Shown here piece after piece: positions 1 to 64,000 of a stretch of 64,000 nt of DNA. The notes beneath the pieces are model-generated. The model was given only the letters and a program-made list of their open reading frames with translations. It made no database searches and was not told the origin of the DNA. The position numbers were made by a program, and so were the translations under genes. Positions within the stretch are counted from its first letter, which is position 1; every line of letters begins with the position of its first letter. Location: NCBI GenBank assembly GCA_028284905.1, contig JANQQU010000072.1, positions 124,001-188,000 of the forward strand, given 5' to 3'. This stretch comes from Calditrichia bacterium. GTDB lineage: Bacteria; Calditrichota; Calditrichia; RBG-13-44-9; J075.

Positions 1-697
1 GTATTCCCCTAACTCTCCATACCACTCAAAAACCGGGAACATACCAATCTACCCAATCGAAATCAAGTATTTTCATTGTGGTTAACCAATTTACCTAACC
101 TAGTGACGACAGATAAAGGGTCATTATTACCATAGTCAGGCAATATTGCAGGGTATTTATTTCAAGGAATTGCTAGATCATCATCAGGTGATTCAGGGCA
201 TAATCTTTACGCTTCTATATCAATTTGATTACATGACATTTAAATACGGTTTACAATAGAATTACATTTAATTAAATACTTGACTTCAATCACCGTCAGA
301 ATAGTTTCCGCAGTTATTTTCATCACTAGAATTTATCGTAAAAGAGAACTTTAGCAGTGACATACTGGCATATCGCTCCTTGACATTTCCGCCCGGACAC
401 TTTTTAACAACACCCCAAAAAGACTGATAGTCTTTAGTAAAGACACCGAATTGTTCGGCGGAATATGCTTTGTTGAAATCTTACGCCAACCACCACTTAA
501 GTTGTAATCCGAATAAAAACAAACGTGTAACAGCGGAATTAAAAAGATTAAATCGAAAAGATATGTACAGATCAAAAACCTCCCGATGCTTAGTGATTAA
601 TATTAATCGGCTTGAGGTATACCTTTATCAGAATAAATGCTGACACATTTAAGAATTTTTTCATAAGTCGAACCATATACGAGAAAAAAAGTCTATT
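1..697. other. AT-rich leader region upstream of the exopolysaccharide locus
   Basis: No convincing gene is seen. A 74-codon open frame on the minus strand (351-575) has no recognisable domain. The stretch is AT-rich and precedes the first EPS gene, so it probably carries the promoter region of that operon. Weak -35/-10-like pairs exist (for example TTGACT near 282), but none is good enough to call. The clearest structural element is the palindrome at 595-608, listed separately. Confidence 0.5.
595..608. promoter_or_regulatory. 14-bp perfect palindrome, candidate operator
   Basis: GATTAATATTAATC is a perfect inverted repeat 90 bp upstream of the first EPS gene. Its size and position would suit a dimeric regulator site. 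The sequence is AT-only at its core, so chance occurrence is possible. The regulatory role is inference. Confidence 0.25.
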
Positions 698-3217
698 ATG
701 CAATCTTACGACAGACAAGAGATATTAGCCGTTTTTTCAAATGTGCTTAACCGCAGAAAATGGCTAATCGTTGCCATGATTGTAGTGCTGCTAATTCCTA
801 TTGTTTATTACAATGAGACAGCAACACCAATTTATTCTTCGAATACCACCGTCGTATTTGAGGAGTTTCGTGGCAATGTATCCACTATCGAGTTAAATGT
901 TTCGCGAGAATTGTTTTTTAGCAACCAGTTGGTTGAGATAAAAAGCTTTTCTTTTGCAGAAGACATTTACCAGCAATTGCCCGCCGAGCATCGGGACCTT
1001 TTTGCTTTTCCGGATTCAACGGAATATCAGTACAGCCGAAAAAGCATCATTGTATCTCAAATTCAAGGTGGCATCAATGCTGTACCGGTGAAGACTTCGG
1101 GAATTATCAAAATCATTTATCGTTCGCATAGCCCGATTCTTTGTCGGGAAGTTGCGAATCTCGCCGCTGAAGTTCTTGGGACTCGTTATACAGAGAATAA
1201 ACAAACCGGCGTTGGCGATCGGCGTGAGTTTATTGCAAACCAGCTGCAAAGATATAAAGCTTTGCTGGATTCCTCCGAAGAACGTTTGAAGATATTTAAA
1301 TCGGCCACTCAAATAACTTCTATCAATCGCCATTCTGAAGATGTTATGCGCCGTTTGACGGAAGCAGAATTGCAGATGGATCGCCTGAATACCCAGATAC
1401 GAACAATTCAGGAAGACCTTAAAACAGTAGATGAGAAACTGGCTGAACAACAGACAGATATTGTCCCGGAAGCGCAAAACCTTGGTACCAGCTGGGCGCA
1501 AGTGCTTCGTGAGAAACAAATCTCTCTCTCCGTCCAATTTCAGGACTTGAAAATGCAGGGATATCCGGAAGATCATCCGAAAATGATTGATTTGCAAAAG
1601 GAAATCACTGCTGTTCGTGCAGAATTATCGGAAAAAGTAAAAGAATTGGCTGAGACGCAAAATGCTCTCGATCCGATTTTACAATTGCAAAAGTTCGTCC
1701 AGCAAAAACTGGACATGCAGCTTCAGCTGGAATCTCTGCAAGCACAAAAGAATTCGGTTCAATCTAATATCGACAGATATTCAGGAGAGTTACGGGCATT
1801 ACCAGACAAGGAATTTTCCCTGGCCCGCTTAATTCGGGAAAGAGATTTGAATGAAAAGATTTACACACAGCTATTGGAACGCCATGAACAAGCCAAAATA
1901 GCTTTTGTCGAAGAAACCAAAAGTGTACGTATTATTGATAAGGCTTATGTGCCGTTTACCCCGATTAGTCCGGTGAAGTCTGTCAATTTGGTCGTAGGCG
2001 TCTTACTTGGTACGATTCTCGGCCTGATGACAGCGTTTCTGTTGGAATTCAGAAACAACACGATTCGCTCTCATGGTGAAATTGAACGCATTACCGGCTG
2101 GCCGATTATAGCAACAATTCCCGGCATGGATAAATTTTCCAAGGGTAAATTCAAAAGCGGAAATGCTGCGAAAGCGACCGATCAGGAACGCACTTACCGG
2201 GCGTTAATTTCCAGCCTGGAGCCACACACGGTTATCGCTGAATCCTATCGTATGCTCCGCACGAATTTGCAATTTTCCGGTATCGGACGTGAACATCGAA
2301 CGATTTTAGTAACAAGCCTGAACCCCGGTGATGGAAAGACAACAACTTTAACCAACCTCGCAGTTACTTTTGCTGGTTTCGGTAACAAAACATTGGTTAT
2401 CGACTCCGACCTTAGGATTCCGCGCGGCCACACCATCTATGGTGTTTCCAAAGAGATGGGCGTTACGGATTTGCTGGTTGCATTGAATGATCTGGATAAC
2501 ATTCTTGCCCGACCGAAAGCAGATAATCACAGCGTTGAGCCTGAAGCGTCAATGGCCAATGGAAATGGTAAACCTGCGGCCGAAGTTGAGGAAGGATCCA
2601 CAGCATTAGCCAAAATCACAATTGATGACATCGATGAGCCAACCTTTGATCCGGGTAATGATGGACCTACGGTACAGCGAAGCAGAAAGAAAGGCAGAAT
2701 AATCGGCCAGGTTGTTGATGATCATGAAGAAGATGAACCACAGAACGAAGAAAGTCAACCAGAAGCGGTCGAGAGTGAGGAATCTCAGGAAACTCAGTCT
2801 CCCGGAGAAGGTGATCGTTTATTGCCGATTCGAGAACTTTTCAGAAGAGTTGTTAAACCAACAAACATTCAGAATCTCGACTTTATTTCCAGCGGGAAGA
2901 AATTAACTGATCCCAGTCAATTTCTCTCGATCAAATCCATGCCGATTATCCTTCAGAAATTTGGAAATATGTACAATAATGTCCTGATTGATTCCGGTCC
3001 GTTATTGCTGGTTGATGAAACCCTGATGCTCTCCGGCATTGTCGATGCAGTGGTGGTTGTTTTGAATCCGGATCGTTGTAATCCGAATGTTCTGGCACAG
3101 GCAAAGAAAATGCTGGACAGTGCAAACGCGAATGTTCTCGGCGTTGTTTTAAACAATTGTGAAGTGAATAAGCAGTATTCACAATATTATAACTATTACG
3201 ATTCAGAAGAGGCGTAA
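698..3217 (+). CDS. Wzc/GumC-like polysaccharide co-polymerase with BY-kinase domain
   Basis: Controls polysaccharide chain length and export at the inner membrane. The N-terminal Wzz domain starts with a membrane helix at about residues 21-38. Long coiled-coil stretches follow (about 170-400), then a second membrane helix (about 427-448). The C-terminal tyrosine kinase domain has a Walker A motif (NPGDGKTTT, about residue 545), a Walker A' motif (LVIDSDLRIP, about 567) and a Walker B-like VLIDSGPLL (about 763). Between A' and B lies an acidic low-complexity insertion of roughly 105 residues (about 603-708), which is unusual for the family. The C-terminus is a tyrosine cluster (YSQYYNYY), the usual autophosphorylation tail. 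At 839 residues it is longer than the common 700-750, because of the insertion. It is the first gene of the EPS locus. The ribosome binding site is weak. Confidence 0.93.
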   Translation: MQSYDRQEILAVFSNVLNRRKWLIVAMIVVLLIPIVYYNETATPIYSSNTTVVFEEFRGNVSTIELNVSRELFFSNQLVEIKSFSFAEDIYQQLPAEHRDLFAFPDSTEYQYSRKSIIVSQIQGGINAVPVKTSGIIKIIYRSHSPILCREVANLAAEVLGTRYTENKQTGVGDRREFIANQLQRYKALLDSSEERLKIFKSATQITSINRHSEDVMRRLTEAELQMDRLNTQIRTIQEDLKTVDEKLAEQQTDIVPEAQNLGTSWAQVLREKQISLSVQFQDLKMQGYPEDHPKMIDLQKEITAVRAELSEKVKELAETQNALDPILQLQKFVQQKLDMQLQLESLQAQKNSVQSNIDRYSGELRALPDKEFSLARLIRERDLNEKIYTQLLERHEQAKIAFVEETKSVRIIDKAYVPFTPISPVKSVNLVVGVLLGTILGLMTAFLLEFRNNTIRSHGEIERITGWPIIATIPGMDKFSKGKFKSGNAAKATDQERTYRALISSLEPHTVIAESYRMLRTNLQFSGIGREHRTILVTSLNPGDGKTTTLTNLAVTFAGFGNKTLVIDSDLRIPRGHTIYGVSKEMGVTDLLVALNDLDNILARPKADNHSVEPEASMANGNGKPAAEVEEGSTALAKITIDDIDEPTFDPGNDGPTVQRSRKKGRIIGQVVDDHEEDEPQNEESQPEAVESEESQETQSPGEGDRLLPIRELFRRVVKPTNIQNLDFISSGKKLTDPSQFLSIKSMPIILQKFGNMYNNVLIDSGPLLLVDETLMLSGIVDAVVVVLNPDRCNPNVLAQAKKMLDSANANVLGVVLNNCEVNKQYSQYYNYYDSEEA

Positions 3218-3594
3218 AAAATTACTTAGCGTTTTAATTTAGCTGCATCAATTCATTCGCTTAATATCCCTTTATTTTACGTGCAATAGATTTGAAGTAA
3301 TTTGGTAATTGAATTTTTTTCCGGCCGTATCTGGCCGGATACAAAATGGAAAATGCAGGATGCATTTACCACATGTCAAGATGTGGTATCCATTGTTTTA
3401 ATCGCAGACAGATCGGGATGATACTGCAATTCATACCTTTCTTTTCAGAATCCCCTAACATTTGATAAACGGTATTGCTGAAATGCGATTTTCAGGCGAG
3501 TCCTGATTGTACTAAAAAGTGTTTATTCTCCCCTGGAGAGGAAAAGAGGAGCAGGGGAATTTAATTAGACTAATAAATCTGGTGGAGTTTTTAA
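3218..3594. other. Intergenic spacer with two hairpins
   Basis: No gene is seen. Two inverted repeats are visible: CCGGCC-GTATCT-GGCCGG at 3321-3338 and ACCACAT-GTCAAG-ATGTGGT at 3368-3387. Neither is followed by a T-run on the + strand, so they are not classical terminators. A good ribosome binding site (GGTGGAG) sits just before the GTG start at 3595. Confidence 0.45.
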
Positions 3595-4221
3595 GTGGAA
3601 CTGATTAATCTACTGCTATTAGGAGGCATCTTTGCTGCAGTAACAGCTTATGTCTGGCTACGTTATTATTCGTGGAAGAAAAGCGTAAATACTGTTGCCA
3701 CTGTGTTGGAAGCTGCAGCTATTCCGTCCTACAGGCAGTCTCAATCTCATATTAACCGGGAAATTTCCCGGGTTCGGCGTTACCAGCGCGCTTTATCGGT
3801 AATTGCCGTAAAAAGAAAATCTCCGATAGATAGAACCTATCGTAATGGCAGCATTCCCGGCACAAATGGGCATGCATCTTCTAATGGCCATGCTATGGGT
3901 CAAATGGAATTTTTGATGTATGGTGCCATATTCCGTGATGCCTTGAGAGAAACTGACATTATCTCATATGATGGATCTAACAACCTGTTTTTGCTGGTAT
4001 TACCGGAAACATCCCGTTTAGAATCACTGCAAACGATGGATCGCTTAAACAAAAAAACCGGTGGTAAAATTTACCGCGAACTGGAGGTTGGCATCGCAGA
4101 ATTTCCGGAGCAGGGATTTATCGTTTCGGATCTGGTAGAAAATGCCATTCTGGACGCCCAAAGCCAGCAAAGCGTAGAAGCACGACCGGTAGATTCCAAA
4201 GCAAATAAGAACTTGAACTAA
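3595..4221 (+). CDS. Membrane-anchored degenerate GGDEF-like protein
   Basis: A 208-residue protein with an N-terminal membrane helix (about 5-22), then a segment that looks like the front half of a GGDEF domain (HINREISRVRRYQRALSVIA, about 52-71). Where the GGDEF signature should be, the sequence is YDGSNNLFLLVLPET (about 125-139). The active-site glycines and acidic residues are missing, so diguanylate cyclase activity is unlikely. The end of the fold (VGIAEFPEQG) still matches. It could be a non-catalytic nucleotide-sensing or scaffolding protein for the EPS machinery. The start is GTG, supported by GGTGGAG seven bases upstream. A glycine/asparagine-rich loop (about 84-103) interrupts the domain. 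Confidence 0.6.
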   Translation: MELINLLLLGGIFAAVTAYVWLRYYSWKKSVNTVATVLEAAAIPSYRQSQSHINREISRVRRYQRALSVIAVKRKSPIDRTYRNGSIPGTNGHASSNGHAMGQMEFLMYGAIFRDALRETDIISYDGSNNLFLLVLPETSRLESLQTMDRLNKKTGGKIYRELEVGIAEFPEQGFIVSDLVENAILDAQSQQSVEARPVDSKANKNLN

Positions 4222-4305
4222 ATCAAGGTAAGCTATCGGTTCTACATTTACAGTTCAACTTCTTTAGAATAATTCCTGAAAACTATAGCATTATAAGGAT
4301 GGAAA

Positions 4306-5025
4306 ATGTTAAGTCTAGGCCGTAATCCTGGTCTGGTGGATCATGCCAAGGACCTCAAAGAGGTTCTGGATATTCATACAGCCAAGAGTTGGTATCTCAA
4401 AGGATATTCCTATCCCCTTAAAGACCAAACCAGATATATAAAGTTCAAGCGAGCGTTCGACCTCATCGTCGGAACGATACTGGTTATTCTTATTTCCCCG
4501 GTATTAATTCTTTGCGCAATCATTATCAAAATTGACAATCCCGGCCCGGTACTATTTGTCCAAAAACGCACGGGACTGGGCGGGCATCGTTTCAAAATTT
4601 ACAAATTAAGAACCATGCGCACTGATGCCGAGGAACTGAAGAAGAAATATGCACATCTGAACATACTGGAGCCACCGGATTTCAAAATCCCTAACGACCC
4701 CCGTATTACCCGGATTGGTCATTTTCTCCGGAAAACATCTCTGGACGAATTACCGCAATTCTTTAATGTGGTAAAAGGAGATATGAGTTTAGTTGGCCCG
4801 CGGCCGACCTCTTTCAGTTCCTCGACCTATGACCTTTGGCACACTGCACGCCTTGCCTGCAAGCCCGGTATAACCGGCCTTTGGCAGGTATCCGGCAGAA
4901 ACGACATCGAATTCGACGATCGCGTTCGCCTGGATGTTGATTACATGAAGTATATGTCTTTTTGGCTGGACATGCGAATTATCCTGCGCACTTTTACCGC
5001 CGTTATCAATAAAGAAGGAGAATAA
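4306..5025 (+). CDS. Initiating sugar-phosphate transferase (bacterial sugar transferase family)
   Basis: Transfers a sugar-1-phosphate to undecaprenyl phosphate, the first step of repeat-unit assembly on the cytoplasmic face. It has the membrane hairpin at about residues 45-70 ([20 protein letters not shown]), then the family motifs [22 protein letters not shown], the catalytic Asp-Glu pair in [17 protein letters not shown] and [12 protein letters not shown]. At 239 residues it resembles the short PglC/WcaJ-core enzymes with an extra ~40-residue head and without the large N-terminal membrane domain. It ends one base before the next gene, which suggests translational coupling. Confidence 0.93.
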
Positions 5026-5026
5026 T

Positions 5027-6190
5027 ATGATTCTGACTATGATTATTCTCTTTTGGGTGTCGGTAGGCACGATTATCTATGCGTACGTTGGTTTTACTGC
5101 ATTGGTAGTAGTTGTCGGTTGGTTATTAAATCGAAAAGTGAAGAAAGCGCCGATTACACCGTCGATCACTTTATTGATTGCAGCATACAACGAAGAAAAA
5201 AACATCTCCGAAAAAGTCAAAAATTCTCTCGCGCTAAATTACCCCAAAGACAAGCTGGAAATAATGGTCGCATCCGATGGATCCAGCGATCGCACCCACG
5301 AGATAGTTTCTCAATATGAAGCTCAGGGTGTTAAATTATTGCGCTTTGAACGGCGGGGCAAAATATTCGCGCTGAACGACTCTATCGCCCAGGCAAGCGG
5401 AGAGATTATCGTTTTTTCCGATGCCAATACGTTTTATGATGAAGACTCGCTGCTAAAACTCGTAGAAAACTTTGCCGACCCGGCAGTTGGCGGCGTTTGT
5501 GGTAATCAGTGCCATTATAAAAATAAAACCCGGGACAATGCCGGACAGGGTGAGAGCCTCTACTGGAATTATGACAAGGCATTAAAACAATTTCAGAACC
5601 AGACCGGCAGTATTGTATCTGCAGATGGTGCAATCTATGCGATCCGGAAAGATCTCTACGAAATGCCCCCTTCCACTGCTGTTACCGACGATTTTGCAAT
5701 TTCCACCGGTGTAATTGAGAAGGGATATCGCCTGGTTTTTGAAAACGATGCACTGGCTTATGAAAATACCATGCCGGGCGCCGAAGAAGAATTCCGCCGG
5801 AAAGTTCGCATCATGAACCGTGGTTTGCGCGGTGTGATTATGCGAAAAAAATTACTCAATCCCTTTCGCTATGGCTTTTACTCGGTTACATTGTTCAGCC
5901 ATAAAGTGCTGCGGAGATTGGTGCCCTTTTTTCTCATTTTTCTGTATATTGCCAGCCTTTTTCTGGTGAATACGCATATTTTTTACACAACGGCGGCGAT
6001 TGCCCAAACAGTTTTTTACCTCTGGGCAGGTATTAGTTATCTCATGCGCCAGAGCAATATCGGCGGGTCCAAATTGTTTTATATTCCATTTTTCTATTGC
6101 ATGGCAAATTTAGCAGCATTTATTGCAGTCTTAAATATTATTGCCGGCCGGAAAATTGAATTCTGGAATCCGCAGCGCCAAAAAGCATAA
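5027..6190 (+). CDS. GT2 family membrane glycosyltransferase
   Basis: A 387-residue processive-type family 2 glycosyltransferase. It has an N-terminal membrane helix (about 2-27) and a GT-A core with LLIAAYNEEKNI, ASDGSSDRTHEIV and the metal-binding FSDANTFYD. Further motifs SADGAIYAIRKDL, VTDDFAIS and KVRIMNRGLRG are in the positions of the acceptor and R/QxxRW-like elements. Three hydrophobic helices near the C-terminus (about 297-375) anchor it in the inner membrane. The ribosome binding site (AAGGAG) lies inside the end of the preceding sugar-transferase gene, so the two are probably translated together. The sugar specificity cannot be read from the sequence. Confidence 0.9.
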   Translation: MILTMIILFWVSVGTIIYAYVGFTALVVVVGWLLNRKVKKAPITPSITLLIAAYNEEKNISEKVKNSLALNYPKDKLEIMVASDGSSDRTHEIVSQYEAQGVKLLRFERRGKIFALNDSIAQASGEIIVFSDANTFYDEDSLLKLVENFADPAVGGVCGNQCHYKNKTRDNAGQGESLYWNYDKALKQFQNQTGSIVSADGAIYAIRKDLYEMPPSTAVTDDFAISTGVIEKGYRLVFENDALAYENTMPGAEEEFRRKVRIMNRGLRGVIMRKKLLNPFRYGFYSVTLFSHKVLRRLVPFFLIFLYIASLFLVNTHIFYTTAAIAQTVFYLWAGISYLMRQSNIGGSKLFYIPFFYCMANLAAFIAVLNIIAGRKIEFWNPQRQKA

Positions 6191-6303
6191 CTTCCCGGCA
6201 ATTGCCATTTACCTGGCACCGGGTATACAATTTTGAAAATTAACTGAACGAAGATGCCGGAACATACCGCAATGGCTGATCCGGATGATAAACAGGAGGA
6301 ATA

Positions 6304-7269
6304 ATGCGTTTACTAATTGCCAGTTCTATCCATCCTCCCAAGGTGGAAGCGCTTAAGAAAGAACACGATGTTGTCTGTGCATTTAATGCGAAAGAAGACG
6401 TCCTGAAAGAAGTTATTAAAGACCGGGAAGTATTGATCTTCCGCAGTGGTGTACAAATAACCGCCGAAGTAATGGCATGTGCGCCGGATTTGAAACTGTT
6501 AATCCGGGCTGGCTCCGGTTTCGATAATGTAGACCTTGACTATGTAAAGGAAAGAGGATTGGGTTTTATTCGAATTCCTGAGCCGGGTGCAAAAGCCGTT
6601 TCGGAGATGGCGTTTGGATTAATGCTGGCATTATCGCGTAATATCGTCAATGGCGACAAACTTTGGAGAGCCGGTCGCTGGGCCAAAAAGGAACTGACCG
6701 GATATTTACTGACCAAGAAAACCCTTGGTATTATTGGTTGTGGCAATATTGGCACGCGTACCGCAAAGCTGGGTGATGCCTGGGGAATGCGCGCTATTGG
6801 CTGCGTCGAGAATCCTACCCCACCCCGCGGTAAAGAAATGATGGAAAAGAGTCACGTGGAGTTAATGGATTTTGATCAGGTAGTTGCCCAATCCGATTAT
6901 CTCTGTATTCACGTCCCGAAAAATGAGAAAACTTTAAACCTCATTGACAAATCGGTTTTTGAAAAGATGAAAAAGGGGTCTTACTTGGTTAACCTCGCCC
7001 GTGGCGGTGTTGTTAATGAAACAGATTTACGGGAAGCACTGCTTAGTGGTCATCTTGCCGGTGCAGGTATGGATGTTCATGAAAAAGAAGGTGAAGGAAA
7101 CATCTCTCCCCTGGCAGATCTTGACAATGTTGTATTGACACCTCACATCGGTGCGCAGGCTTATGATTCCCAGGAAGAAATCGGCGACAGAATTCATGAA
7201 ATTATAAATGATTTTATGGCGAAAGCTTCCGAAGAAGCCACAACAGAAGCAACTGTCGCCGGTGTATAA
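6304..7269 (+). CDS. D-isomer-specific 2-hydroxyacid dehydrogenase (possible phosphonopyruvate reductase)
   Basis: A 321-residue NAD(P)-dependent 2-hydroxyacid dehydrogenase of the phosphoglycerate dehydrogenase superfamily. The Rossmann motif is LGIIGCGNIGTRTAKLG (about 141-157). The catalytic Arg is in NLARGGVVNE (about 230-239) and the catalytic His in LTPHIGAQ (about 279-286). It lacks the C-terminal ACT domain of many SerA enzymes. It lies 40 bp upstream of the PEP mutase gene, and the pair ends at a strong terminator. Reduction of an unstable 2-oxoacid made by the mutase (phosphonopyruvate to phosphonolactate) is therefore an attractive role, but this is inference. A housekeeping serine-pathway enzyme is the alternative. 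The start has an excellent AGGAGGA ribosome binding site. Confidence 0.85.
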   Translation: MRLLIASSIHPPKVEALKKEHDVVCAFNAKEDVLKEVIKDREVLIFRSGVQITAEVMACAPDLKLLIRAGSGFDNVDLDYVKERGLGFIRIPEPGAKAVSEMAFGLMLALSRNIVNGDKLWRAGRWAKKELTGYLLTKKTLGIIGCGNIGTRTAKLGDAWGMRAIGCVENPTPPRGKEMMEKSHVELMDFDQVVAQSDYLCIHVPKNEKTLNLIDKSVFEKMKKGSYLVNLARGGVVNETDLREALLSGHLAGAGMDVHEKEGEGNISPLADLDNVVLTPHIGAQAYDSQEEIGDRIHEIINDFMAKASEEATTEATVAGV

Positions 7270-7309
7270 CTTTTAGTATAAAAAATATTTCAAAACAGGG
7301 ATTTAAGAC

Positions 7310-8221
7310 ATGAAAAAGACAACACAATTCAGAGAGATGCTTCAGTCCAAGCAATTGGAATTCATCATGGAAGCACACAATGGTTTGAGCGCCAAGATTG
7401 TTGAAGAGGCTGGTTTTAAAGGCATCTGGGGCAGCGGACTTTCTATTTCCGCGGCAATGGGCGTTCGGGACAACAACGAAGCAAGTTGGACGCAAGTGCT
7501 GGAAGTCGTCGAATTTATGAGCGATGCGACCAGTATTCCGCTAATGCTCGATGCAGACACCGGTTATGGCAATTTTAACAATGCCCGTCGTCTGGTAAAG
7601 AAGCTTGAACAGCGCAACGTTGCCGCAATGTGCATCGAAGACAAGCTCTTCCCAAAAACAAATTCTTTCATCAATAGCGAGCAGCAGCCATTGGCCGATA
7701 TCGACGAGTTCTCCGGAAAGATCAAGGCGGTAAAAGATAGCCAGACCGATCCGGACTTCAACTGTGTTGCCCGGGTAGAAGCATTTATTGCCGGTTGGGG
7801 ATTAGGCGAAGCATTAAAGCGTGCTGAAGCTTATCACAATGCTGGGGCAGACGCGATTCTGATGCACAGCAAAATTAACACCGCAGACCAGATTCTCTCC
7901 TTCATGAAAGAATGGAAAGACACCTGCCCGGTAGTTATTGTTCCCACAATGTATTATGATACCCCGACCAACGTTTTCGAAGAAGCCGGCGTTAGCCTGG
8001 TTATCTGGGCGAACCATCTGTTGCGCTCCAGTATTTCTGCCATGCAAAATACTGTTAAGCAAATTTATGATGATCGCTCCCTGGCCAATGTAGAAAAAGC
8101 AATTGTGCCGGTAAAAGAGATCTTTCGTCTGCAAAATGCCCAGGAATTGAAAGAAGCTGAGAAAAAGTTCCTGCCGCAGAAGAATGGCAAAACTGAAGAG
8201 AAGCCGGCAGAAGTTAACTAA
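7310..8221 (+). CDS. pepM: Phosphoenolpyruvate phosphomutase
   Basis: Converts phosphoenolpyruvate to phosphonopyruvate, the C-P bond-forming entry step of nearly all phosphonate biosynthesis. The protein (303 residues) carries the mutase-specific gating loop [10 protein letters not shown] (about 107-116) that separates mutases from isocitrate lyase-like and oxaloacetase relatives. It also has the metal-site aspartates in LDADTGYGN (about 82-90) and the substrate loop [14 protein letters not shown] (about 42-55). From memory it is very close to the mussel enzyme across its length. No phosphonopyruvate decarboxylase or 2-aminoethylphosphonate transaminase is nearby. The only adjacent enzyme is the dehydrogenase just upstream. 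The location inside an EPS locus suggests that phosphonate groups decorate the polymer. Confidence 0.95.
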
Positions 8222-8248
8222 GCGGTTTTTCTCCATGAAAACTTTTAA

Positions 8249-8278
8249 GCCCTGTGCCTTTCGCACAGGGCTTTTTTT
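8249..8278 (+). terminator. Rho-independent terminator after pepM
   Basis: A 9-bp perfect GC-rich stem (GCCCTGTGC/GCACAGGGC) with a CTTTC loop is followed by seven T. It closes the transcript carrying the dehydrogenase and pepM, so the ATP-grasp gene downstream probably has its own promoter. Confidence 0.9.
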
Positions 8279-8558
8279 ATGCTGGCAATATATTCCCTGC
8301 TTGCTTCCGGCCGTTAAAAACAGGCAGACCTAACATTGTTTAAATATTAAATTTTCAATTAGATGACATACGTATCATATGCCGCTGCATCATTATTTAT
8401 ACTACTAATCTGTTACATAAAGCCGGGCGATCTGTAACATACTTTTAATTTAGTGTTTTTAGCGGGATACTGCCCCCCTACCGGTATGTAGAAAATTCCA
8501 TGATATCTGGCGATTTATCCCTAAGCTGCCCGGAAACACAGACAAGCAGAGGCACAAC
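8279..8558. other. Promoter-bearing spacer before the ATP-grasp gene
   Basis: No gene is seen. The preceding terminator implies that a new promoter lies here. A 7-bp inverted repeat (TGTTACA at 8411-8417 and TGTAACA at 8433-8439, 15 bp between arms) is a candidate regulator site. AT-rich stretches around 8335-8400 could hold the promoter, but no clear -35/-10 pair stands out. Confidence 0.35.
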
Positions 8559-9818
8559 ATGAGAGAGCAATATCAATTTAAAAATCCTGAGAATCCCTAT
8601 GCGATTGTTATCGCATTGGATTGCTTTACCGGCCTGCAGACTGCGCGTATCCTCAATAAGCGTAAAGTGCCGGTAATCGGTATCGCCGGCAAAAAAGATC
8701 ATCCTTGCGTTAAAACCAAGGCGGTTGAAAAGGTCTTTTCCGCCAACGTTGCCACGGAAGACTTTATAAATCTCCTCGAAGAGATCGGTCCATATCTGAA
8801 GCAAAAAGCAGTACTGTTTCCCTGTTCGGATATGAGTGTTTTTGAAATTTCCCGGCACCGGGAGCGCCTGGCACCCTGGTATCATATTTCTTTACCGGCA
8901 CACAGCACGGTCGAAATGCTCATGAACAAATTTCAATTTTATTCCTTCTGTCAGAAAGAGGGCTTTCCCATCCCTGGTACTCATTTCCTGAAAAGCCGGG
9001 CAGATGCGGAAAAGGCCGCAAATTCCCTGAATTTCCCCTGCATGGTTAAACCCCCGTTAAAGACGCCGCTATGGGAAAAGAATGCCGAGAAAGTATACAA
9101 GGTGGAAACACCGGAAGAATTTCTGAAGCTCTATGATCACGTCCATCAATGGGCGGATATTCTCATGATCCAGGAATGGATTGCCGGCGGCGATGATACA
9201 TTGTTCTCACTGAATTGCTACTTCGATAAAGACTCTCGTCCCCTGGCGACATTCATTGCCAGAAAAATTCGCCAGTGGCCAATCGAAACCGGAGTCAGCG
9301 CATTGGGCGAAGAATGCCGGAATGATGTTGTTCTGGAAGAATCTGTCAGGTTCTTCGAGTTTGTAAAATATCGCGGACTCGGCTATATGGAAATGAAAAA
9401 AGATGCCCGCAGCGGTAATCACTATATGATCGAACCGAATATCGGTCGCCCAACCGGCCGCTCGGCAATTTCGGAGGCTGGTGGCGTAGAGCTACTCTAC
9501 ACCAAATATTGCGAAGTGCTTGGCCGCCCGTTGCCGGAAAATCGCACCCAGACTTACAAAGGCGCCAAGTGGATCTACTTACGCCGGGATTTGCAGGCCG
9601 CAATGGCCTATTGGAAGCGTGGAGATCTATCCTTCGGTCAGTGGTTAAAAACCATGCGCGGCAAGAAGCATTACGCCTTGTTTTCCCTAACAGATCCGGT
9701 GCCGTTTTTTGAAGACTTACGGGTTACTTTTATTGAAAAAGTTTGGAAGAAGCGCGGAGATGCCGCGCCTGAAACCGCTAAAAAAAGCATGGCAACGGCG
9801 GGTAAAAGAGCAGGTTAA
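8559..9818 (+). CDS. ATP-grasp ligase of the exopolysaccharide locus
   Basis: A 419-residue ATP-grasp protein. The first ~110 residues form a pre-ATP-grasp Rossmann-like part (IVIALDCFTGLQTARILNKR). The ATP-grasp core follows at about 120-330, with the ATP-binding lysine region FPCMVKPPLKTPLW, the hinge segment MIQEWIAGGDD and the metal-binding end GYMEMKKD...MIEPNIGRPTGRS. Such enzymes form carboxylate-amine bonds through an acyl-phosphate. Related genes occur in exosortase-type EPS loci, where they may attach amino acids to sugars. Here an amide-forming step on the polysaccharide, or on a phosphonate precursor, is possible but unproven. The ribosome binding site is AGAGG, eight bases before the ATG. 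Confidence 0.8.
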   Translation: MREQYQFKNPENPYAIVIALDCFTGLQTARILNKRKVPVIGIAGKKDHPCVKTKAVEKVFSANVATEDFINLLEEIGPYLKQKAVLFPCSDMSVFEISRHRERLAPWYHISLPAHSTVEMLMNKFQFYSFCQKEGFPIPGTHFLKSRADAEKAANSLNFPCMVKPPLKTPLWEKNAEKVYKVETPEEFLKLYDHVHQWADILMIQEWIAGGDDTLFSLNCYFDKDSRPLATFIARKIRQWPIETGVSALGEECRNDVVLEESVRFFEFVKYRGLGYMEMKKDARSGNHYMIEPNIGRPTGRSAISEAGGVELLYTKYCEVLGRPLPENRTQTYKGAKWIYLRRDLQAAMAYWKRGDLSFGQWLKTMRGKKHYALFSLTDPVPFFEDLRVTFIEKVWKKRGDAAPETAKKSMATAGKRAG

Positions 9819-9913
9819 TATCCAACCTGCGTAAGTTATTCGCTTTACTTGATATTCGCATCGTTAACAATCAATTCGCCCGAAATCAATGAATCTAATA
9901 TGAGCAAAAAAAT

Positions 9914-11071
9914 ATGAGCAACCAGAACGGACACGCAAATCAAAAAACCGTAGATTATGATATTTTTGGTGTGGTAGGCATTCGCCTGATAAATCCCACC
10001 GAAAAGGATGCAGCGGCAGTTGTAGATCAGCTCGGCCCTGCCCACGCACCATTGCAACGGGAGCCGGATATTGTTATCCGCTTTCACCGGGAGATGAAAA
10101 TACCGGATCTGATTTTCCTCGGCCTCAATTCCGCCGGATACAACGAAGATGGATTCTACATTTTGCGTAGCGACAAGGCGAATTGTAAAGCACGCATCCC
10201 TTTCGAAGATATCGGCAACAAACAGCTGGTCATCGATTGTGAAAGTGGCTTGCGGGCAGTACCGCTGCTGATTGCTTTAACAAATCTCGCTTTTCTGAGC
10301 AAACGCTACCTGCCGTTGCACGCTTCGGCATATCTCTACAATGGCGTGGCAAACATGGTCACCGGCTGGGCGAAAGGTGGCAAAACCGAAGGTCTGCTCT
10401 CCTTTGCCAATCATGGCGCTGCCTATATCGCAGATGAATGGACGATTATCGCCGAAGGCGGTGAAGAGATGTTTGGCATTGCCGAACCGATCCGTTTATG
10501 GGACTGGCAGTTCAAGCACATCCCTCATGTGCAGCACAAAATCAAGACTCAGAAAAAAATGCTTTTTAAGGGCATCCACACCATGGATAGCGTTGGAAAA
10601 ACGTTTAGCAATTCTCCATTGCGAAAAACCTTCCCGGTTAAATTGTTAAATGAAGCACTGCCAGCCTTTAAAAGACAGCTTAATGTGCGTTTGCAACCGC
10701 ATGATATTTTCCAGGATCGCTTTTGCAAATCGGCGCCGCTGGATAAAATCTTTTTGATTATGAGCCATGACAGTCCGGCAATTACGGTAAAACCGTTCGA
10801 TCCGCTGGCGATTGCAGAGATGATGATTAGCTCGAATGAATACGAGCATATTCCCTTATTGGAGCACTATCGGGCATTTACCTTTGCTTTCCCGGAAATG
10901 CGTAATCCCTTTCTGGATAATATGCGCGATTTACAGGCAGAGTTGATCCGTAAAGCATTTAAAGGGCGGGAGGCATACCAGGTATTGCATCCGTATCCGG
11001 TTGATTTTGAACCGTTGTATCAGGCTATGAAACCATATTGTGAAACTAAACCGAAGGCGATTGAACAATGA
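9914..11071 (+). CDS. HPr kinase-like (HprK superfamily) protein
   Basis: A 385-residue protein whose central part resembles the HPr serine kinase C-terminal domain. The P-loop is MVTGWAKGGKTEGLL (about 147-161), followed by the acidic segment AAYIADEWTII that matches the D-E pair of the family. There is no HPr or PTS gene in the window and no DRTLA-like N-terminal HprK domain, so carbon-catabolite control is unlikely. HprK-related proteins of this kind are known from EPS/exosortase loci, where their substrate is unknown. The gene overlaps the next one by 4 bp (ATGA), so the two are translationally coupled. Confidence 0.75.
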   Translation: MSNQNGHANQKTVDYDIFGVVGIRLINPTEKDAAAVVDQLGPAHAPLQREPDIVIRFHREMKIPDLIFLGLNSAGYNEDGFYILRSDKANCKARIPFEDIGNKQLVIDCESGLRAVPLLIALTNLAFLSKRYLPLHASAYLYNGVANMVTGWAKGGKTEGLLSFANHGAAYIADEWTIIAEGGEEMFGIAEPIRLWDWQFKHIPHVQHKIKTQKKMLFKGIHTMDSVGKTFSNSPLRKTFPVKLLNEALPAFKRQLNVRLQPHDIFQDRFCKSAPLDKIFLIMSHDSPAITVKPFDPLAIAEMMISSNEYEHIPLLEHYRAFTFAFPEMRNPFLDNMRDLQAELIRKAFKGREAYQVLHPYPVDFEPLYQAMKPYCETKPKAIEQ

Positions 11072-12252
11072 AAGTATTATATATAACTCCAGATTTCCAG
11101 CATCCGCATGTACCGGGTTCGCATCGCCACTATCATTTTATAAAAGATTTCCATCGCAGAGGTCATCAGGTTACCCTGTTTACCCTTGTACAACAGGATG
11201 TCCCCAACTCTGCACTAAAAGAGATGAAAACGCTCACTCAGCGTATTTACATGTTCAGCGTGGCCGAAGCGAAAAAGTCTTCGAAATCCCGCCTGAGTAA
11301 AGAAATGGCACAGCGGGAAACCATCAAAAAAATGACCACCGAATTTCGCGAGTTAATTATTCGGGAAAAATTCGACGTTATTATGTTTCATGGCAAAATT
11401 CTCTATCCGCTGATCGCCGAAACGAATATTCCTGTCGTGATCGATTTTTGCGATGCGACCTCCATGCGCCTCTTAATCCAGATGCGTCATGAAAGCGTGA
11501 AGAAATTTCCGCTGCGTTTTACCCGTTATCTGATTGCGAAGAGCAATGAGAAACACATGCTCCAGAAGAGCGATCAGATCGCTTTTATTTCTGCCCGGGA
11601 CCGTGCCGCTATTGTTGGTCCGAACAGTCCCTACGATGTCGTCCCCAATGGTGTGGACCTCAATTTCTGGATGCCAAAAGATCGCAATCCGCAGCCCAAT
11701 ACAATTGCATTAACCGGAGTTATGAGCTATCAACCGAATGAAGATGCAGCAATGTATCTGATTCGTAAAGTTATGCCGGTATTAAGAGAGCGTGTCGACA
11801 ATCCGCATCTTTATCTGATTGGCCGCTCCCCTACCCCTGCGCTGGTCGCCGAGGGCAAAAAACATGATGATGTCACCGTTACCGGCTTTGTTGATGATGT
11901 GCGTCCCTACCTGGATAAGTCGATGGTTTTTGCAGCGCCGATCCATTTTGCTTCCGGTATGCAGAATAAGGTTTTGGAAGCCATGGCAATGCAGATGCCG
12001 GTTGTTACCACTTCCGTAGTTTCCGAGGGTGTGGAAATCGACAACGTGGAAATGCCCGTGCGAGTCGCTGATGATGAAAACGCATTCACCGAACAAATCA
12101 TCAAATTATTTAAAGATTCGGCGACCTGTAAGCGACTGGGAGACGAAGGTCGTACTTATGTTGAACAGCATTTTGTATGGACGGAAAGTGCCGCCAAATT
12201 TGAGCGGATGTGCAATACGGCCATTAGCAAAGCGCTAGAGAAAGCCGGTTAA
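11068..12252 (+). CDS. GT4 family glycosyltransferase
   Basis: A 394-residue GT-B fold glycosyltransferase. The N-terminal half binds the acceptor (PDFQHPHVPGSHRHYHFIK at the start). The C-terminal half contains the nucleotide-sugar-binding region with GFVDDVRPYL and the E-x7-E-like motif in GMQNKVLEAMAMQMPVVTT (about 296-314). It resembles the GT4 enzymes that accompany exosortase-type EPS loci. Its start codon overlaps the stop of the HprK-like gene by 4 bp. It probably adds one sugar of the repeat unit on the cytoplasmic face. Confidence 0.88.
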   Translation: MKVLYITPDFQHPHVPGSHRHYHFIKDFHRRGHQVTLFTLVQQDVPNSALKEMKTLTQRIYMFSVAEAKKSSKSRLSKEMAQRETIKKMTTEFRELIIREKFDVIMFHGKILYPLIAETNIPVVIDFCDATSMRLLIQMRHESVKKFPLRFTRYLIAKSNEKHMLQKSDQIAFISARDRAAIVGPNSPYDVVPNGVDLNFWMPKDRNPQPNTIALTGVMSYQPNEDAAMYLIRKVMPVLRERVDNPHLYLIGRSPTPALVAEGKKHDDVTVTGFVDDVRPYLDKSMVFAAPIHFASGMQNKVLEAMAMQMPVVTTSVVSEGVEIDNVEMPVRVADDENAFTEQIIKLFKDSATCKRLGDEGRTYVEQHFVWTESAAKFERMCNTAISKALEKAG

Positions 12253-12285
12253 AACTGGCGAAGACGGATGTGAAGGAGTTTTAGC

Positions 12286-13725
12286 GTGCAGATGAGTTAT
12301 GTAGATACAACTGGTGACACAATCACCGATACAGAAGCCTTAAAATCGTTTGTTAAAAGTGTCTTTGAAAAATTGGACCGGGCAAGTATCCGCTATTGTG
12401 TTTTCCGGGATTACAATCAGATAGAAGTGCCGGAGGAAAGCAAGGAAATCGATTTACTGGTAGACCCCCGGGACATGAAAAAGCTGGAAGATTTACTAGC
12501 TAAAAACGGTTTTGCCCCCTTACCCTCCTGGGGACATGAACCGCACAATTTCTTTGTCACCTACAATAAATCACTGGGCATGTGGTTAAAGCTGGATGTG
12601 ATTACCGCTTTGCGTTTTGGCAAACCGGTAAGTGCATTGGAGCTGGATTTTACCTCCAGCTATTTAACCAACCGCACCCGCCGGGAAATCGCCTTTGTTC
12701 CCACGACGGAAGATAAATTTCTGGTACTATTGTTAAAATGCATTATCAATGACAAAAAATTTAATGACGTCCGGAAAGCGCGCCTGCAGGAAATGTTCAT
12801 GGAAATCCATGAAGACCCATTTGCCCGGGAACGCCTGGAAAAGAATCTGGCTAAATATCTGCCCGGTATTCTCGACTGGCCGGCAATTTCTGCCGCATTT
12901 CAATCCCAACAACCGGAGCAATTGCTTGCAACGGGAAAAGCAATTCGACAACGCCTGTTCCGGCAGGCGCCATTGGCTGTAATGGGGCGCCACGTCCATA
13001 CCCGTTTGATGAAGCGCATTAGTCCGCTGTTATTTATGACGAAGCATCACGGCATCTCCGTTGCTTTGCTGGCACCGGATGGCGGGGGAAAATCAACCCT
13101 GGCAAAATCGCTGATCGCTCAACGGCACCTCAACGCCCGTTTTATCTACATGGGGGAAAATCAGAAGGCCAGTAATATTGGGCTACCGACCACTCCCTGG
13201 TTTAAAAAGAAGAAAAAGCAAAAGGGGAAAAATCCCCTGGAAAAAATACTCGTGGGCATTTTCAACTTTCCGAACACACTACTGGAGCAATGGTACCGGC
13301 TATCGGTCTCTTTTTACTATCGCTACCGGGGGCGTTCGGTAATTTTTGATCGCTATATCTACGATGCCTGGCTGAATCCCCGGAAAAAGTCGCTGGTAAA
13401 AAAGGTTCGACGGCTGCTGGTTGAGGGGACTTATCCGACACCGGATCTGGTGCTCTTCCTTGACGCACCGGGCGAAGTGCTCTTTGCCCGCAAGGGTGAG
13501 CATAATCCCGAGTGGTTGGAAAGCAAACGTCAGGCTTACCTGGCCCTGCAACGGCAATTACCGAATATGCTGGTTCTGGATGCAACACAATCGCCCCAGA
13601 AGGTACAGAAAGACGCGATTGACTTATTGTGGAAATTCTATCGCACGCGAGACTTAAGGAAAACTTTGAATGGCAAACATGGCAACACCCACGAATCCGA
13701 AAAAGCGGAAAAAGGACGACTCTAA
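12286..13725 (+). CDS. Nucleotidyltransferase-like domain fused to a thymidylate-kinase-like domain
   Basis: A 479-residue two-domain protein. The N-terminal part (about 15-125) has the layout of an MNT-type nucleotidyltransferase: an acidic pair in EIDLLVDPRD (about 54-63) and a third acidic residue in LKLDVITALRFG. The C-terminal part (about 258-460) is a P-loop kinase of the thymidylate kinase type (LLAPDGGGKSTLAKSL), with FIYMGENQKASNIGLPT, VIFDRYIYDA and a lid-like LFARKGEHNPEWLESK. It aligns by eye along its length with the free-standing kinase at 20625-21353. True dTMP kinase is unlikely in this setting; a sugar- or polymer-directed kinase is my inference. The start is GTG with GGAG upstream (ATG at 12292 is an alternative). 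The last 56 bp overlap the flippase gene. Confidence 0.75.
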   Translation: MQMSYVDTTGDTITDTEALKSFVKSVFEKLDRASIRYCVFRDYNQIEVPEESKEIDLLVDPRDMKKLEDLLAKNGFAPLPSWGHEPHNFFVTYNKSLGMWLKLDVITALRFGKPVSALELDFTSSYLTNRTRREIAFVPTTEDKFLVLLLKCIINDKKFNDVRKARLQEMFMEIHEDPFARERLEKNLAKYLPGILDWPAISAAFQSQQPEQLLATGKAIRQRLFRQAPLAVMGRHVHTRLMKRISPLLFMTKHHGISVALLAPDGGGKSTLAKSLIAQRHLNARFIYMGENQKASNIGLPTTPWFKKKKKQKGKNPLEKILVGIFNFPNTLLEQWYRLSVSFYYRYRGRSVIFDRYIYDAWLNPRKKSLVKKVRRLLVEGTYPTPDLVLFLDAPGEVLFARKGEHNPEWLESKRQAYLALQRQLPNMLVLDATQSPQKVQKDAIDLLWKFYRTRDLRKTLNGKHGNTHESEKAEKGRL

Positions 13726-15247
13726 AACTCAGATTCGCGGCTCCAGCCTTTTACTGGTCGGCAAATTTTTATCGATCGGTGTAAATATGGCAACCCAGGT
13801 TTTGCTGGTTCGGTATTTGACAAAAGCGGACTTTGGCGCCTGGGGCTATACATTATCTATCGTATTGTTTTTTCAGACATTCTGTACGTTAGGACTGGGG
13901 CGTTCCCAAACCCGTTTTATTCCGATTTATCATGAAAAAGAAGAATTTGACAAGCTCTTTGGCACAATCGTTCTCATTGTCGGCACTATTCTGACCACCA
14001 GTGTACTGATCATCAGCGGGATATTCCTCGCACCGGAATTAATCAGCAACCTGGTCAGTGGAGAAACCCAGCCAATTTACCTGATTTTTATCATGATATT
14101 TATGATGCCGGTAGATGCCATCGACCGCGTAATGGAGGGGCTCTTCGCCAGTTTTGTCAATCCAAAGGCGATCTTTTTCCGGAAATATATCTTCACACCG
14201 ATATTTCGATTTTCGGTGGTACTTTCGCTGGCAATGTTGGAAAGCTCGGTTTTTTTCCTCGCTTATGGATATCTCTCAGCGAGCATTATTGGCGTACTAA
14301 TCTATATCTGGACATTTTACAAGCTTCTGAAAAAAGAAGGCTTGTTGTCGGTTTTCTCCTTCAAGAACATTAATGTTCCCGCTAAGGAAATATTTGCCTT
14401 TACGATTCCGCTAATGACCTCCGATCTGCTCTCAGTGTTAATGCATACTTCAGATACTATTATTCTTGGTTATTTTCATGCAACGACCGCGGTTGCGGCC
14501 TACCAGGTGATTATGCCACAGGTTCGGGTCAACAAAATGGTGATGACCAGTTTTTCCTACCTGTTCACGCCCCTGGCAGCCCGACTATTTGCCAAGAATG
14601 ATACCAAGGGGATTAACGAGCTATACTGGCAGACAGCAATCTGGCTGGCGGTATTAACCTTTCCGATGTTTGCACTGACGTTTTCCCTGGCGGAGCCATT
14701 GACAGTGCTGCTTTACGGCGAACGCTATGCCGACTCCTGGGTCTATCTTGCATTATTGGGATTCGCATATTATTACAACGCTTCCCTCGGTTTTAACGGC
14801 GTCACACTAAAAGTAATCGGCAAGGTTAAATTTATCATGTACATCAATCTTGCTGCAGGGGTCGTCAATATTGCCGGAAATTTGCTGCTTATTCCCAAAT
14901 ACGGTGCACTTGGTGCAACCATCGCCACAGCCGGTAGCATGATGATTCACAATACCCTGAAGCAGCTCGGTCTAAAATATCTCGGTGGATTGAAATTATT
15001 CGACATGCGTTACATGAGCGTGTATTTCATCATCTATGGTTGCGGTATTGGTCTTTTTCTCTGGCAATTGCTGGCCCCGCTGAATGCCTATGCCATGTTT
15101 ATTATCGGGGCAGTACTCTCTTTCGTTGTGTTGCGCTTATGTCAAAGCAAAATGAATGTAGAAGAAACCTTTCCCGAGCTGCTGAAGATACCGATGCTGG
15201 ATAAAATTCTCGGTGTCAAAAAATCACCAAAACCACGCAAGGCCTAG
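13670..15247 (+). CDS. Wzx-like polysaccharide flippase (MOP superfamily)
   Basis: A 525-residue integral membrane protein with about twelve to fourteen hydrophobic helices. It belongs to the polysaccharide biosynthesis/MATE-like superfamily that flips undecaprenyl-linked repeat units to the periplasm. It opens with a short lysine-rich cytoplasmic head and the typical GSSLLLVGKFLSIGVNMATQ helix, followed by YLTKADFGAWGYTLS. The start lies inside the preceding kinase gene (56-bp overlap, different frame). With the ligase/polymerase at 17131 and the BY-kinase at 698 it completes a Wzx/Wzy-type pathway, although no outer-membrane exporter is in the window. Confidence 0.9.
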   Translation: MANMATPTNPKKRKKDDSKTQIRGSSLLLVGKFLSIGVNMATQVLLVRYLTKADFGAWGYTLSIVLFFQTFCTLGLGRSQTRFIPIYHEKEEFDKLFGTIVLIVGTILTTSVLIISGIFLAPELISNLVSGETQPIYLIFIMIFMMPVDAIDRVMEGLFASFVNPKAIFFRKYIFTPIFRFSVVLSLAMLESSVFFLAYGYLSASIIGVLIYIWTFYKLLKKEGLLSVFSFKNINVPAKEIFAFTIPLMTSDLLSVLMHTSDTIILGYFHATTAVAAYQVIMPQVRVNKMVMTSFSYLFTPLAARLFAKNDTKGINELYWQTAIWLAVLTFPMFALTFSLAEPLTVLLYGERYADSWVYLALLGFAYYYNASLGFNGVTLKVIGKVKFIMYINLAAGVVNIAGNLLLIPKYGALGATIATAGSMMIHNTLKQLGLKYLGGLKLFDMRYMSVYFIIYGCGIGLFLWQLLAPLNAYAMFIIGAVLSFVVLRLCQSKMNVEETFPELLKIPMLDKILGVKKSPKPRKA

Positions 15248-15262
15248 AAAAATTAAAGAGCA

Positions 15263-15283
15263 ACTATGAACTTTGAACTTTAA
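15263..15283. repeat. Short heptamer repeat (ACTWTGA type)
   Basis: Three consecutive 7-nt units ACTATGA, ACTTTGA and ACTTTAA lie in the 50-bp gap before the next gene. This is the smallest of several period-7 or period-8 repeats found in gaps of this window. Confidence 0.5.
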
Positions 15284-15297
15284 AAAAAGAATATCAC

Positions 15298-17010
15298 ATG
15301 GAAAAGCATATTATTCTGGATTCAACAATTAAAGCTGATTATGAACCCGGCACCAATCAGAGCGAAGATCTCGCTTGCGCAGATTGGCGTTTTCTTTTAC
15401 CGAGCATGGAAATCGAAAAAGTGCTCTGCATCGGCGCGCCGAAAATTTCGACACTAAAAGTGCTTTCGAAAATGGCCGGGCAAATTTATATCGCCAACGC
15501 GGCTCAGACCAGCCACATAGATGCAACCCTGGCGGAATTAAACAATGTCACTGTTCAGGAATATGACGAATTGCTCTTTAAGGATGAAACCGTCGGCTTA
15601 ATCCTCCTCTCAAACGAAGGAGCTGTTCAACGCGTCGTAGAAGATAAAAAATATCTGCACGAGCTTTTCCGAATCCTTATTCCGGATGGCAGTATTTATT
15701 TTGAAAACAAGGGCTTAAAGAAAATTTTCAAACTGGAAAAGCGCATGGAAAAATGGCTCAACAATGGCCTGAGCGCTTCCCACCAAAAATTTTGGTTAAC
15801 AACACAATCCGGTGAAATGCGTACCGCTTTGCCGGTAAGTGAACGGGACATCTCCAGCTTCTTCTTCCAAAATGTCCTTTTTGGTCAGTCGTTTAAAAAA
15901 CGAATGATGAGTAAAGCAGGACGCATGCTCAGTGAGGTCGGCTTAATTAGCTATGCCAATCAAAAACGGGCGATGCTTATTCAGAAAACAGCGGCCAATG
16001 AAAACGCACAGCGGCCACCGAAATTTCTGAGAGAGCTGGCTAACAATGCCGGAATCGATATCGATCGTTTCCGATTCGGCTTATCAGCACGGGGAAAGTA
16101 CAACTCCAACAAAATCGTTTTTTACCTTTTTGATAACCAACGCTACAATGCGGAAATGATTATCAAAATGACCCGCATTGAGCGTTTCAATTGCCGCCTG
16201 GAACATGAATGGGAAATGCTCTCCACAGTAAAGAGCAACAAGTTCGTGCCGGATGGCACCTACCCCGCCCCATTGATGTTCGGCTATCATAAAAACCTGG
16301 CAGTGTTGGGGCAAAGTGCTGTCAAAGGTCATCCTTTCCGCACGCAAACCAGCGCCAAGCCGGATTGCCCCATCGCTGCAGATGCAATCAAATGGATAAC
16401 AACTCTTGGTAAGAATTCGGCAAATTATGAGCTGGCGAGTCCGAAAGAGGTCAGCAAGTCTCTGATTAAACTTTTTGACATCTTTTCCGGGATTTACAAA
16501 TTATCCGCAGCGCATTCGGATTTTCTCCGCGGGCAAATTGAAAGTATTGCGAAAAGCAAGGTGCCGTTTCCGGTAATTTTTGGCCATGGTGATGCCGGTA
16601 GCTGGAATGTCATTGTTCGCGATGGCAAGGCACTCTTCCTCGATTGGGAAGCTGCGGAACCGCAGGGAATGCCACTTTGGGATATGTTCTACTTCATTCG
16701 CAGTTTTGGTAACTGGGTATCCCGGGAGCAACACAAAAGCCTGGATACGCTGAAAAATTTCAACAGCAATTTTGTAGAGAAGAGTCCATTAAGTGAATTA
16801 TTGGCAAAATCGATCAACCAATATTGTGATGCCATTAAACTGGATAAATCCCTGGTAGCACCAATGTTCTATACTTGCTGGATGCACCGGGCATTGCGTC
16901 AGGCGACCTGGGCAGACAATCTTCAGACGGCGCATTTCGTCAGCGTTATCCGAATGTGCATCGACCAACACAAGGCAGCAGGACTCCAATCGCTATTTAC
17001 TTTAAAATAG
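15298..17010 (+). CDS. Fusion of a methyltransferase-like domain and an APH-fold kinase
   Basis: A 570-residue protein. The first ~230 residues look like a diverged SAM-methyltransferase fold (DWRFLLPSMEIEKVLCIGAP, then LHELFRILIPDGSIYFENKG), but the glycine-rich SAM loop is not canonical. The C-terminal ~330 residues are an aminoglycoside phosphotransferase/choline kinase-type domain. Its catalytic loop is FGHGDAGSWNVIVRDGK (about 427-443) and its metal-binding motif LFLDWEAAEPQG (about 445-456). The domain order and both parts match, as separate genes, the pair at 18746-19396 and 19471-20526. A small-molecule or glycan kinase working on the EPS precursor is likely; antibiotic resistance is not supported by context. 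Confidence 0.7.
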   Translation: MEKHIILDSTIKADYEPGTNQSEDLACADWRFLLPSMEIEKVLCIGAPKISTLKVLSKMAGQIYIANAAQTSHIDATLAELNNVTVQEYDELLFKDETVGLILLSNEGAVQRVVEDKKYLHELFRILIPDGSIYFENKGLKKIFKLEKRMEKWLNNGLSASHQKFWLTTQSGEMRTALPVSERDISSFFFQNVLFGQSFKKRMMSKAGRMLSEVGLISYANQKRAMLIQKTAANENAQRPPKFLRELANNAGIDIDRFRFGLSARGKYNSNKIVFYLFDNQRYNAEMIIKMTRIERFNCRLEHEWEMLSTVKSNKFVPDGTYPAPLMFGYHKNLAVLGQSAVKGHPFRTQTSAKPDCPIAADAIKWITTLGKNSANYELASPKEVSKSLIKLFDIFSGIYKLSAAHSDFLRGQIESIAKSKVPFPVIFGHGDAGSWNVIVRDGKALFLDWEAAEPQGMPLWDMFYFIRSFGNWVSREQHKSLDTLKNFNSNFVEKSPLSELLAKSINQYCDAIKLDKSLVAPMFYTCWMHRALRQATWADNLQTAHFVSVIRMCIDQHKAAGLQSLFTLK

Positions 17011-17130
17011 CGATTCCGAATTTCGTGATGGAAATGACCGTACTGCGCTCAATATTACCATATTTTGGTTCTTAATGGTCCCGGAAATCACCCAATCTAT
17101 TTAATTATCGACAAGAATGTCGGAAACATT

Positions 17131-18738
17131 ATGATTACGTCTTCAAACGCCAGCACTTTTAAAAAAATCATTGCAGCCAGTATTGGGGTTATAGGAATTC
17201 TAATGCTGATGGTGCTCTCTATGCTAAAAAGCCAGCCGTTTATTTTAACCGGTCTGGCATTTCTGATGATCGGCATATCGATATTTATATACTGGCCGAG
17301 CATGGGCACATATATCGGATTATTTGTTATCCATACAAACCTTTCGGTAATCATGTACAAATTCCACGGTGTGCCACAGGCTGCCGCCGGTGCGACATGG
17401 CTAACGATCGGGATTCCCTTTACCATATACGTCTTCATTCTGCGTAAAAAAGTAATGATAGACTATACCTTTGTCATTATGATTTTCTTCCTGATGACAA
17501 CGTTGATGTCTTATTTTATGGCAGTAGATCAGGCAATGGCATCGGATTGGATTTTCACCTATTTCATCGAAGGAATGGTGCTTTATTTCTTTATCCTGAA
17601 TATCATTCGGGACCGTGTTAGCATGCGTAATGTGGTTTGGACATTGATGCTATCCGGGACATTACTTGGCAGCTTAACGCTTTTTCAGGAAGTAACGAAA
17701 TCCTATGACAACAACTTTATGGGACTGGCACAACGGCAAACAGCATTTGGCACCGAAGAAATTCCCGGTGGCGATACCAGTGGTATCGTTAAGGAACGTG
17801 TAAAGGTTCGCCGTGCACATCGTGCCGATGGTCCGATCGGCGACCCAAACCGTTTTTCTCAGATTATGTTATTAATTTTCCCGCTGGTCATGTTTCGGGT
17901 ATGGGATGAAAAAAAGACTTTAATGAAAGGCCTGGCCCTGTTAGGAACAATCCTCACTCTCTGTGGCATCTTTCTCACCTATTCCCGGGGTGCTTTTGTG
18001 ACGCTCTGTTTTATCATCGCCTTAATGACACTGATGCGATACATCAAACTCGGGCAGGTCATTGCAACGGTAACGGTGCTGCTCACCGTGGTTCTGATAG
18101 CTTCACCGGGATATTTTAACCGGATGGCCTCTATTGGGGGCATCGAAGGACTATTTTCAAGCGAGGCAACCCATGAGACAGACACGGTGATTCTAAGCCG
18201 TACGACTGAAATGCTTGCGGCATTTACCGTCTTTCTCGATTATCCGGTATTTGGGGTAGGTCCCAACCAGTACACCCGTCATTATTCGGAAGCGTACATG
18301 GCCAATCCGGATATTGCATTTAAACATATGAAGTCTACCCGAGCGGCGCATTCGCTGTATTTTCAGATGCTCGCCGAGTTGGGCTTGCTGGGATTTTCCG
18401 GCTTCATGTTGATCATTTTTTACACTCTTTACAAGCTCATGCAGGGACGAATATTCTGGAAAGATAAAGACAGCGAACTGGCGAATTTTGCCACTGGCTG
18501 TATGCTGGGAATTATGACTTATTTAACAACCTCGATCTTTTTATCCTTCGCTTATCATCGCTACATATTTATGATGATCGCGATTTCCGGTGCAGTAATT
18601 CAGTTGTTGAATTCCTTAAAAATCGAATATCTGGCTAAGAACAACCAGTTACCGGACGGCGTAGAGCTGCCCGACAGCAATGGTATGGAAATAAACTCTG
18701 GTCAAAAACCAAGAACCGAACCACAAATGTTTGCCTGA
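17131..18738 (+). CDS. O-antigen ligase/polymerase family membrane protein (Wzy/WaaL-like)
   Basis: An integral membrane protein of about 535 residues with ten or more helices. It has the O-antigen ligase family core: LTYSRGAFVTLCFIIALMTL, a large periplasmic loop, and FGVGPNQYTRHY...RAAHSLYFQMLAELGLLGF. It polymerises or ligates lipid-linked repeat units in the periplasm. The frame is open back to a TTG at 17065. The ATG at 17131 is preferred because it starts just ahead of the first membrane helix and the upstream extension has no family character; the ribosome binding site is weak for both. Confidence 0.85.
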   Translation: MITSSNASTFKKIIAASIGVIGILMLMVLSMLKSQPFILTGLAFLMIGISIFIYWPSMGTYIGLFVIHTNLSVIMYKFHGVPQAAAGATWLTIGIPFTIYVFILRKKVMIDYTFVIMIFFLMTTLMSYFMAVDQAMASDWIFTYFIEGMVLYFFILNIIRDRVSMRNVVWTLMLSGTLLGSLTLFQEVTKSYDNNFMGLAQRQTAFGTEEIPGGDTSGIVKERVKVRRAHRADGPIGDPNRFSQIMLLIFPLVMFRVWDEKKTLMKGLALLGTILTLCGIFLTYSRGAFVTLCFIIALMTLMRYIKLGQVIATVTVLLTVVLIASPGYFNRMASIGGIEGLFSSEATHETDTVILSRTTEMLAAFTVFLDYPVFGVGPNQYTRHYSEAYMANPDIAFKHMKSTRAAHSLYFQMLAELGLLGFSGFMLIIFYTLYKLMQGRIFWKDKDSELANFATGCMLGIMTYLTTSIFLSFAYHRYIFMMIAISGAVIQLLNSLKIEYLAKNNQLPDGVELPDSNGMEINSGQKPRTEPQMFA

Positions 18739-18745
18739 GAGGAAT

Positions 18746-19396
18746 ATGGAAGCCACCACAAAAAAGGATCAAAAATTAGCGGTAATGGCCAACGGCACTC
18801 ATGGCCAGCGGGATAAAGATATTATCACTGCCCGCCGAATTGACTGGCGATTTTTGCTGCCGTTCCCGGCGCTGCATCACGTTGTTTATATTGGCCCGTC
18901 CAACAAGGCATTAACAGATGCGCTTGAACAGTTCAGTTACCTTCTGAAAGTGATTCCGCCTTCTGAATTGCCGGATGCTGCCAAGCGCAATCAAAATCGC
19001 TTTAGCCTTGCTGTTGTGCATACGAACGATCCGAAGGTCGTTCGGAAAACAATTCCGCTAATTGCCCCGGGTGGACTGCTCTATTGGGAAGTTGACCGCC
19101 GAGACCAGAATAAACTGGCGGCCCTGCTTAGCCTGCGGAATGCGAAGTCCTATGAAAACGATTTACGCCGCATGTATTTAAAGGATATTGATGTTTACTG
19201 GCATCGGCCAGACTTTGAGAATTGCCTGGAAATTATCCCGTTACACGATTCCCAGGCACTAAAAGGTGCTTTTCTGAAAACTCATACCAGTTGGAAAGGG
19301 AAACTGAAAATCGGCCTCGGTAAACTGTTAATGCGTACCGGTTTGTTGCATTTTACGGTGCCATGTTTCAGCTTTGTCGCACGGAAACGAAATTAA
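18746..19396 (+). CDS. Methyltransferase-like protein, free-standing homologue of the fused N-terminal domain
   Basis: A protein of about 216 residues sharing the opening pattern IDWRFLLPFPALHHVVYIGP with the N-terminal domain of the 15298-17010 fusion, and a similar middle (IPLIAPGGLLYWEVDRRD). It has a Rossmann-like look but no clear SAM-binding glycine loop, so methyltransferase activity is doubtful. ATG at 18746 is chosen because GAGAGGA lies just upstream; the open frame extends five codons further to a TTG. It sits 8 bp after the ligase gene and 75 bp before the free-standing APH-fold kinase, mirroring the domain order of the fusion. Confidence 0.6.
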   Translation: MEATTKKDQKLAVMANGTHGQRDKDIITARRIDWRFLLPFPALHHVVYIGPSNKALTDALEQFSYLLKVIPPSELPDAAKRNQNRFSLAVVHTNDPKVVRKTIPLIAPGGLLYWEVDRRDQNKLAALLSLRNAKSYENDLRRMYLKDIDVYWHRPDFENCLEIIPLHDSQALKGAFLKTHTSWKGKLKIGLGKLLMRTGLLHFTVPCFSFVARKRN

Positions 19397-19470
19397 AGTT
19401 TTCCATTTACAACTGAAGCAGCATAAAACTTAAAAGCATTAAAACACGACATAAACGATCGACATTTTCT

Positions 19471-20526
19471 ATGAACACAATTCTGACATACCTGGACATT
19501 CATTGGCGGGATTTACACCTGGATCACCTCGGTTCTCCCGGCAGGCTCTCCTGCCTGATGGCGACACCAAGGTTCAAAACTTCCAGTCACGTATTATTCT
19601 TCGTTCTTGCGGAAGGGCGCAGCGGACCGGTTTTAGTCGCTAAAGTCCCCCGCCTGGCTGGTGATAATAGTCAATTAGACCGGGAAGTGCGAAATCTCTG
19701 CCAGGTGCAGGCAACCCGGCTCGGTGGCTACAAAAGTATTCCGAAAGTGTTGGTTTATGAGGACTATGGCGGACATCGCTTACTCATAGAAACAGCTGTT
19801 GAGGGTCAGCCTTTAAAGGCCGATTTTGTCCGGCAAAACCCGGACGAAGCGATACGTCCGGTAATGGATTGGATCATTGATTTACATACCGCTTCCGCGA
19901 AGACAAACCATCTCTCCCCGCGATGGTTCAATCGGGTTGCGGAAGTTCCCATGGCCCAGATAGCAAGTACGCTGAATAACAGCGAAGAAACTGCGTTAAT
20001 CGAAAAAATGCGCTCGCTGGTAGAACCGCTAAGCTTTGCGGAATTCCCGCTGGTTTTTCAGCATGGCGACTTCAGTTCCCCTAACATCCTCATCGATGCG
20101 AACAATCAGATTGGCGTAGTGGATTGGGAGCTCGCTGAACCGGAAGGCCTACCGGCGCTGGATATGTTTTTCTTTCTCAACTTTGTGGCTTTTGCCCGGC
20201 ATGATGCCAAGAATAACAGCGAATATCTGCAAGCTTTTCAGGAAGCATTTTTTGGCGAAGATGCCTGGGCACGTCCCTATCTAATGCAGTATTGCGAAGG
20301 GATTGGACTCAATCCGGAAATGCTCCGCCCAATTTTTCTCCTTTGCTGGGGATACTTTGTCGCGAACCTGATTATACGCTTAAAAGATGGTGTTAATTCT
20401 ACAGTTGCGTTAACTGACGATACGATCACATGGTTGCGTCAAAATCGATATTATCTTTTATGGGAATATGCTTTAACGCATATCGAAGATTTCAAAATCG
20501 GTGAACCTGCCCCTATTGTAGAATAA
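19471..20526 (+). CDS. APH-fold kinase, free-standing
   Basis: A 351-residue aminoglycoside phosphotransferase/choline kinase superfamily protein. The catalytic loop is FQHGDFSSPNILIDANN (about 198-214), the metal-binding motif GVVDWELAEPEG (about 217-228), and the N-lobe contains the nucleotide-positioning segment VLVAKVPRLAGD. It is the separate counterpart of the C-terminal domain of 15298-17010: both continue as D-W-E-x-AEPxG-x-P-x-x-D-M-F. Its likely role is phosphorylation of a sugar, an alcohol head group or a lipid-linked intermediate of the EPS pathway. The exact substrate cannot be inferred. Confidence 0.75.
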   Translation: MNTILTYLDIHWRDLHLDHLGSPGRLSCLMATPRFKTSSHVLFFVLAEGRSGPVLVAKVPRLAGDNSQLDREVRNLCQVQATRLGGYKSIPKVLVYEDYGGHRLLIETAVEGQPLKADFVRQNPDEAIRPVMDWIIDLHTASAKTNHLSPRWFNRVAEVPMAQIASTLNNSEETALIEKMRSLVEPLSFAEFPLVFQHGDFSSPNILIDANNQIGVVDWELAEPEGLPALDMFFFLNFVAFARHDAKNNSEYLQAFQEAFFGEDAWARPYLMQYCEGIGLNPEMLRPIFLLCWGYFVANLIIRLKDGVNSTVALTDDTITWLRQNRYYLLWEYALTHIEDFKIGEPAPIVE

Positions 20527-20624
20527 AGCAGTTCACTTTTTTACTACCGGCACTGGGGAAATACAGTTTTTGCTGAAAATGTCAATCCGGTACAAACAAA
20601 ACTGAAAAAGAGTATTTAAAGAAT

Positions 20625-21353
20625 ATGTTTACTGTTGCATTGATTGGTGGAGATGGTGCAGGGAAAACTTCCATTGCGGACCAACTCAGAGAGACGTTCC
20701 CGCTGCCGCTGGAATATCTTTATATGGGAATTAATATCGAGTCCAGCAATGTTGCCCTGCCAACATCCAGATTTATAGAGAAGGTAAAAGCGAAAAAAAA
20801 TCCGGCACCGGAAAATGGCGCAGCGGCAAGCACATCGCTGCACAATCGTCCGCAGAAAAAGAAGCCGGCTGGTATTGCCTGGGCAACCGCGCGTTTGTTT
20901 AACCGGATTGCCGAAGAGATATACCGGCAAATCCTTTCCTGGAACTTCCGCAGGAAGGGAAATATCGTTTTATACGATCGCTATTTTACGTTTGACTTTG
21001 CCACGCACGAATCAAAAGAGGCATTTCAACAGCGCCCGTTTGATGATCGTATTCATCGCAAATTCCTGATAAACTACTATCCTCAACCGGATATGACGCT
21101 TTTTCTTTACGCGCCGCCGGAAGTGCTTTTTGCCCGCAAAGGCGAGGCCAGCATTGAATATCTTGATGATCTGCAAAACACTTATCTAAAGCAGGGTGAA
21201 ATTACCCGAAACTTTGTGGTGATTGATGCAACTCAGCCAATGGATAAAGTGTATGAGGACGTCTGCAGACACATTATCAAAATGTATGAAGAAAAAAGTG
21301 GTAAAAAAGTAAACCTGGGATCTGATGCAACAGATGGTAAACTTTTTGCCTGA
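20625..21353 (+). CDS. Thymidylate-kinase-like P-loop protein, free-standing
   Basis: A 242-residue P-loop kinase: VALIGGDGAGKTSIADQL at the N-terminus, LYMGINIESSNVALPTSRF, a basic low-complexity stretch (about 48-82) absent from true dTMP kinases, VLYDRYFTFDF as the DR-x region, and LFARKGEASIEYLDDLQNTY as the lid. It parallels the C-terminal half of the 12286-13725 fusion segment by segment, including the shared MG-x-N-x-x-x-S-N-x-x-LPT and PPEVLFARKGE-type motifs. A housekeeping Tmk is unlikely given this paralogy and the EPS context. Confidence 0.72.
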   Translation: MFTVALIGGDGAGKTSIADQLRETFPLPLEYLYMGINIESSNVALPTSRFIEKVKAKKNPAPENGAAASTSLHNRPQKKKPAGIAWATARLFNRIAEEIYRQILSWNFRRKGNIVLYDRYFTFDFATHESKEAFQQRPFDDRIHRKFLINYYPQPDMTLFLYAPPEVLFARKGEASIEYLDDLQNTYLKQGEITRNFVVIDATQPMDKVYEDVCRHIIKMYEEKSGKKVNLGSDATDGKLFA

Positions 21354-21548
21354 TACCACCAGACATTCCAGACTTTCATTGTTCATTAAAACAATTTGAA
21401 TTAACAGAAGCGCTCGATTTTCGAAATCCGGCGCTTTCCGAAAATAGCCGAGTGTGCCGGAAGTTATTCGGCCGGAAATCCTCAGAACTATTTTCAAATA
21501 CAATAATTACTGTTTCACAGAATCAGTCACCGGAAACAAACAGCGCTT

Positions 21549-22514
21549 ATGGTAACCAGACAGAGAAAAGACAAAAATGAGCCAGCGAATTTCCTACGCG
21601 TATTGACTTATCATCGTGTAGCGAATATCGACCCGGCATCGCCATTAAGTCCGCAACTTATCAGCGCGACCGTCGCTGGATTTGCCCGGCAAATGGCCTT
21701 TGTTTCTCAGCATTATAATGTGGTTAGCATGGAACAAGTGCTTGCAGCGGTTACTGAAGGTAAAAGGCTGCCCAGGAAAGCAGTAATCATCACTTTCGAT
21801 GATGGCTACTACGATTTGAAGACCAATGCTTTCCCGGTGTTACGCCATTTTAATTTGCCGGCAACGATTTTCGTCCCAACCGCCTATCCGGGGAATCCTG
21901 AAATGGCCTTTTGGTGGGATCGTCTCTACGAAGCAGTAATGTTTGGTAAACGGCAGGAATACAGCGGCCCTGCCGGTAATTTTCAATTGACGGATGCAGA
22001 CACACGTTTTTCTGCCGTGCGGCAATTACAGAATTATGTAAAAACCTTCTCCCATGAAACGGCAATGAATTTCATCAATGAGATTAGCGACGAGATGGGT
22101 ATAAAGCGGACAAAGCGAAAAACCGTAATGGATTGGGATGAATTACGGAAAATGGCCAAAAATAATATTACCCTGGCAGCCCACACCCAAACCCATCCAT
22201 TGCTCAATCGCATTTCTTTGGATGATGTTCGCAAAGAAGCCGTCGGTTCCCGGGAAGATTTGCGCCGGGAAATCGGAGAAGTTTTGCCAGTATTTAGTTA
22301 TCCGAATGGCAATCATAACGACGATATCGTGAAAGTATTAGGGGAAGAAAATTTCCAGCTGGGATTTACCTGCCTGGACGGGCACAGCAACCTGAATACA
22401 ATCGATCCTTTACGATTGTGCAGAACAGACATCACCCGGAAGACTTCTCCCCTGCTTTTCAGGCTGCGCTTGATGCGCTTATTCACTTATATCGACAAAT
22501 GGCGCCATCGCTAA
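21549..22514 (+). CDS. Polysaccharide deacetylase (NodB/CE4 family)
   Basis: A 321-residue protein with the CE4 hallmarks: LTYHRV near the N-terminus, the catalytic/metal motif ITFDDGYYD (about 80-88), the second metal motif AAHTQTHPLL (H-x-x-x-H, about 213-222) and FSYPNG (about 256-261). It removes N-acetyl groups from amino sugars in the polymer. No signal peptide is seen, so it may act in the cytoplasm or be exported in an unrecognised way; similar deacetylases occur in exosortase-type EPS loci. About 195 bp separate it from the kinase upstream. Confidence 0.9.
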   Translation: MVTRQRKDKNEPANFLRVLTYHRVANIDPASPLSPQLISATVAGFARQMAFVSQHYNVVSMEQVLAAVTEGKRLPRKAVIITFDDGYYDLKTNAFPVLRHFNLPATIFVPTAYPGNPEMAFWWDRLYEAVMFGKRQEYSGPAGNFQLTDADTRFSAVRQLQNYVKTFSHETAMNFINEISDEMGIKRTKRKTVMDWDELRKMAKNNITLAAHTQTHPLLNRISLDDVRKEAVGSREDLRREIGEVLPVFSYPNGNHNDDIVKVLGEENFQLGFTCLDGHSNLNTIDPLRLCRTDITRKTSPLLFRLRLMRLFTYIDKWRHR

Positions 22515-22573
22515 CAGAAAAAAATCAGCAGCAATTGATACAATAGTTTTAAAAAAAGGTGACTAGAAGGATA

Positions 22574-23917
22574 ATGATTTCCGAAAACGTAACAGCTAAA
22601 AAGACAGCAGCAAACAACAAGCAGCCGAAGAAAGCTCGCCCGGGAAAGAAGAAATGGCAATCCAACGGGAAACCGAAACCGAAGTTTGCCTATATGATGT
22701 CTCGTTTTCCGAAAATTTCCGAGACTTTTGTCCTGTATGAAATTCTGGCTATTATGGAAATGGGCCTTCAGGTGGAGGTATATCCATTACTGAAAGAGCA
22801 CCAAAAAGTGGTACATACCGGTGTTAAAAAAGTTCAACCCTTTGTTCATTACCATGGATATTTTTCCGGGGGAATCTTGTGGTCAAATCTGTATTTTTTA
22901 CTGACGTCCCCCTTTAAATATATCAGTTTGCTGATCTATTTGATTACTGGCTCCATACAGAGTCCGCAACATTTTAGCAAAACGATAATATTATTTCCGA
23001 AGATTGTTCGCATTGCTCACAAAATGCGCAAACAGGGCATCGATCATATTCATGCGCACTTTGCCACTTTTCCGGCAGTTGCTGCGATGATCATCAAACG
23101 CCTTACCGGCATCCCATATAGTTTTACTGCGCATGGCTCGGATATACATGTTTACAAGCATCGTTTCCGCATGCGTGACAAAGTTATCAACTCAGATTTT
23201 GTGCGTTCAATCTCCAACTACAACAAAAATATCATTATTAATGCAAGTGGCAGTGATGTCGAAGATAAGATCAAAGTCATCCATTGTGGTATAGACCCGG
23301 AAGTATTCTCCTCTACCCCGGAAAAGAAAATCGATCAACCTTTAAATTTTATTACCATCGCCTCCTATGAAGAGGTAAAGGGGCACAAGTATCTTATTGA
23401 AGCTTGTAAGAAACTTGCAGATGACAAGATCGATTTTCACCTTGATTTAATTGGAGATGGCCCTTTACGTAGCACCGTTGCACAGCAAATCAAATCGCTT
23501 GGCCTGTCTGAAAGAATTACCATCCACGGCTCCATGCCTCGCGAAGAGGTGGCTCGAAAACTTCAGACTTCCGATATCAAAATTTTACCCAGTATTCTTA
23601 CCAAAAGAGGTGATCGGGAAGGTATTCCGGTTGCAATCATGGAAGCAATGGCCATGGGCTTACCGGTAATTTCCAGTAAACTTTCCGGTATTCCCGAGCT
23701 GGTAGGACACAACACCACTGGCATTCTGGTAACGCCGCAGGATTCGATCGGTATTTACCAGGCATTGAAAAAATTAAGCACAGACCCGGACCTGAGAGTT
23801 AAAATGGGGAAAGCCGGGCAGAAAAAAGTATTCAAAGAATTTGATCTGAATGATAATTCAGCTCAATTGCTCGATTTGTTAATGTCTCAGGTTAACAAGT
23901 CTCAGCCCCGAAAGTAG
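22574..23917 (+). CDS. GT4 family glycosyltransferase
   Basis: A GT-B glycosyltransferase of about 447 residues with a lysine-rich head (about 1-40). The N-terminal domain contains MMSRFPKISETFVLYEILA and HIHAHFATFPAVAAM. The donor-binding domain has VIHCGIDPEVF, GSMPREEVARKL and the E-x7-E motif region GDREGIPVAIMEAMAMGLP. The start at ATG 22574 is preferred over an in-frame GTG at 22559 because AGAAGG precedes it. Sugar specificity is unknown. Confidence 0.9.
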   Translation: MISENVTAKKTAANNKQPKKARPGKKKWQSNGKPKPKFAYMMSRFPKISETFVLYEILAIMEMGLQVEVYPLLKEHQKVVHTGVKKVQPFVHYHGYFSGGILWSNLYFLLTSPFKYISLLIYLITGSIQSPQHFSKTIILFPKIVRIAHKMRKQGIDHIHAHFATFPAVAAMIIKRLTGIPYSFTAHGSDIHVYKHRFRMRDKVINSDFVRSISNYNKNIIINASGSDVEDKIKVIHCGIDPEVFSSTPEKKIDQPLNFITIASYEEVKGHKYLIEACKKLADDKIDFHLDLIGDGPLRSTVAQQIKSLGLSERITIHGSMPREEVARKLQTSDIKILPSILTKRGDREGIPVAIMEAMAMGLPVISSKLSGIPELVGHNTTGILVTPQDSIGIYQALKKLSTDPDLRVKMGKAGQKKVFKEFDLNDNSAQLLDLLMSQVNKSQPRK

Positions 23918-24057
23918 GGGATTATTAATCGTGAACTCTATCTGGCACCGATCGCAGCACAGGCTCACCGGCACCAGTTCAGAAACCTGTATAAAATGAG
24001 TCTATAAGAAATGGATATCTCAGCGTGTGGCTGATTGAATATGGAGGTAATTAATAC

Positions 24058-25962
24058 ATGTGCGGTATAGCAGGATATCTTAACCACGATACGCATCGTC
24101 CGGCAGAAGACAGTTTGCTGCGATTGATGGGACGACGTATGGCGCATCGCGGACCAGATGATGAAGGTACTTATACCGACAAAAATGCTGGCTTGGTTCA
24201 TCGCCGCTTGTCAATATTAGACTTATCCTCAGCTGGCCATCAACCGATGAGCTCTCCGGATAAACGTTATTGGATTGCTTTCAACGGTGAGATATATAAT
24301 TTTCAACAACTTCGGAAGGAGTTCGAAGATGAAAACTATCCTTTCCGTTCCCGAACCGATACAGAAGTAATTATCGCGCTCTATCAAAAATATGGCAAAG
24401 ATTGTTTGCTGAAACTGCTGGGTATGTATGCATTCGCTATCTGGGATACCGTAGAAAGAGAACTGTTTATTGCCCGCGATCCGCAAGGAATTAAGCCGCT
24501 TTACTTTTTTAACAATGGGAACCACTTTGCTTTTGCCAGCGAAATGAAATCCCTGCTGGTATTACCGTTTATTCCAAAAGAGCTGGATCCGGAAGGCGTA
24601 CAAAACTATTTCGCCCATGGTCACTCGACCGCCCCGGTTTCCATTTGTAAGAACATTAAAAAATTAGAACCTGGTCATTTTTTATCGATTAAAGATGGCA
24701 AGGTCACGGAAACACTATTCTGGCATCCGCAGATCGGAAAAGACAAGAATGGTGTTGGCAAAGAACATAAAGAACAAAGCTACAATGAATTAAAGCGCCT
24801 GCTGAACGAAGCAGTGGAATCCCACCTGATTGCAGACGTACCAGTCGGGGTTTTTCTTTCCGGCGGTTTGGATTCCAGCGCAATGGTAGCAATGATGGCC
24901 AAACATGGCCACTCCAGAATTAAAACTTTTACGATTGGATTCGATTTCGGTCAGCATTACAGCGAACTTGATGACGCACGCTTGGTAGCCAAGCACTTCA
25001 ATACCGATCATCATGAAATGGTTCTGACTAAAAAAGATCTTCAGGATTCGATTGAAAAACTGGTCTTTCACTTCGATGAGCCTTTTGGCGATCCGGCAGC
25101 CTTTCCGACGTATTTTGTTTCCCAACTGGCAGCACAGCATGTAAAGGTGTGCCTCTCCGGTGAAGGTGGCGATGAACTCTTCGGTGGTTATCGGCGCTAT
25201 CTTACCGAACGCTACGGTGGTTTATATCGCATGCTGCCTGGTCTCCTGAGCGAGAAGCTGATTCCGTCTATTGTGAATCGCATCCCCCGCTCCCGTCGTC
25301 TGAAGCAGATGATCCGGACGATCAGCATCAACGACCCGGTTGTCCGGCAGGCTAACTGGCAGATGGTTTTCACCGATGAGATGCGTCATGATCTCTTTAA
25401 GGCCGGCAAATTTAACAGCTATGAAGATGAAAGTGTTTACGAATCCTTCCGCCGCCATCGTATATCCGATGGTAGTGATGGCATGAACGGCTTGCTCTAT
25501 GCGGACTCCCGTGCCTGGCTGGCGGATCGTTACCTGGAAAAGGCGGACAAAATGAGTATGGCACATGGCCTGGAATCACGCGTGCCGTTGCTGGATCGTC
25601 CGATTGTAGAATTCGCCTATCGTCTGCCAATTGACTACAAGGTGAAGGTCGAATTCTCCAAGAGAAAAAGAACATTGAAACGCCTGCTGGGTCAAGTATT
25701 GGAAGACACGTTGCCCCAGGCGATATTGGATAAACCGAAGCATGGCTTTGCCGTGCCGCTGGATCCCTGGTTCCGGGGTGAAATGAGCTCCTTTGTATCC
25801 GACATTCTTTTTGATGACCGGACACGCCAGCGGGGATACTTTAACATGGACATGGTCGAGAAGCTGTTTAAAGACCATACTGAAGGCCGGGAAGTACGTA
25901 ACAATCATCTCTGGCTGCTGATTCTCTTTGAATTATGGCATCGGATGTATATGGATGAGTGA
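24058..25962 (+). CDS. asnB: Asparagine synthetase-type glutamine amidotransferase
   Basis: A 634-residue class II amidotransferase fused to an ATP-pyrophosphatase synthetase domain. The catalytic Cys is at position 2 (MCGIAGYLN). The N-terminal Ntn domain has HRRLSILDLS and FNGEIYNF. The synthetase domain has the PP-loop VFLSGGLDSSAMVAMM (about 265-280) and the ADKMSMAHGLESRVPLLD segment. Members in EPS loci are thought to amidate a sugar acid rather than make free asparagine, which suits this gene as the last of the locus; classical AsnB activity is the alternative. A GGAGGT ribosome binding site lies just ahead of the ATG. Confidence 0.92.
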   Translation: MCGIAGYLNHDTHRPAEDSLLRLMGRRMAHRGPDDEGTYTDKNAGLVHRRLSILDLSSAGHQPMSSPDKRYWIAFNGEIYNFQQLRKEFEDENYPFRSRTDTEVIIALYQKYGKDCLLKLLGMYAFAIWDTVERELFIARDPQGIKPLYFFNNGNHFAFASEMKSLLVLPFIPKELDPEGVQNYFAHGHSTAPVSICKNIKKLEPGHFLSIKDGKVTETLFWHPQIGKDKNGVGKEHKEQSYNELKRLLNEAVESHLIADVPVGVFLSGGLDSSAMVAMMAKHGHSRIKTFTIGFDFGQHYSELDDARLVAKHFNTDHHEMVLTKKDLQDSIEKLVFHFDEPFGDPAAFPTYFVSQLAAQHVKVCLSGEGGDELFGGYRRYLTERYGGLYRMLPGLLSEKLIPSIVNRIPRSRRLKQMIRTISINDPVVRQANWQMVFTDEMRHDLFKAGKFNSYEDESVYESFRRHRISDGSDGMNGLLYADSRAWLADRYLEKADKMSMAHGLESRVPLLDRPIVEFAYRLPIDYKVKVEFSKRKRTLKRLLGQVLEDTLPQAILDKPKHGFAVPLDPWFRGEMSSFVSDILFDDRTRQRGYFNMDMVEKLFKDHTEGREVRNNHLWLLILFELWHRMYMDE

Positions 25963-26123
25963 TGCATAAATAGAAAATCCAGGGGCAAAAATCATTCGCA
26001 AATTCTAATGATCGTAACCCCTTACCACCACTATATGATATACCTGGGAAGCATTAGAATCGCTTCCGCGAATTCCGTCCATCCCTTTTGATCTGTATAA
26101 AAACAGTTGATACTTACAACAGA

Positions 26124-26174
26124 ACTCCATAGGACAGGTGCGGTCGGGCAGGATGCCAGGCCGTACTTTCCTTT
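26124..26174. repeat. Hairpin repeat copy 1
   Basis: Begins AACTCCATAGGACA, then an imperfect stem GTGCGGTC/GGCCGTAC with an inner GGC-AGGAT-GCC. It is almost identical to copy 3 (26512-26560). In RNA the stem includes G-U pairs. Confidence 0.8.
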
Positions 26175-26241
26175 GATTTCGAATTTATGCACCCGCTAAC
26201 GGCGTTGCCTGGCGACATGTCGTGCAATTTTCGAAACACAT

Positions 26242-26290
26242 ACTCCATAGGACAAAGTGCAGTCCGATAGGATGTCGGGCTGCACTCTCC
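26242..26290. repeat. Hairpin repeat copy 2
   Basis: ACTCCATAGGACA, then a 13-bp stem AAGTGCAGTCCGA/TCGGGCTGCACTT (one G-U pair) closing a TAGGATG loop. It differs from copies 1 and 3 at many stem positions, but pairing is kept. Confidence 0.8.
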
Positions 26291-26511
26291 TGTTTGAGAG
26301 GCGATAAGACAATTAAGCGTTTTAATGCTTTGTCTGTCTCGAATAGCAGGGCGAACCGCCCATTCGTTTTTACCGCCTATTTTTGTTGTATTAAAAGGAA
26401 TCCGCCTATACCGGGATTCTAATATAATTTTTTTGATTTCACCTGCTGCTGCCGAAAAGGCTGTTGGAATGGCGGCATCTGCTATTTGAATATTGATTTT
26501 TTTACTACCAG

Positions 26512-26560
26512 AACTCCATAGGACAGGTGCGGTCGGGCAGGATGCCAGGCCGTGCTTTCC
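26512..26560. repeat. Hairpin repeat copy 3
   Basis: Nearly the same sequence as copy 1. Copies 3 and 4 lie about 122 bp apart, close to the 118 bp between copies 1 and 2, which suggests that pairs of hairpins form the mobile or duplicated unit. Confidence 0.8.
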
Positions 26561-26633
26561 TTCTAAATCTCCAGCAGCCATTGGGAGTTTGTGATAGTGA
26601 CTTTTTGTGAATGCGGTTTCCCATTTATGGTTA

Positions 26634-26680
26634 GCTCCATAGGACAAGCGCGGTCTGACAGGATGTTGGGCTGCGCTTTT
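26634..26680. repeat. Hairpin repeat copy 4
   Basis: GCTCCATAGGACA, then AAGCGCGGTCTGA/TTGGGCTGCGCTT around a CAGGATG loop, followed by a T-run. Both arms differ from copy 2 while preserving pairs (for example GTG/CAC changed to GCG/CGC). Confidence 0.8.
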
Positions 26681-26931
26681 TTTTATCCCCTTTTCAACAC
26701 CACCATTTCCGTCGGCAATCTGCCCATCTGCCATTTACATCATCATCCAAAAGTCGATCAGCCTAAGCCAATTTCTCTCAAAATCTTCACCTATTTTCTC
26801 TGATTTTTATTTATGCGTTTAGTCACCGGCGCTCAGGATTATTGATGTTCTTTATGATCTTATCATTGAAATAGACCTGATATCTGAAAGCAATAACCCT
26901 GTAGCAATTTTGTCTCATCCGCTTTACCGGG

Positions 26932-29900
26932 ATGATTTTGGAGACCTATATGCATTTTTTAAAAATAAATACCAGTAGTTTGAATTCTAATATCATAATC
27001 TTGTTGCGCCTGTTATTACAAGCTGGATTATTGTTGATCCTGTTTGGTAATCATCTTTGGGCCCAGGCAACGCCGGCGACCGTAGGCTATCGCACTTACG
27101 ATTTCGGTGGTGATGTATACGGAGAACCCTCTGCCTTTAAACCGGAAAGTAAGCTTTGGTGGAACGACAATACCTGGTGGGCCAGCATGTTTAACCCTTC
27201 CGCTGAAGAATATCGTATCTACCGTTACAATGTAAATGACATGGATTGGTCTTCCACCGCAACAACCATCGACGATCGCCATAAAACGACTGCGGATGCG
27301 CTTTGGGATGAAGCCAGCGGCAAACTATACATCGTATCCAATTACGTTGAGGAAAATGACGGTGGCCCGGCAGATCCCGGAAACGAAGGGCGCATCTATC
27401 GCTATACTTACAATAGTGGTAACCAAAGCTATTCTTTGGATAGTGGCTTTCCGGTAAATGTTAATAGTTCTGTTTCTGAAACTTTGGTGCTCGATAAAGA
27501 TTCCCAGGGCAAACTGTGGGTCACCTGGACAGAATTGGGAAAAGTGATGCTGAACTACAGTAGCGATGATGGCGTTACCTGGGGCACCCCGTTTATTTTG
27601 CCTATCCAGGGAAATGATATTCAGTTGGATGACATCTCCGCCGTTCGTTACCTCGGTAACGGTGAACTGGGAGTGATGTGGAGTAATCAGGCCGACAAGA
27701 ATCTTTATTTTGCGGTACACCAGGATACTGCTTCACCAACAAACTGGGGAACATTGGCCGATCGGGAAACCGCCCTGGGAAATGGCAGCAATAGTTACGC
27801 TGATGATCATCTTAATCTCAACGTGGCCTGCGACGGTAGCGGCACTCTCTATGCTGTCAGCAAAACAAGCCGGGGCAGCAACGATCCTTTAATAATGCTT
27901 AATGTAAGGGATGCAAACGGTGTTTGGACCAATCACACTGTTTTTCTCGGTTTATACGAGTCTACCCGCCCCACGATGATGATCGACGGGGATAACGAAA
28001 CCATTTATATTTTTGCTTCCAATAAAGAGAACGATCAACGGGGCATTTATTACAAAACCAGCGATCTTAACAATATCTCTTTTCAATCTGGCATCGGCAC
28101 TGCATTTATACTAAGCGATGACGATGATGACATCGACAATCCGACTTCAACCAAACAGTGCATCAACACACAAAGCGGTTTGCTGATGTTGGCCAGTTGT
28201 AAGGATACCGACTATTATCTGCACAACTATATGGAATTAAGTGCGAATCCGATCATTACCGATTTTACTCCGGATAATGGTGCGGAAGGAATATCCGTTA
28301 CCATCAATGGCCGTAACTTTACCGGTACCACAGAGGTTAGCTTTAATGGCACCACAGCTGCATTTACCGTCACTGCGGATACTGTGATTGCCACCAGTGT
28401 ACCTGTTGGCGCCAGCACTGGCACGATTTCCGTTACAAACGCCAACGGCACAACGATCAGCGACAGCAGTTTTATGGTTGTTTCCCCACCGTATATTTTA
28501 ACGACCGGCACCGTCGGAAGTGGCAGCATATCATTAAATCCTCCCGGGGGGAGCTATAATAGCGTTACCAGTGTAACGGTCGCCGCTACACCCGCCAGTG
28601 GATATGTATTTACCGGTTGGAGTGGAGACCTTTCCGGTAATGCAAATCCGGATTCAATTCTCATGAATGGCAATCGTTCTGTAACAGCGATTTTCACCTC
28701 CCAGAGTGCCCTGGCGGTGACGCACGAAGAAACTCAGACAGGAGGTTCTACTGCAACCAACAGCGTAACGACCAGCAGTAATCTAACCGCAGCGGTGGAT
28801 CACCTCTACATTGCGGCAATATCCACCCGCCAGCATGATTTGGCAAGCAGCGTTAGCGGCCTCGGCCTAAGCTGGACCCGCCTGGCCGAACAGTGCAGCG
28901 GCAGATTACAGACCGGCGTGGAGATATGGACTGCCCAGGGCGTTCCCAGCGGCAATGGCACGGTTACCGCCAGTTTTTCCACAACGGTTGATAATGCGGT
29001 TATCGCGGTTTCCCGCTACTCCGGTGTTGCCAGTGTTTCCCCGCTCGGTAGTAATGCCGTCCATAATAGCAACGGTCAAGATGGCAGCTGTAGCGGTGGC
29101 ACGGACAGCAGCGCTTTCTCCATAAATTTTAATGCCAATGCAGGTGGTAGCATTATTTACAGCGCTATTGCTCCACGCCAGAAATCATTCACTCCCGGCA
29201 GTGGTTATAGTGAATTGGCAGAAATTTCCCAGGGAGAAAGCGGTGATAAAATCGGGATCGCAATTCAGGAAAAGTCTCTGGTATCAGAAGCCTTAACAAC
29301 GGTTGATGGCAGCTTCAACGGCAGCACCGATTGGGCTGTATTCGCTCTGGAAATCGTCGGCAATCCGGATTCTGTAACCCAGTTTGATTTAACGACGAAC
29401 ATCAGTGGTATGGGAAGTGTTCAACTCTCCCCTGCCGGTGGCACTTACGATTCTGCCACTGTCGTTACCCTGACCGCTGTTCCTGATTCCGGCTATACTT
29501 TCGATGGCTGGAGCGGGGACTTAAACGGCATTGCCAATCCGGATAGTGTAAGCATGGACAGCAACATTGCCATCACTGCTACATTCAGTGAAATTCCTCC
29601 CACGCAGTTTACGGTTGTAATCAATGCGATTGGTAATGGTAATATTGTCCTCTCCCCTGCCGGCGGCACCTACGATTCTGCATCAGTGGTTACGGTTACG
29701 GCAACAGCAGATTCCGGCTACATTTTCACGGGTTGGAGCGGGGATCTCTCCGGTAACGCAAATCCGGATTCAATAACGCTTAATGAGAATAAAACGATCA
29801 ATGGCACGTTCATCAGGCAGTTTGCCCTGGCGACGAATACTGTCGGCATGGGCAGCATTCAACTCTCCCCTGCCGGTGGTGTTTATGACACTGCGACCGT

Positions 29901-31806
29901 CGTTACCCTGACGGCCCTCCCGGCTGAAGGTTATAATTTTACCGGCTGGAGCGGCGGCTTAACTGGCAGCGAAAATCCGGACAGCCTGACAATGAGTAGC
30001 GATACATCTGTTACGGCAACATTTACAGAAATCCCTCCGGTGCAATATACCGTTACAACATCGGTCAGCGGACCAGGCAGTGTAACGCTTTCCCCGCCCG
30101 GTGGCACTTATGATGCCGGCAGCGAAGTTGTTATCACCGCTATTCCCGATTCTGGTTACGGACTGGAAAACTGGAGCGGGGATTTAGGCGGCAGCGAAAA
30201 TCCCGATACAATTATTGTCAATGACAACATGAGTATCGTTGCTAATTTTATCCGCCAATATTCACTGACCATTAGTAACAATGGATCGGGTAGTGTTTCA
30301 TTATCCCCGGCCGGCGGCATCTATGATAGTGCATCTGTGGTTACCTTAACTCCTGTTCCGGGCAGCGGCTATACTTTTGGCAGTTGGGCGGGCGACCTTG
30401 CCGGCACAGGTAATCCTGAAACAATCTTAATGAATGGGGATAAAACAGTTACCGCGAATTTCACCACAGCCGAAGCGCAATCATTAACTTTCGAAGAAGT
30501 TCAGACCGGTGATGCGACGGAAGTGTTATCCGTGAGTACTACGGGGAACTTAACCGCGGCGACTGATCACCTCTACCTCGCTTCGGTTTCTACCCGGATG
30601 AACATTGCTGTTAGCAGCGTTAGCGGGCTGGGATTAACCTGGACCCTGCTACAACGTCAGTGTGCTGCCCGTAGCCAAACCGCTGTGGAAATTTGGGAAG
30701 CGATCGGCACACCGAGTGGAGATGGTCCGGTGACAGCTACTTTCCTTTCCGCACCAGACCATGCCCTGATAGCCGTTTCCCGCTATTCCGGTGTTGATGC
30801 CCAGGATCCTGTCGGGACCATTCGCGCCGGTAACACGCTAGGCGTCGATGGTAGTTGCACTGGCGGCACAGACAGCAATGCCTATGCATTTCCCCTGCCA
30901 CCAACCGTCGAGGTTTCCCGCTTGTTTATCGCCACTGCCCCACGAAATCGCGATCATACGCCGCATACCGGCATCACCGAGCGTATCGAAATTACTATCG
31001 GTGATGGTGGTGACAAAATCGGGTTGGCAGTATCCGACTCTCAGCTCATTTCCCTCGCCAGCGCCCCGATCAGCGGCACGTTCTCCGGAGATGCCGACTG
31101 GGCAGCGATAGGGATTGAAATTAAACCAGCGCCAGTGGCAAGCGCTCCCCTGGTGGTCCGAACAAAAGTATTTTTGGAAGGTGCGTTTGATAACGGCAAA
31201 ATGAATGTTGATTTACGAAGCAGCGCCCTTCTGGATAGTGCTCACCCCTATAACGCGTCACCATGGTTTTACAGTGGCATGGATAGTAGCATCACTTTAC
31301 CGGACAGCGCCGTCGATTGGGTGCTGGTCCAACTCCGCAGCGGCACCACTGCAGCCAGCGAAGTTGGTGCCCGGGCGGGACTCCTGCGAAACGATGGTGT
31401 ATTGCTGGATACCAGTGGCACTGCTGGATTGACATTCCCGGGGATCCCGAATGGTGATTACTATATCACCATCTACCACCGTAATCATTTGTCGCTAATG
31501 AGCAGCAGCAGCCAGTCCCTGAGCGACAGCAGTGTGCTTTATGATTTCACCAGCGCCCAAAGCCAGGCCTATGGTAGCACGCCAATGTCCAGTTTATCCG
31601 GAGGTGTTTTCGGGATGATTGCCGGAGATAGCAACGGAGATGGTAGTATTGATGCAACAGATAAAAATACCTCCTGGCGAATGGAAAATGGTACTGTGTG
31701 GGGGTATAGCAAATGGTCAGATTTCAATTTGAATGGCGGTATTGATATTGAAGATCTTAATCTCTATTGGCGGAAGAATAATGGTATGTCTACACAAGTG
31801 CCGTGA
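26932..31806 (+). CDS. Giant secreted protein with InlB-type repeats and dockerin-like tail
   Basis: A 1,624-residue exported protein. The signal peptide ends near LFGNHLWAQA (about residue 44; ATG at 26950 is an alternative start). Residues ~50-440 resemble a sialidase/BNR-like beta-propeller. An IPT/TIG domain follows (about 443-518). One InlB B-type repeat (GGxYxS...GYxFTGWSGDLSG) is at about 522-590, and a first 215-residue beta-sandwich module at about 593-809. Five more InlB repeats in tandem (about 819-1180) lead to a second copy of the module (about 1184-1398). The C-terminal region (about 1406-1624) ends in a dockerin-like calcium-binding pair, GDSNGDGSIDATDKN and DFNLNGGIDIEDLN. It is probably cell-surface or extracellular; the function is unknown. 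A terminator follows. Confidence 0.85.
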   Translation: MILETYMHFLKINTSSLNSNIIILLRLLLQAGLLLILFGNHLWAQATPATVGYRTYDFGGDVYGEPSAFKPESKLWWNDNTWWASMFNPSAEEYRIYRYNVNDMDWSSTATTIDDRHKTTADALWDEASGKLYIVSNYVEENDGGPADPGNEGRIYRYTYNSGNQSYSLDSGFPVNVNSSVSETLVLDKDSQGKLWVTWTELGKVMLNYSSDDGVTWGTPFILPIQGNDIQLDDISAVRYLGNGELGVMWSNQADKNLYFAVHQDTASPTNWGTLADRETALGNGSNSYADDHLNLNVACDGSGTLYAVSKTSRGSNDPLIMLNVRDANGVWTNHTVFLGLYESTRPTMMIDGDNETIYIFASNKENDQRGIYYKTSDLNNISFQSGIGTAFILSDDDDDIDNPTSTKQCINTQSGLLMLASCKDTDYYLHNYMELSANPIITDFTPDNGAEGISVTINGRNFTGTTEVSFNGTTAAFTVTADTVIATSVPVGASTGTISVTNANGTTISDSSFMVVSPPYILTTGTVGSGSISLNPPGGSYNSVTSVTVAATPASGYVFTGWSGDLSGNANPDSILMNGNRSVTAIFTSQSALAVTHEETQTGGSTATNSVTTSSNLTAAVDHLYIAAISTRQHDLASSVSGLGLSWTRLAEQCSGRLQTGVEIWTAQGVPSGNGTVTASFSTTVDNAVIAVSRYSGVASVSPLGSNAVHNSNGQDGSCSGGTDSSAFSINFNANAGGSIIYSAIAPRQKSFTPGSGYSELAEISQGESGDKIGIAIQEKSLVSEALTTVDGSFNGSTDWAVFALEIVGNPDSVTQFDLTTNISGMGSVQLSPAGGTYDSATVVTLTAVPDSGYTFDGWSGDLNGIANPDSVSMDSNIAITATFSEIPPTQFTVVINAIGNGNIVLSPAGGTYDSASVVTVTATADSGYIFTGWSGDLSGNANPDSITLNENKTINGTFIRQFALATNTVGMGSIQLSPAGGVYDTATVVTLTALPAEGYNFTGWSGGLTGSENPDSLTMSSDTSVTATFTEIPPVQYTVTTSVSGPGSVTLSPPGGTYDAGSEVVITAIPDSGYGLENWSGDLGGSENPDTIIVNDNMSIVANFIRQYSLTISNNGSGSVSLSPAGGIYDSASVVTLTPVPGSGYTFGSWAGDLAGTGNPETILMNGDKTVTANFTTAEAQSLTFEEVQTGDATEVLSVSTTGNLTAATDHLYLASVSTRMNIAVSSVSGLGLTWTLLQRQCAARSQTAVEIWEAIGTPSGDGPVTATFLSAPDHALIAVSRYSGVDAQDPVGTIRAGNTLGVDGSCTGGTDSNAYAFPLPPTVEVSRLFIATAPRNRDHTPHTGITERIEITIGDGGDKIGLAVSDSQLISLASAPISGTFSGDADWAAIGIEIKPAPVASAPLVVRTKVFLEGAFDNGKMNVDLRSSALLDSAHPYNASPWFYSGMDSSITLPDSAVDWVLVQLRSGTTAASEVGARAGLLRNDGVLLDTSGTAGLTFPGIPNGDYYITIYHRNHLSLMSSSSQSLSDSSVLYDFTSAQSQAYGSTPMSSLSGGVFGMIAGDSNGDGSIDATDKNTSWRMENGTVWGYSKWSDFNLNGGIDIEDLNLYWRKNNGMSTQVP

Positions 31807-31814
31807 TTGAAAAT

Positions 31815-31846
31815 GGGCAAATTTGCAAATGGGCAAATGGGCAATA
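31815..31846. repeat. Octamer repeat GGGCAAAT
   Basis: Four 8-nt units (GGGCAAAT, TTGCAAAT, GGGCAAAT, GGGCAATA) start 8 bp after the stop codon of the giant secreted protein. The reverse complement of the same word is repeated at 43901-43924. Confidence 0.75.
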
Positions 31847-31855
31847 ATAATATGG

Positions 31856-31906
31856 AAAGAACATCATTAGTTAATTTAGACGTTAACCGGTGATGTTCTT
31901 TTTTTA
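31856..31906 (+). terminator. Rho-independent terminator of the giant secreted protein gene
   Basis: An 11-bp stem (AAAGAACATCA at 31856-31866 paired with TGATGTTCTTT at 31891-31901) is followed by a T-run. It separates the + strand gene from the convergent permease gene. Confidence 0.75.
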
Positions 31907-34900
31907 TTCGCCTCTTAGAGATTGTAGTAATGGTAATTTCAGGGCGTTGCCGACTGCGACCATACTGGCTAGTAACCCGGTGAGAAAAACCAGTAAGAGC
32001 GTGACGCCCAGGGATAACCAGGGAATCTGGTCCGGTTGACTCAATGCATGTGGTGCAACGGCAATCAACGCCGAAATGCTTCCAATCAATACTCCCCATA
32101 AAATCAGCACACCGTTCTCTCGTAAAAGCATTTGGGAAATCATACTTTTGCGAAAACCAAAGGCGCGAAAAGTAGCCAATTCTCCCCGCCGTTCGATCAC
32201 ATTACGGAAAAGAATGACGCCCAATCCCAGGGTGCCGAGCAACAGTCCTAATCCCCCCAGAACTTGGAATACCGAGAGATAGGTGTTTTCCACTGCCTGA
32301 TAAGCCGCTAGTTTTTCCGTTGTAGAAGCAACATCGAAACCAAAGTCTCCCAAATTGCTTTCCAATGATTCGCTGACCTCATTCAAGGCCGTCGGCGCAT
32401 CAATCAGGAAGTAGGAAAACCCGCTACGCGAGGGAAAATGCTTGAGAAAGTTTTCTTCGGAAATTAAAAGCTCGCTTTGGAAAACACATTTCTCAAGTAA
32501 TCCGACCAGCCTTAATTTAATTTCCCGGCCATAGTCGTCCTCCATAACGATATCATCGCCCAGCTGCTTGTGCAGAATCCACATCGCCGAGTTGAAGTCC
32601 GCGACTGCCGGGATGACATTCGGACCCGGATCGCTGTTCAGGAGCGTCCAGGGATTTTCATCATCTGCATCATCCGGTAATACCTGGAAGGTAAAACCGC
32701 CCCGCTCGATTTGCCCCGCCGGCACACCGAGCACTCGCGGTTTTTCCGGTTGATAAAGATTCAGGCAACTGGCATCTTCGCCGGGCAATAAACGGAAGGC
32801 GGTAATCGTCGCACCATTCGCGATCGGGGCATCATCATCTTCGAAAAAGAATTCTTCCCGGCCGGCTTCGGAAAGCGGATTCATCAGCAATGGAATGTCC
32901 GACTCTGCCATCAGGGTATATCCCCCAACCCCGGTTGTTAATCCGGTATCGATTCGGCTAAAGTCTTTGCGATTCGCTCCGACGGAGACAATCATAAAGC
33001 TGGCACAAGCTACCAGGGCAACGCAGAGCATGCTTCTGCCCGGTCGACGGGCATTATTCTTCGCTGCCATTTGCCAGATACCCGCCAGGGTGCCGGACTG
33101 CCTGTCTCGCTGCCTAAACCAGGCGTTCAACAAAGTAAGACCGGCAATCAGCAATAGTGCACCGCTGCCAAAGAACAGGCTGGAAGAAGTGTTCAATCCA
33201 CTCACCAGCGCATAGAGGATCATTGCCAGGGCAAGCCCCAGTGAAACCAGGCCGATTACCCGGGCGATTTTTCCGGAACGGCTTTTTGGTGATGCGGTTA
33301 CTCCGGCTAACAGAGACGGCGCAGGAATTTTCTTTAATTGCCGCAGGGTGAGAAAAATAGCCAGGCAAACGATCAGCAAAGCGCCAATATAACCGCCGAT
33401 CAGGCTGCCAGGGTTCACATGTAAAAAGAGGTAACTGCTGCCGGTCGCTTCCACCCAAAGCGTGCGAAGCGCGGCCATCATCAAACCGGCGTAAGCGACT
33501 GCGCCGATTAGTCCGATCAAGCAACCGAGGCCAGCGAGCAAAAGGCCTTCCTTCAGGAATGACCTGCGCACCTGTTTTCCGGTATACCCGGCCGCCAGCA
33601 AGACGCCGATTTCCTTTACGCGCTGCTCTACACCAAGGCGAAATAATAGCCCAACCAATAATGCCGCAGATACGATTAAGAATAGGCTAAACCCGATAAA
33701 CAATCCGCTAAAATCCGTTGCGCCAACGGATGCCTTTAACCCTTGCGCTTTAACCGGTTGAAAAACCATTCCGGCTGAAGCGGCCTGTATATTTTCCTGC
33801 AACGCCACTGCAAAACGGGCCTCCGTTTCCTGGGTTTCCGGGCCGGAAAAACGAATAGACGTTAAAGCGCCAAAGCGACTCTGCCAGAGCGATTGGGCAG
33901 TGGCCAGATTAACAAATGCTCTCGGTGCTGCCCGATAGTCGTCCCAATACAACTCGTCTTTTGTGCGCACCAGATCCAGGTCGACCGGAAAGGGTGGATC
34001 CCAATCATGTATATTGTCCGCATCGCTAATACCGGGGAATTCCGGTGTCAGCGCCTCATCGGCACCGAGGCCGCCCATTGATACGATATCTTTTAACAGG
34101 AATGAACGGTTTTCCTCGCCGAGCGCATCGGCAGCTTCGACCTGAAAATATGTGAGCTGCAGGCTATCTCCCGGCTGCGCCGCGAGGTCATCTGCGGCCC
34201 ATTTATTCAGAAAAATCTCCCCATCTCCCAGGGCTGCCACCGGTGTTCCATCCGGACGTGTGAATCCTCCAAAGCGACCAGCCGCTGCCATATCGATACC
34301 GGCAATAGTGGCATAAGGCATCATTCGGTCGTTTAATGTGGTTTTGTTAACAAGGTAGTTCATTACCGGCAGGGCGGCAAATCCTTCATCTTTCAGCACC
34401 TTTAAGGCGGGAGTCGCGACCGCATCGCCTAGTACAAATTCCCGGCTCTTCAGGGTGGAAAACCCCTCTCCGGTTTTAATTACCAGGCCAACATCTTCCA
34501 GTCGATAGACCTTCTGCAGCAACGATTGCAAGAGATCGTGCTGATCTATTTCCGGGGCAACATCATCATTTTGCGAAACAAATAAGCCATTCACCCGCCC
34601 CTCTTGTTCCAATGCTTTCTGCAACACCGGCAAAGATACAAACGCATTTAAGGGCAGCGCCTGGTTTGGACGCAGGCTAAATCTGCCCATGCCATTATCG
34701 GGAATTACCGCGGTTACTGTCAAGCGCAGGGTTCGCACAACATCATCCGTTTCCTTGCGGCCAAAGAGGGATTCCCGGTGGATATCACTCTTCCGTTCCA
34801 GATAGAGTAACACCGCTTCGCCGACATCAACATTCAGCTCTTTCTGCAAGGCTTCGTTAATAACAATCGCATTGAATGGTTTGCCCTGCGGCTTCTTAAA

Positions 34901-35290
34901 ATAGCCGGTGAGTGTTTCCAGCAGGGCGGGATCTTTTTCATAAAATTCGAGGAAGGATATATCAATACCGAGAATATCCACCCGGGACGCACGGGCCTTC
35001 GAGCGGGGATGAACAGCGCTGCCGGTAATGATAACACCGGCCGAAGCAGCATCAAACTGCGCATCGAAGCCTGCCGCAGTGGCGAGATCTCTAGCAAGCG
35101 CTTCCCGAAAAAAACGGTTGGCCGGCATTACGTAATCAATATCTCCGAGGCGTTGCAGGGTAATATCCCGTAAGCTTCCCCGCACGGAATCCCCAACCAG
35201 TAAAGCGCCGGTTAATACGGCTGCGGCAATCGCAGCACCAAAAATGACGGCCAGATTTATTTTCCAGAAATATTTCAAATTTTCCTTCAC
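31904..35290 (-). CDS. FtsX/LolC-type ABC transporter permease with duplicated FtsX domains
   Basis: A 1,128-residue permease. An N-terminal helix (AVIFGAAIAAAVLTGALLVG) is followed by a large periplasmic domain (about 40-510) and a first FtsX domain with helices at about 520-650 and the typical EQRVKEIGVLLAAGYTGKQV. Further helices lie at about 675-770. A second periplasmic domain precedes the last FtsX domain (about 1005-1128), with ERRGELATFRAFGFRKSMI. This double layout matches large lipoprotein or substrate-extrusion permeases of the LolCDE/MacB superfamily. The matching ATPase is probably the gene at 37841-38524 on the same strand, although three genes lie between. The substrate is unknown. 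Confidence 0.88.
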   Translation of the reverse strand: MKENLKYFWKINLAVIFGAAIAAAVLTGALLVGDSVRGSLRDITLQRLGDIDYVMPANRFFREALARDLATAAGFDAQFDAASAGVIITGSAVHPRSKARASRVDILGIDISFLEFYEKDPALLETLTGYFKKPQGKPFNAIVINEALQKELNVDVGEAVLLYLERKSDIHRESLFGRKETDDVVRTLRLTVTAVIPDNGMGRFSLRPNQALPLNAFVSLPVLQKALEQEGRVNGLFVSQNDDVAPEIDQHDLLQSLLQKVYRLEDVGLVIKTGEGFSTLKSREFVLGDAVATPALKVLKDEGFAALPVMNYLVNKTTLNDRMMPYATIAGIDMAAAGRFGGFTRPDGTPVAALGDGEIFLNKWAADDLAAQPGDSLQLTYFQVEAADALGEENRSFLLKDIVSMGGLGADEALTPEFPGISDADNIHDWDPPFPVDLDLVRTKDELYWDDYRAAPRAFVNLATAQSLWQSRFGALTSIRFSGPETQETEARFAVALQENIQAASAGMVFQPVKAQGLKASVGATDFSGLFIGFSLFLIVSAALLVGLLFRLGVEQRVKEIGVLLAAGYTGKQVRRSFLKEGLLLAGLGCLIGLIGAVAYAGLMMAALRTLWVEATGSSYLFLHVNPGSLIGGYIGALLIVCLAIFLTLRQLKKIPAPSLLAGVTASPKSRSGKIARVIGLVSLGLALAMILYALVSGLNTSSSLFFGSGALLLIAGLTLLNAWFRQRDRQSGTLAGIWQMAAKNNARRPGRSMLCVALVACASFMIVSVGANRKDFSRIDTGLTTGVGGYTLMAESDIPLLMNPLSEAGREEFFFEDDDAPIANGATITAFRLLPGEDASCLNLYQPEKPRVLGVPAGQIERGGFTFQVLPDDADDENPWTLLNSDPGPNVIPAVADFNSAMWILHKQLGDDIVMEDDYGREIKLRLVGLLEKCVFQSELLISEENFLKHFPSRSGFSYFLIDAPTALNEVSESLESNLGDFGFDVASTTEKLAAYQAVENTYLSVFQVLGGLGLLLGTLGLGVILFRNVIERRGELATFRAFGFRKSMISQMLLRENGVLILWGVLIGSISALIAVAPHALSQPDQIPWLSLGVTLLLVFLTGLLASMVAVGNALKLPLLQSLRGE

Positions 35291-35535
35291 AGAAACTCCT
35301 TTATACCGGCTCTTTCAGTCTATTGCGCGATTAAGCGAATCATGTTCATGAGGGCCAGGCAATGTTACTTTTTTCCTGCATACGGTGACGTTTTGTCTAT
35401 GGTGGGATAATGCAGCAACAAACGGCAGTGAAGGCTGGATATAACCGGTGTTGCCGACAGCAGTGAAAAGAATCTTCATAGGTCGTCTGGTAACAAAAAT
35501 TAATTAGCGTCAGGATTAATTCAGAAACAGCGCTT

Positions 35536-35841
35536 TTACCGCTCGATGGGAAACAGCTGATCCAGCTTAAAATACTGGAAAACCTTGTAAGCCTTTTCGC
35601 TCATTCCCTTAATTCGCATACTGCGATCATTGTTGCTCAGTTTCTGATGAAAATCCAGGACAGCACCAATTGCAGAACTGGTGATACCGGTAATTTCCGA
35701 GAAATCGAGCACTGCTTCCGTAAAATCATCCTCCAGGCGTTCTTCCAGAAAATTGGCCAGATTCGTGGTATCTTCAAAAATAATATTACCATGAAAAGAA
35801 ATTTTCAAGACACCATCCTGCAGTGTATGATTGTATCGCAT
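35536..35841 (-). CDS. STAS-domain anti-anti-sigma factor-like protein
   Basis: A 101-residue single STAS domain. The conserved phosphorylatable serine region is FSEITGITSSAIGAVLDFHQ (about 47-66), in the place of the SpoIIAA-type D-S-x-G motif. Such proteins are phosphorylated by a serine kinase and released by a phosphatase to relieve an anti-sigma factor or another partner. No partner kinase or phosphatase is in the window. The ribosome binding site is AGAGG. It lies 50 bp after the alcohol dehydrogenase gene on the same strand. Confidence 0.88.
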   Translation of the reverse strand: MRYNHTLQDGVLKISFHGNIIFEDTTNLANFLEERLEDDFTEAVLDFSEITGITSSAIGAVLDFHQKLSNNDRSMRIKGMSEKAYKVFQYFKLDQLFPIER

Positions 35842-35890
35842 ATTTACCTCTTAATATTATGGACAGCTCTTATCCTGTTAGTCGCGAATT

Positions 35891-36943
35891 TTAATCCGGC
35901 TGCAATACGATTTTTGTGCAGCCTTCCAATTTCTGATCAAAAATACGATAGGCATTTTCCCCTTCCCGCAACGGCATCCGATGAGAGATGAGACTACGGA
36001 AATCGTATTTCCCGCTTTGAACCAGCCGGGTAAGCACCGGCAAATAACGTTGCACCGGGCAACGACCGGTACGATACGTCAGATTCTTATTGTATAGATC
36101 ATCCGGAGTAAAGGCAAATCCTTTATGATTATGCACCCCAACTACGGAGAGCGTGCCACCGGGGCGAACGATTTGATAAGCCAATGCCTGCGCCGGTTCG
36201 CTGCCAACCAGCTCCAGAACGGCATCTGCACCACGCCCCTCAGTTAAATATCGCACTTGGCCTTCAACGTCATCCTGACGGCCATCAATCGTTTCCGTTG
36301 CCCCAAAAGCCATCGCCATTTTCCGTCTTTCTTCCACCAGGTCGATAGCGATGATTTTCTCCGCCCCCATTTCCCGCAGGGCAATAATTCCCAGCAAGCC
36401 AACCGGTCCACAGCCGACCACGGCATAGGCACCACCAGGCTGCACGCCGGCCATATCCGCACAGAAGTATCCGGTCGGCAGGATATCGCAGAGCAACAAG
36501 GCTTCTTCGGCATGAATGCCATCATCAATTTTCCAGAGTGTGCTGTCCGCTAAAGGCACCCGTGCATATTCCGCCTGCACGCCCTGTAAGCCAATACCGT
36601 TTTCCACCCAGCCAAACAAACGTCCCTTTTCACAACGGCAGGCGAGATCGTTCTCGCAATAAAAGCAATCGCCGCAGCTGCTAAAGAATGGACTAAAAAC
36701 TTTATCCCCTTTTCGGAAATTTTTTACAGCGCTGCCGGTTTCGACAACTTCTCCGATAAACTCATGCCCCATTACCGTACCGGCATCCAACCCGCTTTCC
36801 CGCCCGTGATAGACATGTAAATCGGAGCCGCAAACAGCTGTCAAATCGGTCTTTACAATAACATCGGTCGGGTGCAGTAACTCTGGATCCGGCGTTGTGG
36901 AACAAGTGACATTTCGTACATCGTTAAAAACTAGTGCTTTCAT
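35891..36943 (-). CDS. Zinc-dependent alcohol dehydrogenase (MDR family)
   Basis: A medium-chain dehydrogenase of about 350 residues. The catalytic zinc ligands lie in AVCGSDLHVYHG and GHEFIGEVVE. The structural zinc is held by a four-cysteine lobe (SSCGDCFYCENDLACRC). The NAD-binding loop is VVGCGPVGLLGIIAL. ATG at 36943 is chosen because AGGAAA precedes it and family similarity begins at MKALVFNDV; the longer open frame to 37009 would translate a heptamer repeat. The substrate is unknown; formaldehyde/alcohol or polyol dehydrogenases are the nearest families. Confidence 0.9.
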   Translation of the reverse strand: MKALVFNDVRNVTCSTTPDPELLHPTDVIVKTDLTAVCGSDLHVYHGRESGLDAGTVMGHEFIGEVVETGSAVKNFRKGDKVFSPFFSSCGDCFYCENDLACRCEKGRLFGWVENGIGLQGVQAEYARVPLADSTLWKIDDGIHAEEALLLCDILPTGYFCADMAGVQPGGAYAVVGCGPVGLLGIIALREMGAEKIIAIDLVEERRKMAMAFGATETIDGRQDDVEGQVRYLTEGRGADAVLELVGSEPAQALAYQIVRPGGTLSVVGVHNHKGFAFTPDDLYNKNLTYRTGRCPVQRYLPVLTRLVQSGKYDFRSLISHRMPLREGENAYRIFDQKLEGCTKIVLQPD

Positions 36944-36970
36944 ATTTTCCTGTTTTAGATGTAAAGGACA

Positions 36971-37019
36971 TTGCTCGTTGTTCGTTGTTCGTTTTCGAAG
37001 AACGATCAACGATCAACGA
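36971..37019. repeat. Inverted heptamer repeat (TTGTTCG / TCAACGA)
   Basis: Units TTGCTCG, TTGTTCG, TTGTTCG, then TTTTCGA and the near-complementary AGAACGA, TCAACGA, TCAACGA. The array changes orientation in the middle, so it can fold into a long imperfect hairpin, and it is followed by TTTTTT on the + strand. It sits in the gap between the DUF3667 gene and the alcohol dehydrogenase gene. Confidence 0.75.
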
Positions 37020-37049
37020 TTTTTTACTGTATTCCCCACGGGCAGTTAC

Positions 37050-37841
37050 TTAGCCGCCCATCTTATACTTCATGCCGATATAGACACCAACCGCAGCCAT
37101 CGTAATAAACATAATCAATATCGAAATTGAGTAGGCCAGTGTAATTTTCAGGGCACTCTTCACAGTCCATTGCTGATAATATCCCAAACCTGCCCACAAG
37201 AGGTAGATGCCTGCACCGGCAAAAGTTACCAGAGTAGACAATTGAATGTGTCCCATATACATTAACCAGTGGGTAAAAATAGTCAGGAACGACAGATGGC
37301 CGAGCGAAAAGAGCACCCAAACGATATTGTCCAAATAAGTAAATTCACTTTTGCGAAAAAAACCTCGCAGGATAAATGGCAACGCCAGATACCCGAACAG
37401 ATTTGTCAATTTCATGTAATCAATCATTAAATCCATAAATGAGAGCGCAAACCTACGCGCTTCCTCGGATGGATTCACCATTAACATCTCGTTGAAGATC
37501 ATCTCTTTGTCAATCGGCATCAAGGCGCCGGCAAGGAGGAAGATCGTCATACAGATCAAATAATATTTTAATGGATTCGTATAAGTGCGCCGCTTCCCGA
37601 GCACATATTCCCGGGCGACGGTTCCCGGAGAGACTGACAAGCCGGCGAATGTGCGAAAAAAGGCGGTTTCCAGGCTGGTGAGATTATCCAGGAAGGTTTT
37701 AAAGAACTCTTTTAGCTGCAGGCGACGATAGAAATTATTTTGTCCGCAATTATGACAAAACCGCCCAGACAGCTTCGCATTACAATTCAGGCAATTGGCT
37801 TCGTTCACTGAGATATTTTCTTCAGTCGTTTTCACCGGCAT
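37050..37841 (-). CDS. DUF3667 membrane protein with N-terminal zinc ribbon
   Basis: A 263-residue protein. The N-terminal zinc ribbon has two cysteine pairs (CLNCNAKLSGRFCHNCGQ, about 17-34). A conserved region typical of DUF3667 follows (RRLQLKEFFKTFLDNLTSLE...TVAREYVLGKRRTYTNPLKY), then five predicted membrane helices. Its start overlaps the stop of the LolD-type ATPase gene (TAATG), so the two are co-translated. The family function is unknown; co-transcription with an ABC ATPase is the main clue here. Confidence 0.88.
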   Translation of the reverse strand: MPVKTTEENISVNEANCLNCNAKLSGRFCHNCGQNNFYRRLQLKEFFKTFLDNLTSLETAFFRTFAGLSVSPGTVAREYVLGKRRTYTNPLKYYLICMTIFLLAGALMPIDKEMIFNEMLMVNPSEEARRFALSFMDLMIDYMKLTNLFGYLALPFILRGFFRKSEFTYLDNIVWVLFSLGHLSFLTIFTHWLMYMGHIQLSTLVTFAGAGIYLLWAGLGYYQQWTVKSALKITLAYSISILIMFITMAAVGVYIGMKYKMGG

Positions 37842-38524
37842 TACCCTTCCCGAATATTGCCGTCTTCAAATTCGAATCTGCGCGGAAATCGTTCTGCCAG
37901 CGACAGGCTGTGGGTGACCACAATGAGAATAGTCTCCCGTTCCCGGTGAAGTTCGAAGAGGAGATTAGCTACGGCTTCCGCGGTTGCATGATCGAGATTT
38001 CCGGTAGGTTCGTCGCAGAGCATCAGGTCAGGATCATTAATTAGCGCCCGGGCAATTGCCACCCGCTGACGTTCCCCACCGGAAAGTTGTGCCGGCCGGT
38101 GATCGATCCGCTCCGCCAGCCCTACTCTCTCAATCAAATGCTTTGCCCGTTCCATTTTACCTTCCCGCTCATCCTTAAATGCCAGGGTCGGCACCAGCAC
38201 ATTTTCCAACACACTATATTGCGGGAGGAGATGGTGATCCTGGAAAATAAACCCCATTTTACGATTGCGAAATCTGGCCAGTGCTTCCTCTGCCAGGGCA
38301 AAGGGGTCTTCCCCGTCTACCCGTACCTGGCCCTTGCTGGGATTGTCCAGCGTTCCGAGAATATGCAACAGGGTACTTTTTCCGGAACCGGATGGCCCGG
38401 TAACTGCCAGGGAATCGCCGCGATCCATTTCGAAACTGATGCCTTTTAGCACTTCCAGAGAAGTGAATTCGCTTTCATAAGTTTTGTGAAGATCCCGGAC
38501 GGATAAGAGCACTGATTTGGACAC
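37841..38524 (-). CDS. LolD/MacB-type ABC transporter ATPase
   Basis: A 227-residue ATPase with Walker A GPSGSGKSTLLHILGTLD (about 40-57), Q-loop GFIFQDHHLLPQY, signature LSGGERQRVAIARAL (about 143-157), Walker B LMLCDEPTGNLD (about 164-175) and H-loop VVTHS. The length and motifs fit the lipoprotein-releasing LolD/MacB group that works with FtsX-type permeases, so the 31904-35290 permease is the likely partner. It is first in a two-gene unit with the DUF3667 gene. Confidence 0.93.
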   Translation of the reverse strand: MSKSVLLSVRDLHKTYESEFTSLEVLKGISFEMDRGDSLAVTGPSGSGKSTLLHILGTLDNPSKGQVRVDGEDPFALAEEALARFRNRKMGFIFQDHHLLPQYSVLENVLVPTLAFKDEREGKMERAKHLIERVGLAERIDHRPAQLSGGERQRVAIARALINDPDLMLCDEPTGNLDHATAEAVANLLFELHRERETILIVVTHSLSLAERFPRRFEFEDGNIREG

Positions 38525-38672
38525 AGGTTGCCTCGCTGTTTGTTAAATGTAAGCGCTTTCGTTTCAATGACACCTAAGTTACGATATCCGCCGGAATTTT
38601 CCACTGAAAAAACTTTTGATTTAATCAGATTCCTTTAATATGAACGCAATGTAAGCAATTAACAGTCACTTT

Positions 38673-41042
38673 TTAATATGACCGGGCATCGCGAAAAAGC
38701 TTCAGATACTGCGGTTTCCAGGATCGGCCATAGGATAGACTGATCGCAAATTTCAGATTGCTGCCGGTTTCTTCAATCACCTTATCCCGGTACATAAAGT
38801 AGGCAATCTGCGGTTTAATACTGAGGTTTTCCGTTAATGGAATATTGAGATAACTATAGAAATCGTTCGACCATTCTTCATCTCCGGCAGCCGGCGCTTC
38901 ATTACTCAACAGGTAGCGTAAGCGATTGGTCATCGTCCAGTTAAAGCGGCCGAATTTTTGGTTGAACTTCGCATTCATTTCAATACCGGAATCCCAATTT
39001 TCCGCTTCGAGGTCATATTTTCCGACAATTCCGAAACGGAGTTCCTTCACATAATCCCCGTAATAATTTATACCGAGACGTGGATAGAGATCTTTTTGAC
39101 GAGGATTATCAACGCCCATTTCATTTTCAGTCGGGGTCAGCTCCGTATCAAATCGGCCGGCAAGGAAAACATTCATCCGGTTTGGCAATCCCAGCTTATC
39201 AGAAAGGTTATAGATGTCAAAGATCGTTTCAAATTCGATATCATCGCTGGTTTCTTCCAGTGAGTTGTCGCCAATCCGGGTTTGGGCGTTTTCGATATCA
39301 AGGCGATTCGTCCAGCGGCTGTTCGAGGTAAAACGGGCGACCTCCAATATCCCCCGGGCAGCCAGTCCAAAGAGATTTTCCGTATCAGCATTTACCCGCG
39401 CATCTTTTACGGAAGAGAGTTGATCGTTATTGTATACTTGCACATCCTGCAGGGCAAAATCAATATTTTCCAGATTTACCAACCAAAGCGGGCGATTAAG
39501 AATACTTTGTTTCCGGAACCATTGACCAATCGATTCATTTTCTGCCGGGTGGCGACCATCCCGCAAATAACCAACGATTAGTTCATTAATATTTAGCGAG
39601 CTACCGTTTAGCGGCGCTGCTGTAACCCGGTAATTGTCTTTCACCCGGAAACGAGTGCGCACATGAGTGCCCGAACGAAATTCGTTATACCCGTTGCCGC
39701 CATTGAGAAGAAAGTCGCTGGTAACCACAGCATAGGTTTCATTATCAACGATTTTCTGACTATGGACCAACTGTTTACGTTTATCCGGTGCGTCATAATT
39801 CTGCACGGCAAGAAAATGCAAATACCCGCCTTGATTTGTTTGAAATGCAGTCCTTCCCCGGGAAAGAATTTTCTTTAACGTTCTTCCTCTCAGGCGCAAA
39901 GTTACCAATTCGTTATCGGTCCAGTTGATTTGAGAAATCGTGCGGGGCGTAACTACTAAATCCTGGTTGGAAACATTATCAAACTTAAAAAAACCTTCGT
40001 TCAGAATAGCAATTTCCGAGCGGGTCGCTTCCTGAATGACGTAGAGAATATAATCCCGAAAGCTGCTATGTGAATCCTTGTTGAAACGGGCGAGTTCCGC
40101 ATTCCCATCAATCCCCGCAAAGCGCGATCTTAAGCGCTCATCGAGCAAACGGCTATTTTCCGCATAAAGGGCATTATTGGTTTCTTCTGCAGCAACACCG
40201 GTCGTCGAAATTAAGGGATAGAGGTGAACATTTTCCATTCGTTTTTCATCATTCATGCTCACTTCCAGGCGGCCAACCGCCAGCGCCGCCCCCGGCGCCT
40301 GTACCACTACCGATTTCAGAGTACCGTCGTTGGCGAAGACCTGGGCATAATCACTGCCCGCTTTATCCGGACGACTGAGATAAAGGTCCACACCACTCAC
40401 TGCCCGGGCCAAAGCGAGATTTTCGGTCATCGACAAATGATTCAGTGCAATCAGCAAATCACACGAATCACGATATTTTTCTACCATTTTTTTTAAAGCA
40501 ACTTCGGCAGACTCGACTGAAAGACCAGCAAAATTCTTCGCCGCAACCATGTCTTTAACCCGGGGATCGGTAATGCCGACAATCCCAATATTCAAGCCAT
40601 CTTTCTTGAGTAATAGAAAATCCGTCAGAAAAACGGCTTCGCCTTCGTGCAGATTTCCCGCCAGTAAATTCAGTCCGCTATTGGCAATATTTTTTAAGCG
40701 GGATTTCCCGTACTTAAAATCGAGGTTTCCCACAACCATTGCATCATATCCGGCTGTGCGCAACGTTTGGAGTACCGCCTCGCCGCTGTCAATCTTGGAT
40801 AGATAGTGGTAAGAGAATGCATCACCAGTATCGAAAATTAACGTTCGCTCGCGGGAAATCGACTGCTCCCGAAAGATGCGGTCTATCGTCGTCGCCACAC
40901 GCAGCACATCGCCATGCTGCTGAGGGTTTTCGGAAAGGATATAACCATTAATTCCCCCGGTGAAGAGAATATTGATTTTGTTCTGTGCATTTAAAGAAAA
41001 GGAAAGAAGAAAAAGCAAGAAAACGGGTAACACTCGCAACAC
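38673..41042 (-). CDS. Degenerate 5'-nucleotidase-type protein fused to a probable outer-membrane barrel
   Basis: An exported protein of about 789 residues. The N-terminal part follows the UshA-type metallophosphatase fold, but several metal ligands are replaced. The usual N-D-x-H-G start is TGGINGYI, GNHE is GNLDF, and the final G-H-x-H is absent (LSRPDK). DTGDAF and a single His in ALNHLSM remain. A 5'-nucleotidase C-terminal domain follows (ILNEGFFKF...LVTLRLRGRTLKKILSRG). The last ~240 residues have the alternating aromatic pattern of an outer-membrane beta-barrel. GTG at 41042 is preferred because GGAGG lies eight bases upstream and it gives a clean 20-residue signal peptide. The longer frame from ATG 41135 starts inside the zwf terminator. 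Confidence 0.75.
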   Translation of the reverse strand: MLRVLPVFLLFLLSFSLNAQNKINILFTGGINGYILSENPQQHGDVLRVATTIDRIFREQSISRERTLIFDTGDAFSYHYLSKIDSGEAVLQTLRTAGYDAMVVGNLDFKYGKSRLKNIANSGLNLLAGNLHEGEAVFLTDFLLLKKDGLNIGIVGITDPRVKDMVAAKNFAGLSVESAEVALKKMVEKYRDSCDLLIALNHLSMTENLALARAVSGVDLYLSRPDKAGSDYAQVFANDGTLKSVVVQAPGAALAVGRLEVSMNDEKRMENVHLYPLISTTGVAAEETNNALYAENSRLLDERLRSRFAGIDGNAELARFNKDSHSSFRDYILYVIQEATRSEIAILNEGFFKFDNVSNQDLVVTPRTISQINWTDNELVTLRLRGRTLKKILSRGRTAFQTNQGGYLHFLAVQNYDAPDKRKQLVHSQKIVDNETYAVVTSDFLLNGGNGYNEFRSGTHVRTRFRVKDNYRVTAAPLNGSSLNINELIVGYLRDGRHPAENESIGQWFRKQSILNRPLWLVNLENIDFALQDVQVYNNDQLSSVKDARVNADTENLFGLAARGILEVARFTSNSRWTNRLDIENAQTRIGDNSLEETSDDIEFETIFDIYNLSDKLGLPNRMNVFLAGRFDTELTPTENEMGVDNPRQKDLYPRLGINYYGDYVKELRFGIVGKYDLEAENWDSGIEMNAKFNQKFGRFNWTMTNRLRYLLSNEAPAAGDEEWSNDFYSYLNIPLTENLSIKPQIAYFMYRDKVIEETGSNLKFAISLSYGRSWKPQYLKLFRDARSY

Positions 41043-41113
41043 AGGCAGCACCTCCGGTTTGCGTAAAAGAGCCAGACAATTTGGAAGAAATTTTGGAGAA
41101 ACGCTAAAATGAG

Positions 41114-41149
41114 AAAAACGGATACCGGATGACATGCATCCGGTATCCG
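41114..41149 (-). terminator. Rho-independent terminator after zwf
   Basis: Read on the minus strand, a perfect 13-bp stem (CGGATACCGGATG/CATCCGGTATCCG) with a CATGT loop is followed by TTTTTCTC. It starts about 35 bp after the zwf stop and ends the pentose-phosphate transcript. Confidence 0.88.
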
Positions 41150-41183
41150 CAATAGTTATTCAGCCTATGGCCGAAATATTTAC

Positions 41184-42719
41184 TTAAAGTTCACAATACT
41201 CGCCATCTTCTGCGAGATTTTTACAGGGATAGCGCCAGTCGCCTTCCGGAATATCGAAAAGCTCCCGGGCGGCAGTTGGTCCCCAGGTGCCTGCCGGATA
41301 ACCGTAGACTTTAATATCGCCATCGTTTTCCCAGGCTTTCAGAATCGGATCGACAAATTCCCAGCAAGCTTCCACGGCATCGCCACGCGCGTATAGTGTA
41401 GCGTCGCCGAGCATACAGTCCAGCAACAACCGCTCGTAGGCTTGCGGCACATAAACATTGGAGAGGTCCGAGTAATGAAAGTCCATATTTACCGTGCGAA
41501 CTTCAAATCCACTGCCGGGTAGTTTCATATTGAACTTCATCAGAATGCCTTCGTCCGGCTGAATCCGTATAATCAATTGATTGCACTGATAACACTCTTC
41601 GCTGGGTTTGCCGAAGAGCTGATGTGGCGTTTGCTTGAAATGAATGACCGCTTCGGTAACCCGGGTTGGCAGGCACTTGCCGGTGCGGACAAAGAAAGGC
41701 ACGCCTCCCCAGCGCCAGTTGTCTACGAAAAATTTGACCGCTACGTAGGTAGCTGTTTTGGAATCATCCGGTACGCCTTCTTCATCGCGATATCCTTTTA
41801 CAGCTTCACCGCGCACTTTCGATTCGGTATACTGTCCTTTGATAACATATTTGCCAACTTCATTTTCCGGAATTGGGCGGAGAGAGTTAAAAACCTTAAT
41901 CGTCTCGTTGCGCACTGCTGTCGCCTCAAATTTGGCCGGTGGTTCCATGGCGATCATCCCGACGACTTGCAGCAAGTGATTTTGAAACATATCGCGCAAT
42001 GCGCCGGAGCCATCGTAATAGCCTCCCCGGCTGCCGACCCCAATGCTTTCCGCCGAGGTAATTTCCACATACTCGATATAATTGCGATTCCACAATGGCT
42101 CAAAAAGGCCATTGGCAAAGCGAAAGACTAACATGTTCTGCACCGTTTCCTTACCAAGATAATGATCGATGCGATAGATTTGCTCTTCCTGGAAATTCTT
42201 GTGAAGGGTCTCATTCAATTCCCGGGCGGTTTCCAGATCGTATCCGAAAGGTTTCTCAACGATCAGGCGGCGCCAGCTTTCCCCGGCGATGTCTTCGTTC
42301 ATTTTACAATGTGCCAGTCCTTCGGTGATAGGACCGAAAAGCCGGGGCGGGGTTGACATATAAAAGACGTAATTTCCACCGGTGTTCTTCTGGCTGGAAA
42401 TATCATCCAGGCGGCGTTTCATTTCGATATATGCATCAAGATCCCGGATATTCATGGTTTGGTAATAAAGATTGTCGATAAATGCCGAGACATCTTTTTC
42501 TGCCAGATTTTCTTCTTTGACAAAAGTATGGATAGCTTCGCGCATACTTTCTCTAAAGGAGGTATCATCAAGCTCGGTGCGCCCCAGGCCATAGATTGCA
42601 AAACCTTCCGGCAGCAAATTACGGCGGTAGAGGTTAAATAAACCGGGCACCAGTTTACGACGGGTCAAATCTCCGGAAGCACCAAAGATAACCAGGATGC
42701 AGTTTTCAGGTCTTTCCAT
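41184..42719 (-). CDS. zwf: Glucose-6-phosphate 1-dehydrogenase
   Basis: Oxidises glucose 6-phosphate to 6-phosphogluconolactone, the first step of the oxidative pentose-phosphate pathway, in the cytoplasm. At 511 residues it has the normal family length. The coenzyme loop is FGASGDLTRRKLVPGLFNL (about 9-27), and the active-site signature RIDHYLGKETVQN with catalytic His/Lys lies at about 182-194. VEKPFGYDLETA is also conserved. It is the last gene of a same-strand block tal-pgi, rpiA, gnd, zwf. No separate 6-phosphogluconolactonase gene is in the window. Confidence 0.97.
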   Translation of the reverse strand: MERPENCILVIFGASGDLTRRKLVPGLFNLYRRNLLPEGFAIYGLGRTELDDTSFRESMREAIHTFVKEENLAEKDVSAFIDNLYYQTMNIRDLDAYIEMKRRLDDISSQKNTGGNYVFYMSTPPRLFGPITEGLAHCKMNEDIAGESWRRLIVEKPFGYDLETARELNETLHKNFQEEQIYRIDHYLGKETVQNMLVFRFANGLFEPLWNRNYIEYVEITSAESIGVGSRGGYYDGSGALRDMFQNHLLQVVGMIAMEPPAKFEATAVRNETIKVFNSLRPIPENEVGKYVIKGQYTESKVRGEAVKGYRDEEGVPDDSKTATYVAVKFFVDNWRWGGVPFFVRTGKCLPTRVTEAVIHFKQTPHQLFGKPSEECYQCNQLIIRIQPDEGILMKFNMKLPGSGFEVRTVNMDFHYSDLSNVYVPQAYERLLLDCMLGDATLYARGDAVEACWEFVDPILKAWENDGDIKVYGYPAGTWGPTAARELFDIPEGDWRYPCKNLAEDGEYCEL

Positions 42720-42745
42720 TAAAGTCGTTCCTTATACTAAAAGGT

Positions 42746-42946
42746 GGAAGTTGGAAATGCGGAATGCGGAATGCGGAATTAGGAATTCGGAATTCCGCAT
42801 TATCATTTTTACTTTCGTTTTATTCATGACCGCCGAATTGATTGCGGAGTATTACTAATGAATTACTGCTAATTCTTTATTTCAAAACACCTCTTGTTAA
42901 GTCTGGAAATTCCGAATTCCGCATTCCCAATTCCGCATTTTCATTA
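42746..42946. repeat. GGAATGC-type heptamer arrays around a duplicated gnd 3' end
   Basis: Between zwf and gnd, period-7 units of the GGAATGC/GGAATTC type run at about 42755-42799, and their complement (ATTCCGA, ATTCCGC and variants) at 42907-42938. Between them, 42811-42850 is a near copy of the last ~40 bases of gnd (42949-42989). The gap is therefore a tandem duplication of repeat array plus gene end. Confidence 0.8.
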
Positions 42947-43843
42947 TTACTTTCGTTTTACCGCGTGGCCGCCGAATTGATTGCGGAGTGCTGCCAGGAC
43001 TTTGTTGCCAAAAGATTCTTCCTGGCGGGAACGGAAACGGGCAAACAGCGATGCAGTGATAATTGGCGCGGGAACATCCAGATCGATAGCGGCTTGCACC
43101 GTCCAGCGTCCTTCTCCACTGTCGGAGACATAATCTTTAATTTCGGAAAGATGCGGATCATCCGCAAAGGCGCGTTCGGCCAGTTCCAACAGCCAGGAGC
43201 GTACCACGCTGCCATGCTGCCATACGCCAGAGATCGCGCGCAGGTCCAGGCCAAATTCGGATTTTTCGAGGATCTCAAAACCTTCAGCATAGGCCTGCAT
43301 CATTCCGTACTCAATACCATTGTGCACCATTTTTGTGAAATGACCGGCACCGCTTGCGCCGCAATAGAGGTAGCCATTTTCCGGAGCGAGAGTTTTAAAA
43401 AACGGCTCGGCATAATCACAAGCGTCCTTCTCGCCACCATACATCAGGCAATAACCGTTTTCCAGTCCCCATACACCGCCGCTGACCCCGCAGTCGATGT
43501 AATGAATGCCTGCTTCCGCCAGCATTGCCGAACGGGACTGGGTATCATGCCAGTTGGAATTTCCACCGTCAATGAGAATGTCGCCATTAGACAAATTTCC
43601 TTTCAGGGCATCGATGGTAGAAGTTACCGGGCCACCCGCCGGCACCATAATCCAAACAACTTTCCGCTCTGGCAATTTTGCCAACAATTCGTCCAAAGAG
43701 GATGCGCCTTCCGCACCTTTATCAACAACGTTTTGAATCGCTGCTTCCTGACGGTCATACGCAACAACTTCGTGTCCATCTCTCAACAAGCGCTGCACCA
43801 TATTGCCGCCCATTTTTCCAAGCCCGATAAATCCGATTTTCAT
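42947..43843 (-). CDS. gnd: 6-phosphogluconate dehydrogenase, short (YqeC/GndA-like) type
   Basis: Oxidatively decarboxylates 6-phosphogluconate to ribulose 5-phosphate. At 298 residues it is the short form, about 170 residues less than the long type. Motifs: GLGKMGGNMVQRL (about 7-19), DGGNSNWHDTQSR (about 93-105), and GVSGGVWGLENGYCLMYGG (about 119-137). The acidic residue after the second strand (AYDRQ) often goes with NAD+ preference, but this is inference. It is followed by the heptamer array described separately. Confidence 0.95.
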   Translation of the reverse strand: MKIGFIGLGKMGGNMVQRLLRDGHEVVAYDRQEAAIQNVVDKGAEGASSLDELLAKLPERKVVWIMVPAGGPVTSTIDALKGNLSNGDILIDGGNSNWHDTQSRSAMLAEAGIHYIDCGVSGGVWGLENGYCLMYGGEKDACDYAEPFFKTLAPENGYLYCGASGAGHFTKMVHNGIEYGMMQAYAEGFEILEKSEFGLDLRAISGVWQHGSVVRSWLLELAERAFADDPHLSEIKDYVSDSGEGRWTVQAAIDLDVPAPIITASLFARFRSRQEESFGNKVLAALRNQFGGHAVKRK

Positions 43844-43900
43844 AATTGTATCCTTTTCGTTTAAAAAATGATATCACTCAATAGTGTTTAAATTTCAGTT

Positions 43901-43924
43901 TTGCCCATTTGCCCATTTGCCCTT
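43901..43924. repeat. Octamer repeat TTGCCCAT
   Basis: Three units TTGCCCAT, TTGCCCAT, TTGCCCTT lie 15 bp beyond the rpiA stop. The word is the reverse complement of the octamer at 31815-31846. Confidence 0.75.
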
Positions 43925-43939
43925 TTAAAACTGATGCAT

Positions 43940-44632
43940 CTACGACCTGCGAAGCTCTGAAACACCCTCATCGCCGGCCACAATAACCATCGTCGCCAAT
44001 CCGACAAACAATCCATGCTCAACAATACCGGCACAGGCGTTTAGCTCGGCCGACAATTTTTCCGGATCATCAATAGGCCCAAAGTTGCTATCGATAATTA
44101 CATTTTTCTGATCGGTAAGATAGGCTTCACCATTCTCTTTTTTTCGAAGCACCGGGTCTGCCCCCTGCTTCTTCAAAAAATAGCTGACGGCATCGACAGC
44201 AAAAGGAATCACTTCGATCGGCACTGCCCATTGCACTCCCAATTGATCCGAGAGTTTTTTTTCATCAACAATGATGATATTTTCCCGAGACGCCTGCGCA
44301 ATCACTTTTTCCCGCAGCAATGCGCCGCCACCGCCCTTGATGAGATGCAACGCCGGATCAACTTCATCAGCGCCGTCGATGGTGATATCGATAACCGGGT
44401 GACTGGCAAAATCGGTGAGGGGAATACCAACTTTTTCGGAAATTTCCGCCGTTTGCAGAGAGCTGGGGATGCCAACGATATTTTGCAATTCTCCATCGCG
44501 AATGAGTTCGCCCAGTCGCTCCAGGGCAAAACGAGTGGTGCTACCAGTACCTAACCCGACCACCATGCCGGATTTTAAATACGAAACTGCCCGGTGGGCT
44601 GCTCGCTGCTTCAGCTCGTCTCTAAAGTTCAT
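43940..44632 (-). CDS. rpiA: Ribose-5-phosphate isomerase A
   Basis: Interconverts ribose 5-phosphate and ribulose 5-phosphate. At 230 residues it has the standard RpiA length. Motifs: VGLGTGSTTRFALERLGE (about 25-42), the catalytic DGADEVDPALHLIKGGGGAL (about 85-104) with the essential Asp and Glu, and LREKVIAQAS with the conserved Lys. It belongs to the pentose-phosphate block on this strand. Confidence 0.96.
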   Translation of the reverse strand: MNFRDELKQRAAHRAVSYLKSGMVVGLGTGSTTRFALERLGELIRDGELQNIVGIPSSLQTAEISEKVGIPLTDFASHPVIDITIDGADEVDPALHLIKGGGGALLREKVIAQASRENIIIVDEKKLSDQLGVQWAVPIEVIPFAVDAVSYFLKKQGADPVLRKKENGEAYLTDQKNVIIDSNFGPIDDPEKLSAELNACAGIVEHGLFVGLATMVIVAGDEGVSELRRS

Positions 44633-44687
44633 TGCCTATTCGCTTTTCAGGTTTGTCATGACTGGAAAATCAATCGTCTCTTAATTT

Positions 44688-44730
44688 TTACGGAAGCCGA
44701 ATATATGAAATCAATACCCGGCTTCCGTAA
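44688..44730. other. Inverted repeat after the tal-pgi gene
   Basis: A 12-bp stem TTACGGAAGCCG/CGGCTTCCGTAA with a 19-nt loop starts 24 bp after the tal-pgi stop. On the minus strand it is followed by A-rich rather than T-rich sequence, so it may protect or attenuate the transcript instead of ending it. Confidence 0.55.
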
Positions 44731-44754
44731 GATTGAATACGCTATTGTATTTTA

Positions 44755-47562
44755 TCAGAGTAATCCACTCAGGTGTTTCAGAGCGGCAATCGCATCGGCA
44801 CCAAGATGAATACGCAATACTTTACGCTGATTATCCAGCAACGCCTGACGATCACCGAGCGCCTGGGCATCCCGGAGTACTGCAAAACTCATCGCAGATG
44901 CACTTTCGCCGGCGGTATCCGGGATAGCAGCATCTGCAGGCATGTCTGCAGTTAACTGAAGAAATAATCCATTTCCGCCATCTCCCTTGTGAAGCTGTCC
45001 GGTAGAATGCAGGAATCTTGGCCCGTATCCCAATGTTGTCGCCAATTTATGTTTTTGCTGAATAGTTGTCCGTAATTTCTGCAATGCGGCATCGATGCCA
45101 GATTCCGGATTGACGTATGCCTGTAATGCAATATAGCTGCGACTTGCGCCATTCCCATTCCCGGAAGCAGCGTTTCCAAGAAAATTTTCCAGTACTTCGG
45201 AGAGGCTGTTAAAATTTCCCTCTCCATAAACGGTCATTCCTTCCGCTTCCAGGTTTGGCGTCAGGGCCGGCAATACACCGGAAGAATGGTAAGCGGCGAC
45301 CATTTCCCGCGCGACGACCTTTGCGGATTCCACATTTGGCTGGTCAAACGGATTAATGTCGAGAATGCGGCTGGCAATTACCGTGGCAATTTCCCAACGG
45401 AAAAACTCCCCGCCCAGCTCATAAATGCTGTCCAGGTCGAAGCGCACCGTTGGATGTCCCGCTGCTGTTAGCGCCTCAAAAGCTGCATCATATTTATTTT
45501 CCCCGGCAAGGCGGAGATAAACAAACACTCGATCATCGGCGTAGGCATCGCTATCGAGCAATGCTTCCAGATCTACCGGCAATACGCCTTTTCCTTCTTT
45601 CCCGGTGCTTTCCGCTACTAGTTGTTCCACCCAGGCACCAAAAGGCCGGAGCTTCGGAGACGTTATAAGGGTCAGTTTATCGCGGCCAGCCAGGGCCATT
45701 TCGCCCATAATTACGCCAAGTCTCGCGGAAACACCATTGGACTGCAGACTATCAGCAGCGAGGACAGCTGCGTTGTCATAGAGTCTGGTTAAATCCATTC
45801 CCAGTAATGCCGCCGGCACACTGCCAAAGTAGGAAAGTGCCGAATACCGTCCTCCAATATTGGGATCATTGAGGAATGTTTTCCGGAAATTCAGGCTGGC
45901 AGCAAGGCTTTCCAGCTTCGAACCGGGGTCGGTAATAGCCACGAAATGGGCACCGGCATTTTCCCGGCCAACAGCTTCGATTGCCCGATTGTAGAAATAT
46001 TTCGCAAAGGATAATGTTTCCACGGTGCCACCGGACTTTGTAGAAACGATGTAAAGTGTTTTTGCCGGATCGTGGGCTTCATCGCGGGATAAAACTGCAC
46101 CGGGGTCGGTACTGTCCAGCACACTAACGTCAAGATATCCGCTATTCGTTCCGAATATTTCACTGAAAACTTCCGGTGCCAGGCTGGATCCGCCCATGCC
46201 CAGTAATAACGCTTTTGTATATCCGGCCTCCCGGACTTCCGCAACCAGCGTATTGATCTCATCAATTGCATCGCGCATTACCGCCGGACTGTGCAGCCAG
46301 CCGAGACGATTGGTAATTTCGTCTGGCTCATCTTTCCATACCGTATGGTCATGTTCCCAAATACGAGCCATGACATTATCTGCCGCCAGTTTTTCGACAC
46401 CAGCAGCGACTACCCCGGCGGCATCATTAAGATGGGTAATCGCTGAGAGCTTTCCCGCTAACAGCGCGTCCCGCTTCTGACGAATACCGTTCATCAAAGA
46501 TTCGAAGGACTTCGCGAAAGAATCAACACCGTCGCTCAGCAGCTTATCTGTCACTGCTGTGATGGAAATCCCTAACGCTTCCACGGTGTTAAGATGTTCT
46601 ACAGCTTCATCAATATTATCGGTTAAAGTTGCCTCGACAATGCCGTGGTCGAGGAAGGCATCGAGGGTTGCCGGAGGGATGGTATTTACCGTATGCGCAC
46701 CGATCAGCGTCTCTACGTAGAGAACGTCAGGGAAATCCGGATTTTTGGTACTGGTGCTTGCCCAGAGCGGACGCTGAACGGCGGCATCTGCTGCTGCCAG
46801 CTTTTCCCAGCGTGCCCCGGAAAAAGTTTTCTCAAATTCATCATATGCTGCCTTTGCATTTGCGATAGCCGTTTTTCCGATAAGGTCTTTCCGGCCTTTC
46901 TCTATCAATTGCTTATCAACCGCGGCATCGACTCTACTGACAAAAAATGAGGCAACAGAAGCGATTCGGGAAACATCATGCCCGCCGGGCACGGATGGAC
47001 CGTCTTTTGCCAGTTTTTCCAGGCCATCGAGGTAGGCATTCATTACATCACGGTAGCTTACCAGGCTAAAAATCAAGGTAACATTAACATTGATACCACT
47101 GCCGATCAGCTCGGCAATTGCCGGTATGCCCTCCGGTGTTGCCGGCACTTTTATCATCAAATTGGGGCGATTTACTGCCTGATAGAGGCGCTTTGCCTGT
47201 TTAATGGTACCATCCGTATCATAGGCCAGGGTGGGACTTACTTCCAGGCTGACAAAACCGTCCCGGCAATTGGTTTCATCATATACTTCTTTGAGCTGAT
47301 CTGCAGCTGTTTGAATGTCTGCGATTGCCAGTGTTTCATATATTTCGTCGATCGTTTTGCCGGACTCGATCAGGCTTTTCATTTCTTCGTCATAGTCATT
47401 GCTGCCGGCGATTGCTTTCTCAAAAATGCTCGGGTTGGAGGTAACGCCACGTAAGCCTTCTGCAACCAATGCAGACAGCTTGCCGGCTTGTAAATATTCT
47501 CTACGGATAAAATCCAGCCAGACTGCCTGGCCATGAGTTATCAAATCCCTCATCTTGGACAT
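44755..47562 (-). CDS. tal-pgi: Bifunctional transaldolase / glucose-6-phosphate isomerase
   Basis: A 935-residue fusion of two enzymes of sugar-phosphate metabolism. Residues 1 to about 365 form a transaldolase, with LRGVTSNPSIFEKAIAGS (about 38-55) and the Schiff-base lysine in NLMIKVPATPEGIPA (about 133-147). From about 385 to the end is a Pgi-type isomerase of the fused kind (LLLGMGGSSLAPEVFSE, YIVSTKSGGTVETLSF). Such fusions are known in several phyla. It is first in the block with rpiA, gnd and zwf, linking the oxidative and non-oxidative branches to fructose 6-phosphate. Confidence 0.95.
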   Translation of the reverse strand: MSKMRDLITHGQAVWLDFIRREYLQAGKLSALVAEGLRGVTSNPSIFEKAIAGSNDYDEEMKSLIESGKTIDEIYETLAIADIQTAADQLKEVYDETNCRDGFVSLEVSPTLAYDTDGTIKQAKRLYQAVNRPNLMIKVPATPEGIPAIAELIGSGINVNVTLIFSLVSYRDVMNAYLDGLEKLAKDGPSVPGGHDVSRIASVASFFVSRVDAAVDKQLIEKGRKDLIGKTAIANAKAAYDEFEKTFSGARWEKLAAADAAVQRPLWASTSTKNPDFPDVLYVETLIGAHTVNTIPPATLDAFLDHGIVEATLTDNIDEAVEHLNTVEALGISITAVTDKLLSDGVDSFAKSFESLMNGIRQKRDALLAGKLSAITHLNDAAGVVAAGVEKLAADNVMARIWEHDHTVWKDEPDEITNRLGWLHSPAVMRDAIDEINTLVAEVREAGYTKALLLGMGGSSLAPEVFSEIFGTNSGYLDVSVLDSTDPGAVLSRDEAHDPAKTLYIVSTKSGGTVETLSFAKYFYNRAIEAVGRENAGAHFVAITDPGSKLESLAASLNFRKTFLNDPNIGGRYSALSYFGSVPAALLGMDLTRLYDNAAVLAADSLQSNGVSARLGVIMGEMALAGRDKLTLITSPKLRPFGAWVEQLVAESTGKEGKGVLPVDLEALLDSDAYADDRVFVYLRLAGENKYDAAFEALTAAGHPTVRFDLDSIYELGGEFFRWEIATVIASRILDINPFDQPNVESAKVVAREMVAAYHSSGVLPALTPNLEAEGMTVYGEGNFNSLSEVLENFLGNAASGNGNGASRSYIALQAYVNPESGIDAALQKLRTTIQQKHKLATTLGYGPRFLHSTGQLHKGDGGNGLFLQLTADMPADAAIPDTAGESASAMSFAVLRDAQALGDRQALLDNQRKVLRIHLGADAIAALKHLSGLL

Positions 47563-47943
47563 CTTTACTTCTCCTTTAAGTATTATATTTTATAGACTTA
47601 CTAAAATTCAAGTTTGTTATTCTGCGCTATTCCCACGGTTTAAAGCAGAGAACACGAATGATTATCACCTTATTTTCACATTGTATTTCTACCTGCTTCC
47701 GGAAATATTTGCCGATAATATAAACCCAAATCATTGAAAATGGGCATCAAAATATAAACATTCTGATAACAATTTATTTGCCGGGGAATCTTATCTTGTT
47801 TTGATTTAATTAATTCCGTATAATTTGTAATCAGAACACAAATAATCACCGGTCGTGTGCATTCATTTTTAACAATTGAACCTGTTTTTGCCGGTTGAAA
47901 ATAGCTACAGTAGTTCTGTTCAGTTTTTTCATTTTTCCAAGAC
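47563..47943. other. Divergent intergenic region
   Basis: Separates the tal-pgi gene (minus) from the sorted secreted protein gene (plus). It holds no gene. A clear + strand promoter candidate is listed separately. The minus-strand promoter for the pentose-phosphate block should also be here, but no strong match was found. Confidence 0.5.
47796..47824 (+). promoter_or_regulatory. Candidate sigma-70 promoter
   Basis: TTGTTT (47796-47801) and a perfect TATAAT (47819-47824) are 17 bp apart, about 120 bp upstream of the secreted-protein gene at 47944. Confidence 0.45.
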
Positions 47944-49431
47944 ATGAGGTTTCTTATGATGGCAAGGTATGCAGCTTTCGTTCTGTACCTTTTTCTATTG
48001 CCTGGACTGTTTCTAATGGCAAACGAATCCCGGGAAAAGGCAGAGGGGGCAATTGAATCTTCCCCGCTTAGTTTATTAAACAGTTTCAGCGTTGATGGCG
48101 CCGGTGGTGCCGAGTATGACGGCGAGTTTTATTACGCCAGTGATCTCACCAGTGGATCCATTTCCGTTTACGATGCATCCGGTACGATACAGGAAAGTTT
48201 TTCCATTCCCTCAGTGCCAGGCCTAACCGATCTGGCCTATGATGGCAGCAATATGTATGGTGTGGATGGCAGCAATACTATTTATGAAATGGATTTTACA
48301 GCAAAAAGTTTAATCGCAACCATTACTGCAGAAGTGGCAACTTCGATGATCGCTTATGATGCTGCATCGAATGCATTTTGGCTGGGTGCAGCGGAAGGTG
48401 ATCTTTTTCAGGCAGATCGTGCCGGCGGTTTACTAAATACGATATCAGCGGATGACCACACCCTCAGTGCAATGAAAGGCGCTGCCCTGGACAGTTGGAG
48501 CCCCGGGGGTCCATTCCTCTGGATTTATACAGACGTCAACCGGCCAACCGGAAACAATCAGATCTTGGTGCCGATCAACCTTGCCAGCGGCACTCCCAGC
48601 GGGCTTGCCTATAACACCGATCCGGACCTTGGCGGTGAGCAAACTGCCGGCGGCGGTATTTTTGCGGTAGCAGGTGATATTGCAAATTCAGTTATCATTG
48701 GGGGCATTTCCGCAGGTCCTGAAAATATTCTCTTCAGCTACGAATATCTTGGTCAATTTATTAATCCACTGCAAGCATCGATTTTTCCGACCGCACCGCC
48801 CCTGCTTATTCCGGCCGAAGGTGGACGGGTAGAAGTTACCTGGCAATTCACCAGTAATTTCCTGCAACCGCAATCTTTTGATGCCTGGGGAGATTTACAG
48901 AGACCCAACGGTAGCATAATTCGGGGCTATAACCGTGCCCGTTCCTACAATATCAATCCCGGGGCAACGATCCAGCGCTTCCTGAGACGAAATATGCCCG
49001 GCCGTTACGCCGGCGGAGAATACATCTACTACCTCCACATTGGCAGCTATCCCCTGGTTCCGATCGATACGGATACGCTACGTTTCTTCAAGGAGCCGCC
49101 AGCAATTGCACCGGGTGCAACACCGGTGAATATCAACGATGGCAATTTGCCCGAGGTTACCAGCCTTGCTAAAAATTATCCGAACCCCTTTAATCCTTCA
49201 ACCCGCATCGATTTTCAGCTGCAAACGGGAGAGATGATAAACCTGAGCATTTACAATACGCTCGGGCAAAAAATCGCAACGCTGGCAGAAGGATACCGGG
49301 AAGCGGGTGCTTATTCGGAAATCTGGAACGGCCGTCATGCCAATGGTCAGCCGGCGCCTTCCGGCATCTATATCTATCGATTGACTGCCGGCAACTATAC
49401 CCAATCCTTTAAAATGTTCCTGATGAAGTAG
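47944..49431 (+). CDS. Secreted protein with C-terminal sorting (FlgD-like) domain
   Basis: A 495-residue exported protein with an N-terminal signal (FVLYLFLLPGLFLMA). The middle part reads like a small beta-propeller or NHL-like domain (FSVDGAGGAEYDGEFYYASD, LTDLAYDGSNMYGVDGSN). A beta-sandwich follows at about 285-390. The C-terminal ~85 residues start NYPNPFNPSTRIDFQL and end SGIYIYRLTAGNYTQSFKMF, the FlgD-like/type IX-style sorting domain common in FCB bacteria. The function is unknown. A terminator follows at 49455. Confidence 0.85.
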   Translation: MRFLMMARYAAFVLYLFLLPGLFLMANESREKAEGAIESSPLSLLNSFSVDGAGGAEYDGEFYYASDLTSGSISVYDASGTIQESFSIPSVPGLTDLAYDGSNMYGVDGSNTIYEMDFTAKSLIATITAEVATSMIAYDAASNAFWLGAAEGDLFQADRAGGLLNTISADDHTLSAMKGAALDSWSPGGPFLWIYTDVNRPTGNNQILVPINLASGTPSGLAYNTDPDLGGEQTAGGGIFAVAGDIANSVIIGGISAGPENILFSYEYLGQFINPLQASIFPTAPPLLIPAEGGRVEVTWQFTSNFLQPQSFDAWGDLQRPNGSIIRGYNRARSYNINPGATIQRFLRRNMPGRYAGGEYIYYLHIGSYPLVPIDTDTLRFFKEPPAIAPGATPVNINDGNLPEVTSLAKNYPNPFNPSTRIDFQLQTGEMINLSIYNTLGQKIATLAEGYREAGAYSEIWNGRHANGQPAPSGIYIYRLTAGNYTQSFKMFLMK

Positions 49432-49454
49432 TCCCTCTTTCATCCATCATTTCT

Positions 49455-49489
49455 CGCCCCGCTGCAGAGGTAGTGGGGCGAACGTTTTT
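49455..49489 (+). terminator. Rho-independent terminator
   Basis: A 9-bp stem (CGCCCCGCT/AGTGGGGCG, one G-T pair) is followed within a few bases by TTTTTCTTT. It ends the sorted secreted-protein gene. Confidence 0.8.
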
Positions 49490-49617
49490 CTTTCTCTTCA
49501 AAACAATATCCACAAAAATTATCTGCCCCACCCTTTTATTCCAACGAAATCCCTATTGGCTATAATTATTTTTTTTTCTATTTTCACTTCTCGAATAAAG
49601 ATAAAAATCCTTAATCA

Positions 49618-51792
49618 GTGAGAAAGATCGTGCAAAAGAAATTATCCAAAATACTCCCATCCCGTCCCTTCCGGTTCAGACGTTACGGTCGTGCGTATCA
49701 TTTACTTATCGAGGACGTTAAGGACTTAGAACATGTTCTTGAGCTCGACGAAGGCCATTGGGTAGCGACAACAGCACCGATCAACACGATCAATATCGAT
49801 CTGATGTTCCTCGATCTCCTCGATGATGACGATGATGGCCGGGTTCGCGCATCCGAAGTAAAAAAGGCGATATCCTGGCTGTTCTCAGTACTAACCGATA
49901 CCAGCGGCATCACTAATGGAAATTTGACCCTTCAATTGGATGCGATTAATTCCGAGACGCCCGATGGCAAGTCTATCTTCGATTCAGCGAAAGAAGTGCT
50001 TTCCCGAATTGACCGGGAAGATGAACCGGAAGTGAAGCTGGACCAGGTGCGGCGCATCCGTTTGAAAGAAAAATTAGGCGGACTTGATAAGGCAGGTATT
50101 GTTTTGGTAGAAGCGGCTGACCATGCCACCACCGAGCAATTCCTGAAAGATATTATTGCCTGCACCGGCGGCGCGATGCATCCCAGTGGCAAAAGAGGCG
50201 TTGATCAGAAGCAGCTGGATGAATTTTTCAAGGTGACCACTAAATATATCGCCTGGTATGAACAGGGAGAATTAGCTTCGGAAAAAGCCACATCAGATAT
50301 TATGCCTTTGGGGAAAGATACTCCGGAAGCATTCAGGCTTTATTCGCAGCTATACACAAAACTGAATCAGTTCTTCGCGCTTTGCGAATTATTACAGCTG
50401 AATCCCAATGCGGAAGAGCAGCTCAGCCTTTATTCCCGTGAACTGACCGACATCAACATTATGGCGACAGATGAGATAAATAATTTGCTGGAAGAATCTC
50501 CATTATCTCTGCCGAATCAAGAGGGCATTTTAATGCTCGACAATATCAGTAATCCGATGTTTGATGAGCGCATGGAAAAATTTCGGTTGCTGGCAATAAA
50601 TCGTATACTTGGCAAAAAAATTCGGCAATTAAATCAATTTCAGTGGCGAAAAATTAAGAGTGCGTTTGAATCACACCAGAAATGGCTGGCAGAAAAGCCC
50701 GACTCGGAAATGGATAAAATATCAATAGATACGCTCCGCAGTTATATCGCCGAAGATTCTTACCGGGACACCGTTAGATATTTGATCGAAGGCAGTCATC
50801 GCACCGCCTATGCTTTGAGTAATTTGCAAATGGTGGAAAAGCTGATTTTGTACCAGGCGAATATCATCTCTTTCGTGAATAGCTTTGTCAGCTTTCCGGA
50901 ATTGTATAATCCAGACACCCGGGCATTATTTGAGATGGGCACCCTGATCATGGACGGACGCCACTTCAGCATGGCGGTAAAAGTGCCGGATCGTAAAAAG
51001 CATATCATCCCCAGCAGCCGCAGCAATATGTTCATCATGTATGTGGAAATCAGCTCCAAGGAAGGGGGGAAATTATATGAAGTGGCGGTGCCGGTCACTG
51101 CCGGAAATCGCGGCAATTTGCACATTGGGAAGTGGGGCATCTTCCGGGACGTATATAACGTCGAAAGACACGCGATGATCGCAGAGATTGTTGAGAATCC
51201 GATTAGCCTGCGGGAAGCAATTATCGCCCCATTTATTCGCCTTGGCCATGCCATTAGCGGCAAGCTGGAAGACATTACCTCCCAGGCGGAAAAAAAACTG
51301 GAGTCGAAAGGCTCGCAGGTTGTTACCGATGTGCATAAGGCAGCGGATCAACCGCCGGCACAACCGAAAAAAACCAACCAAAATGCCCAGGGGGGCCTGT
51401 TGGCCGGGGGCGGTATCGCCGTTGCAGCACTGGGCTCTTCCCTGGCTTTTATCACCAAAACATTATCCAGCATGACGTTGATGGACATCTTCGGCGGCCT
51501 GCTGGCAGCGCTCTTAGCCGTTATTCTGCCGGCAACAATCAGTGCTTATTTGAAACTTTCCCGCCGGGATCTCAGTGCCATTCTGGAAGGTGCTGGTTGG
51601 GGGATTAATGCCCGCATGCGTTTATCACATCTCCAATCCCGTACATTTACCTACCACCCCAGCTATCCGCTCGGTTCCCGCGGCATCGCCCATCGCAGTT
51701 GGTGGTTCATTATCATTGTAACGCTTGCTGTTCTGGCAGGTGTGTATTGGGTATTAAGTAGATATGGCATTATTCCCTGGCAGTTGTTCTAG
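49618..51792 (+). CDS. Large EF-hand-containing membrane protein of unknown function
   Basis: A 724-residue protein I do not recognise by name. Residues 69-80 form a textbook EF-hand calcium loop (DDDDDGRVRASE), preceded by a conserved-looking head (RAYHLLIEDVKDLEHVLELD). Residues ~90-560 are mostly helical and soluble, with a beta-rich patch (YVEISSKEGGKLYEVAVPVT). A Pro/Gln/Lys linker at about 570-588 leads to three hydrophobic helices (about 590-612, 617-642, 693-712) near the C-terminus. A large cytoplasmic or periplasmic sensor-like body anchored at its end is possible. The start is GTG at 49618; no good ribosome binding site is seen. The stop codon TAG overlaps the GGCGGAA repeat array. 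Confidence 0.75.
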   Translation: MRKIVQKKLSKILPSRPFRFRRYGRAYHLLIEDVKDLEHVLELDEGHWVATTAPINTINIDLMFLDLLDDDDDGRVRASEVKKAISWLFSVLTDTSGITNGNLTLQLDAINSETPDGKSIFDSAKEVLSRIDREDEPEVKLDQVRRIRLKEKLGGLDKAGIVLVEAADHATTEQFLKDIIACTGGAMHPSGKRGVDQKQLDEFFKVTTKYIAWYEQGELASEKATSDIMPLGKDTPEAFRLYSQLYTKLNQFFALCELLQLNPNAEEQLSLYSRELTDINIMATDEINNLLEESPLSLPNQEGILMLDNISNPMFDERMEKFRLLAINRILGKKIRQLNQFQWRKIKSAFESHQKWLAEKPDSEMDKISIDTLRSYIAEDSYRDTVRYLIEGSHRTAYALSNLQMVEKLILYQANIISFVNSFVSFPELYNPDTRALFEMGTLIMDGRHFSMAVKVPDRKKHIIPSSRSNMFIMYVEISSKEGGKLYEVAVPVTAGNRGNLHIGKWGIFRDVYNVERHAMIAEIVENPISLREAIIAPFIRLGHAISGKLEDITSQAEKKLESKGSQVVTDVHKAADQPPAQPKKTNQNAQGGLLAGGGIAVAALGSSLAFITKTLSSMTLMDIFGGLLAALLAVILPATISAYLKLSRRDLSAILEGAGWGINARMRLSHLQSRTFTYHPSYPLGSRGIAHRSWWFIIIVTLAVLAGVYWVLSRYGIIPWQLF

Positions 51793-51819
51793 GCGGAAGG
51801 CGGAAGGCGGAAGGCGGAA
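51792..51819. repeat. GGCGGAA heptamer array
   Basis: Four exact GGCGGAA units start at the last base of the preceding stop codon. Confidence 0.9.
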
Positions 51820-51838
51820 GAAACAAAACCCCTTTTAT

Positions 51839-51990
51839 CATTCCGAATTCCGCAATCGACATTCCGCATTCCAAATGAATCTTTTCATTCCGAAATCCGC
51901 AATCGACATTCCGCATTCCAAGTTAATCTTTCATTCCGAATTCCGCAATCGACATTCCGCATTCCAAATGAATCTTTTCATTCCAATTCC
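51839..51990. repeat. Higher-order array of ATTCCGN heptamers, about 47-bp period
   Basis: Blocks at 51839-51885, 51886-51931 and 51932-51978, plus a truncated fourth (51979-51990). Each begins CATTCCGAA and is itself built from 7-nt words (ATTCCGA, ATTCCGC, AATCGAC, ATTCCGC, ATTCCAA). The blocks abut with no unique spacers, so it is not a CRISPR. Confidence 0.9.
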
Positions 51991-52110
51991 TTACCATTTT
52001 AGTAAGCCATCTCATATTACTTCTTTTTACTTCAATCCATATTAATAAATACAAATTTGAATTTATTGTAAAATATGCTTCGCCGCTAATCCATCATTAC
52101 GATTACTAAG

Positions 52111-52140
52111 GAACGAGCAACGATCAACGGACAACGATCA
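52111..52140. repeat. CAACGAT-type heptamer repeat at the 5' edge of the selenoprotein gene
   Basis: Units GAACGAG, CAACGAT, CAACGGA, CAACGAT directly precede the first codon of the signal-peptide-coding region, where a canonical start codon is missing. The words match those at 36999-37019. Confidence 0.75.
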
Positions 52141-54180
52141 ATATTCATAAAATACATCCTGGCTGTTCTCGCTTTTCTGTTCAGCTTTTTCCCGGCCCTC
52201 GCCCAGGATGAATTTCTGGAAATCGGTGTAGAAGAGTTCACATTTTTTGTAGAAATCCTCGATGCGGAAGTATATCCGGATAATCCGGACTTAATCTATG
52301 TACTTGGGGTTGGGGGATTTCTCTTTATAGATGTCTCCGAGGGACACGATCCACGATTGATTGGTCGTCATACACCGCCGACCATTCTGGAACGTTACTA
52401 TAACGGTCAGGCCAGCGGATCCCTGGCTGTCGCTGCCGCCCGGGAAAACGGTCTGGATTTTATCGACATCAGCGATGTTACTAATCCAAATTTACTGACC
52501 CGTTACTGCCACAATGAATTTGCTTATGAAAGTGTCGTTTTCCGGGACTCAATCGCCTGGGCAGCGGTCCATACTGACGGCCTGGAAATTTTGGATATTT
52601 CCGATCCTGCTGCCCCCGCCCAATTAAATTCGGTAAATACCAATCTGGAAAACGCCTGGGATGTTTTTCTCGACAACGATTATCTCTATGTCGCTGATGG
52701 CCCCTCCGGGCTAAAGGTATTCGATCTATCTGATCCGATAAATCCGACGTTCATTTCCAGCATGCCTTTGAGCGGTTACAGTAAAGAGGTCATCGTCCAC
52801 AACAATCTCGCTTATATCGCCGTCGGTGCTGCCGGGTTTGATATTGTCGATGTTTCAAATCCCGCCCAGCCGCAATTCCTCAGTAATTATCGCGGAGGAT
52901 TTGGTCTGACAAATCATCTCGCTTACAACAACGGCGTCATCTTTACCGCCGGTTGGGAACTGGTGGAAGCCGTAGATGTTTCCGATCCACTCAACCCGAT
53001 TCGAATTGCCACGGAAGAAACACCGTACCGTGCGATGGGCATCGCCGCCCGGGATGGCCGGGTATACGTCACCGACTGGTGGATATTCCGTGCTTACAAT
53101 TTCGAAGATTTTGCCGTAGCGGACATCCACATTAAACCGGAAGATAATGATTTCGGCTTCCAGGGAGTGGGAGTTCCGATTACTGAAGAGTATCGCATCT
53201 TCAATTTGGGGGAAAGCAATTTGGAAATTAGTAACATCACTTCTCCCCTGCCGCAATTTACCATCTCGCCGACCGCCCTATCAGTGCCTCCTGGGGATAC
53301 CGGTCGGGTAGACATAACTTTTACCCCCACGGGCCTGGGAACTCGCTTCACGGTGCTTACTTTTTCTAATAACGACCCCGATGAAGCGGAAAAAAAGATG
53401 AATGTTTTTGGCGGTCAATCCCGATTATCTCCGGGGGACAGCGCCAGAACCTTTGCGCTTAATGATATCGACGGTAATCTTCACATGCTGGAACAGTATC
53501 GCGGCAAGGTTGTACTGTTAATATTTTTCGCCACCTGGTGACCGGTTTGTGGTCCGGAGTTGTCGGACGTGGTGACTACTTTTCAGCAAGCTTATGATAC
53601 CAGCAAGGTAGTGATTCTCGGTATTAATCGCGAGGAGAGCGAGCATATCATCCGGGCTTTCGGGCAAAATTTCGGACTGACCTATCCGCTACTGATGGAT
53701 ACGGACGGGTCGGTGTGGTTATCTTATCGTATTCAGGGATTCTCCCCTTTTCCGCTGGACGCGATTATCGATCAGCAGGGAATATTGCGTTATCTGAATC
53801 TGGAATATGATCCACCGGAGATGATTGAGATTATCGACAATCTGCTCGCTGTTACCGGGATCGCTCCGGATTCTGCCGGCAACGAAAATAGTCCAGACCT
53901 GGCGGCAAACATACCAGTCCGACTGGCGTTGTCCGTTTTTCCCAACCCGACCAACTCGGCGGCGAATATCCGCTTTCGGGCACCATCGGAAGGCGACACA
54001 CGATTATCTCTCTACGATATCCAGGGACGGCGGGTGATCGACAAAAATCTCGGCCGTTTTCAGCCCGGCGAGGACATCAACCATCTCTTGCGCTTAGAAA
54101 CCCAGGCCTCCGGCATCTATTTCGTGGTTATTGAAAATGGGCGTTTCCGGGAAATCGAAAAGCTAGTTTTGTTACGTTAG
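52141..54180 (+). CDS. Secreted LVIVD-propeller/redoxin protein with in-frame TGA at the CxxC cysteine: probable selenoprotein
   Basis: The frame runs 679 codons with a single interruption, TGA at 53539-53541 (residue 467). A signal peptide ends ...FFPALA-QDE. Six LVIVD-type repeats (such as LEILDISDPAAPAQL) are spaced about 43 residues apart from residue 61 to ~290 and form a propeller. An ASH/DUF1573-like domain covers ~325-425. The redoxin domain (~430-585) has GDSARTFALNDIDG, then FFATW-U-PVC, where U is the TGA and the second Cys is kept, and a cis-Pro region FPLDAIID. A sorting domain (FPNPTNSAANIRF...) closes it. A SECIS-like hairpin follows the TGA. No ATG, GTG or TTG precedes the signal peptide; ATA at 52141 occupies the expected place. 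Alternatives are a decaying gene or a sequencing error. Confidence 0.75.
53552..53568 (+). promoter_or_regulatory. Candidate bacterial SECIS element
   Basis: A perfect 5-bp stem GTCCG/CGGAC closes the 7-nt loop GAGTTGT. The loop begins 16 nt after the TGA and has G as its first base. These features fit the known bacterial SECIS pattern (short upper stem, G among the first two loop bases, about 16-37 nt from the UGA). No folding energy was computed. Confidence 0.6.
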
Positions 54181-54252
54181 AGAACATATTCCAAAGCACT
54201 CAAAACAAAATCAGGCTAAATACAATTCTGAGAATTCAGGTAAAAAAAACCA

Positions 54253-54300
54253 GCCCGTTAGGGCGTCCTAACATAGCCTGGAACGCAGTTCCAGGCGGGT
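54253..54300. repeat. Three-way-junction palindromic element (REP-like)
   Basis: Two perfect hairpins, GTTAGG-GCGT-CCTAAC (54257-54272) and GCCTGGAAC-GCA-GTTCCAGGC (54276-54296), sit inside an outer stem GCCC/GGGT (54253-54256 with 54297-54300). The nesting is precise, with 0 and 3 unpaired bases around the hairpins. It resembles repetitive extragenic palindromes; only one copy is in this window. Confidence 0.65.
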
Positions 54301-54315
54301 AATAAGAAAAAATTA

Positions 54316-54482
54316 GAGCCCCAAAATGGTGTGCAGTTGGTCGTGATTTTCCTATCAGCAGGGCAGTTAGAACGACGGGCAGCGTGAAACGGCACGAAGC
54401 CTGAATACAGTTTCTACTCCATACGTCTGCTGTTTGGAGACAGAAAGCTTTCCACGGTCTTCTGCGCACCATTTCGGGGCTT
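54316..54482. repeat. 21-bp imperfect inverted repeat flanking ~125 bp
   Basis: The arm at 54316-54336 and the reverse complement of 54462-54482 match at 18 of 21 positions (core CCCC-AAATGGTG-GCAG). The 125 bp between contain no supported gene. With the adjacent three-way junction this looks like a small non-coding insertion or structured RNA element. Confidence 0.55.
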
Positions 54483-54542
54483 TTCAAACCCCAACAAACA
54501 ATAGACGAGTAATGACACCGTGATATTTACAAACCCTCTTTG

Positions 54543-54648
54543 AATGTCCAATGTCCAACACTCAATATCCAATTTCCAAGTATAAAAGCGAACAAGTCAT
54601 TTCCACTTTTACATTTTAAATTGAAAGTTGAATATTGGACATTAAAGA
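54543..54648. repeat. AATGTCC-type heptamers in inverted orientation
   Basis: Units AATGTCC, AATGTCC, AACACTC, AATATCC, AATTTCC at 54543-54577 are matched by complementary words TTGAAAG, TTGAATA, TTGGACA at 54621-54641. The second block runs into the stop codon (54642) of the permease gene on the minus strand. Confidence 0.75.
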
Positions 54649-56114
54649 TGTTTCAACTCTTTTTCCGCCTCCTCGATCAGGGCCATTTCTTCTTCCGGCG
54701 CCTGGGCGACCAGGTGCTTCGAACTGTAGAATCCGAAATAGAGCAAGGCAACAAAGAGGAAGATCGCTACACCATAAACACCGGGTCGATAATCCTGCAC
54801 AGCAAATGTCGCGGCCAGAGAGAGCAGGGAAAGCGTTACGCCAACATATGCTCCGGCGAGTCCCAACGGGCTTTTGTACGGACGTTCCAGATCAGGCCGG
54901 CTATGCTTTAGCTTGATGTAGGACAACATCACCATAGCGTAGGAGATGACAGCGCCAAAAACAGCCATATTTAGCAGGGCGGCGCCGACCACCCCTTCAC
55001 TCATTTGGTCGATCAGAAAGGCGCAAACCAGTCCGATGCCGGCGCCGAGAATTAAAGCATAGTGCGGGGTATGGGTTTGTTTCCCGGTGATGGAAATCCA
55101 GCGCGGGAAATAGCCGGCGCGGGAAAGGGCAAAGAGCACCCGCCCATAAGCATAAATGATCGTGTGAAAGCTGGCGATCAGGCCGGTCAGTGCAATCAAA
55201 GTCAGCAGCGTTGTTGTCGCTCCTCCACCAAAGACTGCTTCGAATCCATCGGCAAGCGGCGCTTCCGAACTACCGATGGCCGCAGCGCCACCATGCACCC
55301 CGCTGTTGAGAATCAAGGTAAAGATGGAAAGCCCGAGCAATGTGACGATGCCGAGAATCAGTGCGCGGGGCATATCATTTACCACATCGACGGTTTCCTC
55401 TGCCGCCAGCGGTAATTGTTCAATCGCCAGATAGAACCAGATGGCAAACGGCAGGGCAGCAAAGATACCGTAATATCCTTTTGGTAAAAAAGTAGATTGC
55501 CCGGGATCCGGCGGCACATTAAAGAGCAATTCCCAGCGAAATGCGCCGGAAAAGATAGCGCCCCCATAAAAGATCAACAATACTGCCATCGCTAACAAGG
55601 TAACCAGCAATCCCACCTTTAGGGTTAGTTCCACCCCTTTGATGTTGATACCGACAAACAAGGCGTAGGCCAGCAACCACCAGAAGTAGGTTGGCACACC
55701 GGGCAACAGCGTATTCAGATATCCGCCGATACCGACGACAATTACCGCTGGCGTAATGACATATTCTATCGTGTCGGTGATCCCCACCAGGTAGCCGGCC
55801 CAGGGACCAAACGCCTGCCGGGTAAAAGAATAGAATCCTCCGGCATGCGGCAAAGCTGTCGATAGTTCCGCGATGCAGTAGACCATGCAGACATACATAA
55901 TAGCGATAACCAATGTAGCAATCAGCAATCCGCCAAAGCCACCAACAGACAGTCCAAAATTCCAGCCGAAATAGTCGCCGGAAATTACTGCGCCAACCCC
56001 CAGCGCCCAAAGCATCACCCAATTTGCTTTTTTCTTTAACTGCCGCTGATCAAGATAAGCCTGGTCGACATTCTCGTAACGAACACCGCCGCCTTGTTTG
56101 CCTTTCTCTGCCAT
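54642..56114 (-). CDS. APC-family amino acid/ethanolamine permease
   Basis: A twelve-helix transporter of about 490 residues. The N-terminal pattern VISGDYFGWNFGLSVGGFGG, MYVCMVYCIAELSTALPHAG and FYSFTRQAFGPWAGYLVGI is that of the ethanolamine permease branch of the APC superfamily; amino acid uptake is the alternative. ATG at 56114 is chosen because GGAGAAGAA precedes it directly, while the frame extends 26 codons upstream without a ribosome binding site. No ethanolamine catabolic genes are nearby. Confidence 0.85.
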   Translation of the reverse strand: MAEKGKQGGGVRYENVDQAYLDQRQLKKKANWVMLWALGVGAVISGDYFGWNFGLSVGGFGGLLIATLVIAIMYVCMVYCIAELSTALPHAGGFYSFTRQAFGPWAGYLVGITDTIEYVITPAVIVVGIGGYLNTLLPGVPTYFWWLLAYALFVGINIKGVELTLKVGLLVTLLAMAVLLIFYGGAIFSGAFRWELLFNVPPDPGQSTFLPKGYYGIFAALPFAIWFYLAIEQLPLAAEETVDVVNDMPRALILGIVTLLGLSIFTLILNSGVHGGAAAIGSSEAPLADGFEAVFGGGATTTLLTLIALTGLIASFHTIIYAYGRVLFALSRAGYFPRWISITGKQTHTPHYALILGAGIGLVCAFLIDQMSEGVVGAALLNMAVFGAVISYAMVMLSYIKLKHSRPDLERPYKSPLGLAGAYVGVTLSLLSLAATFAVQDYRPGVYGVAIFLFVALLYFGFYSSKHLVAQAPEEEMALIEEAEKELKHL

Positions 56115-56203
56115 TTCTTCTCCAGATTGAGGTTCGTTAAAAAAAGTAAACATTGATAATACAAATGGAAACAAACACAAATTTGGTATCACTGCTGGTA
56201 AGA

Positions 56204-56971
56204 TTATTCGGCCAGAAAATCCTGCACAACCTGCATAAAGGCCGCCGGCGCCTCGGCATGCACCCAGTGTCCGGCCCCGGGGACAGTTTCGATAACGACA
56301 TTGCTGAACTTTTCCTGAATATCGGCAATATCCTCATCCTGGATATAATTGGATTTTTCTCCCCGCAGAAAAAGGGTTGGTTGATCAAAAGTTGAATAGT
56401 TGACGACATCCCCGGCGATGACCTCCGCCTGCTGATAGAGCACCGGCAGGTTTGGTTTCCAGGTAAAATCATTATGCTCACCGCGCTTCATATTTTTCAG
56501 GAGAAACTGCCGGACCGCTTGATCGGGAATCGCATCCCTGGTTAATTCATCCGCTTGCTGGCGGCTTTTCAGTGAGGGCAGGTCCAGATCCATTAAAATC
56601 TCAATCAAACCCTTAAAATAGGGCGATTCATATTTCTTCGGGGCAATATCCACCACAACCAGTTTGGCAACTTTTTGCGGATAATATTGGGCAAAACTCA
56701 TGGCAACTTTCCCGCCCATCGAATGACCAAGAATCGTCGCTTCGCGGATGGAGAGATCCTGCATCAATTCATTGAGGTCGCCAACCAAATCGGAATAAGT
56801 AAATGCGGGATTATGGGGGGAGCGGCCGTGGTTCCGCTGATCGACGAGAATCACCTGGTAATTTTCGGCAAATTGCCGTCCCAGGCTATACCAGTTATCA
56901 GAGGTGCCCAATAATCCATGGAGAATGATTAACGGTTTCCCTTCACCAATTATCTTGTGGAATAATTTCAT
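56204..56971 (-). CDS. Alpha/beta hydrolase (YbfF-like esterase)
   Basis: A 255-residue alpha/beta hydrolase. The oxyanion region is LIILHGLLGTSDNW (about 14-27), the nucleophile elbow GHSMGGKVA with catalytic Ser (about 82-90) and the catalytic His in GAGHWVHAEAP (about 234-244). The acid is probably in the LFLRGEKSNYI region. It closely resembles YbfF-type short-chain esterases. It lies 18 bp after the DUF2203 gene on the same strand, so the two probably share a transcript. Confidence 0.9.
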   Translation of the reverse strand: MKLFHKIIGEGKPLIILHGLLGTSDNWYSLGRQFAENYQVILVDQRNHGRSPHNPAFTYSDLVGDLNELMQDLSIREATILGHSMGGKVAMSFAQYYPQKVAKLVVVDIAPKKYESPYFKGLIEILMDLDLPSLKSRQQADELTRDAIPDQAVRQFLLKNMKRGEHNDFTWKPNLPVLYQQAEVIAGDVVNYSTFDQPTLFLRGEKSNYIQDEDIADIQEKFSNVVIETVPGAGHWVHAEAPAAFMQVVQDFLAE

Positions 56972-56989
56972 CGTTCGCTTCCGATCTGC

Positions 56990-57373
56990 TCATGCACCAT
57001 TATCCGGTGGTAATTTTTTTCGCCCGGCATATCCGGCGGCAATGCCATGATAATATTCGATATCTTCTTCGTCGCTTCGCCAGCAAAGGAAAACCAGTTC
57101 GCCATCGATCATCGCCGGGAAATCGACCAGGCCGATAGAAAATCCCCAATCCTTATAATAGCAACCAAGGTTTTCCAGCTCAAGGAAATATGATTTCAGG
57201 CTGGCGACCTTTTCGGCAATTTGCGGATGTTCCCCGGCATTCTCGCCGGCCATGGTCGTTAAGCCATTTATCTCGTGGCTAAGATCGAGAATATCCTTCA
57301 CGATCTTTTTTACCAGCGGTAGCGTATTTTTCGCTTCCGCAGGCGTAAAAATTTTTTTCGGTTGAAAATTCAT
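56990..57373 (-). CDS. DUF2203 family protein
   Basis: A 127-residue soluble protein. It begins KIFTPAEAKNTLPLVKKIV, the hallmark of DUF2203, has a helical middle and ends with LGCYYKDWGFSIGLVDFPA and FLCWRSDEEDIEYYHG. The function is unknown. It is placed between the aquaporin and hydrolase genes on the same strand with gaps of 18 bp each, which suggests one transcript. Confidence 0.88.
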   Translation of the reverse strand: MNFQPKKIFTPAEAKNTLPLVKKIVKDILDLSHEINGLTTMAGENAGEHPQIAEKVASLKSYFLELENLGCYYKDWGFSIGLVDFPAMIDGELVFLCWRSDEEDIEYYHGIAAGYAGRKKLPPDNGA

Positions 57374-57391
57374 AACAGCTAACGTGCTTAT

Positions 57392-58003
57392 TTAGTCTTC
57401 CGGATTAAAATATTTAAATAGCACTACAGAAAGCGCCCCCCCGGCGAAGGGTCCAATCGTGTATAAGGGCAAATGCGTCCAGTTGCCATTATTCAGGAGC
57501 ACATCAACGAGCATTGGTCCGATACCAACGGCCGGATTAAGCGCGGCCCCGGAAACATCCCCGACCACATATGCCGCGCCGGTGACGGTTAAGCCAATTG
57601 CCAGCCCGTAAATATTATTACCCTCCATTCGCTTCGTTGTGGCAAGGTTAAGAATAACAAAGCATAATACCAGTGTGAAAAGGATTTCCGCTGTCAACGC
57701 TTTAGCAAACACGGCAGCGGCAGTCACTGTGAAATAGCTCCCTGCAAACCAGTAAACCAACTGTGCCGCGACAATCGCTCCGAGTAACTGGGCAATCATA
57801 TAACCACCAACCTCAGCGGCCGTCTTTCGACCGCGCAGCCAGAATGCCAGGCTTACCGCGGGATTGTAATGGGCCCCGGAAATATGGCCGCCGATGTAGA
57901 TCATGGTCATCAAAACACAGCCGACCGTTAGCGGATCACCACTTAATCCAATTGTTAACACCAGAAAAAAAGTGCCGAAAAATTCCATCGCATAATTCTT
58001 CAA
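57392..58003 (-). CDS. Aquaporin / MIP family channel
   Basis: A 203-residue six-helix channel with both NPA half-helix motifs: SGAHYNPAVSLAFWLRGR (about 44-61) and SGAALNPAVGIGP (about 149-161). At 203 residues it is on the short side for the family. Residues around the second NPA do not show the Asp typical of glycerol facilitators, so a water or small-solute channel is more likely. It is first in the run aquaporin, DUF2203, hydrolase on the minus strand. Confidence 0.9.
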   Translation of the reverse strand: MKNYAMEFFGTFFLVLTIGLSGDPLTVGCVLMTMIYIGGHISGAHYNPAVSLAFWLRGRKTAAEVGGYMIAQLLGAIVAAQLVYWFAGSYFTVTAAAVFAKALTAEILFTLVLCFVILNLATTKRMEGNNIYGLAIGLTVTGAAYVVGDVSGAALNPAVGIGPMLVDVLLNNGNWTHLPLYTIGPFAGGALSVVLFKYFNPED

Positions 58004-58339
58004 TTTTCATCTCCACCAGTCAAGAAATCCGGCACTTCATTCAATTGCATCCAGTCACTAACAAAAGCATCTGAAGCGCCTATTTTTGAATTCACACATC
58101 AGTTTGCCAATGTAATGACTAAAAATGCCGCTGAAGTTACCATTTCATGTAGAATTATGCAAATTTAGCCGTTTGCTGAACTTCAGCCCCAATTATTTGC
58201 GATGAAAAAAGCACATTCTCTCCTCCTGATTCTCTACATGATTTTTAATACATTCTTTATTGAAAGTTTTTCAATCTTTTCTCTTGACAGTCCATTCTTA
58301 ATTATCTATATTGAGCGCGCTAATTTAAACAGCACGCAC
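58004..58339. other. Divergent spacer between the aquaporin gene and tRNA-Lys
   Basis: No gene is supported. The 60-codon open frame at 58202-58384 runs into the tRNA and is rejected. The tRNA promoter lies at 58284-58312. Confidence 0.6.
58284..58312 (+). promoter_or_regulatory. Sigma-70 promoter of tRNA-Lys
   Basis: A perfect TTGACA (58284-58289) and TATATT (58307-58312) are 17 bp apart. Expected transcription start is near 58319, about 20 bp before the tRNA. Confidence 0.85.
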
Positions 58340-58412
58340 GGGCCCGTAGCTCAGTTGGTAGAGCAGCGGACTTTTAATCCGTAGGTCGAAGGTTCGAATC
58401 CTTCCGGGCTCA
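58340..58412 (+). tRNA. trnK: tRNA-Lys (anticodon TTT)
   Basis: A full cloverleaf. The acceptor arm GGGCCCG pairs with CGGGCTC (one G-U), the D-arm contains GTAGCTCAGTTGGTAGAGC, the anticodon loop CTTTTAA gives anticodon TTT at 58373-58375, and the T-arm has GGTTCGAATCC. The discriminator base is A and CCA is not encoded. A strong terminator follows directly. Confidence 0.97.
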
Positions 58413-58416
58413 CATT

Positions 58417-58452
58417 AAAAAGGGTTACAAGAAATTTCTTGTAACCCTTTTT
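58417..58452 (+). terminator. Terminator of tRNA-Lys
   Basis: A perfect 18-bp palindrome (core GGGTTACAAGAAA/TTTCTTGTAACCC) flanked by A5 and T5. A near copy lies at 60855-60889. Confidence 0.93.
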
Positions 58453-58567
58453 GTTTTTAATACCAACGATTAATGGCACTCGCTGCCGCGCTCTGCTCGA
58501 TGACTATTGTAAGAATACCTCGCGGGGAAATATTTCGTAGATAAGCCGTTTTCTTTACCCCCCCCCC

Positions 58568-58608
58568 AAAAAAAAACAGCGCAAATTCACGATGGAATTT
58601 GCGCTGTT
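58568..58608 (-). terminator. Terminator of pckA
   Basis: On the minus strand, a perfect 14-bp stem (AACAGCGCAAATTC/GAATTTGCGCTGTT) with a 6-nt loop is followed by a run of T and then ten G. The adjoining homopolymers (ten C and nine A on the + strand, 58558-58576) are a likely place for sequencing-length error. Confidence 0.92.
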
Positions 58609-58677
58609 AAATTATAAACATTACTTACTACAAGCCTTTCTGAACCCTTAAGACCACACTCGGCAAAGCGTGACCGG

Positions 58678-60264
58678 TTACAGATTTGGCCCGGCTTCTA
58701 CGATAGCAGCACTACTACCAGCCTTAAACTGTTCAAAATTTTTCTCAAACAATTCGGCCAGTTCACGGGCTTGCTTATCGAAGGCTGCCTTATCCGCCCA
58801 GGTGTTTCGCGGAATCAATAATTCCGAGGGTACATTGGGACAAGAAGTCGGAACCACTAATCCGAACAATGGATCGGTCACCGTCTCAACATCCTTGAGG
58901 GCATCATTATGGATGGCGTCGATAATGGCCCGCGTATACTTCAGACTGATCCGCGAACCGGTGCCATGTGCACCACCGGTCCATCCGGTATTGACCAGCC
59001 AGGCTGTCGCCCCGTGTTTTTCCATCTTCTCTGCCAGCAACTCTGCATATTTGCTGGGGTGCCATACCATAAACGCTGCTCCGAAGCAGGCTGAAAAGGT
59101 GGCCTGAGGCTCGGTTACACCCATTTCGGTGCCGGCAACCTTGGCGGTATATCCGCTAATGAAGTGATACATGGCCTGATTGGGCGTCAGCCGGCTGACC
59201 GGAGGAAGGACCCCGAATGCGTCACAGGTAAGCAGGATGATGTTTTTGGGATGTCCGCCGACACAGGGTATTTTCGCATTGTCGATGAACTCAATCGGAT
59301 AGGATGCACGAGTATTCTGGGTAATAGAGACATCACTATAATCGACACTATGCGCGATGTCGTCGTAAACAACATTTTCCAGAACGGTTCCGAACTTGAT
59401 TGCCCGATAGATTTCCGGTTCACTTTCTTCTGTGAGGTCGATTGCTTTGGCGTAGCAACCGCCTTCGATATTGAAGATGCCATCGTCGGTCCAGCAGTGT
59501 TCGTCATCTCCGATAAGATTGCGATTGGGATCGGCCGAAAGAGTAGTTTTACCGGTGCCCGAAAGCCCGAAAAAGATAGAAACGTCTCCGTCCCCTCCTT
59601 CATTGGCCGAGCAATGCATCGAAAGAACGTCCTTTTTAGGCATAATGTAATTCATCACCGAAAAGATGCCCTTTTTCATCTCGCCGGCATATTCAGTTCC
59701 GAGAATAACAATTTCCTGTTGTTCGAATGACAAATCCACGCTGGTTTTAGAAGTCATGCCGGTCGTATAGCGGTTAGCCGGAAACTGTCCGGCATTAAAT
59801 ACCACGTAGTCCGGCTCTCCAAAATCTTTTAATTGCTCATTGGTTGGACGAATTAGCATGTTCCACATAAACAGGGCATGATACGGGCGTGAACAGATGA
59901 TCCGCACTTTGATGCGCTCCTTGGGGTCCCAGCCGCCGAAGCCGTCCACCACATAGAGTCTCTTGCGGGTATTCAGGTAATCTATCGCTCGCTCGCGGTT
60001 TATCTCAAAGGTTTGTTCATCGACCTTCATATTGATTGATCCCCACCAGATATCGTCCTTCGAATCGGGGTGTTCAACGATGCGTTTGTCCTTGGGGCTA
60101 CGCCCGGTTTTCTCTCCGGAACGAACCATCAACGCCCCGGAATCGGCGATCGCCGCCCCCTCCTCGTGATGCATTGCCTCTTCATAAAGCAGTGCCGGTT
60201 GGGCATTTCTGATGATATCCTCTACTTCGATGTTATACTGTTTAAGTGAGAATCTTTCAGCCAT
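58678..60264 (-). CDS. pckA: Phosphoenolpyruvate carboxykinase (ATP)
   Basis: Converts oxaloacetate and ATP to phosphoenolpyruvate, CO2 and ADP, the entry to gluconeogenesis. About 528 residues, the normal length. The kinase-1a/P-loop motif is [17 protein letters not shown], the metal site lies in [13 protein letters not shown], and the substrate-binding region includes [14 protein letters not shown] near the N-terminus and [15 protein letters not shown] near the C-terminus. ATG at 60264 is preferred because GGAGG is five bases upstream; other in-frame ATGs lie at 60267 and 60282. It makes PEP, the substrate of the PEP mutase at 7310, but no direct link is implied. Confidence 0.97.
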
Positions 60265-60346
60265 CATTTCCTCCAGTTTCATTTGTTAGTTGATATATGT
60301 TTATAGGATTATTCGTTAAAATCATCCAATGTGGAATTGCCGTAGT

Positions 60347-60403
60347 CATATTTGCAATAGCATTCGGGGTCGCACCTAAAGCAAACCCACCAAACCCAGG
60401 ACA
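60347..60403 (-). pseudogene. Possible remnant of a sodium/glutamate symporter gene (gltS-like)
   Basis: The minus-strand translation GGFALGATPNAIANM matches, from memory, the highly conserved G-F-x-LGATP-x-AIANM motif of GltS symporters. The flanking translation shows no further similarity, so at most a 15-19 residue relic is left. Chance similarity is possible but unlikely for such a specific motif. Confidence 0.35.
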
Positions 60404-60820
60404 TAAAACTTCAGAGCAATCGATCTGTTGATTTGTCTCCTGGCGGTTCATGACCTTAATTCCAGGGAATTGTGCATTTTTGACGGAATAGAATCCAGCA
60501 GTAAGGGTTTTTTCGAACGCAAAAACGCCAGAACAAATTCCCTTGAGAAATTTTTTGCGGAAATAAAAGAAGTGTGGTTCGTCGTGGAAAGATTTTAAAA
60601 GTACTATTTCAATACTCTCAATTTTAGTTATGCCAGCATCAATCTGATCGCACTCAATGACTACATTTCAAAAATAAACAACCTCACCTATTATTTCAAA
60701 GAGATTCTTAACATTTACTATCTGTTCCTAATATCGGATTCACCTGAACCGGATTTTGAGTCCTGGAGAAAATCAGCATACTTTGGTAATTGAAAGAGTT
60801 TGATAGGTGAAGAATGGCCA

Positions 60821-60890
60821 GGCCGAAGATACGAACCCTCCCGGGCTCACATTAAAAAGGGTTACAAGATATTTCTTATAACCCTTTTTA
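60821..60890 (+). pseudogene. Degenerate copy of tRNA-Lys 3' end and terminator
   Basis: 60821-60850 matches the last 30 bases of the tRNA-Lys region (58384-58413) at 25 positions. The following 39 bases match its terminator region at 37. The 5' two-thirds of the tRNA is absent. It lies about 2.44 kb from the intact gene on the other side of pckA. Confidence 0.85.
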
Positions 60891-61086
60891 TTTATTTAAA
60901 ATGAACAATCGCAGTCAGAATGTTTATCTAAGATTGTTTTTATTTGCCGGTGCTGATAGTGCATATCTGCTTGTTACCAGCAACAGTCTGCCCGTTCTTT
61001 TAAAAACAGACTTTTATCTTTAAAGAATGTAGGCTCCTATATGAAGTTTTTTCTCTTCCATTTTAAAAAACAATTTAAATTTATAC

Positions 61087-62160
61087 TTATTTGCCCTGCT
61101 TTAAATGTTTATACGGGCTGCCAATGTAATACGGATCTTTCATGGCTGCTTTAAATGCAGCAAGTGCTTCTGGTGAGGAATTTGCTCTCCAATCAAGTTC
61201 TTTATTGATGTTGAACCATGTAAATATTTTAACTCTCGGGTAATCTGTTTTTATTTTATTAAATGCATCGGTAATCCAGGCAGCTTTATCAAAATCCTCA
61301 AGTTGAAATTCACCAGTACCAAATTCTGCAATCATCATGGGGTGATCGCCTAAAACTGCACATGAGTCATACAGTTCCCGGAAACAATTATCAAAATCCC
61401 GAAGCGGACGCGCCCCTCCCCAGGGATCCTGGGGGTAGAAATTATAGCCATCGAGCCCAATCCAGTCCACATACTCGCTGCCCGGCCAATAGTTTGAGAC
61501 ATGATTCCACGCTTCTATGGCTAAATCTGTAGAAGGCCCATGCGGCACCCATAACCATTTTACATTGTCTGCACCTTTATTTTTAAACCTGTCAACAACA
61601 TATCTCCATACAGCAACGACTTTCTCCGGGCCACCATTTTCCGCCCCGTTTTTATTGCCACTCCAAACATACCAGTTTCCATTAAATTCGTGTAAAAACC
61701 GGATGAGAACCTCGCTTTTATATGTTTTTGCATCATCGGCAAAACGATCAATGTATTCGTCATACTTACCGTCAAGCACGTCATTAAAGCCCTGGTAACC
61801 ATTTGGCCCGGTTTCTCTTGAATTATTCGGATCGCTTGACGGCCAAAACAATTCCCAGGTGAGGTGTGGGATAATCCCTCGATCAGCCAGCTTTTGACAA
61901 GCATCAAGCGGAAATTCATCATCCCAGGTGGGAAACCAAACGACAGACCCGACTTCATGCTGAATTAACTTTTCAAAATCATCTATCTCGTAAAAATCTC
62001 CGGTGGGTAATGTTTCATTGCCATTTTCAGGATAGAAGCCTAATACACAACCCGGCCAGTCAGCGTCACTAAAGGATTTTTGATTTGAATTATCTGAACA
62101 GCTTGAAAAAACTGTTAAAACTGAAATTAGCAACATAGAAACAGGTATCCCCTTATTCAT
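61087..62160 (-). CDS. GH26-type glycoside hydrolase lipoprotein
   Basis: A 357-residue lipoprotein with signal and lipobox LTVFSSC (Cys about 21). The catalytic domain is of the GH26 (beta-mannanase) type. The acid/base Glu lies in LIRFLHEFNGNWYVWSG (about 149-165) and the nucleophile Glu in MMIAEFGTGEF (about 278-288), both in the family spacing, with WTW-like aromatic subsites around them. It probably cleaves mannan-type or related polysaccharide at the cell surface. A GGAG ribosome binding site precedes the ATG. It is divergent from the DUF187 gene. Confidence 0.85.
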   Translation of the reverse strand: MNKGIPVSMLLISVLTVFSSCSDNSNQKSFSDADWPGCVLGFYPENGNETLPTGDFYEIDDFEKLIQHEVGSVVWFPTWDDEFPLDACQKLADRGIIPHLTWELFWPSSDPNNSRETGPNGYQGFNDVLDGKYDEYIDRFADDAKTYKSEVLIRFLHEFNGNWYVWSGNKNGAENGGPEKVVAVWRYVVDRFKNKGADNVKWLWVPHGPSTDLAIEAWNHVSNYWPGSEYVDWIGLDGYNFYPQDPWGGARPLRDFDNCFRELYDSCAVLGDHPMMIAEFGTGEFQLEDFDKAAWITDAFNKIKTDYPRVKIFTWFNINKELDWRANSSPEALAAFKAAMKDPYYIGSPYKHLKQGK

Positions 62161-62417
62161 GCCTTACTCCTTAATAATAAAATATACATAACATCTCTTC
62201 TAACAAGATAACCAAATTGGCAGAGATGAAAAAATTGTAATCGATATCTACTGTATTTTCATCATATCTGCTGAATAAACAATTGAATTTCAACCTTGCA
62301 GATCGAAGCTTCGCCCGGAGAAAGATTTCCTCACTCACCAAATCAAGAATCTCTCCCTACTTGATAGTTTCTCCTGCCTTCGCTAACTTCACGAAGTATT
62401 CAAAAATGAGGGTGATG

Positions 62418-64000
62418 ATGAAAATTCGTAATATCTTTATAATACTGGTTAGCTGCTGCGTCTTACTTCTTATTGCCAGTTGTGCTGCGCAAAAGACAAG
62501 CATTAGAAAAACAGCAGCACCGGCAATTCCGAAAGTTGAAAGAGAATTCCGGGCAGCCTGGATCGCTTCGGTTGCGAATATCAACTGGCCCAGTAAACCG
62601 GGGCTTAGCGTGGAAACGCAGAAAGAAGAAGCGCTTGTTTTGCTCGATCTACTGAAGGATCACAATTTTAATGCCGCGATTCTGCAAATCCGCCCCCAAT
62701 GCGACGCGCTTTATCCCAGCGAACTGGAACCCTGGTCTTATTACTTAAGCGGCCAGCAGGGCAAAGCGCCTGAGCCTTATTACGATCCCCTAGAATTCTG
62801 GGTTGAACAAGCCCATCTGCGCGGCATTGAATTGCATGTCTGGTTTAATCCGTACCGGGCGCATCATGTCCGCGGAAAAGAAGTCACCGAGTTTTCCATT
62901 GTAAAGAAACGCCCGAAACTTGTCGTAAAGCTGAAAAGCGGTTACTACTGGATGGATCCGGCAAATCCGCAGACGCAGGACCATTCCTACGCGGTAGTGA
63001 TGGATGTCGTGAAACGCTATAACATCGATGGCGTTCATTTTGATGACTATTTCTACCCCTACCCTTCCTACAACGACAATGAAGATTTTCCAGATGACGC
63101 ATCCTGGGCAGCATACCAGCAGGCAGGCGGCCAATTGTCCCGCGGTGACTGGCGGCGTGAGGCGGTTAATATTTTTATCAAGCGGGTGTATGATGGTATC
63201 AAACAGGAAAAGCCACATGTTAAATTTGGCTTGAGCCCATTTGGCATTTGGCGGCCAAATTATCCGGCATCCATCAAGGGATTTGATCAATATGATAAAC
63301 TGTATGCCGACGCGCGGCTCTGGCTAAATGAAGGCTGGATCGATTACTGGACGCCGCAATTATACTGGCCGGTAAATCAAATTCCGCAGAGCTACCCGGT
63401 ATTATTGGGATGGTGGGCACAGGAGAACAAGAAAAAGCGGCACATTTGGCCAGGCATGAGCATCGGTCGGTTGCAGGGCGAAAAAAGGGTGGATGAAACC
63501 ATTAACCAAATTATGATTACGCGAGGAATGCTGCCCGAAAATTCCGGAAATGTGCATTGGAGTATTGGTCCACTAGTGAATGACGGAAGACTGGCCCGCT
63601 CAATTTTGCAAGGTCCCTACAAACGGCAAGCGTTAGTACCGGCTTTTCCCTGGCTGGATGAAACCCCGCCGGAAGCGCCCCACTTAAATACTGCCCTGGG
63701 CAATGACAGCCTCACTGTTAGCTGGTCGCATCAGAATGCAGGAGATGTTTTTCATTGGGTCGTTTCTTACCAGTACGGCGAGAGCTGGGATTATAAAATT
63801 CTGAGCCAGCAGGAACGCTCAATATCGCTTCCGCTATTCGTTTTAAAAAACAGCGACATTTCACGGGATTCGCTGAATAATAACAATATAGCGGATCTGC
63901 TCAATCCGATCTCCCAAATCGCTGTATCCGCAGTTGATCGACTGGGTAATGAGAGTAAACCGGAGCAGGTATCGATTCCGGATTTTTCAGCGCAACAAAT
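62418..64000 (+). CDS. GHL10/DUF187 family glycoside hydrolase-like lipoprotein (3' end beyond window)
   Basis: An open frame of at least 527 codons that runs off the window without a stop. An N-terminal lipoprotein signal ends LLLIASC (Cys about 22). The domain begins EFRAAWIASVANINWPSKPG and continues with ILQIRPQCDALYPS, LHVWFNPYRAHH, DGVHFDDYFYPYPSY and YWTPQLYWPV, all typical of the DUF187/GHL10 TIM-barrel proteins related to amylase-type hydrolases. A fibronectin-like segment (DSLTVSWSHQNAGDVFHW) follows at about 430. ATG codons at 62406 and 62415 are in the same frame; the GAGGGTG before 62418 favours the latest start. It probably acts on peptidoglycan or glycans at the surface. Confidence 0.88.
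   Translation, partial: MKIRNIFIILVSCCVLLLIASCAAQKTSIRKTAAPAIPKVEREFRAAWIASVANINWPSKPGLSVETQKEEALVLLDLLKDHNFNAAILQIRPQCDALYPSELEPWSYYLSGQQGKAPEPYYDPLEFWVEQAHLRGIELHVWFNPYRAHHVRGKEVTEFSIVKKRPKLVVKLKSGYYWMDPANPQTQDHSYAVVMDVVKRYNIDGVHFDDYFYPYPSYNDNEDFPDDASWAAYQQAGGQLSRGDWRREAVNIFIKRVYDGIKQEKPHVKFGLSPFGIWRPNYPASIKGFDQYDKLYADARLWLNEGWIDYWTPQLYWPVNQIPQSYPVLLGWWAQENKKKRHIWPGMSIGRLQGEKRVDETINQIMITRGMLPENSGNVHWSIGPLVNDGRLARSILQGPYKRQALVPAFPWLDETPPEAPHLNTALGNDSLTVSWSHQNAGDVFHWVVSYQYGESWDYKILSQQERSISLPLFVLKNSDISRDSLNNNNIADLLNPISQIAVSAVDRLGNESKPEQVSIPDFSAQQ

Follow-up and report, generated by a model that had tools for sequence, protein, structure and literature searches.

The equilibrium of the PEP mutase (PepM) reaction favours PEP more than 500-fold, and the accepted means of pulling it are a decarboxylase, an aminotransferase, a 2-hydroxyacid dehydrogenase, which gives phosphonolactate, and homocitrate-synthase-like enzymes (PMC12871164). 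The dehydrogenase branch is used in the synthesis of valinophos by Streptomyces durhamensis (PMC12871164, PMC12723261, PMC11867202). There, VlpB is the phosphonopyruvate (PnPy) reductase, and such coupling draws its driving force from the oxidation of NAD(P)H (PMC11867202); the ATP-grasp enzyme VlpF then esterifies valine onto the phosphonate alcohol (PMC12723261). In the title under which PMC12871164 cites their paper, the authors of the reductive branch call it broadly conserved. The phosphonoalamide pathway likewise consists of PepM, a short coupling step and subsequent ATP-grasp ligation (PnaB/PnaC), but couples by transamination through PnaA (PMC11867202). Most PepM proteins carry additional fused domains, chiefly nucleotidyltransferases, and these fusions are linked to surface phosphonates (PMC6697681).

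The window analysed here is the whole stretch of 64,000 nucleotides from a Calditrichia bacterium whose first lines stand above. It contains a 2-hydroxyacid dehydrogenase gene followed, after 40 bp and on the same strand, by pepM (Table 1). A first-pass annotation had described this arrangement and the diagnostic loop of PepM, and the open reading frames, TIGR02320 and the Mytilus PEP mutase structure 1m1b all agree with it. The dehydrogenase matches PF02826 (179 bits) and PF00389. PepM scores 399 bits on TIGR02320 (cut-off 319.55) and matches 1m1b over its full length (E 9.5e-139). When the two are aligned, the ten-residue loop is intact, and the protein carries the EDKXXXXXNS motif that sets PepM apart from other members of the isocitrate lyase family. 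It is the only pepM copy in the 8.55 Mb genome, which is listed as 100% complete. The pair had also been described as ending at a strong terminator. The terminator is present, but the functional unit extends past it: the ATP-grasp gene on its 3' side, which that annotation had overlooked, is conserved with the pair.

Table 1 Features of the phosphonate locus in the window
Feature	Position	Strand	Remarks
D-2-hydroxyacid dehydrogenase, proposed phosphonopyruvate reductase (PDH clade)	6304–7269	+	321 aa; PF02826/PF00389; clade support 100/100
PEP mutase (PepM), stand-alone, no fused nucleotidyltransferase	7310–8221	+	303 aa; TIGR02320, 1m1b
Intrinsic terminator 3' of pepM	8247–8273	+	11-pair stem, 7 GC pairs, T run
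ATP-grasp ligase, third core member	8559–9818	+	Predicted fold and conserved company of the dehydrogenase
Polysaccharide assembly, upstream: Wzc-type autokinase, WbaP-type sugar transferase, GT2	698–6190	+
Polysaccharide assembly, downstream: MOP flippase, O-ligase/Wzy-like, GT4, amidotransferase	13670–25962	+	Also holds the 20625 kinase, APH and deacetylase genes
HprK/PEPCK-fold P-loop protein, accessory	9914–11071	+	pLDDT 86.9; PDB: PEPCK 3.2e-4, HPr kinase 4.3e-4, resemblance at superfamily level only; no Pfam match
Thymidylate-kinase-like P-loop kinase, accessory	20625–21353	+	PF02223, 31.9 bits
Second thymidylate-kinase-like domain, C-terminal, behind an N-terminal domain with no Pfam match	12286–13725	+	PF02223 at residues 348–443; aligned with the 20625 kinase
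Polysaccharide deacetylase-like protein, accessory	21549–22514	+	PgaB-family matches under cut-off; relatives in L012, L015, L024, L123
APH-type phosphotransferase family protein, accessory	19471–20526	+	PF01636; relative in L012

We compared the window with 80 pepM loci from public genomes, the closest that were found. An orthologous dehydrogenase (51–62% identity) lies directly upstream of pepM in ten of them, and a genome search adds an eleventh (L123), making 12 loci with the window included. The ten belong to Chloroflexota (L011, L012, L015, and L020), Ignavibacteriota and kin (L014, L016, and L028), Planctomycetota (L024, of the isolate Candidatus Laterigemmans baculatus, and L026), and Thermodesulfobacteriota (L047). 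Counting the window's own, the pair occurs in at least five phyla. In L020, L026, L028, and L123, the end of one frame and the start of the next share 4 bases. Chance pairing is excluded, since in the 70 related loci that lack the pair no relative of the dehydrogenase lies within reach of pepM. Within each lineage the dehydrogenase is rare: it occurs in one of 40 genomes in the window's phylum, two of 400 in Chloroflexota, two of 294 in the class of L014, and one of 392 in the phylum of L024. This sporadic spread points to horizontal transfer. No close relatives of the dehydrogenase or the ATP-grasp enzyme are found in the plasmid and phage collections.

In the PepM tree, the dehydrogenase-linked mutases may group together, at a node without support. 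The PepM of L123 (genome G294, contig C18, 8812–9705, minus strand) is only 32% identical, with the motif EDNLFPKRNS, and scores 249 bits on TIGR02320, which is under the cut-off yet is its best family. The same operon retains the dehydrogenase (51%), the ATP-grasp enzyme (47%), the kinase, and the HprK-like protein. Because L123 keeps the dehydrogenase beside so distant a PepM, the dehydrogenase tracks the mutase function and not one mutase lineage. The published EDKXXXXXNS filter would overlook this PepM.

The dehydrogenase has the same fold and the same catalytic Arg, Glu, and His as D-3-phosphoglycerate dehydrogenases of the SerA/PHGDH type, which are its best PDB matches. With only 321 residues, it has no room for the C-terminal regulatory domains of long SerA. 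The first-pass annotation had suggested its phylogeny as a check, and the tree sets it apart from housekeeping SerA. The dehydrogenases form a single clade (13 rows, support 100/100) when analysed with SerA-type paralogues from the same genomes. Every such genome has at least one of these paralogues, and none is more than 39% identical to the dehydrogenase. The tree placement and the identity gap together reject a housekeeping SerA identity.

Catalytic residues R233, E262, and H281 are conserved in the clade, and R47 is kept in common with SerA-type enzymes. The clade-specific changes gather on the substrate side and comprise F46, V50, S71, R90 (usually N), PGA at 94–96 (usually GNT), H259 (replacing F), and G263 (replacing P). 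These changes would fit an altered substrate with a charged phosphonate. The loop after Rossmann strand beta-2, the site of the acid from which cofactor choice is read, is also altered.

The likeness of this enzyme to VlpB is one of proposed function. As proxies for it we tried three pepM-family records from actinobacterial plasmids and rejected them, as they had phosphonopyruvate decarboxylase (Ppd) or no dehydrogenase of the PDH kind. A 2-hydroxyacid-dehydrogenase-like protein that a Kitasatospora plasmid pairs with a distant PepM-like protein is 26% identical and shares R47, S71, and R90, but its catalytic Glu fails to align, and its branch is too long for its tree position to be trusted. 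On plasmid NZ_CP115451.1 of Kitasatospora cathayae (79–86 kb), genes for a dTMP-kinase-like protein, a divergent PEP-mutase-like protein (EDSRYPKCNS), a NUDIX protein, a 2-hydroxyacid-dehydrogenase-like protein, a radical SAM protein, and an HExxH protein lie in a row, possibly a phosphonate–peptide hybrid cluster.

No decarboxylase had been seen beside the pair, and the absence extends beyond the locus. In a genome-wide profile search, the best Ppd match in the window's genome, part of a 658-codon open frame, scores 45.6 bits against a cut-off of 312.5; as a positive control, the true Ppd of L060 scores 419.6 bits with the same model. The TIGR02326 cut-off of 400.8 is too strict for the AEP transaminase (PhnW), as a true AEP transaminase scores only 337 bits. 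We therefore compared raw scores, and the best in the window's genome is 135.8 bits. The search for ppd and phosphonate transaminase genes that the first-pass annotation had suggested thus yields no such pair elsewhere in the genome, and by these profile scores we reject a Ppd or AEP transaminase partner encoded at a distance. Nor does Ppd exceed the cut-off anywhere in 12 related genomes or in the ten dehydrogenase genomes of the 80-locus set.

The other pepM loci present the opposite picture. We searched the loci with two proteins of L060, its Ppd and its AEP transaminase, and with the nucleotidyltransferase domain from the L018 fusion; the identity of the queries was verified. Among the 70 loci without the dehydrogenase, Ppd is found in 53, AEP transaminase in 40, and a nucleotidyltransferase fused to PepM in 57. 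Each is found in none of the 11 dehydrogenase loci, some of which lie on short contigs. In the window, the scanned open reading frames of the polysaccharide locus give no match to an NTP transferase fused to or beside pepM. PntC-type surface phosphonate loci, with 2-AEP and PepM–nucleotidyltransferase fusions, the majority type among PepM (PMC6697681), share with the window a close PepM family (67–76% identical) and a glycan-related setting. They differ in having Ppd, a transaminase, or a nucleotidyltransferase, whereas the dehydrogenase loci have none of these and carry the dehydrogenase and the ATP-grasp ligase.

The protein encoded 3' of the terminator has weak family matches by sequence. 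Its predicted structure (pLDDT 89.7) has PurK (3orr) as the best PDB match in Foldseek (E 3.9e-18), followed by the L-amino acid ligase RizA (4.8e-16) and biotin carboxylase, and the modelled fold is that of an ATP-grasp enzyme. Among its relatives, K124 and K164 are invariant and E292 and N294 nearly so. Wherever the contig extends to this position, the dehydrogenase loci carry a relative with 46–57% identity. In the 80-locus set, the ATP-grasp gene accompanies the dehydrogenase in nine of ten loci and occurs in one of the 70 others (Fisher p 4e-10); in L026, the exception among the ten, the contig ends about 180 bases after pepM. Relatives with more than 45% identity occur in exactly two of the 400 Chloroflexota genomes, the same two that have the dehydrogenase; all others are at or below 30%. 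In L036 (Chloroflexi MAG CTSoil_045), PepM, the ATP-grasp enzyme, and the kinase are present, and a dehydrogenase ortholog is absent from both the locus and the rest of the genome. The ATP-grasp protein there has a gap spanning E292 and N294, which is decay or an assembly error.

In the window, the three genes are embedded in a polysaccharide locus. Several accessory genes recur with them. Relatives of the kinase encoded at 20625 (35–45% identity) lie near the dehydrogenase in L012, L014, L016, L020, L024, and L123, and also occur in L036. The HprK-like protein has relatives in L014, L016, L024, L123, and L124. Alginate-lyase-family proteins are encoded in L011, L020, and L024. In L028 and L047, no polysaccharide genes are recognised near the trio. 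Therefore, the core is three genes, and the link to a glycan is not universal.

Other genes of the window deserve mention. The N-terminal domain of the 12286–13725 protein looks nucleotidyltransferase-like by eye (..EIDLLVDP..), unlike the stand-alone 20625 kinase. A 1624-residue protein with six InlB-type repeats (PF18998) is encoded at 26932–31806 (+), and its N-terminal part recurs near the dehydrogenase–PepM pair in L011 (twice), L015, L020, and L123. At 52357–54180 (+), an in-frame TGA (53539–53541) at a thioredoxin-type site, FFATW-TGA-PVC, is the sole interruption of a 607-residue frame. The product is a candidate selenoprotein (UxxC); it has repeats, and its C-terminus is sorting-like. 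The TGA has a small hairpin on its 3' side, in a region no stabler than shuffled sequence. At 44755–47562 (−), a 935-residue open reading frame appears by eye to be a transaldolase fused to glucose-6-phosphate isomerase; the adjoining zwf-, gnd-, and rpiA-like frames make this a pentose phosphate gene cluster.

We propose that the window and its relatives encode a three-enzyme phosphonate module, in the window set within a polysaccharide locus, that works by reduction and ATP-grasp ligation and probably has a glycan as its destination. We put the probability of this reading at roughly two in three. PepM would convert PEP to phosphonopyruvate, and the dehydrogenase would reduce this with NAD(P)H to phosphonolactate (2-hydroxy-3-phosphonopropanoate), pulling the unfavourable mutase step. 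These two steps are likely. As the module has an ATP-grasp enzyme in place of a nucleotidyltransferase fusion, we propose that phosphonolactate then enters an ATP-dependent ligation, a step that we somewhat favour. The ligase would activate a carboxylate, supplied either by phosphonolactate itself or by an amino acid that then goes onto the phosphonolactate hydroxyl, and the resulting conjugate would be an amide or an ester. It would probably be destined, in most hosts and in the window's, for the polysaccharide that the neighbouring genes make, and the thymidylate-kinase-like and HprK-like proteins would provide further processing steps. Taken alone, delivery to the glycan is finely balanced.

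The first-pass annotation had gone as far as a locus that makes phosphonolactate, or a derivative, to decorate an exopolysaccharide. Its reductive route survives as the best reading, because there is no decarboxylase and transaminase pair elsewhere and the dehydrogenase falls outside SerA. Decoration is plausible, because polysaccharide genes surround the gene in the window and in the majority of its relatives, but goes no further than that in view of L028 and L047. A more specific version is tentative: across at least five phyla, the ATP-grasp ligase would link phosphonolactate through a carboxylate to an acceptor, either a sugar or a lipid-linked one, and the route would dispense with both decarboxylation and CMP activation. 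Against the three-enzyme reading as a whole stand L036, which has no dehydrogenase, the two trios with no polysaccharide genes, and the terminator between pepM and the ATP-grasp gene in the window.

The same chemistry could instead yield a diffusible, phosphonopeptide-like small molecule resembling valinophos, in which case polysaccharide loci would be only frequent insertion sites for a mobile module. The enzymes of the two readings overlap, and only the destination differs. The trios of L028 and L047 and the sporadic occurrence among genomes fit such a module, and phosphonopeptides are made by ATP-grasp ligases elsewhere, but most loci also share kinase, HprK-like, deacetylase, flippase, or chain-length genes, and we consider a diffusible product doubtful.

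It is unlikely that the dehydrogenase has a different 2-oxo or 2-hydroxy acid as its substrate while an enzyme elsewhere in the genome, such as an aspartate-type aminotransferase or a homocitrate-synthase-like protein, pulls the mutase. Family membership alone leaves the substrate unfixed, and the phosphonoalanine and phosphonomethylmalate branches do exist, with enzymes so similar to housekeeping ones that a genome search cannot exclude them (PMC11867202, PMC12871164). However, the dehydrogenase follows PepM and not the polysaccharide genes, as the bare trios of L028 and L047 illustrate, it stays beside even the distant PepM of L123, and no aminotransferase was seen to be common to the loci. 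A catabolic direction, with the dehydrogenase oxidising phosphonolactate and PepM returning phosphonopyruvate to PEP, would run downhill, and absent a pull the pair would run that way, as the mutase equilibrium lies toward PEP (PMC12871164). No dedicated uptake transporter is seen beside the pair, though, and an ATP-consuming ligase and polysaccharide assembly genes adjoin it instead, making catabolism highly improbable.

The module of the window thus resembles that of valinophos in having PepM, a 2-hydroxyacid dehydrogenase, here proposed to give phosphonolactate, and an ATP-grasp ligase, but differs in its polysaccharide setting. To arrive at dihydroxypropylphosphonate, valinophos synthesis also needs an additional kinase and an additional reductase, a pair not recognised in the window. 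The reductive branch itself is already known, and relatives of the PDH-clade dehydrogenase may already be listed in the original paper on it. In the literature searched, we found no description of the three-gene unit with the ATP-grasp enzyme, of its exclusion of Ppd and nucleotidyltransferase, or of its repeated occurrence among the polysaccharide genes of several phyla. The pairing of the reductive branch with an ATP-grasp ligase, where neither decarboxylation nor nucleotidyl activation takes part, appears to be a new variation. If the proposal is correct, the reductive phosphonate branch would extend from antibiotic-like peptides to the surface polysaccharides of little-studied phyla, and a sequence signature could be named for a phosphonopyruvate reductase family distinguishable from SerA. 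It would also predict a surface phosphonate, phosphonolactate or a conjugate of it, other than the usual 2-AEP, and would offer a test of how phosphonates are attached in loci that lack the usual nucleotidyltransferase.

Follow-up and report, generated by a model that had tools for sequence, protein, structure and literature searches.

The split gene and its domains

The window, by which we mean the whole 64 000-nucleotide stretch of DNA that was analysed, carries on its forward strand a frame of 679 codons followed by TAG, whose sole internal TGA is codon 467 (Table 1). In the plain list of open reading frames of the window this gene appears as two ORFs. The TGA stands where a ResA-like CxxC motif has its first cysteine, in the context FFATW-U-PVC. 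This agrees, in coordinates and in context, with the original prediction that a TGA splits the frame at the first cysteine and that the second cysteine is kept.

Table 1. Features at the locus, in window positions
Feature	Position	Strand	Remarks
47-bp tandem repeat	51838–51990	+	3.3 copies; upstream of the frame
Heptad-type repeat	52112–52141	+	14-bp unit AACGAACAACGATC, 2.1 copies; reaches the first codon of the frame
Candidate LVIVD/Ig/selenoredoxin/T9SS-tail protein	52141–54180	+	Frame, with codon 467 TGA as Sec
Probable signal peptide	52141–52206	+	Hydrophobic, ends ...FPALAQ; by eye
LVIVD β-propeller	52207–53109	+	PF08309; extent from model strands
HYDIN/ASH-like Ig domain	53125–53388	+	PF22544, 31.0 bits (cut-off 25.5), residues 329–416
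ResA/TlpA-like redoxin domain	53431–53844	+	U467-P-V-C470; PF08534 residues 431–568, PF00578 residues 431–551
TGA codon, probable selenocysteine	53539–53541	+	TGA in 7/7 homologues, same column
Bacterial SECIS-type hairpin	53552–53568	+	5-bp stem with 7-nt loop GAGTTGT, or 6-bp stem with 5-nt loop
T9SS type A C-terminal sorting domain	53935–54168	+	PF18962 and TIGR04183

The LVIVD repeats (PF08309) scored 94.5 bits in Pfam over two stretches, the best at residues 212–250, and the redoxin domain scored 65.1 bits as AhpC-TSA (PF00578) and 60.6 bits as Redoxin (PF08534), both above the Pfam cut-offs. The C-terminal tail matched the sorting-domain models PF18962 (Por_Secre_tail) and TIGR04183 with 38.6 bits against a cut-off of 27 and 41.0 bits against 23, respectively. 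Propeller, redoxin and sorting tail had all been proposed from the sequence and stand above the Pfam cut-offs; the ASH-like Ig domain proposed with them is recovered through PF22544, but the ASH model itself falls just under its Pfam cut-off (25.8 versus 27).

In the full-length predicted model the propeller blocks have pLDDT values of 70–96 and the redoxin region is poor, whereas a separate model of the redoxin domain has a mean pLDDT of 93.2. Among the matches listed by Foldseek for the propeller most are WD40-type propellers, with a TMq of about 0.36. The top fold match of the redoxin model is ResA (PDB entry 1su9; TM 0.80 on the query) and the best PDB matches are ResA structures; by sequence, the first PDB match is 2ls5, an uncharacterised protein according to its record, with ResA among the best. 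Glu473 and the prolines at positions 536 and 538 are invariant in the homologues described below and align with the corresponding glutamate and prolines of ResA. From the model and these residues we infer thiol–disulfide exchange by the Sec–Cys pair as the likely chemistry of the domain, and peroxidase activity is also possible.

The protein therefore resembles ResA/TlpA (PF00578/PF08534) in fold, in the position of the W-C-x-x-C motif, in the glutamate and in the prolines. It differs in having Sec in place of the first cysteine and in being fused to a propeller, an Ig domain and a T9SS tail. With 74 bits against the 170 demanded by the NCBIfam ResA model (NF002854), it is ResA-like by fold and is not filed as ResA.

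Reading of the TGA codon

With the whole protein as query, a search of 40 genomes from the phylum (E ≤ 1e-60; several of the 34 genomes that gave no full-length match are incomplete) returned seven full-length loci in six genomes, that of the window included, each with one TGA. In the seven-sequence alignment the homologues are 42–57% identical to the window protein, the run W-U-P-V-C-G-P-E-L-S-D is invariant and the codon in the Sec column is TGA in all seven. A contig scan of named GTDB genomes, run with two patterns of which one has Cys in place of Sec and so may miss TGA copies, placed full-length relatives only under Calditrichota, Calditrichaeota, Calditrichia or Caldithrix, and the phylum of the window is accordingly taken to be Calditrichota. 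Of its 18 loci, six are full-length and by eye are six already seen in the genome search; the other 12 are remote redoxins that were left out of the analysis.

This conservation bears directly on the possibility that the TGA is a plain stop, in a pseudogene or through a sequencing error. The source is a draft assembly, which would allow for such an error, but the same codon is TGA in 7/7 homologues from six genomes, and the coding sequence is intact before and after it. For the family this explanation is refuted, and we consider it very improbable. The original prediction had asked whether homologues carry Cys or U at position 467 and had named stops or frameshifts elsewhere in the domain as evidence against it; the single TGA of each full-length homologue, always at this codon, gives no such evidence against it.

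We give a similarly small chance to the idea that the gene encodes two proteins, the propeller ending at the TGA and translation restarting just beyond it. Some copies do have a GTG or TTG after the TGA, yet neither codon is universal: Val469 is GTG in 3/7 and Leu474 is TTG in 6/7, with TTA in L051. A restart here would also truncate the redoxin after its first strands and leave the first catalytic residue on neither chain.

The window comes from a draft genome of 8.55 Mb in 93 contigs, which encodes SelA, SelB, SelD and tRNA-Sec; their absence had been put forward as grounds for abandoning the selenocysteine reading. The selA and selB genes are adjacent on contig C46, with scores of 507.6 bits for SelA (cut-off 267.9; the gene is truncated by the contig end) and 349.5 bits for SelB (cut-off 242.25). 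SelD scored 388.6 bits, above its cut-off, and has a single TGA of its own in the context CAG-U-AS. The tRNA-Sec on contig C9 scored 73 bits with Rfam and is a tRNA-SeC with anticodon TCA according to ARAGORN; the Rfam cut-off is not specific, as a match of 47.9 bits on contig C80 also passes and is a tRNA-Ser by ARAGORN. SelB (E ≤ 1e-60) is found in all six carriers of the LVIVD Sec gene, but it is so common in the phylum (30/40 genomes) that this adds little and the co-occurrence is uninformative.

The in-frame TGA might also be read through non-specifically or be recoded generally, as Trp or Gly. TGA is, however, the stop of six of the 37 non-overlapping window ORFs of at least 180 aa (the two ORFs of the Sec gene excluded), and it also ends the L043 homologue itself, which makes general recoding unlikely. 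The site is moreover the catalytic cysteine position and the Sec genes are present, so that we regard this as the least probable of the explanations considered. Given the Sec genes and the TGA in 7/7 full-length homologues, the original proposal that the TGA encodes selenocysteine is strongly supported, and the LVIVD selenoredoxins are very probably a selenoprotein family.

The hairpin and related selenoredoxins

In the hairpin that follows the TGA, positions 53552–53556 pair with 53564–53568 around the loop at 53557–53563, whose first base stands 16 positions past the last base of the TGA. The 5-bp stem and the 7-nt loop beginning with G, 16 nt after the TGA, are thus present where the original prediction had placed them. 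The passages of PMC13188914 on the bacterial SECIS model give a loop of 3–9 nt, a stem of 4–16 bp, a G within the first two loop bases, a spacing of 16–37 nt and an energy at or below −7.5 kcal/mol. Drawn with a 6-bp stem and a 5-nt loop, the hairpin fits this geometry, with the G second and 16 nt between; drawn with 5 bp and a 7-nt loop it has the G first but 15 nt between. The spacing sits at the lower edge of the range. Its energy is marginal against the −7.5 limit, at −8.1 kcal/mol for an 18-nt stretch and −6.4 kcal/mol for the strict stem.

Folding energy by itself was dropped as an argument for a SECIS element. The 62 nt after the TGA fold no better than shuffled sequences (z = 0.41; 132/200 shuffles at least as stable). 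Counting both strands, the window has 2006 TGA trinucleotides, and by the same rules 85 of them are followed by a hairpin as stable or more so. Rfam at gathering cut-offs reported tRNA only, and no SECIS element, over the window, and the three matches in a permissive scan of 53300–53800 were all at chance level. The hairpin alone is thus unremarkable, and its weight comes from its conservation.

That conservation is visible in the codons that encode it. Across the seven genes, codons 471–476 (GPELSD) have a third-position identity of 0.90, ranking first among 588 gap-free six-codon segments with a mean of 0.368 and a standard deviation of 0.101. This identity was never matched in 100 000 resamplings that drew on invariant columns of the same residues, in pools of 3 to 20 columns per residue.

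Within the LVIVD family the stem hardly varies, and RNAalifold on four of the seven homologues accordingly found next to no covariation; paralogues sharing the register were therefore compared instead. The hairpin stands in the same register in three further kinds of Sec redoxin, represented by L028 with L107, by L106 and by L113. In the resulting set of 11 genes (ten distinct rows) every one of the 50 stem cells is paired, two of the five stem pairs show compensatory changes (G-C to A-U and C-G to G-C), and pairing falls to 12–44% when the partner is shifted by 1–3 columns. The percentage paired, the number of cells changed on both sides and the covariation score were each reached by 0/500 shuffles, whereas 381/500 shuffles reached the observed two pairs with changes on both sides. 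The rows were picked for their shared register, so that the count leans towards structure; nine rows of the [FL]G[YW]xU type described below, with hairpins seen by eye at other spacings or codons, and SelD were left out. All five pairs occur in the same register in one of 30 sites of Cys homologues, a control drawn from 29 loci with a motif filter, in which non-fitting sites were uncounted and L085, L089, L094, L095 and L097 were left out. The hairpin is accordingly under constraint in the Sec genes.

The paralogues come from a survey of the 40 genomes with a profile of 18 redoxin domains, the counts of which are lower bounds. Besides the LVIVD group there are at least 14 TGA-bearing redoxins, L021 and L028 among them, and 13 of the 14 that were read have a U-x-x-C active site. 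In the fourteenth, L108, the TGA is the end of the gene itself. Nine of the 14, from at least eight of the 40 genomes, are short redoxins that share the motif [FL]G[YW]xUxxC and form one clade (L021 on contig C26, L109–L112 and L114–L117). Predicted folds place a hairpin after the TGA in every member. A PNPF-type tail is seen by eye in all nine, and L021, the one member tested, also passes the tail profile. U-x-x-C redoxins with T9SS-like tails thus occur beyond the LVIVD group in at least nine of the 40 genomes, and since L021 lies in the genome of the window, that genome holds at least two tail-bearing selenoredoxins. The window gene is thus no lone case, as the phylum has several selenoredoxins that bear a tail.

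A third, longer form is represented by L106 (G030:C372), a 490-aa frame with the Sec redoxin FATWUSGC, further sequence and, by eye, a PNPF-type tail. L117 (G008:C296) looks degraded, with two TAA codons and an additional TGA on top of the one for Sec. L113 (G037:C80) has a Sec redoxin with CQUNQC, and a second frame with FFSYTUSIC lies nearby; the two may be adjacent selenoprotein genes. L028 in the window genome and L107 in G006 are small, exported-looking U-x-x-C redoxins (AASWUPFC) with no sorting tail.

A tree of 55 of the 60 redoxin domains (five were dropped as short, cut or off-family) supports the LVIVD group (seven members) at 100/100, the [FL]G[YW]xU group (nine) at 100/100 and a group of six tail-bearing Cys redoxins at 97/94. 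The order among these groups is not fixed by the tree, so that single and multiple gains of Sec both fit.

Set against known selenoproteins, the U-x-x-C redoxin is a familiar kind. A 2026 review (PMC13188914) gives 119 selenoprotein families or subfamilies in its Table 1, among whose U-x-x-C types are the Prx-like thiol:disulfide oxidoreductase (PF00578), the Redoxin family protein (PF08534) and thiol-disulfide isomerase-like and TlpA types; with these the window protein shares the superfamily and the U-x-x-C replacement. By family name, which was the basis of comparison rather than representative sequences, no entry of that table is called after LVIVD repeats, a propeller or a tail for sorting. 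It does include envelope selenoproteins, namely the FCYXU type of TonB-dependent receptor, the MtrB/PioB barrel and the ExtKL cytochrome, which are alike in combining Sec with the envelope but have unrelated folds and no T9SS tail named there. The passages searched in a 2022 review (PMC9312934) contain neither 'propeller' nor 'secreted'. Judged by title and abstract, none of the papers found looked relevant to a selenoprotein with LVIVD, type IX secretion, a sorting domain or Calditrich-, or to selenocysteine in Caldithrix. The LVIVD fusion and its T9SS-tailed setting appear to be new within the searches made.

The NCBIfam selenoprotein models that match the window protein stay far under their cut-offs: OS_HP2_seleno 19.5 of 100 bits (on the Ig part), WAxxUGC_long 16.2 of 300, redoxin_TUGYCR 15.1 of 100 and SelL_rel_redox 14.3 of 120. 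The LVIVD/choice-of-anchor B surface proteins (PF08309, TIGR04312) resemble it in their LVIVD repeats, but it scored 27.6 bits on TIGR04312 against a cut-off of 100. Proteins of the choice-of-anchor B group have a C-terminal anchor or tail, and we know of no redoxin domain among the LVIVD/choice-of-anchor B proteins.

Export, genomic context and the window copy

The window genome encodes the T9SS proteins SprA (591.4 bits for the main piece, above the cut-off; a TAA interrupts one small piece of the match) and PorU sortase (810.3 bits, above the cut-off), and the tail region of the query protein is matched at many other places in it. The presence of SprA and PorU makes export of the Sec protein by T9SS plausible.

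In our view, the window gene is a member of a selenoprotein family of the Calditrichota whose products are exported and probably sorted to the surface, a reading to which we assign a probability of about 85%. In the mechanism proposed, SelB would use the hairpin just downstream of the UGA to bring in Sec-tRNA, the signal peptide would take the chain into the general secretion pathway and the C-terminal tail would guide it through the T9SS across the outer membrane. Outside the cell, Sec467 and Cys470 of the ResA-like domain would form a selenol–thiol/selenenylsulfide pair active in thiol–disulfide exchange, and the propeller and Ig domain would place the redoxin on a partner or on the matrix.

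A candidate for a partner is found in the gene neighbourhood. At L052 and L053 the order is a Cys-redoxin with a tail, the Sec gene and a PF03692 gene (assigned by Pfam for L052 and by BLAST to L052 for L053), and at L056 a Cys-redoxin is followed by the Sec gene. The Sec gene is thus co-encoded with a tail-bearing Cys-redoxin at three of the seven loci, and from this co-encoding the latter is the likely redox partner of the Sec protein. No Cys-redoxin adjoins the Sec gene at L054 and L055, and the sequence of L057 starts just 472 bases upstream. We lean, with less confidence than for the family itself, towards a broader reading in which the Calditrichota display selenoenzymes on their surface through the T9SS in at least three architectures (the LVIVD-propeller selenoredoxin, the short [FL]G[YW]xU form with a tail and the longer form with a tail) and in which the propeller form and the co-secreted Cys-redoxin would together carry out selenium-dependent thiol chemistry at the surface.

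Bacterial selenoproteins are mostly regarded as cytoplasmic or periplasmic redox enzymes. A conserved T9SS-tailed class, if true, would take the use of selenocysteine to the cell surface and offer extracellular Sec–Cys redox pairs that can be tested. Annotation is likely to split T9SS-tailed Sec genes into two truncated products, and for this reason the selenoproteomes of uncultured phyla are probably undercounted.

The window copy itself departs from its relatives at the N-terminus. Its frame is open from 52090 but has no ATG, GTG or TTG before 52357 (codon 73), which lies inside the propeller; as the protein sequence ahead of codon 73 is conserved, the true start has to be further upstream. 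The relatives have a similar hydrophobic start ahead of a conserved DE motif, and a simple scan upstream of the window frame gave no promoter-like site. A conventional start codon is thus missing from the window copy, and the claim for the family rests on the relatives, all six of which have one. The window copy may have a non-standard start, have been silenced recently or contain an assembly error.

Recent silencing, in which the family are real selenoproteins and the window copy has moved from the operon and lost its start and promoter, is compatible with the explanation preferred for the family, and we hold it to be a serious though tentative alternative for this copy. It would account for the missing start codon against ATG or GTG in 6/6 relatives, and for the repeats that extend to the first codon of the frame. 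It would also account for the gene order, as the Sec gene stands alone in the window, outside the operon kept by three relatives: on contig C36 of the same genome (L020) the Cys-redoxin and PF03692 genes lie 6 bases apart without the Sec gene that L052 and L053 hold between them, and the window gene is the single full-length match in its genome. Against silencing, the 679-codon frame and the hairpin are intact, and at the 150 positions invariant in the other six sequences the window copy has 11 deviations, within the range of 6 to 24 shown by the others. The gene in G006 likewise lies away from the Cys-redoxin yet has a normal start.

Two further observations concern these surroundings. At L020 (1069–2283) the Cys-redoxin with its tail is followed directly by the PF03692 (CxxCxxCC) gene. 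Heptad-type repeats (AGGCGGA, AACGATC, AATTCCG and AATGCGG) occur in intergenic gaps and sometimes reach stop or start codons; in the window, intergenic repeats lie at 36971–37020, 42756–42802, 42908–42939 and 51791–51820 as well as at the two sites in Table 1, and the stop codon of the ORF at 49618–51792 merges into an AGGCGGA array.
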